The notes beneath the pieces are model-generated. The model saw nothing but the letters and a program-made list of their open reading frames with translations, ran no database searches and had not been told where the DNA came from. From a virus: a DNA stretch of 31,616 bases. Made by a program: the position numbers and the translations under genes. Numbering within the stretch: the first letter of the stretch is position 1; each line of letters begins with the position of its first letter. This document shows, in pieces, positions 1 to 31,616 of the stretch. The DNA lies in IMG/VR virus record IMGVR_UViG_3300008117_000852, positions 1 through 31,616 of that record, one strand, 5' to 3'.

Positions 1-6
1 CGAGGC

Positions 7-711
7 TCATCGGGCTGTCCGCAGCGCCTCGCGCAGTGCGTTGACCAGGTTGCGCTGGAAGTTGCGGTCCACTGCGGGCTGGGCGATGGCATGCAGGTCC
101 ACGCGCTTGCGGTAGGTGGCCGTCGTCTGCGGGAAGACGATCAACGGAATGAGCCGGCCCCGGCCGTCAGGCAGGCGCACGCGCTTGTAGATGCCGGGCG
201 GGCTGTCGGGCAGGCCCACCTCGGTGGGGTCGCCGTAAAAGATCTCCACGTCACGGCTGACGCGGATGGTTCGAGATGTGCGCTTGGCCAGCCGTTGCTC
301 ACGCCTGGCCACGGCCAGCAGCTTGGCGATGGTGCCGCGCGGAATGTTGCCGTAGGCGTCCAGCGCAATGTCGGCCGGCAGCCGCAGGGCCTTGCGCTTA
401 GGCTTGCGCTCGCCGCCTTCGACCTGGTAGCGCAGATATTCAGCCTGGCGGCCCTTGAAGACCACCTCGGCCACCAGCTTGTTGCGCCGTGCAGCGCGGA
501 TGAACGTGCTGGCGCGCGGGCCCTCCTCTGCGCCCTTGGTGAAAGGCGTGGGCTTGTCCAGCGCTTGCTCCAGGCCCGATGGGATGGCGGCTTGCACGTT
601 CTTGGCCGTAGCGGTCAGGGCCTGCGCGGTGGCGAAGTCCACCTGGCGCTCCAGGCCCGAGAACATGCGGCGCAAGGCGGGCAGGTCCACGTTGACACGG
701 ATGTCCATCAC
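7..711 (-). CDS. Phage minor tail / head-completion protein (lambda Z-like, tentative)
   Basis: This 234-aa basic protein begins with a short 'DLPALRRMFSGLERQ' helix and a segment 'ATAQALTATAKNVQAAI' like the N-terminus of lambda-type minor tail protein Z, where an amphipathic helix precedes a very basic middle. Many Arg/Lys residues lie around positions 70-150, and there is no signal peptide or membrane segment. The start is GTG at 711 or ATG at 708, with a good GAGGAG ribosome site about 7 bases upstream. The start overlaps the stop of the preceding minus-strand gene (GTGA), so the two are probably translationally coupled. The stop at 7-9 again overlaps an ATG that leads off the window, so the operon continues leftwards, probably into packaging genes. 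The family assignment rests on general resemblance; a phage structural role is likely, the exact role is uncertain. Confidence 0.5.
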   Translation of the reverse strand: MMDIRVNVDLPALRRMFSGLERQVDFATAQALTATAKNVQAAIPSGLEQALDKPTPFTKGAEEGPRASTFIRAARRNKLVAEVVFKGRQAEYLRYQVEGGERKPKRKALRLPADIALDAYGNIPRGTIAKLLAVARREQRLAKRTSRTIRVSRDVEIFYGDPTEVGLPDSPPGIYKRVRLPDGRGRLIPLIVFPQTTATYRKRVDLHAIAQPAVDRNFQRNLVNALREALRTAR

Positions 712-1010
712 CGTACTCCTCGGCCTGGCCTGGCCAGCCTGGCCGGCCTGTTACCCGCCAGCGCCCCCACCACCGCGCCGCCTTCGCTCACGCGCAGCGC
801 AGGGGCTTGATGGGGCTGGGCGTCCAGCCATTGGTCTGCAGCAGCCTGGCCCTGCTCTGCGGCCCGCCTGGCGTGCTCACGCTGCAGGCGCAGGCCTTCG
901 CGCAGGGCGGCGTCCACCCAGGCCTGGCCAAACACCTGGCGCATCTCGTCCACCAAAGCCGCAGCACCCGGCATCTCATCCCTCAACCCGCCTTTCTTCT
1001 TCTCACTCAT
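708..1010 (-). CDS. Small phage protein, unknown function
   Basis: This is a 100-aa hypothetical protein starting MSEKKKGGLRDEMPG, helical and Ala/Arg/Gln-rich in the middle ('DEMRQVFGQAWVDAALREGLRLQREH'), with a low-complexity C-terminus. I recognise no domain. The frame stays open upstream to an ATG at 1256 that overlaps the stop of the helicase gene, which would give 182 aa. That extension would be translated through the iteron cluster (1040-1240) and has the repetitive Arg/Thr composition of a non-coding repeat, so I prefer the start at 1010. Neither start has a clear Shine-Dalgarno. The 3' end overlaps the next gene by four bases. Confidence 0.55.
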   Translation of the reverse strand: MSEKKKGGLRDEMPGAAALVDEMRQVFGQAWVDAALREGLRLQREHARRAAEQGQAAADQWLDAQPHQAPALRVSEGGAVVGALAGNRPARLARPGRGVR

Positions 1011-1039
1011 GGTTTGGTTACGTGATGGGGGTGTTGGTT

Positions 1040-1240
1040 GCGGGGTGGTTGCGCGAGTGGTTGCGCGACATATGCCCGTGGTTACGCGAGTTACGCGAAA
1101 ACCCGCGTTAAGAGGTTGCTGGTGTAAAAACACTTTGGGTGTTTTGCTCATGTGTGCGTGCGCGCGAAAGTCGCGCAACTCACGTAACCACGCGGGTTTC
1201 CGGCGCAACCGCCGCGCAACCGGCGCGCAACCCGCGTAAC
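1040..1240. repeat. Inward-facing iteron cluster, candidate replication origin or control site
   Basis: About ten copies of an octamer-like unit, GGTTGCGCGA or GGTTACGCGA, lie in this 200-bp gene gap. Copies near 1048, 1059, 1080 and 1090 point right. Copies near 1171, 1182, 1203, 1213, 1223 and 1233 point left (CGCGCAACC / CGCGTAACC). The best pair is a 21-bp inverted repeat, 1078-1098 against 1171-1191, with two mismatches. Between the arms is a small AT-rich hairpin (AAAACAC at 1127-1133 with GTGTTTT at 1139-1145). The site immediately follows the primase-helicase gene in the transcription direction. Iterons beside replication genes suggest an origin; a repressor-binding region is the alternative. 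Confidence 0.6.
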
Positions 1241-1252
1241 CGATGGAGCGTG

Positions 1253-2746
1253 TCATGTGTCGCCGTCCTCGCCCTTGCTGCCGCCAAAGTGCCGGCCAAA
1301 GCGGGCCATGTCGCTCTCAAAGGCCGCGCAGCTTTCCTTCGCCCACTCGCCCATGGTCTGGCCGTCTGGTGGCCCGGCCTCGCCAGGTATCCACACGCGG
1401 ATGGCCTGCTTGCCGTTCTGCCCCTGGTCCAGCTTCACGCTGTGGCAGCGCAGCTTGCCGCGTGCCGCCTTCTCCACGCCCTTGCTGAAGACCACCTGCG
1501 CTGGTGGAAAGCGCTCACCCGTGGCCTGGGCCCAGCGCTGAAAGGCGCGGTAGAGCTGCTCGGTGCTGCAAACCCTCAGAGGGAGGGGGAGATAACCCGC
1601 CACCCACTCACGCACGAAGCGCTCATGCGGCCGCAGGCCCAGCTCGATCAGGTCGGCCTTGGCCCGCGTCATGGGCGGGATCTGGAACTCGTCGAAGCCG
1701 TCTAGCGGCACCGTCATCAGGAAGTCGTAGAAGGCCGCGGCGCCGCCGTTGGCCAGGCACTCGGCCACGCGGGCATACAGGCCCTTCTCATCGCGCGGCG
1801 GGGTGTAGACCACCATGTAGCGGCGGTCGCCCGGCTCCAGGGCCAGAGGCTGCTGCTCGTTGCTGAGGAACACCACGTTGCAGTGGTTGGCCTCCGTGCG
1901 CAGCGGCATCATCTTGGCGTTGATCTGGATCGTCTCGCCCGTGATGAAGGCCTTGAGCTTGTTCTTGTGGTGGTACAGCTCGGCCCGCGCCACCACCTCG
2001 TCACCGATCAGAAACAGCTTCATGCTGGCCCAGTCGTTGAACTTGTCCTCCAGCTGGTCTTGCCCCACCACCAAGGCGTATTTGCCGTAAATGCCGGCCA
2101 CGATCTCGAACAGCAGGTTTTTGCCCGCGCCCTGCGGCCCGTGGAAGACCAGCGCGCTGCGCATCTTGGCGCCGGGGCGCTGCAGGGGCAGGGCCAGCCA
2201 GCGCAGCACCCAGGCGCACACCTCGGCGCAGCCCTCGGGCGTGGCCGCGCTCTCGCCGCACAGGTACTGCAGCAGCTCGATGATGGCGCGGCAGTCGCCC
2301 TTCTTCGGCTGCATCTCGAAGCCGTCGAACAGGTTGATGCAGGGCGCCTCAAGCTCGCGCCCGGGCTCGAACTGCAGCTCCTCGGGCTTGACCATGCGCC
2401 GCTCCGGGCTGTTGAGCCAGGCCTTCACGGCGTCATTCGTCATGGCCAGGCGCAGCGCGTTGACGGGCACGATGCGCCGCGTCTCGTCGTCCCACACGGT
2501 CTGCGTGCCGTAGATCAGCGCAAAGCTCTCCAGCAGCCGGCCCACCGCGCCCGGGTTGGCCATGCGGGCCTTGCGCGGGCGGCCTGGTGCAGGTGCGCGT
2601 GGGCGCTTGCCCTCCACGCCGGCCATGCGCACCAGTTGCGACAGCAGCTCATGCAGGCCCCCTCCCCCCTCGCTGGGCGCGTTTGCGCCGGCCGGTGGGG
2701 TGGGAGGTTCTTCTGCCATTCGAATGACGTTGTCAGGCTGCGACAT
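1253..2746 (-). CDS. Phage primase-helicase, DUF5906-type SF3-like ATPase
   Basis: This 497-aa protein is a phage replication helicase of the DUF5906 / virulence-associated-E-like group. After a disordered Pro/Gly-rich N-terminus (residues 1-60) comes a helical region, then a Walker A loop GPQGAGKN near residue 210. A Walker-B-like 'LFLIGDE' follows near 255, then a sensor-type 'CNVVFLSNEQQPLALEPGDRRYMV' near 300. The last ~100 residues look like a winged-helix tail ('ERFVREWVAGYLP'). The start overlaps the 3' end of the Toprim primase gene by 14 bp, so the two are expressed together and probably act as a bipartite primase/helicase on phage DNA. The iteron cluster directly follows the stop. 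Confidence 0.88.
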   Translation of the reverse strand: MSQPDNVIRMAEEPPTPPAGANAPSEGGGGLHELLSQLVRMAGVEGKRPRAPAPGRPRKARMANPGAVGRLLESFALIYGTQTVWDDETRRIVPVNALRLAMTNDAVKAWLNSPERRMVKPEELQFEPGRELEAPCINLFDGFEMQPKKGDCRAIIELLQYLCGESAATPEGCAEVCAWVLRWLALPLQRPGAKMRSALVFHGPQGAGKNLLFEIVAGIYGKYALVVGQDQLEDKFNDWASMKLFLIGDEVVARAELYHHKNKLKAFITGETIQINAKMMPLRTEANHCNVVFLSNEQQPLALEPGDRRYMVVYTPPRDEKGLYARVAECLANGGAAAFYDFLMTVPLDGFDEFQIPPMTRAKADLIELGLRPHERFVREWVAGYLPLPLRVCSTEQLYRAFQRWAQATGERFPPAQVVFSKGVEKAARGKLRCHSVKLDQGQNGKQAIRVWIPGEAGPPDGQTMGEWAKESCAAFESDMARFGRHFGGSKGEDGDT

Positions 2747-3716
2747 TCAGCGATTCCGTGAGGATTTCCGAGCCGAGTACGTAGAACGCGTGCCGCAGCT
2801 GCCGCCGCACCACGCCCAGGCCTGCACTCAAGTGCAGGTCATTGAAGTCCGTGTCCTTGGGGCCACGGGGCATGCGGGCCCAGATCGGCCAGGTGTAGTG
2901 GCAGTCCTCCACCGCACGGCTGGCCTGGTGCGCTTTCAGGCGGCCGGGGTTGCCCTCGGTGCGCCAGTCGTCGTCGGCGCAGATCAGCAGCGGGCTGTGC
3001 GGGTGCAGGCCGCGCAGCAGCTGCGCCACGTGCAGCAGGTTGCCCGCGTCCAGGCCCACGAAGACGGGCAGCTTGCGGTCCACCGCCATGCGCAGGCTCA
3101 GGCCCGTGGCCCAGCCCTCGCAGATCAGCAGCGGCTCGCCCACCACCACGTGGCCCAGGCGCAGGCAGCAGCCCGGCTTCTCGAAGCCGCGGGTGAAGCG
3201 CTTGCTGCCATCGGGGCGGATCACCTGCAGCGCCTTGAGCGCCTGGTCACGCGGCAGGTCATAGCGCAGCAGCGGGATGACGATCGAGCCGTCGCGCAGG
3301 TAACGGCAGCCCTCGGCCTGCACGGCCTTGCGCTGCAGGTAAGGCACGGGGCCGATCGGTTCACGCGCGGCGCTGGCCCACAGCTCGGCAGCGGTCATGG
3401 CGGCCTGGGCGGCGGCAGCGGCGCGGGCCTGGGCGTCGGCCTCGGCTTGCGCCTGGCGGCGGGCCTGCAGCGCCTCACGCTCGGCCTGGCTGATGCCCTG
3501 CCAGTCCACCTCCACGCGGTGGCTCTCCTGGCCGCGCCAGTTGCCAAAGCTGCCCGTCACCACAAACGTGCCGGCATCGGTGCGCACCTCGCGCAGGCGG
3601 TACCAGTGCGTCTTTTTGGGGCCAAAGCGCCGCACGCGGCCGGTCAGGTCCAGCGGCAGGGGCGGCACCTCCAGCCCTGCTGCCAGCATCTGGCCGACCA
3701 CGTCTTGCGGGTTCAC
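2733..3716 (-). CDS. Toprim-domain phage DNA primase-like protein
   Basis: This 327-aa protein combines an N-terminal region with 'HWYRLREVRTDAGTFVVTGSFGNWRG' (the beta-sheet domain common in P4-alpha/DUF7146-type primases), an Ala/Gln-rich helical linker (about 75-105) and a Toprim fold. Toprim features seen are 'LLICEGWATGLSL' (acidic Glu, near residue 200), 'PVFVGLDAGNL' and 'LLICADDD' (the Asp triad near 247), followed by 'DTDFNDLHL'. No zinc-finger domain is obvious. It starts with GTG overlapping the stop of the upstream 96-aa gene (GTGA) and overlaps the helicase by 14 bp. Likely role: synthesis of RNA primers during phage DNA replication together with the helicase. Confidence 0.85.
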   Translation of the reverse strand: MNPQDVVGQMLAAGLEVPPLPLDLTGRVRRFGPKKTHWYRLREVRTDAGTFVVTGSFGNWRGQESHRVEVDWQGISQAEREALQARRQAQAEADAQARAAAAAQAAMTAAELWASAAREPIGPVPYLQRKAVQAEGCRYLRDGSIVIPLLRYDLPRDQALKALQVIRPDGSKRFTRGFEKPGCCLRLGHVVVGEPLLICEGWATGLSLRMAVDRKLPVFVGLDAGNLLHVAQLLRGLHPHSPLLICADDDWRTEGNPGRLKAHQASRAVEDCHYTWPIWARMPRGPKDTDFNDLHLSAGLGVVRRQLRHAFYVLGSEILTESLNVAA

Positions 3717-4003
3717 GGGTTAATCACCCTCGCCAGCAGCTTGGAAGCAATGCGCTCTTCCATGTCAAATCCGTCCACGGTTGGGCCGATGCGAATGACG
3801 CGGTTGGCCTCATCGACATAGCCAAAGCCCAGCAGCGGGTCGGCGCGGTCCTTTGTCGGTGGCTCGATTCGCAGTAGCTTGACCCTGCGGCCCCTGATCG
3901 TTTCGTAGAAGTAGCCAATGCGCGCCTCAAACTGCACCACCTTGCGGCCAGTGGGCAGCGCGCGGCCGGCGGCGGCCTCTCTAGAGACTCGTTGCCCTGC
4001 CAT
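3713..4003 (-). CDS. Small hypothetical protein at head of replication operon
   Basis: A 96-aa basic protein (MAGQRVSREAAAGRALP at the start), without a recognised domain. The C-terminal half shows alternating beta-type sequence ('RVKLLRIEPPT', 'LLGFGYVDEANRVIRIG') followed by a helix. It is the first gene of the minus-strand replication block and overlaps the GTG of the primase by four bases. It lies where many phages carry a small replication or DNA-binding factor, but nothing in its sequence confirms that. Confidence 0.55.
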   Translation of the reverse strand: MAGQRVSREAAAGRALPTGRKVVQFEARIGYFYETIRGRRVKLLRIEPPTKDRADPLLGFGYVDEANRVIRIGPTVDGFDMEERIASKLLARVINP

Positions 4004-4318
4004 CAGCTCAGCCCTTGCGTGTGCTCAGTGCCCGCCCTGGCGCCTGCGCAACCATGGCGGCCATGGTTCAGGCTTGCCAGGGAGGGGGAAGAAAAAACGC
4101 GCCGCCGCGCATGGCCATGCTGCTGGGCCAGGGGCGCCCGGTGGCCATGCCCGGCAGCCGGCATCACGGCCGGCCAGCCTGGCGCAAAGGGGCAGCGACT
4201 GGCGCCTGCGAAAGCGCCGCTGCCCGCGGAGACTCGGTTGGAGATGTGAAAGGGCGGGCGCCCTGCCCGGTGTACGCTGGCGGCTCCTACACCAGACAAC
4301 GCCACCAGGAGGGCGCCC
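4004..4318. other. Gene-free gap between replication block and immunity region
   Basis: About 315 bp with open frames on both strands, but none with a believable start or protein-like composition. It is GC-rich, with scattered GGCCATGG-type short repeats near 4050-4160. The last 20 bases carry the ribosome site of the plus-strand gene at 4319. I see no terminator or tRNA here. Confidence 0.4.
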
Positions 4319-4555
4319 ATGAACGAAGACGTTTCCTTGAATCCGCAAATCAGTATCACGAACCACGATGCAGCCCGCTGGCAGGTTTCATATCGCGTGA
4401 TAGACGAAAAGGCGCCTCTGCACATCGAGTTCACTGTGCTCGTCTCCAAACCAGATGCAGAACCTTGGACGCTGCACGACATCGAAAGTGGCGCCTTCAC
4501 TGCATTGGCCGACTGGCTGGCGGTGCTGAGCTCGCGTCGATCGACGCACGAATAG
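4319..4555 (+). CDS. Small acidic hypothetical protein
   Basis: A 78-aa protein starting MNEDVSLNPQISITNHDA, with an AGGAGGG-like ribosome site seven to ten bases before the ATG. The sequence looks like a small beta-sheet fold followed by a helix ('GAFTALADWLAVLSS'). Codon use is less GC-biased than its neighbours, and it is the only plus-strand gene between the replication block and the repressor, suggesting a separately acquired or lysogeny-expressed small gene. Its 3' end overlaps the oppositely oriented gene at 4497-4679 by about 59 bp. No family is recognised. Confidence 0.55.
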   Translation: MNEDVSLNPQISITNHDAARWQVSYRVIDEKAPLHIEFTVLVSKPDAEPWTLHDIESGAFTALADWLAVLSSRRSTHE

Positions 4556-4679
4556 CCGCCTCTAGCCGCTGCAATTCATCTTTACTTGGGCTGCAGCCTT
4601 TCTTCGGGGGCGGCGAGATGCGCTCCAGCGCGGCGCGGATGCGAGCCAGCTCGTTGATGACCTCCCGTAGCGCGTCCAC
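4497..4679 (-). CDS. Small hypothetical protein downstream of Cro-like gene
   Basis: A 60-aa protein read from a GTG at 4679, two bases beyond the stop of the Cro-like gene. It is mostly helical ('VDALREVINELARIRAALERI', then 'KDELQRLEAAIRASIDASS') and might form a coiled coil. It would be the second cistron of the cro transcript. An ORF extension to 4715 exists but would overlap the upstream gene with an Arg-rich, non-protein-like stretch. It converges with and overlaps the gene at 4319-4555, so one of the two could be spurious. Confidence 0.45.
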   Translation of the reverse strand: MDALREVINELARIRAALERISPPPKKGCSPSKDELQRLEAAIRASIDASSAPPASRPMQ

Positions 4680-4680
4680 C

Positions 4681-4947
4681 TCAAGCCTCCTGCGCCGCCA
4701 CCTGCGGCCGCGCAATGTCGATGACTGGCCGGCCGGCGGGGTGGGGCCAGGCGGGGTCTGGGATGCGGGCCCAGTGCACGTCGGGGCGTAGGGTCTCGAC
4801 GGTGACGGTGGCCTGCGTGGCGCGCTCGATGGCGGGGCAGCGCTCTTGCGGAATGCCCCGCTTGCGCCATTCGATGACAGACGGCACGCGACAACCGACC
4901 ATCCGCGCTACTGCGGTCGGACCGCCAAGTTGGTCAATCATGCTCAT
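4681..4947 (-). CDS. Cro/YdaS-like HTH regulator
   Basis: An 88-aa DNA-binding protein. Residues 1-45 carry a YdaS/Cro-type helix-turn-helix ('LGGPTAVARMVGCRVPSVIEWRKRGIPQERCPAIERAT'), followed by the family-typical 'VTVETLRPDVHWARIPDPAWP' in which the pyrimidine-tract-like Trp residues are conserved. It is transcribed divergently from the CI-like repressor across a 73-bp operator region. The promoter at 4956-4985 would place the transcript start about two bases before the ATG at 4947, giving a nearly leaderless mRNA; the third codon is also ATG. By position it is the lytic-switch Cro counterpart that starts the replication/late direction. Confidence 0.8.
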   Translation of the reverse strand: MSMIDQLGGPTAVARMVGCRVPSVIEWRKRGIPQERCPAIERATQATVTVETLRPDVHWARIPDPAWPHPAGRPVIDIARPQVAAQEA

Positions 4948-4955
4948 GGGCGCGG

Positions 4956-4985
4956 ATCATAGGTGCACCTATGTGTCTTTTGCAA
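4956..4985 (-). promoter_or_regulatory. Sigma-70 promoter for the cro-like gene
   Basis: On the minus strand, TTGCAA (4985-4980) and TATGAT (4961-4956) are separated by 18 bases and precede the Cro-like ATG. The -10 and spacer overlap the perfect operator palindrome at 4958-4973, and the -35 overlaps a second operator at 4983-4996. Repressor binding would therefore block this promoter, as in lambda PR. Confidence 0.7.
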
Positions 4986-5021
4986 GGGGCACCTAATTTG
5001 TTTTCCCTTAGCCTTGCCTAA
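4958..5021. promoter_or_regulatory. Operator cluster O1-O3 between cro-like and repressor genes
   Basis: Three related 14-mers are spaced 24-25 bp apart. O1 at 4959-4972 is ATAGGTGCACCTAT (perfect palindrome, extending to 16 bp at 4958-4973). O2 at 4983-4996 is CAAGGGGCACCTAA. O3 at 5008-5021 is TTAGCCTTGCCTAA. The spacing of about two helical turns matches cooperative repressor binding in lambdoid operators. O3 ends on the first base of the repressor start codon, which suggests autoregulation. Confidence 0.75.
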
Positions 5022-5425
5022 TGGGAGACCTTGCCACTCGGATGCAGATCGCGCTCGCTCAGAAGCGCGGCGGCTCACAGAGCGACTTGGCCAGGGCGTG
5101 CGGAGTGAAGCAGCCCTCGGTTCATGCGTGGCTTAGTGGGCGAACGAAAACGCTCAAGGCGGCCACGCTGTTAAAGGCCGCAAAGTACCTAGGAGTGCTG
5201 CCTCGTTGGCTTGCTGAAGGCTTTGGACCGATGCGCGAAGGCGAATCGCTGAGCACAGTGCTTCTGGCAAAAGAGCCGGATGCGTCTGATCTGCCAGCGT
5301 GGCCCTTCCGCTCGATCAGCCCAGTTGAGTGGCTGGCGTTGTCGCCAGAACTTCGCGCGATGGTCGAAGGCTATGCGCGCGGTCTGATGTCCTCGACCCC
5401 TTCATTGCGCGCAGCGAACCACTGA
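5021..5425 (+). CDS. CI-like HTH repressor lacking a peptidase domain
   Basis: A 134-aa protein with an N-terminal HTH of the lambda-repressor/XRE type: 'GGSQSDLARACGVKQPSVHAWLSGRTKTLKAATLLKAAKYLGV' (about residues 17-60), followed by 'LPRWLAEGFGPM'. The C-terminal ~65 residues do not show the Ala-Gly cleavage site or the Ser/Lys dyad of LexA/CI-type S24 repressors, so SOS-driven self-cleavage is not expected. The ATG at 5021 has no Shine-Dalgarno and lies at the edge of operator O3, suggesting a leaderless or autorepressed transcript. It is divergent from the Cro-like gene and flanked on both sides by matching operators, so it is the likely lysogeny repressor. Confidence 0.82.
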   Translation: MGDLATRMQIALAQKRGGSQSDLARACGVKQPSVHAWLSGRTKTLKAATLLKAAKYLGVLPRWLAEGFGPMREGESLSTVLLAKEPDASDLPAWPFRSISPVEWLALSPELRAMVEGYARGLMSSTPSLRAANH

Positions 5426-5446
5426 CGACAGGCCGCGTTCTGCGGC

Positions 5447-5472
5447 TGCCGGTTCAATACCGCCAACCGGCA
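5447..5472 (+). terminator. Hairpin after repressor gene, possible terminator
   Basis: A perfect 8-bp stem (TGCCGGTT at 5447-5454 with AACCGGCA at 5465-5472) and 10-base loop lie 22 bp after the repressor stop. There is no T-run, so it is not a canonical intrinsic terminator. Confidence 0.4.
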
Positions 5473-5609
5473 CAGTCTCAGCGCAGCGCAGGCGGGCACG
5501 TCGCCCGCATCCTTCCGTTTGCGCAAATCTGAAACGCGACGTTTAGTGCGTCATGCTTGGCGCCATTTCTGATCACCGATCGCGCACTTGTCGTTGCTCG
5601 TGAGCGAAT

Positions 5610-5651
5610 ATAGGCTTGCCTATTGACGAAACGCATAGGCGCACCTAAAGT
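5610..5651 (+). promoter_or_regulatory. Early promoter with operators O4 and O5
   Basis: TTGACG (5623-5628), a 17-base spacer and TAAAGT (5646-5651) form a good sigma-70 promoter facing the plus-strand accessory/int block. O4 at 5610-5623 (ATAGGCTTGCCTAT, inverted repeat with two-base centre) abuts the -35. O5 at 5635-5648 (ATAGGCGCACCTAA) covers the spacer and -10. O4 and O5 are 25 bp apart and match O1-O3 on the other side of the repressor gene, so this is the PL-like counterpart under the same repressor. The rest of 5426-5699 holds no gene. Confidence 0.72.
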
Positions 5652-5699
5652 CCACATCCACGCCCCAAGACAACGGCACAGCCGGGGGCGGAGGATGCG

Positions 5700-5831
5700 A
5701 TGGACAACCTGCACCCCGACCTGGCGGCCCTGGCAGCCGCCCTGGCCGCTGACGCGGCCGAGCACGCCCGCGTTGAACAAGCCACCGCCTTTGCCCGCGC
5801 CTGGGCTGCGGTGGGGGAGGCGCTGCTGTGA
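5700..5831 (+). CDS. 43-aa leader protein of the accessory operon
   Basis: A short ORF (MDNLHPDLAALAAALAADAA at the start) with a strong GGAGGA ribosome site five to ten bases before the ATG. It is the first cistron after the PL-like promoter. Its stop overlaps the GTG of the next gene (GTGA), which argues for real translation and coupling. The peptide is Ala-rich and helical; function unknown. Confidence 0.6.
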   Translation: MDNLHPDLAALAAALAADAAEHARVEQATAFARAWAAVGEALL

Positions 5832-6214
5832 GCCGCGCCCGCACAGAGCAGATCGCCAGCGTGCTGCTGGCCGTCGCCATCGGCGTGCTCTTTGCCGCCG
5901 CCGTCGTCCACTGGATTGACCTGGAAGGCATCACCAGCGGCCAGGCTGCGCACGCCGCCGGCCTGCTGGCCCTGCCCGGGCAGTGGCTGCGCCGCTACTG
6001 GGCCTGGGCGCGGCACCACGTGCGCCTGGACACCAACCGCCGGCAGCTCAAGTGGATTGAGGAAGACATCGGGCACATGGAGGCCGAGCTGGCCTTCCTG
6101 CCGCAGCACATCCGCTACCTGCGCGGCGAGGCGGCGCGGCTGCGCGTGTGCATTGCCGTGGCCGAGCGCCAGGGCCCGCAGCTGCCGCCCGCCCACACGG
6201 AGCCCCAGCCATGA
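5828..6214 (+). CDS. Membrane-anchored phage protein, unknown function
   Basis: A 128-aa protein starting at GTG. It has an N-terminal hydrophobic helix ('IASVLLAVAIGVLFAAAVVHWI', about residues 9-30), a second weakly hydrophobic stretch ('AAHAAGLLALPGQW'), then a charged helical region likely to form a coiled coil ('RRQLKWIEEDIGHMEAELAFL'). It is coupled by four-base overlaps to the genes before and after. I recognise no family. Membrane placement with a cytoplasmic coiled coil could fit a superinfection-exclusion or membrane-associated host-takeover factor, but this is speculation. Confidence 0.65.
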   Translation: MSRARTEQIASVLLAVAIGVLFAAAVVHWIDLEGITSGQAAHAAGLLALPGQWLRRYWAWARHHVRLDTNRRQLKWIEEDIGHMEAELAFLPQHIRYLRGEAARLRVCIAVAERQGPQLPPAHTEPQP

Positions 6215-6552
6215 GCGCCTGGGTGCAGGGCGTGGTGGAGAGGACCTACCGCTGCAGCAGCATCACCCCGGCCGCGCCTGGCGTGGTGCAGGCCCAGGTG
6301 CGGGTGGTGATCCGCCAGCACGCCATGGCCGGCCCGCGCGTGCACGCCCTGCTGAGCTGCGGCTATGGCGACGCAGGCGAGCAAGCCGCCACCCTGCTGC
6401 GCAAGCGCCTGAAGGCCGGCCGCGCCTGCACCGCGCAAGGCAAGTGGCTGGCGCCCCTGCAGCAGAGCATGGACCTGCTGCTGGTGGGGTGTCATGAGAT
6501 CCACACCGAAGAGTCGGTGTGTGCGGCGGTCAAAGAGACGGAGGCTGCATGA
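6211..6552 (+). CDS. Hypothetical phage early protein
   Basis: A 113-aa protein (MSAWVQGVVERTYRCSS at the start). It has a beta-rich first half with two Cys and a helical second half ('EQAATLLRKRLKAGRACTAQGKW'). Both ends are coupled by ATGA overlaps, at 6211-6214 to the membrane-anchored gene and at 6549-6552 to the methyltransferase. The constant linkage to the methyltransferase might mean a shared role in DNA modification, but no motif supports this. Confidence 0.65.
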   Translation: MSAWVQGVVERTYRCSSITPAAPGVVQAQVRVVIRQHAMAGPRVHALLSCGYGDAGEQAATLLRKRLKAGRACTAQGKWLAPLQQSMDLLLVGCHEIHTEESVCAAVKETEAA

Positions 6553-7454
6553 ATGAGCTGGCTCTTTTCGCAGGCGCTGGTGGCGGGATTCTGGGGGGGG
6601 GGATCCTTGGATGGAGAACCATCTGCGCCGTCGAATGGGAACCCTACGCCGCAAGCGTACTTGCCGCCCGACAGAATGATGGCCTTCTCCCGCCCTTCCC
6701 GGTTTGGGATGACGTTCGCACCTTTGACGGACGACCATGGCGCGGCCGTGTTGACGTCGTTTCTGGCGGCTTTCCCTGCCAGGACATCAGCGTCGCAGGC
6801 AAAGGCGCCGGCATTGACGGAGAGCGCAGCGGCATGTGGGCCCACATGGCGCGCATCGTTGGCGAGGTTCGACCCCGCTACGTCTTCGTGGAAAACAGCC
6901 CAGCGCTCCTTACTCGGGGACTCGGACGAGTGCTCGGTGATCTGGCCGCGCTCGGGTATGACTGCCGATGGACAGTGCTGGGAGCTGCCGACGTTGGAGC
7001 GCCGCATCGGAGAGACAGATTCTGGCTTGTGGCCCACGCCGATAGCCAGCGACAGTCGTGGCAGCAGCGGCCGGCCGGCTCTAGGCAAGCAGGTCCAACT
7101 GGTGGATGCGGTGAAGTGGCCCACGCCGACGGTGTGCGGCAACTACAACCGCAAGGGCGCCAGCCCGACCAGTGGGGACGGCCTAGCGACTGCGGTGCTG
7201 AAGTGCGCGACGCCCACCGCCAGGGACTGGCGGTCGGGAAAAGCCAGCCAAGCCACGATGGAGCGCAACTCGCGGCCATTGAGCGAGCAGATTGGTGGGA
7301 GTCTGAACCCGACGTGGGTCGAGTGGCTGATGGGGTGGCCGCTGGGGTGGACCGACTTAAAGCCATTGGCAACGGACAGGTTCCGCTGTGCGCCGCTACC
7401 GCATGGCGAGCGCTTGCCAATGGCCATCGTTTAACAGAGACCGAGGCCGCATGA
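6549..7454 (+). CDS. DNA (cytosine-5-)-methyltransferase
   Basis: A 301-aa C5 methyltransferase that transfers a methyl group from S-adenosylmethionine to cytosine in DNA. Visible motifs in order are: motif I 'LALFAGAGGG' (residues 4-13), motif IV 'GGFPCQDIS' with the catalytic Cys near residue 77, motif VI 'YVFVENSPALL' near 115, motif VIII 'GAPHRRDRFWLVAHA' near 155, then a variable recognition region, and motifs IX-X 'VDRLKAIGNGQVPLCAA' near 275. It is a stand-alone phage ('orphan') enzyme with no restriction endonuclease nearby, probably protecting the phage from host restriction. A G10 tract lies inside motif I (6593-6602). A second long frame runs through almost the whole gene. The stop overlaps the dNMP kinase ATG. 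Confidence 0.92.
   Translation: MNELALFAGAGGGILGGGILGWRTICAVEWEPYAASVLAARQNDGLLPPFPVWDDVRTFDGRPWRGRVDVVSGGFPCQDISVAGKGAGIDGERSGMWAHMARIVGEVRPRYVFVENSPALLTRGLGRVLGDLAALGYDCRWTVLGAADVGAPHRRDRFWLVAHADSQRQSWQQRPAGSRQAGPTGGCGEVAHADGVRQLQPQGRQPDQWGRPSDCGAEVRDAHRQGLAVGKSQPSHDGAQLAAIERADWWESEPDVGRVADGVAAGVDRLKAIGNGQVPLCAATAWRALANGHRLTETEAA
6553..7434 (+). other. Overprinted long frame inside the methyltransferase gene
   Basis: In the +1 frame relative to the methyltransferase there is an uninterrupted 293-codon ORF starting four bases after the methyltransferase ATG. Its protein is not random-looking. It contains 'FSRPSRFGMTFAPLTDD', 'SLARFDPATSSWKTAQ', several 'WPTP' boxes ('LWPTPIASD', 'KWPTPTVCG', 'CATPTARDWRSG') and 'LNPTWVEWLMGWPLGWTDL'. 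I recognise this sequence style from phage proteins annotated independently in many genomes. The last motif is encoded by the same bases as 'SEPDVGRVADGVAAGVDRL' of the methyltransferase. Either the region codes in two frames, or strong conservation of the methyltransferase makes the second frame look conserved. Translation is not shown by the sequence. Confidence 0.45.
6593..6602 (+). repeat. G10 homopolymer tract inside methyltransferase motif I
   Basis: Ten consecutive G residues encode the GGG after 'FAGAGGGIL'. Tracts of this length slip during replication. A one-base change would throw the methyltransferase out of frame about 15 codons from its start and connect its first residues to another frame. 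Confidence 0.6.
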
Positions 7455-8116
7455 ACATTCCAGACCCCATCGTCATCGGCCTGGCCGGCCACGCCGGCGC
7501 CGGCAAAGACACCGCCGCCGCGTATTTGGTGCAGCGTTACGGCTTCGTCCAGGCCGCCTTTGCGGACCCCATCCGCAGCATGGCCCTGCTGCTGCTGGAA
7601 GAAGCCGGCATTGACCACCGCTGGCTCACCGACCGCGCCTACAAAGAGCTGCGCATACCCGGCCTGGGCGTGAGCGCCCGCGCGCTGATGCAGACCATCG
7701 GCACCGAGGTGGGCCGCCACCTGCACCCCAGCATCTGGACACGCCACATGGCCCTGCGCCTGGGCCTGGCCGGCGCGGGCCTGCCCAACACCTACCCGGT
7801 GCACGACCGCATCGTCATCAGCGACGTGCGGTTTCAGAACGAGGCGCACTGGGTGCACCTGGTGGGCGGCAAGGTCATCCGCCTGCACCGCAACCAGGCC
7901 GCCGCCGTGCGCACCCACGCCAGCGAGGCCGAGCTGCTGACGCTGGACGCCGACATCGACCTGCACAACCACGGCGAGCACTTCGCCGGCCTGCACGGGC
8001 TGCTGGATGGGGCGATGGCGGAGTGTGGGGTGGAGGAGCGGGCGTGGCCAGAGCGGCAGCTGCCGGCCGACCCGGCGGCGCAGGTGGCCGTGGACAGCGA
8101 GGGAGGGCTGATCTGA
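7451..8116 (+). CDS. Deoxynucleoside monophosphate kinase (T4 gp1-like)
   Basis: This 221-aa P-loop kinase matches phage dNMP kinases, which phosphorylate dNMPs to dNDPs for phage DNA synthesis. Motif 'GLAGHAGAGKDTAAAYL' (Walker A, about residues 10-26) is followed by 'FADPIRSMA', 'LGVSARALMQTIGTEVGR' (typical of the T4 gp1 group) and 'HDRIVISDVRFQNEAHWV' around 120-137, then a lid-like Arg/His-rich segment. The start at 7451 overlaps the methyltransferase stop (ATGA), and its own stop shares bases with the next ATG (TGATG). Association with the methyltransferase suggests a nucleotide supply/DNA-modification module. Confidence 0.85.
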   Translation: MNIPDPIVIGLAGHAGAGKDTAAAYLVQRYGFVQAAFADPIRSMALLLLEEAGIDHRWLTDRAYKELRIPGLGVSARALMQTIGTEVGRHLHPSIWTRHMALRLGLAGAGLPNTYPVHDRIVISDVRFQNEAHWVHLVGGKVIRLHRNQAAAVRTHASEAELLTLDADIDLHNHGEHFAGLHGLLDGAMAECGVEERAWPERQLPADPAAQVAVDSEGGLI

Positions 8117-8625
8117 TGCCACGCACTGCGCAGCGCCCCAAGCGCAGCAAGGCTTACCGCCCCCGCCCGGTCAACCCCGAGGCCCACCTGGTGGCCATTC
8201 AGGGCGTGGCCTGGCTGAGCCGGGACGACCAGACCCTGTGGGCCCTGGCCATCGATGACGCCGTGCGCGCCGTCGCCCGCGGCCAGGCCAGCCAGGCGCA
8301 CTGGCGCGAGATCTTCGATGCGGTCAACCTGGTGGAGGAGCTGGTGCGCATGCGCAAGGCGGCTGATCCGCACGGCCTGGTGCAGACCGCGCAAGACGCC
8401 TGCGTGGCCATCTTGGACCGCCAGCGCGACACAGGCGTGCGCACCGCACGCGCCGCCGAGCTGGCCGCCCTGGACGCGCTGCGAGCGGGCTGGGTGGAGC
8501 TGATGAGCGGCATCACCCAGGCCGAGCGCTTCCAGGCCGGTGAGGCAGTAGCGCACCGCGTGCGCCGGGCTCTCACGGGCGGTGAGCCTGGTGCGCGCGT
8601 GATTCATTTGCTGGAGGCTGCGTGA
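8116..8625 (+). CDS. Hypothetical phage protein, helical
   Basis: A 169-aa, almost entirely helical protein (MPRTAQRPKRSKAYRPRPV at the start). It has a basic N-terminus and conserved-looking 'SRDDQTLWALAIDDAVRAVARGQA' and 'WREIFDAVNLVEELVRMRKAADP'. I have seen this general type beside early genes in betaproteobacterial prophages but cannot assign a function. The ATG overlaps the dNMP kinase stop, fixing this start over the longer ORF that begins at 8023. Confidence 0.7.
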   Translation: MPRTAQRPKRSKAYRPRPVNPEAHLVAIQGVAWLSRDDQTLWALAIDDAVRAVARGQASQAHWREIFDAVNLVEELVRMRKAADPHGLVQTAQDACVAILDRQRDTGVRTARAAELAALDALRAGWVELMSGITQAERFQAGEAVAHRVRRALTGGEPGARVIHLLEAA

Positions 8626-8674
8626 CGCCAAACCCATGCGGCGCTGACCTGGTCGGCACGCCCACGCGAAAGCC

Positions 8675-8986
8675 ATGAGCGTGGCCGAGCACGCGCCCAC
8701 CCAGCAGATCCGCCCGGCTCGGCGCCCTCTTGCGCCGCCCTCTGGCGTGATCGACAGCCTGCCCGAGAAGCTGCGCGCCATGGCCACCCGCGGCCACCAG
8801 GTGCGCGCCGCCGACGTGGCCAGCCTGGTGAAAGCTGCCCACGCCATCGAGGCCCAGCGGGCCATGCTGGACCACGACCTGCGCGTGTATGCGCAGCTGA
8901 TTGGCGACCTGGTGGAGACCCGCACCCAGCTGCTCAGCCTGCGCGAGTTGATGCAGGCCGGGCTGGATAGGAGGGATGAACTGTGA
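8675..8986 (+). CDS. Hypothetical phage protein
   Basis: A 103-aa protein (MSVAEHAPTQQIRPARRPLA at the start). It has a disordered N-terminal 25 residues and then helices ('SLVKAAHAIEAQRAMLDHDLRVYAQLIGDLVETRTQLLSL') that may form a coiled coil. It follows a 49-bp gap, the largest in this operon, and its stop overlaps a GTG start (GTGA). Function unknown. Confidence 0.6.
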   Translation: MSVAEHAPTQQIRPARRPLAPPSGVIDSLPEKLRAMATRGHQVRAADVASLVKAAHAIEAQRAMLDHDLRVYAQLIGDLVETRTQLLSLRELMQAGLDRRDEL

Positions 8987-9210
8987 CAACGATGATGAAA
9001 GACGACCTGCACCAGGCCATCGAGGCCCTGGAAGAGGCTGCAGCCGTGCTGACTTGGCCCGGCTTCGCCAAAGGCGCGCAGGCGCTGCGGCTACAGGTTG
9101 CGCAAAAGGAGCGCGAGGCCTGCTTTCTCCTGGCCAAAAAATACGGTGACCATTGGACGGCTGACGCCATCCTCTCCAGGATGCAGGGGAGTACACCCCA
9201 TGGCTACTGA
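8983..9210 (+). CDS. Small hypothetical phage protein
   Basis: A 75-aa helical protein read from GTG at 8983 (in-frame ATGs follow at 8992 and 8995), with a GGAGGGATGA ribosome-site region upstream. It contains 'HQAIEALEEAAAVLTWPGFAKGAQALRLQVAQKEREAC'. It overlaps the next gene by 11 bp. No family is recognised. Confidence 0.6.
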   Translation: MTTMMKDDLHQAIEALEEAAAVLTWPGFAKGAQALRLQVAQKEREACFLLAKKYGDHWTADAILSRMQGSTPHGY

Positions 9211-9559
9211 TTTGATATCCGCTGCTGAACAGGCGCTGGAGGCGTTGGAAGAGTTGAACGGCTGGCAGTCGCTCGCGCCGCCGTCGGCGTCCCAAGCTGG
9301 CAGAAAGGCGGCAATCAACCTCCGCGCCGCGCTGCAGCAGTCAAACCGAGCACAACGCATGCGGGATGCTGGCTTTACTCGCGGGCCAACTATCCGAGAA
9401 ATGTCGGAACAGAAGCCGAATTGGCGCTTGTCATGCGGCTGCCTGTCGCAATACGGCGGCATCCCTGCAGAGTGGCCATCAAAAGACCGCGAGGGCAACC
9501 CTGCGGTTGAATACGGCGTGGTATGCGAGCGGCACTGGCACGAGTACGGGGCAAAGTAA
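9200..9559 (+). CDS. Hypothetical phage protein with Cys/His-rich C-terminus
   Basis: A 119-aa protein starting MATDLISAAEQALEALEEL at 9200, with a GGGGA ribosome site. The first half is helical. The second half has 'NWRLSCGCLSQYGGIPAEWPS' and 'VVCERHWHEYG', giving three Cys and two His that could bind zinc. Base composition is slightly less GC-rich than the neighbours. A longer ORF from 9098 exists but would overlap the upstream gene extensively. Confidence 0.6.
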   Translation: MATDLISAAEQALEALEELNGWQSLAPPSASQAGRKAAINLRAALQQSNRAQRMRDAGFTRGPTIREMSEQKPNWRLSCGCLSQYGGIPAEWPSKDREGNPAVEYGVVCERHWHEYGAK

Positions 9560-9575
9560 AAGGAGAGAGCACACC

Positions 9576-9887
9576 ATGACCACCACCCAAGACCTGAGCA
9601 GCATCCAGGCGCAGATCGACGAGCTGCAGCGCAAGGCCCTCGAGCTGCGCACCAGCATGGACGACCCCGAGCTGCCCGCCGCCTGGCGCAAGCTGCAGGC
9701 CGGCGCGAACTGGTACCGCTACGTGCAGATGACGCCCGCGCAGGGCGAGCTTTTCCGCCAGGACGGCTGGGAGCCGCTCTACCGCCGCCAGCAGCGCATG
9801 GCCGAGATCAAGGCCCGCGCGCTGGCCAGAGTCCACCGCGGCGTGGCGCTGGTGCGTGCCACCGAAGCGCACCACGGGATTCACTGA
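9576..9887 (+). CDS. Hypothetical phage protein with coiled-coil start
   Basis: A 103-aa protein (MTTTQDLSSIQAQIDELQRK at the start) with a clear AGGAGAG ribosome site at 9561-9567. The first ~30 residues are a probable coiled coil. Then follows 'WRKLQAGANWYRYVQMTPAQGELFRQDGWEPLYR', a Trp/Tyr-rich region. It lies immediately upstream of the excisionase (one base between TGA and ATG). Function unknown. Confidence 0.65.
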   Translation: MTTTQDLSSIQAQIDELQRKALELRTSMDDPELPAAWRKLQAGANWYRYVQMTPAQGELFRQDGWEPLYRRQQRMAEIKARALARVHRGVALVRATEAHHGIH

Positions 9888-9888
9888 A

Positions 9889-10239
9889 ATGCTGCTGACC
9901 GCAAGCGACGTGGGCCGCCAGTTGGGCATCAGCCGCCGGGCCGTGTATGACCTGGCGTATTCTGGGCGGCTCATCTGCTACCGCGTGGGCGCCAACGACG
10001 GCGCCATGCGCTTCAGTGCCGCTGACGTGGAGACCTACCTCGCATCATGTCGATCTACTGGTCAAAGAGTGACAAGCGCTGGCGCTTTGAGTTCGACCGC
10101 TATGTTGCGGGCCGCCGACACCGACTTACACGACTGCTTCCGCAAGGCTGGAGTCAAGCTCAAGCTGACGCGTTCGACCGCACGGAAACCGCGCGCCTCT
10201 ACGGCCTTGCATCTGGCATCGCCCGCGACGAGCCCCTGA
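9889..10239 (+). CDS. Excisionase-like helix-turn-helix protein
   Basis: A 116-aa protein with an N-terminal MerR/excisionase-type winged HTH: 'LLTASDVGRQLGISRRAVYDLAYSGRLICYRVGANDGAMRFSAADVETYLASCR' (residues 2-56). Proteins of this type direct the integrase towards excision by bending DNA at the attachment site. The start at 9889 follows the previous stop by one base. The C-terminal ~60 residues ('RKPRASTALHLASPATSP' at the end) are read in a different frame across the first 193 bp of the integrase gene; this overlap is common in related prophages. An alternative is that the functional protein is only the HTH portion. Confidence 0.72.
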   Translation: MLLTASDVGRQLGISRRAVYDLAYSGRLICYRVGANDGAMRFSAADVETYLASCRSTGQRVTSAGALSSTAMLRAADTDLHDCFRKAGVKLKLTRSTARKPRASTALHLASPATSP

Positions 10240-11000
10240 TCGACCAGGCCGTCAAGCACTACCTCACCGACAAGACTGCGCTCAAGAGCTACAAGAGCGC
10301 CGCCGAGCACCTCAGCGCCATCGCCTGGGCCTGGCAGGGCCGCCCGATGAGCGAGCTGCCCGCAGTGGCCCAGGAGGTCATCAAGACCGCCGACGCCGGC
10401 CCGGCCACCCTGAAGAACCGCCTGGCGCTGCTGAAAGCCGCCTGCCGCTGGGCCTGGAAGGGCCACGGCCTCACCGACACCGACCCCACCGCCCGCATGC
10501 TGCTGCCGGCCGTGCGCAACGCCCGCAAGATCTACATCACGCGCGAGGGCATGCTCAAGGCCTGCCGCGCGTGCGGCAGCTGGCAGGCGCAGATTGCCAT
10601 CCGCGTGTGCTTCTACACCGGCATGCGCCTGGGCGAGCTGTGGAACGTGCAGGTGCAGGACAACCTGCTGGTGCTGGCCGACAGCAAGAACGGCCAGCCG
10701 CGCGTGATACCCGCGCACCCACGCATCCGCCACCTGCTCAAACACCTACCCCTGACGGGCCACAAACGCGGCGTGCAGGCCGCCTGGACGCGCGCCAAAG
10801 ACAAGGTGGGCCTGGGGGATGTGCGCTTTCACGATCTGCGCCACAGCGCGGCCAGCGAAATGGCCAACGCGGGCGTGCCGCTTTTCACCGTGGGCCAGGT
10901 TTTGGGCCACAAAAGCCCGGTCAGCACCCAGCGCTACGCGCACCTGTATGCCGACACTTTGGCCGAAGCTGTGGGCCAAATTGGCCGCAAACGGGCCTGA
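10047..11000 (+). CDS. int: Tyrosine recombinase / phage integrase
   Basis: A 317-aa tyrosine recombinase catalysing site-specific recombination between attP and a host tRNA-Ser gene. Catalytic residues are visible: Arg194 in 'FYTGMRLGELW', His262 and Arg265 in 'FHDLRHSAASEMA', His288 in 'LGHKS' and nucleophile Tyr297 in 'STQRYAHLY'. A core-binding SAM-like domain precedes it (about 60-150). The N-terminal ~50 residues are a short arm-type domain with basic and aromatic residues. It overlaps the excisionase gene, ends 80 bp before the tRNA-Ser fragment, and belongs to the accessory operon driven from the PL-like promoter. Confidence 0.93.
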   Translation: MSIYWSKSDKRWRFEFDRYVAGRRHRLTRLLPQGWSQAQADAFDRTETARLYGLASGIARDEPLIDQAVKHYLTDKTALKSYKSAAEHLSAIAWAWQGRPMSELPAVAQEVIKTADAGPATLKNRLALLKAACRWAWKGHGLTDTDPTARMLLPAVRNARKIYITREGMLKACRACGSWQAQIAIRVCFYTGMRLGELWNVQVQDNLLVLADSKNGQPRVIPAHPRIRHLLKHLPLTGHKRGVQAAWTRAKDKVGLGDVRFHDLRHSAASEMANAGVPLFTVGQVLGHKSPVSTQRYAHLYADTLAEAVGQIGRKRA

Positions 11001-11079
11001 CTTGGGAGGATTTCCCCACAGTGCCTGCTGCTGAGGGCCCCTAACGCCACTTGAGAAAAGCGCGCTAAGTTGTTGATTT

Positions 11080-11140
11080 TGGCGGAAAGGGAGGGATTCG
11101 AACCCTCGGTACTGGAGAACCAGTACGCCGGATTTCGAAT
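11080..11140 (-). other. attP core: 3' part of a tRNA-Ser(CGA) gene
   Basis: Read on the minus strand, the segment contains an anticodon loop TTCGAAA (11139-11133, anticodon CGA), a long variable arm with stem GTACTGG/CCAGTAC, a T-arm GAGGG-TTCGAAT-CCCTC, the acceptor strand CCTTTCC, discriminator G and encoded CCA at 11082-11080. The matching 5' acceptor (GGAAAGG) and a D-arm are missing, so this is not a complete tRNA gene. Phages that integrate into tRNA genes carry exactly such a 3' copy to restore the gene. It lies 80 bp from int and is surrounded by phage genes on both sides, so it is attP rather than attL or attR. Confidence 0.8.
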
Positions 11141-11160
11141 CCTATGCGACACCCGCGCTA

Positions 11161-11177
11161 CGAGGGAAGCTCCCTCG
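11161..11177. terminator. GC-rich hairpin between attP and lysis genes
   Basis: CGAGGGA/TCCCTCG form a perfect 7-bp stem with a three-base loop. It lies downstream of both the integrase (plus) and the holin (minus) ends. No T-run is present, so termination is only possible, not shown. Confidence 0.35.
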
Positions 11178-11252
11178 TGAAATGGGCGCAAAACAGGCAT
11201 CTGGAGGGGTAGTTTGGGCAGAAATCCCCACAGTCCAGGCTCATTTGATGAG

Positions 11253-11654
11253 CTACCTGGTCGCGCCCTTCATTTTTTCAATGGAGCGCAGGCCGCCAAT
11301 TCCCAGCATGCCTGTCACCACCACCCACATGAGGTCCATGTTCAGAGTGGGCGGTGCGGGCCAGCCGCGAATGCCCGCCCACCAGGAAAGTAAGGGCTGC
11401 AGGATGGTGGCGTAGACAAAGCCAGCGGCGCCGCACCAGCCAAAGGCGGGGCGCCATCCGGCGACGAAGATGCTGGGGTGCTGTGCTTCGCGGGCGTTAA
11501 TTTCGAGCTGGGCAATCACCTGCTTGAGTTCGCCCTCAGCGGCCATGCGCAGAAGCTCCATCTCGGCCTCGCGCTTTTTTTCGGGGTCCGGGACGAAGCG
11601 CTCCAGGATGGACTTGCCCAGGTCAAGCACCGGGCCGAGGATGAGCGGGTTCAT
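11253..11654 (-). CDS. Holin of the 3TM type
   Basis: A 133-aa protein resembling the Holin_3TM family. It starts 'LILGPVLDLGKSILERFVPDPEKKREAEMELL' with an amphipathic charged helix, then hydrophobic segments about residues 65-90 ('SIFVAGWRPAFGWCGAAGFVYATIL') and 105-122 ('MDLMWVVVTGMLGIGGL'), ending in a basic tail. Such proteins permeabilise the inner membrane so that the endolysin reaches the peptidoglycan. It follows the endolysin gene by five bases and is the last gene of the late operon before attP. Confidence 0.85.
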   Translation of the reverse strand: MNPLILGPVLDLGKSILERFVPDPEKKREAEMELLRMAAEGELKQVIAQLEINAREAQHPSIFVAGWRPAFGWCGAAGFVYATILQPLLSWWAGIRGWPAPPTLNMDLMWVVVTGMLGIGGLRSIEKMKGATR

Positions 11655-11658
11655 GTGG

Positions 11659-12135
11659 TCAGGCCTCCATCAGGTCTGCAATGCGCCGCGCCCAGCCGCG
11701 GCTGAAGGCGGGCCAGTTGGTCAGGCCCGTCATGAAGCGCAGGCGCTGGGCCAGCAGGCGCAGCTTGAGGGCCTGGTTGTCCTGCGCATAGGCGGCGGCC
11801 AGGGTTTGCGGGCCGATGATGCCGTCGGCCTCGACGCCCAGGGCGCGCTGCAGCCAGAGCGTGGCCTGGCGGTGGCCACTGTTTACGGCGGCGTCAAACA
11901 TCAGGTAGCGCACACCGGGTGGCAGATCGTCGGCGCGGATGGGGCGCCAGTAGCGGTCGAGATAGACGGTTTTGGCCAGGTCGAGCGGCAGCTCGCGCAT
12001 GTCGCCCTGGTAGCCCGCCTGGCGGGCCACGGCCTCGGTGATGCCAAAGCGGGTTTTGCCGCCGGGGTCGGCCGCGTGGTCGGAGTAGCCGCCCTCATGG
12101 CCGAGGAGGAGATCGAGCGCGGTGTCGAAGTTCAT
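11659..12135 (-). CDS. Endolysin, glycoside hydrolase 108 family
   Basis: A 158-aa muramidase-type endolysin. The signature 'LLGHEGGYSDHAADPGGKTRFGIT' (about residues 9-32) contains the catalytic Glu of GH108. The rest shows 'YLDRYWRPIRADDLPPGVRYLMFDAAVNSG' and the PG_binding_3-like 'ALGVEADGIIGPQTLAAA'. No signal peptide is present, so export depends on a holin. It is flanked by two membrane-protein genes, giving a typical lysis cassette. Length is normal for a single-domain phage lysozyme of this family. Confidence 0.92.
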   Translation of the reverse strand: MNFDTALDLLLGHEGGYSDHAADPGGKTRFGITEAVARQAGYQGDMRELPLDLAKTVYLDRYWRPIRADDLPPGVRYLMFDAAVNSGHRQATLWLQRALGVEADGIIGPQTLAAAYAQDNQALKLRLLAQRLRFMTGLTNWPAFSRGWARRIADLMEA

Positions 12136-12142
12136 TTGCAGC

Positions 12143-12502
12143 CTACCTTCTAACTTCGTGTTTGAAGGCCTCCCACGCGGCCAGGGCCAGCCAGCCGGCA
12201 GCCACCCACAGGCCAGCTGTCAGGAACTTGGAGAGCACCTCGGCCTTGAGCTTGGCCCAGCCGTCAGCGTCGCGGATCTTGCGCTCATGGGCCATGCGGT
12301 GGCCGTGCGGGTCACCCTCGGGAAAGGCCGAGGCAAAGGTGGCACGCAGCGCCGCAAACTGGGTGTCCATGTGCTGAATGATCTTGGTCTCGTGGGCCTG
12401 CATGGCGTTGGTGAGGGCGGTGGAGATCATGAGCTGCACGCGGTCTTCAGTGAGGGCGGCCTGGCGGCGCTCGGGGCCGGTGTAGCTTTGCTGGTCTGTC
12501 AT
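12143..12502 (-). CDS. Single-pass membrane protein of the lysis cassette
   Basis: A 119-aa protein starting MTDQQSYTGPERRQAALTED. It is soluble and helical for ~85 residues, with one transmembrane segment near residues 90-110 ('FLTAGLWVAAGWLALAAW') and a short basic tail. The 'GPERR' start and C-terminal anchor are frequent in betaproteobacterial phage proteins located just before the endolysin. It might be a second holin/antiholin or a spanin-like protein; topology alone cannot decide. Seven bases separate it from the endolysin. Confidence 0.65.
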   Translation of the reverse strand: MTDQQSYTGPERRQAALTEDRVQLMISTALTNAMQAHETKIIQHMDTQFAALRATFASAFPEGDPHGHRMAHERKIRDADGWAKLKAEVLSKFLTAGLWVAAGWLALAAWEAFKHEVRR

Positions 12503-12555
12503 ACGGCTGCGCCCTCCTGCGCGGCGGGGGTGGTTGGAATCAGCGGCTGGTGCGA

Positions 12556-12981
12556 TCAGAGCCCGAGCTTGGCCTTCTCAGCTCGGCCCCATGCGCGGCA
12601 GGCTTCGACGTGGTCGTTCCAGGCGGTGGTCTCGGCGCTTGGGGCGATGCGCAGCAGCTTGATTTCGTCGTTGATGCTGTACAGCTCGCGGATCTTGTCG
12701 ACCACTCGCTGGTCGATCAGGCGCACGTGTGGGCTGGCGGCGCGGATGGTGTCGCGCACGTCCACGGGCAGCGGGCTGGGCAGCGTCTCGATGCTGGGCG
12801 CGATCTGTGCGGGCTGGTCGGCCGGCAGCGTGGCGCCGTCGTCCAGCACGACGATGGTGCGGCCATCGGCCAGCGTGGCGATTTCCTGGCCCTGGCGCTG
12901 GCCAGGGGCGGATTCAGGCAGCCGCAGCTCGAAGGTGTTGATGGCGGTGATGGTTTTGCGGTAGGCGATGAGAGAGGGCAT
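12556..12981 (-). CDS. Hypothetical phage protein downstream of the DGR
   Basis: A 141-aa protein (MPSLIAYRKTITAINTFELR at the start). The N-terminal part is beta-rich with 'IATLADGRTIVVLDDGATLPADQPAQI', and the C-terminal part is helical with 'RELYSINDEIKLLRIAPSAETTAWNDHVEACRAWG'. The second half recalls tail-fibre assembly or virion-associated proteins that follow tail genes, but I cannot name the family. Its first 68 bp overlap the end of the reverse transcriptase gene in another frame, and a GGAG ribosome site precedes the ATG. Confidence 0.65.
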   Translation of the reverse strand: MPSLIAYRKTITAINTFELRLPESAPGQRQGQEIATLADGRTIVVLDDGATLPADQPAQIAPSIETLPSPLPVDVRDTIRAASPHVRLIDQRVVDKIRELYSINDEIKLLRIAPSAETTAWNDHVEACRAWGRAEKAKLGL

Positions 12982-13933
12982 GGTGGTGCTCCGTCAGGTA
13001 GTGGACGAGGGGTTGATGAGATGCCGTGTGGCGCGCGTGGCCCAGGCGTGAAACGATGGCCTGCAGACGGCCGGCGCGGGCGTCAGCGCGCACTTGGCTG
13101 ACCAGGCGCGGGCGCACAAAGCGCGCACGGGCCCAGGTGCGGTAGCCCACCCAGTTGAGGCCGCGGCGCAGGGGCTGCAGGCTGTGGTGGCTGATTTCAA
13201 GCCCCAGTAGGCCAAGGTGCTGGCGGATGCCATCCAGCCATTGCGCGGCTGCGGCGCGGCTGGGTGCCACCATCACAGCGTCGTCCATGTAGCGGCCGTA
13301 GTCCCGCACGCCCAGTTGGCGCTTGCAGAAGTGGTCCAGGCTGTTGAGGTACAGGTTGGCAAAGGTCTGCGACATCAGGTTGCCGATGGGGATGCCCGTG
13401 GCCGCTGGCCGCTGGGCAAACAGGTCCAGCAGGCGCAGGGTGTCCGGGCACTTGATGACCTGGCGCACCAGCATGGCCAGGGTCTGGCGGTCTACGCTGT
13501 AGAAGAACTTGCGCACGTCCACGTGCAGCGTCCAGGCGGTGCGCGGTGCGCGGCGCATGGCGGCTTGCAGCCAGTCGGCTGCGGCGTGGGTGCCCAGCCC
13601 CGTGCGGCAGGCAAAGCTGGTGGCGATGTAGCGGCGCTCAAACAGGGGCCCCACCACGGCGTAGACGGCGTGCTGCACCACCAGGTCGCGGAATGATGGG
13701 GCCTCGATCAGGCGGGGCTTGCGGCCGTCGTTGATCCAGAAAGCATTGACGGGCTGCGGCTGGTAGGTGCCGCTGCGCAGCTCTTCATGCAAGGCGTAGA
13801 TGTTGGCGCCCAGGTTGCGCTCAAACAGAAAGCAGCCTCGGCTGTTGCGCTTGTCTTCGCGGGCGCGCACGTAGGCCTGCATGAGGGCTTGCGGGTGCGC
13901 GAAGAGGTCAAAGAGCTGGCCGTGGCGCTTCAT
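12914..13933 (-). CDS. DGR reverse transcriptase
   Basis: This 339-aa reverse transcriptase copies the TR RNA with errors opposite adenine, producing cDNA that replaces the VR of the tail gene at 14729-16072. Motifs: 'FRDLVVQHAVYAVVGPLFERRYIATSFACRTGLGTHAA' (RT1-2 region, residues 81-118), 'LHVDVRKFFYSVD' with catalytic Asp139, the DGR-type 'GIPIGNLMSQTFANLYLN' (residues 180-197), where group II intron RTs differ, and the active site YMDD (215-218). There is no maturase, endonuclease or protease domain, as expected. The C-terminus is His/Arg-rich. The ATG at 13933 overlaps the stop of an ORF running through the TR, 161 nt after the TR end. Confidence 0.95.
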   Translation of the reverse strand: MKRHGQLFDLFAHPQALMQAYVRAREDKRNSRGCFLFERNLGANIYALHEELRSGTYQPQPVNAFWINDGRKPRLIEAPSFRDLVVQHAVYAVVGPLFERRYIATSFACRTGLGTHAAADWLQAAMRRAPRTAWTLHVDVRKFFYSVDRQTLAMLVRQVIKCPDTLRLLDLFAQRPAATGIPIGNLMSQTFANLYLNSLDHFCKRQLGVRDYGRYMDDAVMVAPSRAAAAQWLDGIRQHLGLLGLEISHHSLQPLRRGLNWVGYRTWARARFVRPRLVSQVRADARAGRLQAIVSRLGHARHTASHQPLVHYLTEHHHALSHRLPQNHHRHQHLRAAAA

Positions 13934-14215
13934 GCGTGCACCCCTTGAGGTGCCTGGGCGCCAGTGGTCACCGGTCTGCCAACACGGGCTGAGCGGGCTA
14001 CTAAAGGGCGCCTGGGCGGCAGATTTCGGCGCCAGCCGCGACGGGGGCTCCCTCTGCGCCGGTCGGCCAATGCCGCATGTGGCAAGCCAGGCTCAGAGTC
14101 GGCACGCAACCCGATGTTGTTGTTCGAGTTGGCGCGGGAGTTGTTCAAGTTCAGCGCCCAGACACCGGCATTGCTGCCGTTGTTCCAGTTGCCGCCAGAG
14201 ATCACACAGAGCATG
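13934..14215 (-). ncRNA. DGR RNA: template repeat plus spacer up to the RT gene
   Basis: Between the avd stop and the RT start lies a 282-bp segment containing TR and a 161-nt spacer. In the Bordetella phage BPP-1 system the RNA for this interval is the template that the RT/Avd complex binds. The same order here (avd, TR, spacer, rt) supports the assignment. An ORF of 100 codons (14232-13930) also spans it; its TR part is Asn-rich because of AAC codons and its remainder is Arg/Pro-rich, so I take it as non-coding. RNA ends are not known. Confidence 0.7.
14095..14211 (-). repeat. DGR template repeat (TR)
   Basis: This 117-nt segment aligns without gaps to 14738-14854. Seventeen positions differ and all seventeen are A in the TR coding strand (T on the plus strand); the other 91 non-A positions are identical. 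Changes in VR are A to G (7), A to T (7) and A to C (3). The TR reads in frame as 'CVISGGNWNNGSNAGVWALN' followed by further Asn codons: AAC codons placed where diversity is wanted, flanking fixed Trp, Gly and Leu codons. Confidence 0.97.
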
Positions 14216-14692
14216 TCAAGCCCCCACCGCACCGGCAGCCAGGCTGCCGGATTCTTCTGCCGGCACCGTGGCCGGCGCGCCCTGGGCTTGTGGCCCGGGC
14301 TGCATTTCCGTCTTGAGCCAGCCGCCGATCATGCGGCCCAGCTCGTCCACCAGGCGCAAGATGACCAGCGCCCGGTGCTCGCCGGGGCGTTCTGGGTCTT
14401 GCTTGCCCCGGCTGAAGTTGAACAGCCCCAGCTCGTGGGCCAGCAACAGCAGCATGCGCAGTTGCTCGTGCCGCACATCCAGCTGGGTGAGCGTGGTGCG
14501 CTTGTGGTAGCGCTTTTGCGCCTCCGTCACCAGGTTGTAGACGTCCACGTAGGCCGCGCGGATCTGCTGCGTCAGCGCGTACTTATGGCACGAAGGAAAG
14601 TGCGCCAGATACATCTCCAGCTGCGCGGCAAACAGCACCAGCTTGCGGTGCAAGCCGGCCTGTGCATGGATGCTGCGGTTCTGATGCGTCAT
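14216..14692 (-). CDS. avd: DGR accessory variability determinant (Avd)
   Basis: A 158-aa helical protein of the Avd / four-helix-bundle family (related to proteins of the 23S rRNA intervening-sequence type), which forms a basic pentamer that binds the RT and is needed for mutagenic homing. Characteristic parts are 'FAAQLEMYLAHFPSCHKYALTQQIRAAYVDVYNLVTEAQKRYHKRTTL' (about residues 21-68) and 'LRMLLLLAHELGLFNFSRG' (about 78-96), then 'ALVILRLVDELGRMIGGWLK'. The last ~30 residues are a disordered Pro/Ala/Gly tail longer than usual. It lies between VR and TR and its stop is five bases from the TR. Confidence 0.9.
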   Translation of the reverse strand: MTHQNRSIHAQAGLHRKLVLFAAQLEMYLAHFPSCHKYALTQQIRAAYVDVYNLVTEAQKRYHKRTTLTQLDVRHEQLRMLLLLAHELGLFNFSRGKQDPERPGEHRALVILRLVDELGRMIGGWLKTEMQPGPQAQGAPATVPAEESGSLAAGAVGA

Positions 14693-14699
14693 GGCATGA

Positions 14700-14721
14700 G
14701 CCCGGCGCTTTCGCGCCAGGC
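14700..14721 (-). promoter_or_regulatory. GAAA-loop hairpin downstream of VR (DGR target-recognition element)
   Basis: On the coding strand GGCGC (14717-14713), loop GAAA (14712-14709) and GCGCC (14708-14704) form a perfect 5-bp stem. After one C/A mismatch three further pairs extend it to 14700 and 14721. It starts eight bases after the target gene stop. Hairpin/cruciform elements with a GRNA tetraloop just downstream of VR are required for efficient homing in the BPP-1 DGR, and GAAA fits GRNA. It is absent next to the TR, which matches the one-way transfer from TR to VR. Confidence 0.78.
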
Positions 14722-14728
14722 GTCAGAG

Positions 14729-16072
14729 TTACAGGTAAGAGGCGGCACGCAACCCGACGCTGTCGGCCGAGAAGGCGCGGGAGTAGTCCAAGGTCAGCGC
14801 CCAGACACCGGCACCGCTGCCGTAGTACCAGAAGCCGCCAGAGATCACACAGAGGTCTGTCGTGCGCGCGTCGTAGAGGTAGTCGTTGCCGAACTGGTTG
14901 CTGCCGCCCACACCGCCCATCAGCGGGATTCCCAGGCCGGCAAAGCCCCAGGCGGTGCCGCTGGTGGCGGCGCTGAGCACTTGTGCCGCGTTGCCGAACA
15001 CCTTGTTGCTGGCCGAGTTGGTCAGGCTTTCGTAGGTGGCGCCAATGCTGTCGTACAGCGCGGCCAGGCCGGTGGCGCCCCAGGCGTCAGTGGCCAGGGT
15101 GGTGCCGCCGGTGATAGTGGCCACGTCTGCAGCGGTCTTCAGCACATAGAAGTTGGTGCCGTTGGAGGTGAGGCCCAGCTCGGTCTCCCAGACCACGCCG
15201 TTGAGGTCTGCGATGCCGCAGAGTTGGCCGTTGTGCGTAGTGCGCGCCATGAAGTTGGCGCTGCCGGTCTTGCCGCAGGCGTAGGTGCCGTTGCCGTCGT
15301 CCACAAAGGCGATGGCACCGTCATTGGAGTCGCCCAGCGCGTTGTTGTTGCAGCCCTTGGGGAAGTTGGTGCTGCCGGCGCTGTACCAGGCGCAGTAGGT
15401 GGTGCCGGTGGCGGCTGAGCCGTGCGCATTGGCCAGCAAGGCCAGGGCGCCGCGGATGAACCGGGTGTTGCAGAAGAAGCGGCTGCCGCGCGTCTTGGCT
15501 GCGGCAATGGCGCCGGCCAGGTTGTTGGATGGGGCGCCGGTCAGGCTGGCGAAGGTGGCCGTGGTCAGGCTGCCGCGCTGTGCGCTGGTGATGACCACGC
15601 CGTTTTTGAGGCTGGACGCCACCCCGCCGTTGTTGCTGGCCAGGTACTTGTCCACGAACACACCCTGGCGGATGGCGCCGCCGTTGTAGAACGCGCGGTG
15701 CAGGGCGTAGCCCGCAGCGTTGGCATCGGCCACGCTGGCCCAGTGGCTGAACGGCTTGATGTCCACCACATTGATGGCGCCGCCGTTGCTGCCGGTGCCG
15801 TAGCGGTAGTAGAAGGCCGGGATGTAGACCATCACCGAGCCGTCGCTGTACTGGTAGTTGCCGTAGTTCTCGCTGGCGGGGTCTTCCGTGCCGTAGAGCT
15901 TGGCAAAGCCGGCGGGTACTTCGGGCGCGATGCCCACGCCAAAGCCCTGCTGGCCGGCCACACCGATGTGGTTGACCGTGCCGGCGCCGCCAGTGCCGAT
16001 GCGGATGCCGTTGGGGAAGGCGACGGCCGAACCGTCAGGCGTTTGAATGGTGCGGGTGACGAGAGTGCTCAT
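14729..16072 (-). CDS. DGR target: tail receptor-binding protein with C-type-lectin/FGE-like fold
   Basis: A 447-aa virion protein. Residues 1-60 form a short beta-type start ('LVTRTIQTPDGSAVAFPNGI'). The middle and C-terminus resemble the FGE/C-type-lectin fold used by DGR targets: 'FFCNTRFIRGALALLANAHGSAA', 'GIADLNGVVWETELGL', 'GFAGLGIPLMGGVGGSNQFGNDYLYD', ending 'CVISGGFWYYGSGAGVWALT...GLRAASYL'. Residues 407-445 are the variable repeat. The varied positions compared with TR are mostly Asn changed to Phe, Tyr, Gly, Thr, Asp, Ala or Ser. Position after the tape measure and distal tail genes suggests the tail tip. The start overlaps the stop of the upstream tail gene (ATGA). Confidence 0.93.
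   Translation of the reverse strand: MSTLVTRTIQTPDGSAVAFPNGIRIGTGGAGTVNHIGVAGQQGFGVGIAPEVPAGFAKLYGTEDPASENYGNYQYSDGSVMVYIPAFYYRYGTGSNGGAINVVDIKPFSHWASVADANAAGYALHRAFYNGGAIRQGVFVDKYLASNNGGVASSLKNGVVITSAQRGSLTTATFASLTGAPSNNLAGAIAAAKTRGSRFFCNTRFIRGALALLANAHGSAATGTTYCAWYSAGSTNFPKGCNNNALGDSNDGAIAFVDDGNGTYACGKTGSANFMARTTHNGQLCGIADLNGVVWETELGLTSNGTNFYVLKTAADVATITGGTTLATDAWGATGLAALYDSIGATYESLTNSASNKVFGNAAQVLSAATSGTAWGFAGLGIPLMGGVGGSNQFGNDYLYDARTTDLCVISGGFWYYGSGAGVWALTLDYSRAFSADSVGLRAASYL
14738..14854 (-). repeat. DGR variable repeat (VR)
   Basis: Recipient copy of the TR at the 3' end of the target gene, ending seven bases before the end of the stop codon. It differs from the TR at 17 of 26 template adenines and nowhere else. 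The last stretch GGGTTGCGTGCCG is shared and would include the initiation-of-mutagenic-homology sequence; beyond CTCT the copies diverge. Confidence 0.97.
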
Positions 16073-16536
16073 TGGATGCTCCAGGTGGCGTTGTCTTGAA
16101 CGGTGACGGTGATGCCGTCGGCGATGGCGATGGGGCCGGTGCTGCCTGCGTTGTAGGCGCTGGGGATGGTCAAGGCAGCGTCGATGCGGCGGGTGTTGAG
16201 GCGCACCGGGCTGTCGGGGCTGACGGCCTGGGCCACTGCCGCCGAGGCGGCTGCGGCGGCTGCGCTGGCTGCGGCGGCTGCAGCGTTGGCGGCTGGGCTC
16301 TGCGCCGCGATGCCGGCCAGGGCCGCCTGCGCCAGGATGCGGTCAGCCTGCGCGGCATTGGCGCTGGCCAGTGCTTCCACGGCGTTGGTGTAGGTGACGG
16401 AGCCCACCGCGTTGGCCTGCGTGCCAAACGTGGGCAGCTGGCCGAGAAAGGCATCAGCCCGGGTGGCAAAGTTGGCCGGGTCTGCCCGGCTGGGCGCCGT
16501 GGGCAGCGTGGTGATGGGGGTGGGTGAGGTGGGCAT
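16069..16536 (-). CDS. Tail protein upstream of DGR target
   Basis: A 155-aa protein. Its start 'PITTLPTAPSRADPANFATRADAFLGQLPTFGTQANAV' is a common opening of phage tail-fibre/collar proteins. A long Ala-rich helix follows (residues 55-110, probable trimeric coiled coil), then a small beta-rich end ('ALTIPSAYNAGSTGPIAIADGITVTVQDNATWSI') that resembles fibre-tip caps. It overlaps the DGR target by four bases, so it probably forms the stalk that carries or positions the variable lectin domain. Confidence 0.75.
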   Translation of the reverse strand: MPTSPTPITTLPTAPSRADPANFATRADAFLGQLPTFGTQANAVGSVTYTNAVEALASANAAQADRILAQAALAGIAAQSPAANAAAAAASAAAAAASAAVAQAVSPDSPVRLNTRRIDAALTIPSAYNAGSTGPIAIADGITVTVQDNATWSIQ

Positions 16537-16538
16537 GG

Positions 16539-17429
16539 TCAGACCAGTCCTTCAATTTCGAGGCTGCAATAGCTCTTTGTGGGGTAGGCGATGTCGATGG
16601 AAAAGTCCCGGTAGAAGCCGTAGACCGTCAGCGGCCGGAACAGCTCATCGCCCGGCACGCCCACCCACACGCTGGGCTTGGAGCGCACGCGGGACAGCAC
16701 CTGCTGCACGCGGGCGATCTGCGCGGTGTCCAGCATCAGGCGCGCGGTCATACGCTTGCTGAAGGCGCGCTCGACAAAGGTGGTGGTGCCGAACTCGTCG
16801 GTGTCCTTGCGGCTGTAGTCGATGATGCCCACCGAAGCGCCGTGCTCGGCATCTCCCAGCTCGTACTGGGTGCCCCACACCAGTTGGCCTACCTGCACCG
16901 TGCTGGGGCCTGACAGCGTGACCGTCATGCGCGCGTTGGGGTACGGCGGCAGATCCGTCAGCACCAGCTCCTCGATCTGCAGATAGGGCTCGAAGAAGTA
17001 CTGGTACCAGTCGTAAATGAAGGTGCCGTCCAGGCTTACTGTGCGGCTGTAGATGTTGGGCCCGCCTGCGCCATCGGTGATGCTCACTTGCACCTGGCTG
17101 CCGACCAGGCCAAACAGCGCCAGGGCATTGCACAGCCCGGTGGCCAGCACCACGGTCAGCGGCGTGGCCGACACCGTAGCGGTGCTGATCTGGTCATCAA
17201 ACATCGCGTGCGTGTTGTCCGGTCCCACCAGCACCCAGAAGGTGGGGCTGATGTCGGGCTGGTTGCCGGTGTTGCTGTTGACCAGGCTCTGATAGATGTG
17301 CGTGCCGTAGTCGACGAAAGCATCCTTGGCATAGGTGGTGCCAGCGTTGTAGGCAGCGTAGGTCTCGGTGGCCGTGCTGCTCACCAGGTGAGTGGCGGCC
17401 ACAAAGGTGGTGGGGGCAATGACTTTCAT
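16539..17429 (-). CDS. Distal tail protein with carbohydrate-binding-like start
   Basis: A 296-aa protein. Residues 20-70 contain 'YAAYNAGTTYAKDAFVDYGTHIYQSLVNSNTGNQPD' and 'TFWVLVG', resembling small chitin/carbohydrate-binding modules found in phage tail proteins. The remainder is beta-rich ('YDWYQYFFEPYLQIEELVLTDLPPYPNARMTVTLSG', 'SRKDTDEFGTTTFVERAFSKRMTARLML'), as in distal tail or baseplate proteins. It overlaps the tape measure stop by four bases. Position and composition support a tail-tip component; precise homology is not certain. Confidence 0.75.
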   Translation of the reverse strand: MKVIAPTTFVAATHLVSSTATETYAAYNAGTTYAKDAFVDYGTHIYQSLVNSNTGNQPDISPTFWVLVGPDNTHAMFDDQISTATVSATPLTVVLATGLCNALALFGLVGSQVQVSITDGAGGPNIYSRTVSLDGTFIYDWYQYFFEPYLQIEELVLTDLPPYPNARMTVTLSGPSTVQVGQLVWGTQYELGDAEHGASVGIIDYSRKDTDEFGTTTFVERAFSKRMTARLMLDTAQIARVQQVLSRVRSKPSVWVGVPGDELFRPLTVYGFYRDFSIDIAYPTKSYCSLEIEGLV

Positions 17430-20230
17430 GCGGCGGCCACCGTTTGCAAGCTGTTGCCGTCAGGCGTGACGCGGTCGAGGATGCGCGCGGTCTTGTTGGT
17501 GGCCACGGCCGTGGAGCGGGCTTCGGCACGCAGCTCGGTGACTTCAGCGCGCAGGGCGCGGATCTCAGCCACCAGCACCTCGTCGCGGCGCGTGCTGTTG
17601 CCCAGCATCTGCACGCCCAGGCTGCCGTCGGCGCCGCGGCCCAGGGGCATGATGGCTTCAGGACCGGCCTCGCCCATGACCCCCATGGGGAAAGCAGTGG
17701 CGGTGGTCACCAGGCCGTTGGTGAACACGCCGCCCGTCGCAAAGCCGGCGGCCTGCTTCAGTGCCGTCCAGGCCTCATTGGTTTGCGGACCGAACTGCAC
17801 TTCCACAATGCGCCGTGTGTCGGCATCCGAGTACATCTGCCGCAGCCCGGCATAGGCGCTGGCTTTTTGCCCCACGGTGCTGGTGGCCGGGTTGATCTGC
17901 GACAGCACCAGGCGGGCCAGCATGGCGTTGCTGGCGCTGATGTTGTTGAAGATGCTTTGCAGGGAGTTGCTGGGGTCAAACGTCAGCGTGCCCGACAAAG
18001 TGAGCGTGCTGCTGGTGCTGCCGGTCACCAGGCCCAGGATGCGCTTTTGCTCGTCGGTCAACGCGCTGGAGTCCACCAGCGTCTGAATGGTTCTTCTGAC
18101 GGTCTCAGACTGTTGCTGCAGCAGCAGCTTTTGGTCATTGGTGAGCGTGCCGGTGCTCACCACGGCTTGGATGGTGCGCAAGACCGTTTCATCGACTGCC
18201 ATCAGGGCTTGCTGCTCCTGGGCCGTCAATACGTTCTTGAACGCGCTGCTCAAGATGACCGAGCGCAGGCCGGTGCTGTTGGCTTCCAGCAGCAGCGTCT
18301 TTTCTGCGTCCGTCAGCGCAGAGTCCATCACGGCTGTGATGGTGGCGGTGTAGGTCTTGCCTTTGTCTGCTATCAGCGCCTTGATGTCATCTGGCAAATT
18401 GCTTTCCGCCACCGCCTTGAGTTGCACTTCGAGCTCGGCTTTGGCGGCCAGTCCTTGCAGCTTGGTCACCTCGGTCACGGTGTTGCCGGTGTTGAGCTTG
18501 ATGTCAGCCAACACCTGTTGCGCGGCGGCATAGTCTGTTTGCGCCTTGGCCAGCACCTCTTGCGCGGCGGTAAAACGCTCCAGCAGATCCTCCACCTTGC
18601 GTGTGAGCGGCGCGCCTATGGTGTTGGCCACACTCAGCGCATCCGCAAGCTCGGCCTGAGCTGAGGCCAGCTCTGCGGTGGCGGCGGTCATGGGGTCTAC
18701 CTCCTCAGCTCCTGCCGGCACGGCGGTAGCAGCAGCCACTGCGGCCACCTCGGCCACGCTGCTGAGGATGCGGGCGCGCTCGATGGCGGCCTGGGCACTG
18801 GTGCGCGCCGAGGAGCGCGACACGTCAATGGCCGCGCGCGCGGCTTCTGGCAGGCCCTGCATGGCTGCCGCGTCGCCGCCCAGCGCTTTGCGCAACAGGG
18901 CGCCAAAGGATTGAGACGGCGTGGAAAACTCACCCGTCACGAACTGCTGCAGGCTGGTGCCCAGCTCGCGCACCCGCAGTGCAGCGTCGCGCGCCTCGTT
19001 GGCCACCTGGGCGTTGATCTCGGCAATGCGGGCCTGCGCTGCGGCCACGCGGTCCTGGGCACTCAGGTAGGCGCTGGTGCCCGCCTCGCGCACGGCGTTG
19101 ACGCCGGCTTCGGCGCTTTCAACGGCGGTACGGGCACGCTCCACATTGGCGCGGGCGGTCTCCACCGCCTGGGCGTACTCGCGCTGGGCTTGCGCAGCAG
19201 CAGAGGCGGCGGCCTGACTGTCCTGCAGAGCGGTGATTTGGTCAAAAAGCGCGCGGTTGCTTTCGTCCAGCGCTGCGCGGTCGAGAGCGCGCAGCGCGTT
19301 GGTGTCGCCCTGCAGCTGCAGCAGTTGGCGCTCCAGGCCGGCGCGCTCTTGCGCGATGCGGTCACGCTCTGCGGCCAGCGCGCGCTCGGCGTCTGCGGCC
19401 TCTTGCGCGGCCTGGGCAGCGGCGGCCGCAGCGGCTTGGCTGTCTTGCAGCGCGGTGATTTGGTCAAAGAGCGCCTGGTTGGAAGCATCTAGGGCGGCAC
19501 GATCCAGGGCACGCAGGGCGTTGGTGTCGCCCTGCAGCTGCAGCAGCTCGCGCTCCAGGCCCTGGCGCTCGCGCAGGATGTCTGCCGCGCTGCGCAGGGT
19601 CTCGGTGACGGTTTCGCCGGCTTCGGTCACTTCTTCCAGCACGGGCGTGATGGCGGCGAAGGTGCCGCTGAGCTGCACAAGGGCCGCGAAGTTCTTGCGC
19701 CCGGCCTCGGTGTTGAGATCTTGCGCTTCTACCAGCTGGCGGTAGGCGTCGCGGGTGGCGGGCAGGCTCAGGCCCATGTCGCCCAGCGCCTTGGTGAGCT
19801 GCTCGGTGGTCTTGGCGGTGCGCTCGGCCTCGCTGTAGAACTCCGAGTAGTAGCTGGCGGTGGCCTGGCCAAAGGCCTCCAGGCCGCCGAAGGCGTCAGC
19901 CAGTTGGCTGGCCAGGTCTGCACCGGCCAGGCTGGTGGCGTACAGGTTCAGGCCCAGCACGTCGAGCGCGGGGTTGACGGTGCCCAGGCTGCTGGCCAGG
20001 CGCTGCAGGGTCTGGACGTTGGTCTCGCCTTCGCGGCGGTAGCTCACGCCCGTGGCCTCGATGGTGCGGGTGACTTCGGTCACGCGCTCCACAAAGCCGT
20101 TGAAGGTATCGCCTTGCTCGCCGTAGCTCCAGGACTCGATGCTTTCCGTCAGCGTCTCGGTCACGGTGCGGCTGGCGCCCAGTACAAACGCGGCCAGGTC
20201 TTCGTTAGCCTGGTTGAGGGCGGCCTGCAC
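17426..20230 (-). CDS. Tape measure protein, C-terminal part (separated by frameshift)
   Basis: This 934-aa frame is the second half of the tail length-determining protein. It is mostly helical with Ala/Gln/Glu-rich coiled coils. The end carries the typical lambda-type tape-measure signature 'GVMGEAGPEAIMPLGRG' (about 75 residues before the C-terminus), followed by a helix. Within it a 74-aa unit occurs twice ('LLQLQGDTNALRALDRAALD...ALFDQITALQDSQ'), and 'LTDEQKRIL / LTNDQKLLL / LTAQEQQAL / LTDAEKTLL' repeats lie nearby. If one copy of the 47-bp duplication at 20224-20317 is removed, it reads continuously from the upstream part, giving one protein of 1692 residues. Its own ATG is probably not a natural start. 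Confidence 0.88.
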   Translation of the reverse strand: MQAALNQANEDLAAFVLGASRTVTETLTESIESWSYGEQGDTFNGFVERVTEVTRTIEATGVSYRREGETNVQTLQRLASSLGTVNPALDVLGLNLYATSLAGADLASQLADAFGGLEAFGQATASYYSEFYSEAERTAKTTEQLTKALGDMGLSLPATRDAYRQLVEAQDLNTEAGRKNFAALVQLSGTFAAITPVLEEVTEAGETVTETLRSAADILRERQGLERELLQLQGDTNALRALDRAALDASNQALFDQITALQDSQAAAAAAAQAAQEAADAERALAAERDRIAQERAGLERQLLQLQGDTNALRALDRAALDESNRALFDQITALQDSQAAASAAAQAQREYAQAVETARANVERARTAVESAEAGVNAVREAGTSAYLSAQDRVAAAQARIAEINAQVANEARDAALRVRELGTSLQQFVTGEFSTPSQSFGALLRKALGGDAAAMQGLPEAARAAIDVSRSSARTSAQAAIERARILSSVAEVAAVAAATAVPAGAEEVDPMTAATAELASAQAELADALSVANTIGAPLTRKVEDLLERFTAAQEVLAKAQTDYAAAQQVLADIKLNTGNTVTEVTKLQGLAAKAELEVQLKAVAESNLPDDIKALIADKGKTYTATITAVMDSALTDAEKTLLLEANSTGLRSVILSSAFKNVLTAQEQQALMAVDETVLRTIQAVVSTGTLTNDQKLLLQQQSETVRRTIQTLVDSSALTDEQKRILGLVTGSTSSTLTLSGTLTFDPSNSLQSIFNNISASNAMLARLVLSQINPATSTVGQKASAYAGLRQMYSDADTRRIVEVQFGPQTNEAWTALKQAAGFATGGVFTNGLVTTATAFPMGVMGEAGPEAIMPLGRGADGSLGVQMLGNSTRRDEVLVAEIRALRAEVTELRAEARSTAVATNKTARILDRVTPDGNSLQTVAAA
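19214..19560 (-). repeat. 222-bp offset internal repeat in the tape measure gene
   Basis: Two adjacent copies (about 19436-19560 and 19214-19338) encode near-identical ~42-aa blocks (LQLQGDTNALRALDRAALD, then ALFDQITALQDSQ) offset by 74 codons. Added helical repeats lengthen a tape measure and hence the tail. Confidence 0.7.
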
Positions 20231-22551
20231 CTTGGCGGCCGCCTCTTCAGGCGACAGGCCATCGAGCTTGCCTGCACCTTGGCGCCGGCCTCTTCAGGCG
20301 ACAGGCCATCGAGCTTGATGCCGCGCGCTGACAGGTCGTTGTGAAGGATGTCGGTGCCCAGCTGCGTGGTGAAGCTGCGCACGGCGTCACCGCTCAGGCC
20401 CAGCGACTCGGCCATGCTGGCGGCGTTGGTGCGCAGCGCCTCGTAGGCCGTCTGGATGGCGCGGCTTTCAGCGCTCACCTGCTGGTTGACCATACTGTAG
20501 TCAGGGCCGCTGAAAAGCGTGCCGCCGCGGCGCTGCAGGTCGTAGCTCTGGATGTCGCCTTCGCCCAGCGTGCCGGTGAGGCCGCCGCCGACGATCTTTT
20601 TGGAGCGGAAAACGCCAGCCACGTTGAGCACGGCCAGCGCCGCGGCCACGTAAGGGATGGCGGCGGCCACCGATGCGCCCGCACCCATTGCGCCGCCAGC
20701 GCCCGCAGTTGTCGGCCCCATCAGGCCCGGGGCCAGGGTGGCGCCCTTCATCCCCGCGCTGAAAGCCGTGAGGGCTTGACTGCCGAACACGCTGCCCGCC
20801 ATGCCCACCGCGTTGGCGATGGAGCCGGTGATGCTGCCCGTGATGACGCTGCCGATGTTGGCCGCTGTGACGCCGCCCTGCAGCAAGCTGGTGGCGCCTC
20901 CAGCCAGCGGGTTGACCACCGCCTGGATCACCGGCCGCAGCACCATCGACCGGAACAACCCCTTGATGTACTCCCAGGCGCTCTTGCCGCCCGTCATCAG
21001 CGCGTCCGTCAGCGACTGGCCGATCTGGTCTGCGGTGCGGCGCCACTCTTCCTCAATGGTTTTGGTCTGCTCGATGCTGGCGCGCACGGTTTCGCGGTTG
21101 ACCACGGCCTCGCGGATCTGGCGGGCGTATTCCTCGTAGGCGTAGGTACCCTTTTGCAGGCCGGTGGCTTCCAGTGCCAGCAGCGCGTTGTGGATCTCGC
21201 GCTCCTGGTTGCTCATGCTGAGCGCGGCGGTTTCGTTGTTGATGGCCGCAACCAGGTCTTTGGCCTTGGCCAGGCTCTCGTCGATGGCCTGCTCTGCGGC
21301 CTCGTAAGCTGCCACGGCCTTCAGGCCGCGGGCGGCGGCCAGGTCCAGCTCGGCCTTGAGCGTGCGCTGCAGCTGCTCTTCCAGCTCTTGCTCGGCTTTT
21401 TCGTAGGCAGCAATGTTGGCCATCTGGCGCTTGGCCTGGATGTCCAGCTCGGCCTGCCGGTCCTTGGCAGCCTTGATGGCCGCTTCATCAGCGGCCTTGC
21501 GGCGGGCTTGCTCGGCGGCGATGTCAATGACGGACGGCGCAGCTAAGGCGAAGGGGGGGTTTATTTCGTCGCCACGGCCGGCGCCGGCATTGCGGCGTCC
21601 AAACGCTGCGTCCAGGGCGGTGCGGGCTTTGACTGCTTCGCCTTGCAGCTCGCGCAGTTGCTGCGTGGCGTCGCGCAGCTCTTTCTGCAGGTTGGAGCGG
21701 TTGAAGCCCGTGACGTTTGTGTCACTCAGACGGCTTTCCAGGCGGGCGATTTCTTCCAGCGTGGCCTGAATGCGCGCGTCTTTGAACTGCGACACCAGCA
21801 GTTTGAAGAAGCCTGACATCACGCCGCCATTGGCGCTGAACTTGTTGAAGGTTGTGAGGGTGTCGTTGAGAGCTGGCAGCAGGTCTGAGACAAACGAGCG
21901 CGCAGCCTCGGTGACGTTGGAGCCCAGCAAGGCCATCTGCTTGTTGAACTTCTCGGCCTCCGCCGCCTGCTGCGCAGTAACGCTGGCCTGCAGCTCACCC
22001 GCCTCGGCCAGGTCTTTCAAGAACGGCGCAGCCTCGCGCACGCTCTTGCCAAACAGCTCCTGGACGATGCGCGCCTTGTTGGCATCGTCCGCAAAGCTGG
22101 CCAGGGCCACGGCCGTCTGGCGCAGGGCTTCGGCGGGGTCCATCTGGCGCAGCTTGGCGGCTTCCAGGCCGATGGCCTGCAGGGCGATGCTGGCGCCGTT
22201 CTTGCCGTCCGCTTCCTTGAGCTGGGCGTTGAACTTGACCAGCATGCTGCCCACCTGGTCCAGGCTGGCGCCGTTGCGGCGGGCCACCTGGTCGAGCTTG
22301 CTGATTTCCTCGATGCTGGCGCCGGTGGCGTCCACCAGATCGTTCATGGCGTCCAAGCCGTTGATGATGGCGCGCGTCCACTGCACCACAGCGGTGATGC
22401 TGAACGCGCCCGCCAAAACACCGCCCAGCTTGCTGAACGCGCCCGCCATGCCCTGGGCTGTGCGCTCGGCCATGGCCTGGGCGCTGTTCATCTGGCGCTG
22501 AAACTGCGCCAGGTCTGCCATGAGCCGGATGTTGAGGTCGCCGGCTTGCAT
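20161..22551 (-). CDS. Tape measure protein, N-terminal part
   Basis: A 796-aa frame holding the start of the tape measure. It opens 'LNIRLMADLAQFQRQMNSAQAMAERTAQGMAGAFSKLGG', the usual N-terminal helix pattern of phage tail length proteins. Long coiled coils follow, with hydrophobic segments typical of the membrane-penetrating part ('GVTAANIGSVITGSITGSIANAVGMAGSVFG', 'AAIPYVAAALAVLNVAGVF') at about 560-660. The true sequence runs to 'LDGLSPEEAGAKVQA' near residue 764. The last ~30 residues after that are frameshifted. It starts two bases after the tail chaperone gene; the tape measure stretches through the tail tube and sets tail length. Confidence 0.88.
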   Translation of the reverse strand: MQAGDLNIRLMADLAQFQRQMNSAQAMAERTAQGMAGAFSKLGGVLAGAFSITAVVQWTRAIINGLDAMNDLVDATGASIEEISKLDQVARRNGASLDQVGSMLVKFNAQLKEADGKNGASIALQAIGLEAAKLRQMDPAEALRQTAVALASFADDANKARIVQELFGKSVREAAPFLKDLAEAGELQASVTAQQAAEAEKFNKQMALLGSNVTEAARSFVSDLLPALNDTLTTFNKFSANGGVMSGFFKLLVSQFKDARIQATLEEIARLESRLSDTNVTGFNRSNLQKELRDATQQLRELQGEAVKARTALDAAFGRRNAGAGRGDEINPPFALAAPSVIDIAAEQARRKAADEAAIKAAKDRQAELDIQAKRQMANIAAYEKAEQELEEQLQRTLKAELDLAAARGLKAVAAYEAAEQAIDESLAKAKDLVAAINNETAALSMSNQEREIHNALLALEATGLQKGTYAYEEYARQIREAVVNRETVRASIEQTKTIEEEWRRTADQIGQSLTDALMTGGKSAWEYIKGLFRSMVLRPVIQAVVNPLAGGATSLLQGGVTAANIGSVITGSITGSIANAVGMAGSVFGSQALTAFSAGMKGATLAPGLMGPTTAGAGGAMGAGASVAAAIPYVAAALAVLNVAGVFRSKKIVGGGLTGTLGEGDIQSYDLQRRGGTLFSGPDYSMVNQQVSAESRAIQTAYEALRTNAASMAESLGLSGDAVRSFTTQLGTDILHNDLSARGIKLDGLSPEEAGAKVQASSMACRLKRRPPRCRPPSTRLTKTWPRLYWAPAAP
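20224..20317 (-). repeat. 47-bp imperfect tandem duplication breaking the tape measure frame
   Basis: Copy 20224-20270 and copy 20271-20317 are adjacent and differ at two bases (GGCGGCCGCC against GGCGCCGGCC). Both encode 'KLDGLSPEEA(A/G)AKVQ'. As 47 is not a multiple of three the duplication shifts the frame. Removing either copy restores one long ORF. Confidence 0.9.
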
Positions 22552-22552
22552 G

Positions 22553-22918
22553 TCAGTGCACCTGGCGCTTGGCGGCGGCGGCCTGCTCTTGGCGTGCGCA
22601 ATCCATGCTCAGGCCGCGCAGCGTGCGCGCCTCCCAGGCGGTGAGTTCCACGCCCGTGTTGGCCTGCCAAGCGGCAATGTCAGCATGCGTGAGCGGTATG
22701 GGGCCCATGCCACCGTAGGCCACCGGGCCAGCGTCCAGCAGGTAGCCCGCCAAGTGGGCGGCGGGGCCTGCATCCGGCAGCGGGGGCTGAACACCTTGTT
22801 CGTCGAAGCGTTGCATCCGCGTGGCCGGCTGGGTGGTGGTGGGTTTCTTGAGGTTTTTCTTCGACGAGGTTTCGATGGGCGCGTGCAGGTAGGCGAGCTG
22901 TCGCACGTACAGGCTCAC
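22553..22918 (-). CDS. Tail assembly chaperone (second, GT-like) / phage tail protein
   Basis: A 121-aa protein whose C-terminal half 'PIPLTHADIAAWQANTGVELTAWEARTLRGLSMDCARQEQAAAAK' is typical of the short proteins encoded between the tail chaperone and the tape measure in siphophages, and of the T part of lambda G/GT. It overlaps the upstream gene by four bases (22915-22918), so it is made separately by coupled translation or as a frameshift fusion. It probably helps load the tape measure for tube polymerisation. Confidence 0.75.
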   Translation of the reverse strand: MSLYVRQLAYLHAPIETSSKKNLKKPTTTQPATRMQRFDEQGVQPPLPDAGPAAHLAGYLLDAGPVAYGGMGPIPLTHADIAAWQANTGVELTAWEARTLRGLSMDCARQEQAAAAKRQVH

Positions 22919-23316
22919 GCGCTCCCGGCAGTCGTCGAAAAATTTGCCCAGTCCCCAATGGCCTTGCTGACCTGGTCGGCGATGAAGCCGATGGACGGGT
23001 CTGCGTAGGCCGCCTCAAAGGCTTGCGGGTCGCCCTTGTAGGCCCAGCCGTTGAAGCTGACGGTGCAACTGGCCAGAAAGGAGGCGTTCTCGCGCGCCTG
23101 CTCTTCGGCGCTCATCTCCAGCTTGCCCTTGCGCTGCATGCGCTTCATCAGGCGTTGCGTGCGCTCGGCATTGGCGCGCTGGTAGGCCTTGGAGCCGGGG
23201 CCGTAGACGGTGACGCTCAGGCGCTTGCCATCGGCATCGGCCAGCGGCTCGTCGTTGGCGTTGACCAGCTCCAGCGTGAACGTGTCCTTGGCGGCGAGTG
23301 AGGTGATTTCGAACAT
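22915..23316 (-). CDS. Tail assembly chaperone (G-like)
   Basis: A 133-aa protein starting MFEITSLAAKDTFTLELVNA at 23316; the ORF extends to 23394 but that part would read through a long hairpin. Features are an N-terminal beta sheet ('LVNANDEPLADADGKRLSVTVYGPGS') and a helical second half ('AKAYQRANAERTQRLMKRMQRKGKLEMSAEEQARENASFLASC'). This fits the small chaperone encoded directly after the tail tube gene in lambda-like phages. The stop overlaps the next ATG by four bases. Confidence 0.75.
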   Translation of the reverse strand: MFEITSLAAKDTFTLELVNANDEPLADADGKRLSVTVYGPGSKAYQRANAERTQRLMKRMQRKGKLEMSAEEQARENASFLASCTVSFNGWAYKGDPQAFEAAYADPSIGFIADQVSKAIGDWANFSTTAGSA

Positions 23317-23331
23317 GGTGAGGTGTGGGGG

Positions 23332-23382
23332 CTTCGCAGGGGTTGAAGGTTTGCCGGTGCCCGAGGGCGCTCCCCTGCGAAG
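23332..23382 (-). terminator. Long stem-loop after the major tail gene
   Basis: A perfect 11-bp inverted repeat (CTTCGCAGGGG at 23332-23342 and CCCCTGCGAAG at 23372-23382) with a 29-nt loop lies in the 109-bp gap between the tail tube gene and the chaperone. There is no T-run. It could partially terminate or stabilise the tail-tube mRNA, favouring the most abundant tail protein. Confidence 0.5.
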
Positions 23383-23425
23383 AGGAGACGCCACCCGGGT
23401 CCGTGCTCAGGGTGAGCTGGCTGGA

Positions 23426-23887
23426 TCAGACAGCCAGGTCTTCCACCACGCCGACGCCAGCGCTGTTGGTGGTCAGCTCCAGCATGATGGTGGCGGTGGT
23501 GACGCTGTCGACCGAGCCCACGTTGACCTTGAACGACATGACCTTCGCCTGGAAGTAGTAGTCGTCGCCGTTCTGCGTGGTGATCTTGAACGAGTAGTCG
23601 TTGTCCGACTGGCTCGCCGTCTTGGCCAGGATCTGGCCGGCGTCGTCGGTGTCCAGGCCTACGGTCATGCTGATGGAGCCCTCGTTGAACGAGCCCTTGA
23701 GCTTGACGGTGCCGCGGCTGCCGATGGGGTTGTGCGTGATGAGGTTGTACTCACGGCCAAACTCGCCCAGGTCAGTGACCTCGCCGATGGTGGTGAACGT
23801 GAGTGCGGTGTAGCCGGCGACGTTGAAGGTGGCCGGTGCGCCAGAAGACAAGCCGATGGTGGTGCCGGCTGAGGAACGAACGGTCAT
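23426..23887 (-). CDS. Major tail (tube) protein
   Basis: A 153-aa protein with the beta-rich pattern of siphophage tail tube proteins: 'TTIGEVTDLGEFGREYNLITHNPIGSRGTVKLKGSFNEGSISMTVGLDTDDAGQ' (about 31-85), then 'NDYSFKITTQNGDDYYFQAKVMSFKVNVGSVDSVTTATIMLELT'. These subunits stack into rings forming the tail tube. A good AAGGAGTCC ribosome site precedes the ATG at 23887, consistent with high expression. It lies between head-tail joining and chaperone genes, as in lambda. Confidence 0.88.
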   Translation of the reverse strand: MTVRSSAGTTIGLSSGAPATFNVAGYTALTFTTIGEVTDLGEFGREYNLITHNPIGSRGTVKLKGSFNEGSISMTVGLDTDDAGQILAKTASQSDNDYSFKITTQNGDDYYFQAKVMSFKVNVGSVDSVTTATIMLELTTNSAGVGVVEDLAV

Positions 23888-23905
23888 GATGGACTCCTTG
23901 AAGGG

Positions 23906-24205
23906 TTAGCGCTGAAGCAAGAGATCAAGCGCGCACACGCCGGTGGCGTCGTGGCGCGCGTTGGCGACGCGGTAGCTGCCGGCGGCCTGGCCGGTGGAGA
24001 TGACCAGCACCTTGCCCTCGGGCGCAGCAGGGACGCTGGCTGATGGCAAGGTGTAGGTGGGCGAGGTGCCGGCGGGGCCGAAGCCCGCCAGCGATGCGTC
24101 CTCAAAGCCGGCCTCGAAGATGCCCGACACCGCCGCGCCGTTGAGCACGCCAGGTGTGGCGAACTCCGCGACGTTGAAGAACGGTGTCAGGTCTTCTGTG
24201 AACAC
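23906..24205 (-). CDS. Head-tail joining protein, lambda FII-like
   Basis: A 99-aa protein read from GTG at 24205. The layout 'FNVAEFATPGVLNGAAVSGIFEAGFEDA...SPTYTLPSASVPAAPEGKVLVISTGQAAGSYRVANARHDATGVCALDLLL' matches the FII/gpFII-like fold: a small beta barrel whose central 'V(S/R)GIF' strand and 'G..Y.V......D.TG...L.L' end are recurrent. FII-type proteins sit at the neck between head and tail. It is placed between the capsid and tail tube genes, which supports the role. Confidence 0.72.
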   Translation of the reverse strand: MFTEDLTPFFNVAEFATPGVLNGAAVSGIFEAGFEDASLAGFGPAGTSPTYTLPSASVPAAPEGKVLVISTGQAAGSYRVANARHDATGVCALDLLLQR

Positions 24206-24239
24206 GGCAGCACCTGGTGCGTCAGTGGCCTGCGGTCAA

Positions 24240-26099
24240 TCAGGCCGTGATGGCGTCCACCATGGTGGCGAAGGACTCGGCGTGGCGAATGGCCACGTCC
24301 ACGTCCTGCAGGGCCACCACGCGCACGCTGCCGGCGGTGCTGAGGCTGTACGGGTCCACCATCAGGTCCAGCGTGCCCCACATGCCGATCAGCAGGTCGG
24401 CAAAGTTGCCGAAGATGATGGCTGACAAGCCGGTGCCGGTGCCCTTGGTCAGGTTGGACGGCACGGCGTTGGTCACCGCAGCGCGGTAGCCGTTCAGCGG
24501 CGTATCGCCACCTTCCCACACAAAGCCGTTTTGGCCTGACACCTTGGACGTGCCCTTGAGCTTGCCGCGCACCTTGGCGTTGGTCAGGTAGCTCATGGTG
24601 CCCACGTCGGCATTGGCCACGGACACATCCGTTTCCAGCTCGACGATGTTGCCCCAGGTGGGCGCAGCGCCATCGGTGCCGCCGGCAACGCTTGGGGTGA
24701 TGAGCGTGAGCAGGCCGCTGGGCTGGTTGCTCAGGCCCGTGCCGCTGATGGCGGCTTGCTGGATGGCCAGGCCCAGCACGGTGGCCAGGTCTTGCTGCAC
24801 CAGGGCTTCCACGTCCAGGCTGGACTGGGCCAGCAGCTTGCGGCTGATGTCAGTAAAGGCGCCCACTGTCTTGGGCGACATCGTGACCTGGTCAAAGGCC
24901 TGCTGGCTTTCGGTGGGGGCGTTGCCCTCAGAGACCCAGTAGGACGTGCCGGCACCAGTCTGGCGCGGGATGGCGACGTTGCCCTGCAGGCCCGTCAGCA
25001 TGCGGGTGCCCATGCCCATGATGACCATGGCGTTGCGCAGCAGGCTGATAAAGTCGCCGGCCAGCAGGTCGGTGGCCACCAGATTGCCGCCGGCAGTCGG
25101 CGTGCCCACCACCAGGTCGCGCTTTTGCACGTCGTGCGGCAGGAAGAAGCCGCGGGCAGACTTGCCGAGCTTGGCGCTCACGGCGTCAGAGCACTCGCGC
25201 TCAAAGGCGGCGGCGCGCTGGGCGGCGGCGTCAGACGGGTTGGCCAGCGCGTTCAGGGCGCGCATCAGGCTGTAGCGCTTGACTTCGGTCTTGCTCATGC
25301 CCACGTCAGCCGTGCGCACGGGCGCGGTGGTGAGCTTGGCGATAGCTTCAGCCTGGAACTGCTCGGTGGTCAGGCCGCGCTGGATGGCGTCCATGGCCAT
25401 CTCGGCGCCGCCGGGCAGGCCCTTGGCGATCTTGGAAATCTCTGCGGCGTGGTTGCGCGCTTCAACGGTGACATCAGACACGATGTGCTCCTTCGAGGAT
25501 GGGGTTTTGGGTTCAGTGACGGCTGCCATTGCGGCGGCCGGGGGGTCTGCATCGGGGCCTGACTCCAGGGTGGAATCCAGGCTGCGGCCGACGCCGACCG
25601 TGGGGTCAGCTGGCACGGACACCAGCGACACCTCGAAGGGCTCCCAGTCGTTGACGCGGTAGGTTTCCACACCGTCCCGCTCTTCGACCAGTTGCGCCTT
25701 GTGGATCATGTAGCCCACGCTCACGTTGCGGCGGATGCCGTCACGCACGTCGGTCCACACTTCCTCTGCGCGTGCACTCCTCCCGAAGCGCACGGTGGCA
25801 CGGGCTACGCGGTCCGCGCCCACCTCGACAGACTCGATGACGCCGACCACATCCCGGGAGTCGTGGTCGACCAGCAGATTGGCCCCGCTGCGCAGGCGCC
25901 CCTGGCGCATGGCGGTGGGCGTGATGTCCAGGATCTCTATGCCCCAGTAGCGCTCGTAGGGCGTCTCGCTGGCGAAGGCCAGCGTGGCGGTGCGCGCTTG
26001 CTCGTCGATGGCGGCGCGCTCCACCTGCAGGGCGCGCTCGGTGCGGCCCTTGGGCAGGGCGCGCTGGAGATTGGGTGGGAGCTTGCTCATGCGCCGCAT
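24240..26099 (-). CDS. Fused HK97-type prohead protease and major capsid protein
   Basis: One ORF joins a capsid maturation protease (about residues 20-185) and an HK97-fold major capsid protein (about 260-619). Protease: 'LLVDHDSRDVVGVIESVEV' with catalytic His79, and 'GIRRNVSVGYMIHK' with catalytic Ser127. A Pro/Ala/Ser linker and helical scaffold-like delta region ('RNHAAEISKIAKGLPGGAEMAMDAIQRG') follow. The capsid part has 'GGNLVATDLLAGDFISLLRNAMVIMGMGTRMLTGLQGNVAIPR', 'TSYWVSEGNAPTESQQAFDQVTMSPKTVGAFTDISRKLLAQSS' and the C-terminal 'VDPYSLSTAGSVRVVALQDVDVAIRHAESFA'. The start is probably ATG at 26099 or 26090; the longer ORF begins at TTG 26132. The protease must cut itself from the capsid subunit during maturation. 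Confidence 0.92.
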   Translation of the reverse strand: MRRMSKLPPNLQRALPKGRTERALQVERAAIDEQARTATLAFASETPYERYWGIEILDITPTAMRQGRLRSGANLLVDHDSRDVVGVIESVEVGADRVARATVRFGRSARAEEVWTDVRDGIRRNVSVGYMIHKAQLVEERDGVETYRVNDWEPFEVSLVSVPADPTVGVGRSLDSTLESGPDADPPAAAMAAVTEPKTPSSKEHIVSDVTVEARNHAAEISKIAKGLPGGAEMAMDAIQRGLTTEQFQAEAIAKLTTAPVRTADVGMSKTEVKRYSLMRALNALANPSDAAAQRAAAFERECSDAVSAKLGKSARGFFLPHDVQKRDLVVGTPTAGGNLVATDLLAGDFISLLRNAMVIMGMGTRMLTGLQGNVAIPRQTGAGTSYWVSEGNAPTESQQAFDQVTMSPKTVGAFTDISRKLLAQSSLDVEALVQQDLATVLGLAIQQAAISGTGLSNQPSGLLTLITPSVAGGTDGAAPTWGNIVELETDVSVANADVGTMSYLTNAKVRGKLKGTSKVSGQNGFVWEGGDTPLNGYRAAVTNAVPSNLTKGTGTGLSAIIFGNFADLLIGMWGTLDLMVDPYSLSTAGSVRVVALQDVDVAIRHAESFATMVDAITA

Positions 26100-26152
26100 G
26101 GTGCGGCGGTGCTTGTCAAGCGCGTAAGGCAAGCGGCTTGACAGTGCTCAAT

Positions 26153-26368
26153 TCAGTGGCCGAGGAACACCAGCTCCTCCTGCCGCTTCTTGCGCGGCCG
26201 GCGCGGACGCACGGGCACGAAGGGCACATCAAGCCAGGGCCGGTTGCTGAAGGCGCCGCCGCCTGGCTGCACCACGGGCGGCACTTGCATGGCCAGCAAG
26301 CCGAGTGAGGCCACGGCCAGCGGGGTGAAGCCGATGCCGTTGAGGGCGACGGCGCGGGGGGAGATCAC
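26153..26368 (-). CDS. Small phage structural-cluster protein
   Basis: A 71-aa protein read from GTG (overlapping the upstream stop, GTGA). It starts 'ISPRAVALNGIGFTPLAVASLGLLAM', Ala/Leu-rich, and ends in a basic patch 'VRPRRPRKKRQEELVFLGH'. I have seen short proteins with this 'ISPRA(I/V)AL.GIG..PLA' opening in siphophage head/neck clusters but know no function. It lies between the appendage genes and the capsid gene, with a 53-bp gap to the latter. Confidence 0.65.
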   Translation of the reverse strand: MISPRAVALNGIGFTPLAVASLGLLAMQVPPVVQPGGGAFSNRPWLDVPFVPVRPRRPRKKRQEELVFLGH

Positions 26369-27048
26369 GCGGCGCGGGCGACGGTGACGGTGCCGCCCGC
26401 CTCGGTGATGGTTTGCGTGATGCCGCCGGCCTGGCGCTGTGTGGCGCTGACGGTGAGCGGCTGGCCAGCCACCAGGCCGTGGATGGCAGCCAGGTCGAGG
26501 ATGCGGGCCAGCTCGGTGGCGATGGCGGCGCGCACTGCGGTGGCAATGGCGTCGTCACCGGCAGCGGTGAGCGTGCGCGTGGCAGCCTGCCACACCGCGG
26601 CTGCGGTCTGCTCCTGCGTCAGGGCCGTGCCGGTGACCACGTTCTGCGTCACCACCGCCGAGTTCACCAGCGACGACACGGTGGCCGGGTAGATCGGCTG
26701 ATCGGTGGCTGACCAGTACGGGGTGGCGTAGTTGTCGCTGTACAGCACGCCCGCGATGGCCACGACGTTGGCGTCGTACTGGAACTTCCAGCCGTTGGTC
26801 ATGAAGAACGTGACCCCGGTCTCGCCACCAGGGATAGGGTCGCCGCCAGAGAAGCGGATGGCTGGAAGGTACTTGGTGTTGTCGTCGATCTCGACCCAGC
26901 GCACCCAGGCCGAGTAGACGTCCTCGCGGATGTTGATGGACGTGACGTTCTCGTTGACGATCACCCGCTTGTTGGGGCCGTCAAATGAGACCTTCTCGAA
27001 CAGCTCCCACTGTTCGGCGTAGGTCTGCCAGAGATACGTCAGGCTCAC
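26365..27048 (-). CDS. Virion structural protein, unknown
   Basis: A 227-aa protein starting at GTG 27048 (SLTYLWQTYAEQWELF follows), overlapping the upstream stop by four bases. A longer ORF starts at 27129 but overlaps the previous gene out of frame. The N-terminal ~120 residues are beta-rich ('KRVIVNENVTSINIREDVYSAWVRWVEIDDNTKYLPAIRFSGGDPIPGGETGVTFFMTNGWK'). The C-terminal part is Ala/Thr-rich and helical ('LTQEQTAAAVWQAATRTLTAAGDDAIATAVRAAIATELARIL'). This combination is common in virion-attached phage proteins near the capsid gene. Function unknown. Confidence 0.7.
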   Translation of the reverse strand: MSLTYLWQTYAEQWELFEKVSFDGPNKRVIVNENVTSINIREDVYSAWVRWVEIDDNTKYLPAIRFSGGDPIPGGETGVTFFMTNGWKFQYDANVVAIAGVLYSDNYATPYWSATDQPIYPATVSSLVNSAVVTQNVVTGTALTQEQTAAAVWQAATRTLTAAGDDAIATAVRAAIATELARILDLAAIHGLVAGQPLTVSATQRQAGGITQTITEAGGTVTVARAA

Positions 27049-27737
27049 TGCGTGATCTCTTTCCAGCCGGTCTTGGCCATCACCTTGACGTTGTTGGAGC
27101 CAAAGTATTTCTTGACCACCAGAGCCCAATGGAAGCGGCTACCGAAAGTGCCGCTGATGGTGCCGCCACTGGTGTAGGTGCCGAAGGCCGACGAGTTGAG
27201 CGGGGTCGTGAGCCCGGCGTCGGTGTAGAGCTCGGCGGTGGTGGGCCCGGTGATTTTCATGTAGTAGGTGTTGCCGTTGACTTGCGTCATGCCGCCAACG
27301 CCGGAGAACTTCACCGCCGCGCCATCGCGCAGCATGTGAACCATGTCCACCGTCAGCACCGCGGTCGCCGCCTTGGTGATGTTGGTCACCGTACAGGTGC
27401 GGGTGCCGCCCATCTCGGAGTAGTTCTTTACCGCCCCGGCCTGCATGTTGTTGAAGGTCTGCGTCAGGTCTTGGCTGATTCGGCCATTGACAAGCTGCTT
27501 CAGGATGGCCCTGCCGCCGCCGTAGTACGTGGCCGCAACGTCGTAGTCGACGGTGGGAGATGTCGTGTCTTGCCATACCAAGCCAGACATCACAGGCTCG
27601 GCCACGATCTCCACCTCCACCAATGCGGGGTTGCCGGTCGTGGTGTCGTAGGCCATCACCTCCAGCTCGGTGGGCAGGTACAGCGAGTGGTTCACCCGGC
27701 CGTTGTCGAGAAGCTCCGCCGGGGCGAGCGTTCCCAT
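27045..27737 (-). CDS. Appendage protein, C-terminal part after frameshift
   Basis: This 230-aa frame is the natural continuation of the large gene starting at 28899. Reading upstream of its first Met, the same frame gives 'ILTKELTTNDTYHYMGTLAPAELLDNGRVNHSLYLP', clearly protein-like and continuous with the other fragment. It contains beta-rich, Gly/Thr-rich modules typical of virion fibres ('VQVNGNTYYMKITGPTTAELYTDAGLTTPLNSSAFGTY'), which resemble repeats in tail-spike proteins. It is probably not an independent gene; the ATG at 27737 is internal. Confidence 0.75.
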   Translation of the reverse strand: MGTLAPAELLDNGRVNHSLYLPTELEVMAYDTTTGNPALVEVEIVAEPVMSGLVWQDTTSPTVDYDVAATYYGGGRAILKQLVNGRISQDLTQTFNNMQAGAVKNYSEMGGTRTCTVTNITKAATAVLTVDMVHMLRDGAAVKFSGVGGMTQVNGNTYYMKITGPTTAELYTDAGLTTPLNSSAFGTYTSGGTISGTFGSRFHWALVVKKYFGSNNVKVMAKTGWKEITQ

Positions 27738-28899
27738 GTAGTGGTAGGTGTCGTTGGTCGTCAGTTCCTTGGTGAGGATGTGTTGATTGGGCCGACACCC
27801 GCATCTCGCTGGTGCTGGCCGTGGCCGCCGTGTTTTCCTGCACGAAGCACACCGGCAGGGAGCCGGTGCCGGTCATCGACGCCGATGCCGTGTTGGCGTG
27901 GTTGTACTCGTGGCACACGATGCGCTGGTGCTCGTAGTACACACCGAAGCGCGCTCCACCCGCGCCCAACCACTGAATGTCAATCCAGTACAGGTTGTCC
28001 TTGGTGACATCAATATTCATCTGCGACGGGCCGGTGCCGTCGAGCTTGTCCTTGTTCCAGTCCTCCTGCCAGGTGATCGTATCGACCACCGAGCCGCTGA
28101 TGTCGCTGCGCACCAGCAGCCCCAGCTTGACCGTCGCGCCGTCGGCCTTCTGGATGAAAGCAAACCCGTTGCTGGCGTCGAACATGCCCCAGGCCCGAGT
28201 GAGGCCCACCTTGCCCGCATCGCCCAGAGCCAGCGTGCCCATGAACAGGTGCGATGAGCCGGGGATGTAGTGGTGGTAGGTGTTCGAGGTGTGCGTGGCC
28301 AGTGCGCCGCTGGTGGTGCCCACCGAGAGCGTCGCGGCCCGCTTGTTGGCATCCCACGTCACCGTGCCGCCATTGACAAGCGTACTGCTGAACGCTTCCG
28401 GCATCAGGCCGTTGGCAAAGACGTACTCCCCAAGCAGCGTACCCTGGCTGACGCGCAGCTTGCCGAACGCATCCAGCTGCGGCTGGCCCTCGGCAAACGT
28501 GACCTGGGCCGATCCGAACTTGTCCACCCACAGCCCGTACTCTGGGTTGTCGTAGCTGGTGATGTGGTTGGTGTTGATGTACAGGTCGCGGATCTCGAAC
28601 GTCGGGTGGACCTGGGCAATGGTCACCCCGTCGTAGACGATGTTCTCGCTGGGCTGCGGCGACAGGTTGTTGAAGACCGCCGACTTGCTGTAGTGGACCT
28701 GAAGATAGCCCGTCGTCGCGGTCAAGGCGTCCACGCCGTGGACGTGCATCGTGAACCCGGAGGTTCCAAGCGACACGCGCTCACCAATGACGAACGTCCC
28801 CGTGCGATTGGTGTACGGCACCATCGCCGTGTGCTTGTAATTGATCCTCGGCCCGGTCGAGGCCGGGGGGATTCGAGTAAAGAGACGTTCGCCAGCCAT
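27139..28899 (-). CDS. Appendage/virion protein, N-terminal part (frame lost near 27780)
   Basis: The meaningful part runs from the ATG at 28899 (good AAGGAG ribosome site) to 'TSEMRVSAQS' near 27785, about 370 residues. The remaining ~215 codons (His/Arg/Gly-rich) are a shadow of the correct frame. The protein is beta-rich ('YLQVHYSKSAVFNNLSPQPSENIVYDGVTIAQVHPTFEIRDLYINTNHITSYDNPEYGLWVDKFG', 'LFMGTLALGDAGKVGLTRAWGMFDASNGFAFIQKADGATVKLGLLVRSDISGSVVDTITW'). It looks like a concanavalin-like or jelly-roll virion protein found in long-fibre/neck clusters. Rejoined to the fragment ending at 27045, it would be about 618 residues. Confidence 0.75.
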   Translation of the reverse strand: MAGERLFTRIPPASTGPRINYKHTAMVPYTNRTGTFVIGERVSLGTSGFTMHVHGVDALTATTGYLQVHYSKSAVFNNLSPQPSENIVYDGVTIAQVHPTFEIRDLYINTNHITSYDNPEYGLWVDKFGSAQVTFAEGQPQLDAFGKLRVSQGTLLGEYVFANGLMPEAFSSTLVNGGTVTWDANKRAATLSVGTTSGALATHTSNTYHHYIPGSSHLFMGTLALGDAGKVGLTRAWGMFDASNGFAFIQKADGATVKLGLLVRSDISGSVVDTITWQEDWNKDKLDGTGPSQMNIDVTKDNLYWIDIQWLGAGGARFGVYYEHQRIVCHEYNHANTASASMTGTGSLPVCFVQENTAATASTSEMRVSAQSTHPHQGTDDQRHLPLHGNARPGGASRQRPGEPLAVPAHRAGGDGLRHHDRQPRIGGGGDRGRACDVWLGMARHDISHRRLRRCGHVLRRRQGHPEAACQWPNQPRPDADLQQHAGRGGKELLRDGRHPHLYGDQHHQGGDRGADGGHGSHAARWRGGEVLRRWRHDASQRQHLLHENHRAHHRRALHRRRAHDPAQLVGLRHLHQWRHHQRHFR

Positions 28900-28908
28900 G
28901 TTTGCTCC

Positions 28909-30303
28909 TTACGCCACGTAGGCGCGGTCTTGCTCTGCCACCAGGCCGATGACGATGCCCTTGCTGCGGCTGATGATGCCTGTGGCCACCACCGGCTTGG
29001 CCACGCCCTTGTTGCCGGCCACCACCGTGACGGGCACGTCACCGCCGGGGCTGGTGAAGACCGAGCGGCCGCCCTGGGTGTTGGTGTCGTAGGCGAAGGT
29101 GAAGCCCTTGGTGGCCGCGTCGATGGTGCCCGCGATGGGGTTGCCATCCTTGTCGTTCACCGTGATGGCGGTGGCGGTGCCGTAGTCATCCGTGCCGGTC
29201 ACCGAGTCGGTGATGTACATGCGGTAGTAGCCCGTGCTGCCGCTGGTGAGGAAGCTGTTGAACTGCAGCTGACCAGCGGCCGCGTAGTTGTACTGGCGCG
29301 CGACGCCGTTGTCGTCGATGAAGTAGACGTTGTTCAGGAAGTTCGGGTCGATGTTCTGGATGAACACGCCCTGACGGCAGAACAGGTCCGGGCCGACAAA
29401 GTACATCAAGTCGTTCTGGATCTTGCCGATCTTGGTGCCCGCGCTGTTGGTCACCGCGCTGTTGATGTCGGTGCCCTGACGCAGCAAGTACTGCACCTTG
29501 GTGTAGATCTCCTGCAGCGTGGCGCTGTTGCCTTCCACGATGATGCTGAAGGGGAAGTTGTCGCTGGCGGTGTTGATGTCGATGGACTGCGCCACCGAGT
29601 AGTAACTGACGTTGATGCCGGTGTAGGGCGCAACGCCGATGCCTGCGTCCGCCACCAGGGTGTTGAGGTCGTCCGCGTTGCTCAGCAGCACGTTGACGGT
29701 GTAGGCGCCCGTGGCGGTCTGGCCGGTGTCGGCCAGGGTGGAGCTGGAGTAGGTCTTCTGCTCTTCGCGGGCGTAGGCCTTGAAGAATGCGCGCTTGTCG
29801 AAGGTGGTTGTGGTCGCGTCAGCGGTGGCATTGCCAAAAACCTGGATGCCTTCGTTTACCTCATCGGTGAAGGTGAAGTTGGTCGGGCTATCGGTTGAGG
29901 CCCGCTGGTAATAGAGCTGGGCGTTGGCACTTACCTCACCCAGTGACACGATGCCCACATACTGGCGGGCCAGAACGCCACCGGACGTGTACTCTGACCA
30001 GCCACCGTCACGCAGCATCTGGCGCGTGGTGTCGTTGGCCGGCTTCCAGCCGCTGAAAGACCCGCCGTCGGTGCCGAACTGGAACTGGCCCGACTTCGCG
30101 TCAATCGCGTACATGGGGAACGGAAACTTGTTGTAGGTGTCCGTCTCCCAAAGCTTGATGAATTTGGAATACAGCGCCTGCAGCGTGACGCCATCCTTGG
30201 CCACCAGGTTGCCGGCCGCCACCAGCGTGAAGGTCTTGGCGGTGGTGTTGATGGTGATTTCGGTGCCGACGTTCAGGTTGTCGCCGTCGATGATCTTGGG
30301 CAT
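28909..30303 (-). CDS. Virion structural protein, unknown
   Basis: A 464-aa, Thr/Ala/Gly-rich beta protein without cleavage signal or membrane segment. Early sequence: 'IIDGDNLNVGTEITINTTAKTFTLVAAGNLVAKDGVTLQALYSKFIKLWETD'. The end resembles a capsid- or fibre-associated domain ('GDVPVTVVAGNKGVAKPVVATGIISRSKGIVIGLVAEQDRAYVA'). It lies in the late operon between two other structural genes with nine bases between stop and the next ATG. Function is unassigned; the neighbourhood implies a virion decoration or neck-whisker role. Confidence 0.7.
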   Translation of the reverse strand: MPKIIDGDNLNVGTEITINTTAKTFTLVAAGNLVAKDGVTLQALYSKFIKLWETDTYNKFPFPMYAIDAKSGQFQFGTDGGSFSGWKPANDTTRQMLRDGGWSEYTSGGVLARQYVGIVSLGEVSANAQLYYQRASTDSPTNFTFTDEVNEGIQVFGNATADATTTTFDKRAFFKAYAREEQKTYSSSTLADTGQTATGAYTVNVLLSNADDLNTLVADAGIGVAPYTGINVSYYSVAQSIDINTASDNFPFSIIVEGNSATLQEIYTKVQYLLRQGTDINSAVTNSAGTKIGKIQNDLMYFVGPDLFCRQGVFIQNIDPNFLNNVYFIDDNGVARQYNYAAAGQLQFNSFLTSGSTGYYRMYITDSVTGTDDYGTATAITVNDKDGNPIAGTIDAATKGFTFAYDTNTQGGRSVFTSPGGDVPVTVVAGNKGVAKPVVATGIISRSKGIVIGLVAEQDRAYVA

Positions 30304-30306
30304 GGC

Positions 30307-30471
30307 TTACTCCAGGGTGATGACGTAGTTGCTGTTGGCCAGCACGGTGTTGTCGTGCAGCCGTTTTTCGACGTTCATGGTCTCGCCGTTGGCGAAGGTG
30401 ATGACCTCGGCGGTCTCGTCGACGCGCTCGCCCAGGTGCTTTTTGTCTGTGGAGTCCACGACGGTTTTCAT
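30307..30471 (-). CDS. 54-aa small structural-cluster protein
   Basis: A short ORF starting MKTVVDSTDKKHLGERVDET at 30471, whose ATG overlaps the stop of the upstream gene (ATGA). It ends three bases before the next ATG. The predicted beta-hairpin composition ('AEVITFANGETMNVEKRLHDNTVLANSNYVITLE') and tight packing between two genes argue that it is real. Function unknown. Confidence 0.65.
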   Translation of the reverse strand: MKTVVDSTDKKHLGERVDETAEVITFANGETMNVEKRLHDNTVLANSNYVITLE

Positions 30472-31616
30472 GGGGTGTAGTTCCTGTCGACCACTTGCGC
30501 CACCGGCAGCGAGGCGTTGCCGTTTTCCAGCAGGTAGTTGCGCACGATGTAGGGCACGTAGCCGGCCTTGTAGACAGCCACGTCCACGTTGACGCCTGCG
30601 CTGTAGGTGTAGCTGTACGCAAAGCTGGTGACGGGGTTGGTGGCGCCGTCGTTGATGGCCAGCACGGTGTCAGTGCCGGCCGTCAGGATGACCACATCCG
30701 AGCCGCTGACGATGTTGGTGATGGTCAGGGTTTTCTGGCCCGCCACCACGGTGACCGTCGCACCTGCGGTGCGCACGCTGATGGCGCTGTCCGAGTTGAT
30801 CGTGACGTTGCCGCTGGCGATGTTGACGTAGACCGCCTCGTTGCCGGTGCTGCCGTTGCTGGCCGCGAAGCCCGTAAAGGTGTGGCCGGTGAGCGTGTAG
30901 GTGCCGGCGGCCGTGATCTCAATGGCGTGCCCGGTGCCGTCGCTGGCAAAGCTGCAGCCGCTCAGGTTGGTGGCGTCTGAGGCGGCATCGAGCTTGAGCT
31001 GCGAGGCCGTCTGGTTGCTGAACGAGCAGCCAGTGATGGTGGCGCCGTTGACATCGATGGTGCCGCTGACGTCGATGGAGCAGTTGTCCAACACCGACCC
31101 GGCCGACAGCACGCCCGAGCGCAGGTTGGCCAGCGAGCAGCCGTAGGCCTTGAAGTCGCTGTTGGCGTCAGCGGCGATGTTCCACACCTGCCCTGCTTGG
31201 CCACGCACCACGCACGCGGTGAGCGTCATGGTGGTCTTGTTGCCCGAGGCGCCCTTGAGGTTGAACTCGTACAGCGTGTCGGCCACCGGGTAGTCGCGCC
31301 AGATCAGCACCTGGTCGGTGTCTGAGAAATTGCAGGCCTGCGCCTGGCCGGTGGCGCCAATGTTGATCTTGCCGGCGCCGTAGTAGATGCCCGCGTTTTG
31401 CGTCAGGATGCCCCAGGCGTTGGCGGTGGTGCGGTCCACGTTGTAGATAGACAGCAGCGTGATGGTGTCGCCAGCCAGTGAGGTGGTGGCCGTCAGGCCG
31501 GTGCCGCGGCGAATCACGTCGACGAACACGTTGTTGAGCGCGGTGTTGACGGCGGTGTTCTGGCGGCACAGGATGCCGACGTTGCGCACCGTGCTGAGCG
31601 TGAGCGTGCCGGCGGA
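30468..31616 (-). CDS. Beta-helix virion protein, 5' end off the window
   Basis: The frame is open to the window edge ('AGTLTLSTVRNVGILCRQNT' is the first readable part), so the start lies outside; a GTG at 31589 is internal. At least 380 residues are seen. Repeats of short strands with turns ('LDNCSIDVSGTIDVNGATITGCSFSNQTASQLKL', 'LSGCSFASDGTGHAIEITAAGTYTLTGHTFTGFAA') indicate a parallel beta-helix as in tailspikes and pectate lyases. The end ('NYLLENGNASLPVAQVVDRNYTP') is compact. Likely a virion appendage or decoration; enzymatic activity cannot be judged. Confidence 0.72.
   Translation of the reverse strand, partial: SAGTLTLSTVRNVGILCRQNTAVNTALNNVFVDVIRRGTGLTATTSLAGDTITLLSIYNVDRTTANAWGILTQNAGIYYGAGKINIGATGQAQACNFSDTDQVLIWRDYPVADTLYEFNLKGASGNKTTMTLTACVVRGQAGQVWNIAADANSDFKAYGCSLANLRSGVLSAGSVLDNCSIDVSGTIDVNGATITGCSFSNQTASQLKLDAASDATNLSGCSFASDGTGHAIEITAAGTYTLTGHTFTGFAASNGSTGNEAVYVNIASGNVTINSDSAISVRTAGATVTVVAGQKTLTITNIVSGSDVVILTAGTDTVLAINDGATNPVTSFAYSYTYSAGVNVDVAVYKAGYVPYIVRNYLLENGNASLPVAQVVDRNYTP

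Follow-up and report, generated by a model that had tools for sequence, protein, structure and literature searches.

A short repressor between two clusters of operator-like palindromes: a probable lambda-like immunity region of a known type in a temperate siphophage

The stretch of DNA analysed here (the window) is the whole of the IMG/VR record IMGVR_UViG_3300008117_000852, 31,616 bp in length, and the genome may be incomplete. By its gene content the record is a temperate siphophage, in which the minus strand carries the head and tail genes. A gene encoding a 134-aa repressor is found on the plus strand (5021..5425). Divergent from it lies a gene for an 88-aa Cro-like protein (4681..4947, minus strand), which matches the Pfam families YdaS_toxin (5e-18) and P22_Cro (1.5e-7) and shares 54% identity with E. 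coli YdaS in a 56-aa alignment. Leftward replication genes follow downstream of cro (1253..3716, minus strand) and encode a primase (2733-3716) and a helicase-like protein (1253-2746). On the other side of the repressor gene, rightward early genes are found at 5700..11000 on the plus strand, the extent of this operon being presumed. They encode proteins of unknown function of 128 and 113 aa, a DNA methyltransferase (6553-7434), and an integrase (10047-11000). Two plus-strand ORFs of 134 and 78 aa (3918-4555) are located between cro and the primase gene and oppose the leftward transcript; the 78-aa ORF comes with an AGGAGG, and a search for family matches to the two gave none. When genome contigs were scanned with a profile of the repressor alignment, zero relatives were obtained. 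The scan with Cro gave one MAG only, Rubrivivax sp. SCN 71-131, and this single match thus at most suggests the host.

The repressor is composed of an HTH of the 434/P22 type (residues 1-75) and a short C-terminal helical module (about residues 92-127). The Pfam domain HTH_3 is present, and Peptidase_S24 was sought in the protein with no match, so that the self-cleaving C-terminal domain of the lambda-type repressors is not found here. Judged by its domain content the repressor, short and with an HTH only, would be non-cleavable, and with a divergently encoded Cro of the YdaS family it shares these two features with the Rac/CP-933P type. The AlphaFold2 model (mean pLDDT 83) displays a five-helix HTH, confidently predicted, at residues 1-70, whereas the pair of helices in the C-terminal part is predicted less well, and the modelled HTH fold resembles those of 434 Cro and P22 c2. 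Foldseek with this model returned matches at the level of the HTH only, none of them with E < 0.001. The C-terminal module, WPF..L(S/T)PxxRxxVEG, recurs on other HTHs at the loci L012, L016, L019, L021, and L088 according to an HMM that was built from these same sequences. Independently of the HMM, a BLAST comparison of the C-termini from the window and from L019 gave 32% identity over 56 aa (E 3e-7). The HMM did not retrieve RacR. Comparison of these proteins suggests that DNA-binding and oligomerisation modules have likely been exchanged among repressors. Peptidase_S24 was found in 18 of 33 sampled repressors and was absent from 15, the repressor of the window included.

Five putative operators of 14 bp are found around the repressor gene at the places where the earlier note had put them, and its start-to-start spacings are also correct, being 24 bp for O1-O2, 25 bp for O2-O3, and 25 bp for O4-O5. 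O1 (4959-4972, ATAGGTGCACCTAT) is a perfect palindrome over the -10 of the PR-like promoter described below, and is conserved at locus L005. O2 (4983-4996, CAAGGGGCACCTAA) overlaps the -35 of the same promoter as well as the position where the -35 of the repressor promoter would be expected, and O3 (5008-5021, TTAGCCTTGCCTAA) overlaps the repressor start codon. On the far side of the gene, O4 (5610-5623, ATAGGCTTGCCTAT) runs into the -35 of the PL-like promoter, while O5 (5635-5648, ATAGGCGCACCTAA) lies within its spacer and -10. It had been claimed that all five share the form ATAGGY-NN-RCCTAW. This is true of O1, O4, and O5, which are exact TAGG-N4-CCTA palindromes, but not of O2 and O3, which read CAAGGG-GCACCTAA and TTAGCC-TTGCCTAA and have degenerate left halves. 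Three exact TAGGN4CCTA sites are observed, whereas 0.05 are expected from shuffled sequences, none of which had more than one in 300 shuffles. When one mismatch is tolerated the count is five against 2.6 in the shuffles, and O2 and O3 are therefore not significant individually. These two gain support from their even spacing and from being kept in L005, and the half-degenerate form of O2 is seen in both L005 and L070. A search of the 31.6-kb record for more copies gave no other good one, the single additional site, at 18606, having two mismatches.

A consensus scan of positions 4900-5750 gave two sigma-70-like matches only, and these are the two promoters that had been proposed. The PR-like promoter, TTGCAA-N18-TATGAT (4985-4956, minus strand), would drive cro and the leftward replication genes, and the PL-like promoter, TTGACG-N17-TAAAGT (5623-5651, plus strand), faces the rightward genes. 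Both are overlapped by operators. The same scan gave no match for a -35 of the repressor promoter, which is therefore probably weak. Its putative -10, TAGCCT (5009..5014, plus strand), is situated 6 bases before the ATG, and from this position a leaderless repressor mRNA starting at 5021 is predicted; TANNNT is found 6-7 bases ahead of the ATG in most of the relatives compared. Since O3 supplies this probable -10 and also overlaps the start codon, as had been noticed earlier and as the coordinates (5008-5021 and 5021) bear out, autoregulation of the repressor through O3 is likely. The centre of O2 is found at about -31.5 from the predicted start of the repressor transcript. This is closer than OR2 of lambda, which is centred at -42, and simple contact activation by O2 is therefore doubtful. 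Two features persist across operator specificities at the loci L010, L011, L012, L013, and L019: the CTA-TTG junction where the first OL site meets the -35, and the TA that the -10 has in common with the last OL site.

The repressor of L005 is 74% identical to that of the window, and all five sites are kept (at 4705/4729/4754 and 5362/5387) with several base changes that preserve the palindrome. Its PL reads TTGACA-N17-TAAAGT where the window has TTGACG, while the stretch just 5' of O4 is poorly conserved between the two. A second contig, L004 (IMGVR_UViG_3300031857_015780), has an identical repressor and the same five sites. A blind search of IMG/VR was performed with a gene-free pattern for the O4-promoter-O5 signature, TAGGNNNNCCTATTGAC-N8-13-TAGGNNNNCCTA. 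It hit at least 119 stretches, while a control pattern of matched composition, its half-site scrambled to TGAG/CTCA, hit 6. Among the matches listed, 86 have a homologous HTH repressor upstream on the same strand. Because the records are redundant, with one cluster accounting for 25 of 58 distinct repressors, those among the matches listed were grouped at 70% identity into 28 clusters. In 16 of these clusters a set of three OR sites, spaced 24-26 bp, was recognised at the start of the repressor, and in the other 12 no such set was found, again among the matches listed. In many relatives, as in the window, the beginning of the third site precedes the start codon by about 12 bases, while in the Acinetobacter class the distance is about 31 bases. 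A signature with TAGG-N5-CCTA is also widespread (at least 120 stretches). An operator-TTGAC-operator signature can be used to locate immunity regions in viral contigs that lack annotation. A symmetric version, with the signature occurring twice in opposite orientations 0.7-1.4 kb apart, is seen in L045, L046, and L136. The E. coli phages 4A7, Perceval, and PhiR30_1, which were picked up by tblastn, have no operator series, and 40% similarity in the HTH is therefore insufficient for shared operators.

Relatives of the Cro protein are encoded at 20 loci, mostly beside different repressors. At L012 the right-operon proteins are 98% and 91% identical to those of the window and Cro is 73% identical, yet the repressor is a different one, and both flanks carry operators of the form TAGC-N3-GCTA. 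Sites of this type are spaced 24, 25, and 25 bp at L019, and L010 and L013 have TTAGC-N4-GCTAA-like sites. A different repressor is thus accompanied by different operators within an unchanged layout, and this comparison of sequences is the strongest evidence that O1-O5 would be the operators of the 134-aa repressor. In the flank 3' of the repressor no matching operator was found within 330 bp in L014 and L016, and a de novo operator search with the chosen settings gave nothing above shuffles in L009, L011, L014, L016, L018, L020, L021, and L026, where operators may nonetheless be present. As in lambda, the repressor gene is flanked by matching operators over divergent promoters, and these operators change together with the repressor on both flanks. 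Phylogenetic footprinting and the repressor swaps lend strong support to the idea that two clusters around a short repressor follow the logic of OR and OL. The locus is very probably an immunity region, in which the 134-aa repressor bound at O1-O5 would shut PR and PL and limit its own mRNA, while the YdaS-type Cro would compete with it.

The palindromes could instead primarily be sites for the YdaS-like Cro, or serve Cro and repressor equally, the 134-aa protein being one reader among others. The footprints of YdaS and PaaR2 overlap in CP-933P (see below), and relatives with related Cro proteins retain the CTA/TAG core although their repressors differ. However, the inner bases and the length of the centre vary with the repressor even when Cro is still 56-88% identical, and TAGG-N4-CCTA adjoins homologous repressor HTHs in many phages, so that this explanation is unlikely. 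It is more improbable still that the conserved TA and CTA belong to the promoters, to the -10 and -35, and that the similarity in part reflects promoter constraint. Each of the three -10 boxes does begin with a TA from one of the sites, which is the last TA in O1 and O5 and the first one in O3, and O4 enters a -35, but this constraint cannot explain the palindromic opposite half-sites or their change together with the repressor, and the GG/CC letters are mostly outside the hexamers. Chance palindromes in a GC-rich phage have a negligible probability. It is not unusual for a shuffled window to contain five one-mismatch sites, but the exact sites, the regular spacing, the conservation, and the blind database matches speak against chance, which is excluded for O1, O4, and O5.

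In lambda three operators are found at PR/PRM and another set at PL, with the repressor gene between them. The window differs from lambda in that the repressor is without the cleavable C-terminal domain and the sites are 14-bp palindromes, and also in that PR and PRM are closer and PL has two sites instead of three. The repressor mRNA of lambda is leaderless (PMC8630535). The PaaR2/YdaS/YdaT system of CP-933P from E. coli O157:H7 has been tested experimentally, both by footprints and for regulation at OR and OL (PMC8630535). Like the window it has a short repressor without the motif for RecA-dependent cleavage by a peptidase, a divergent YdaS acting as Cro, operators that cover PR and PRM, and a further set at a PL on the far side; its repressor mRNA is leaderless, which for the window is a prediction (PMC8630535). 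It differs from the window in having operators with a GTTTAGTAA-type consensus, three of them in OL, and a repressor that belongs to a toxin-antitoxin operon (PMC8630535). At low concentration PaaR2 activates its own promoter, and the protein forms octamers (PMC8630535).

A similar arrangement is seen in the Rac prophage of E. coli K-12. The excerpts used of the Rac literature describe three TTAGGC/GCCTAA repeats between racR and ydaS, binding of RacR to this intergenic region in three complexes, and octamers of RacR, and list ydaG/ydaF among the genes that are up 40-70 fold when C protein interferes with RacR (PMC5700373, PMC11014345). In the MG1655 sequence three TAGG-N5-CCTA sites are read in the intergenic region. 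Beyond racR, two more TAGG-N5-CCTA sites 25 bp apart, with CCTATTGACA, face ydaG/ydaF (L152 6600-6700, which is NC_000913.3 about 1419600-1419700). The same excerpts contain no description of this OL-like pair before ydaG/ydaF (PMC5700373, PMC11014345). The much-studied Rac prophage thus shows five operator-like sites in the 3+2 layout of the window around the repressor gene, and the distance from OR1 to OL1 is 667 bp in Rac and 651 bp in the window. The centre of the Rac operators is N5 instead of N4, one base longer, and clear homology between RacR and the window repressor was not found, the best alignment covering 20 aa with a pairwise E of 0.004. The lambda-like reading of the window is well supported, though the switch type is already known, since CP-933P and Rac carry published or matching equivalents. 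The further implication of the earlier note, that the lambda logic is re-created in an unusual way with an unrelated C-terminus, is unsupported; the layout is this widespread, nearly half of the sampled repressors have no peptidase, and PaaR2/YdaS of CP-933P and RacR/YdaS of Rac are direct precedents.

Acinetobacter phage vB_AbaSI_1 and Pseudomonas phage F_TK1718sp/PAK have HTHs homologous to that of the window (46-51%) and TAGG-N4-CCTA sites at 24-25 bp on both flanks. Unlike the window repressor, the CI of vB_AbaSI_1 carries the annotation S24 family peptidase, and that of F_TK1718sp likewise exceeds 134 aa. The repressor mRNA of the Acinetobacter phage has a leader and a likely ribosome-binding site, which also differs from the window. 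It is possible, though doubtful, that TAGG-N4-CCTA marks an operator/promoter cassette common to many otherwise unrelated phages, where the HTH is kept and C-termini are exchanged. Its users would be Acinetobacter and Pseudomonas phages and probably Burkholderiales ones, with either S24 or short non-cleavable ends. Were this true, phages with different routes of induction would be cross-immune through mutual recognition of operators. The switch in the window provides a clean and testable case of a short repressor outside the enterobacteria, and could serve in the study of cross-immunity and of how operator specificity evolves.

In the proposed immunity region the perfect palindromes O1 and O4 would probably be filled first. 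Repressor at O1 and O2 would close PR, and with it cro and replication, while repressor at O4 and O5 would close PL and the rightward methyltransferase-integrase genes. O3, which bears the probable -10 and the start codon, would let the repressor limit its own leaderless mRNA, and Cro competing for the same sites would lead to the lytic state. Cooperativity or looping between OR and OL across 651 bp might contribute. Since the repressor is without S24, induction must differ from that of lambda, and might, in place of RecA-driven self-cleavage, depend for instance on an antirepressor. No exact LexA box CTGT-N8-ACAG, a form which may not be that of the host, was found in this possibly incomplete contig, one-mismatch versions were below chance, and the window yielded neither an antirepressor gene nor a gene under the control of a LexA box. 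In the Gifsy-type phages LexA-controlled antirepressors act on short repressors; the Gifsy repressor is, like that of the window, short (136 aa) and without a cleavage motif (PMC3121763).

A diversity-generating retroelement is found in another part of the window (12914-14854), with the reverse transcriptase encoded at 12914-13933 on the minus strand. Its repeats are 117 nt long (14095-14211 and 14738-14854), and a tail-protein ORF (14729-16072) has the second copy at its 3' end. All 17 mismatches between the two repeats, read on the minus strand, sit at an A of the first copy.
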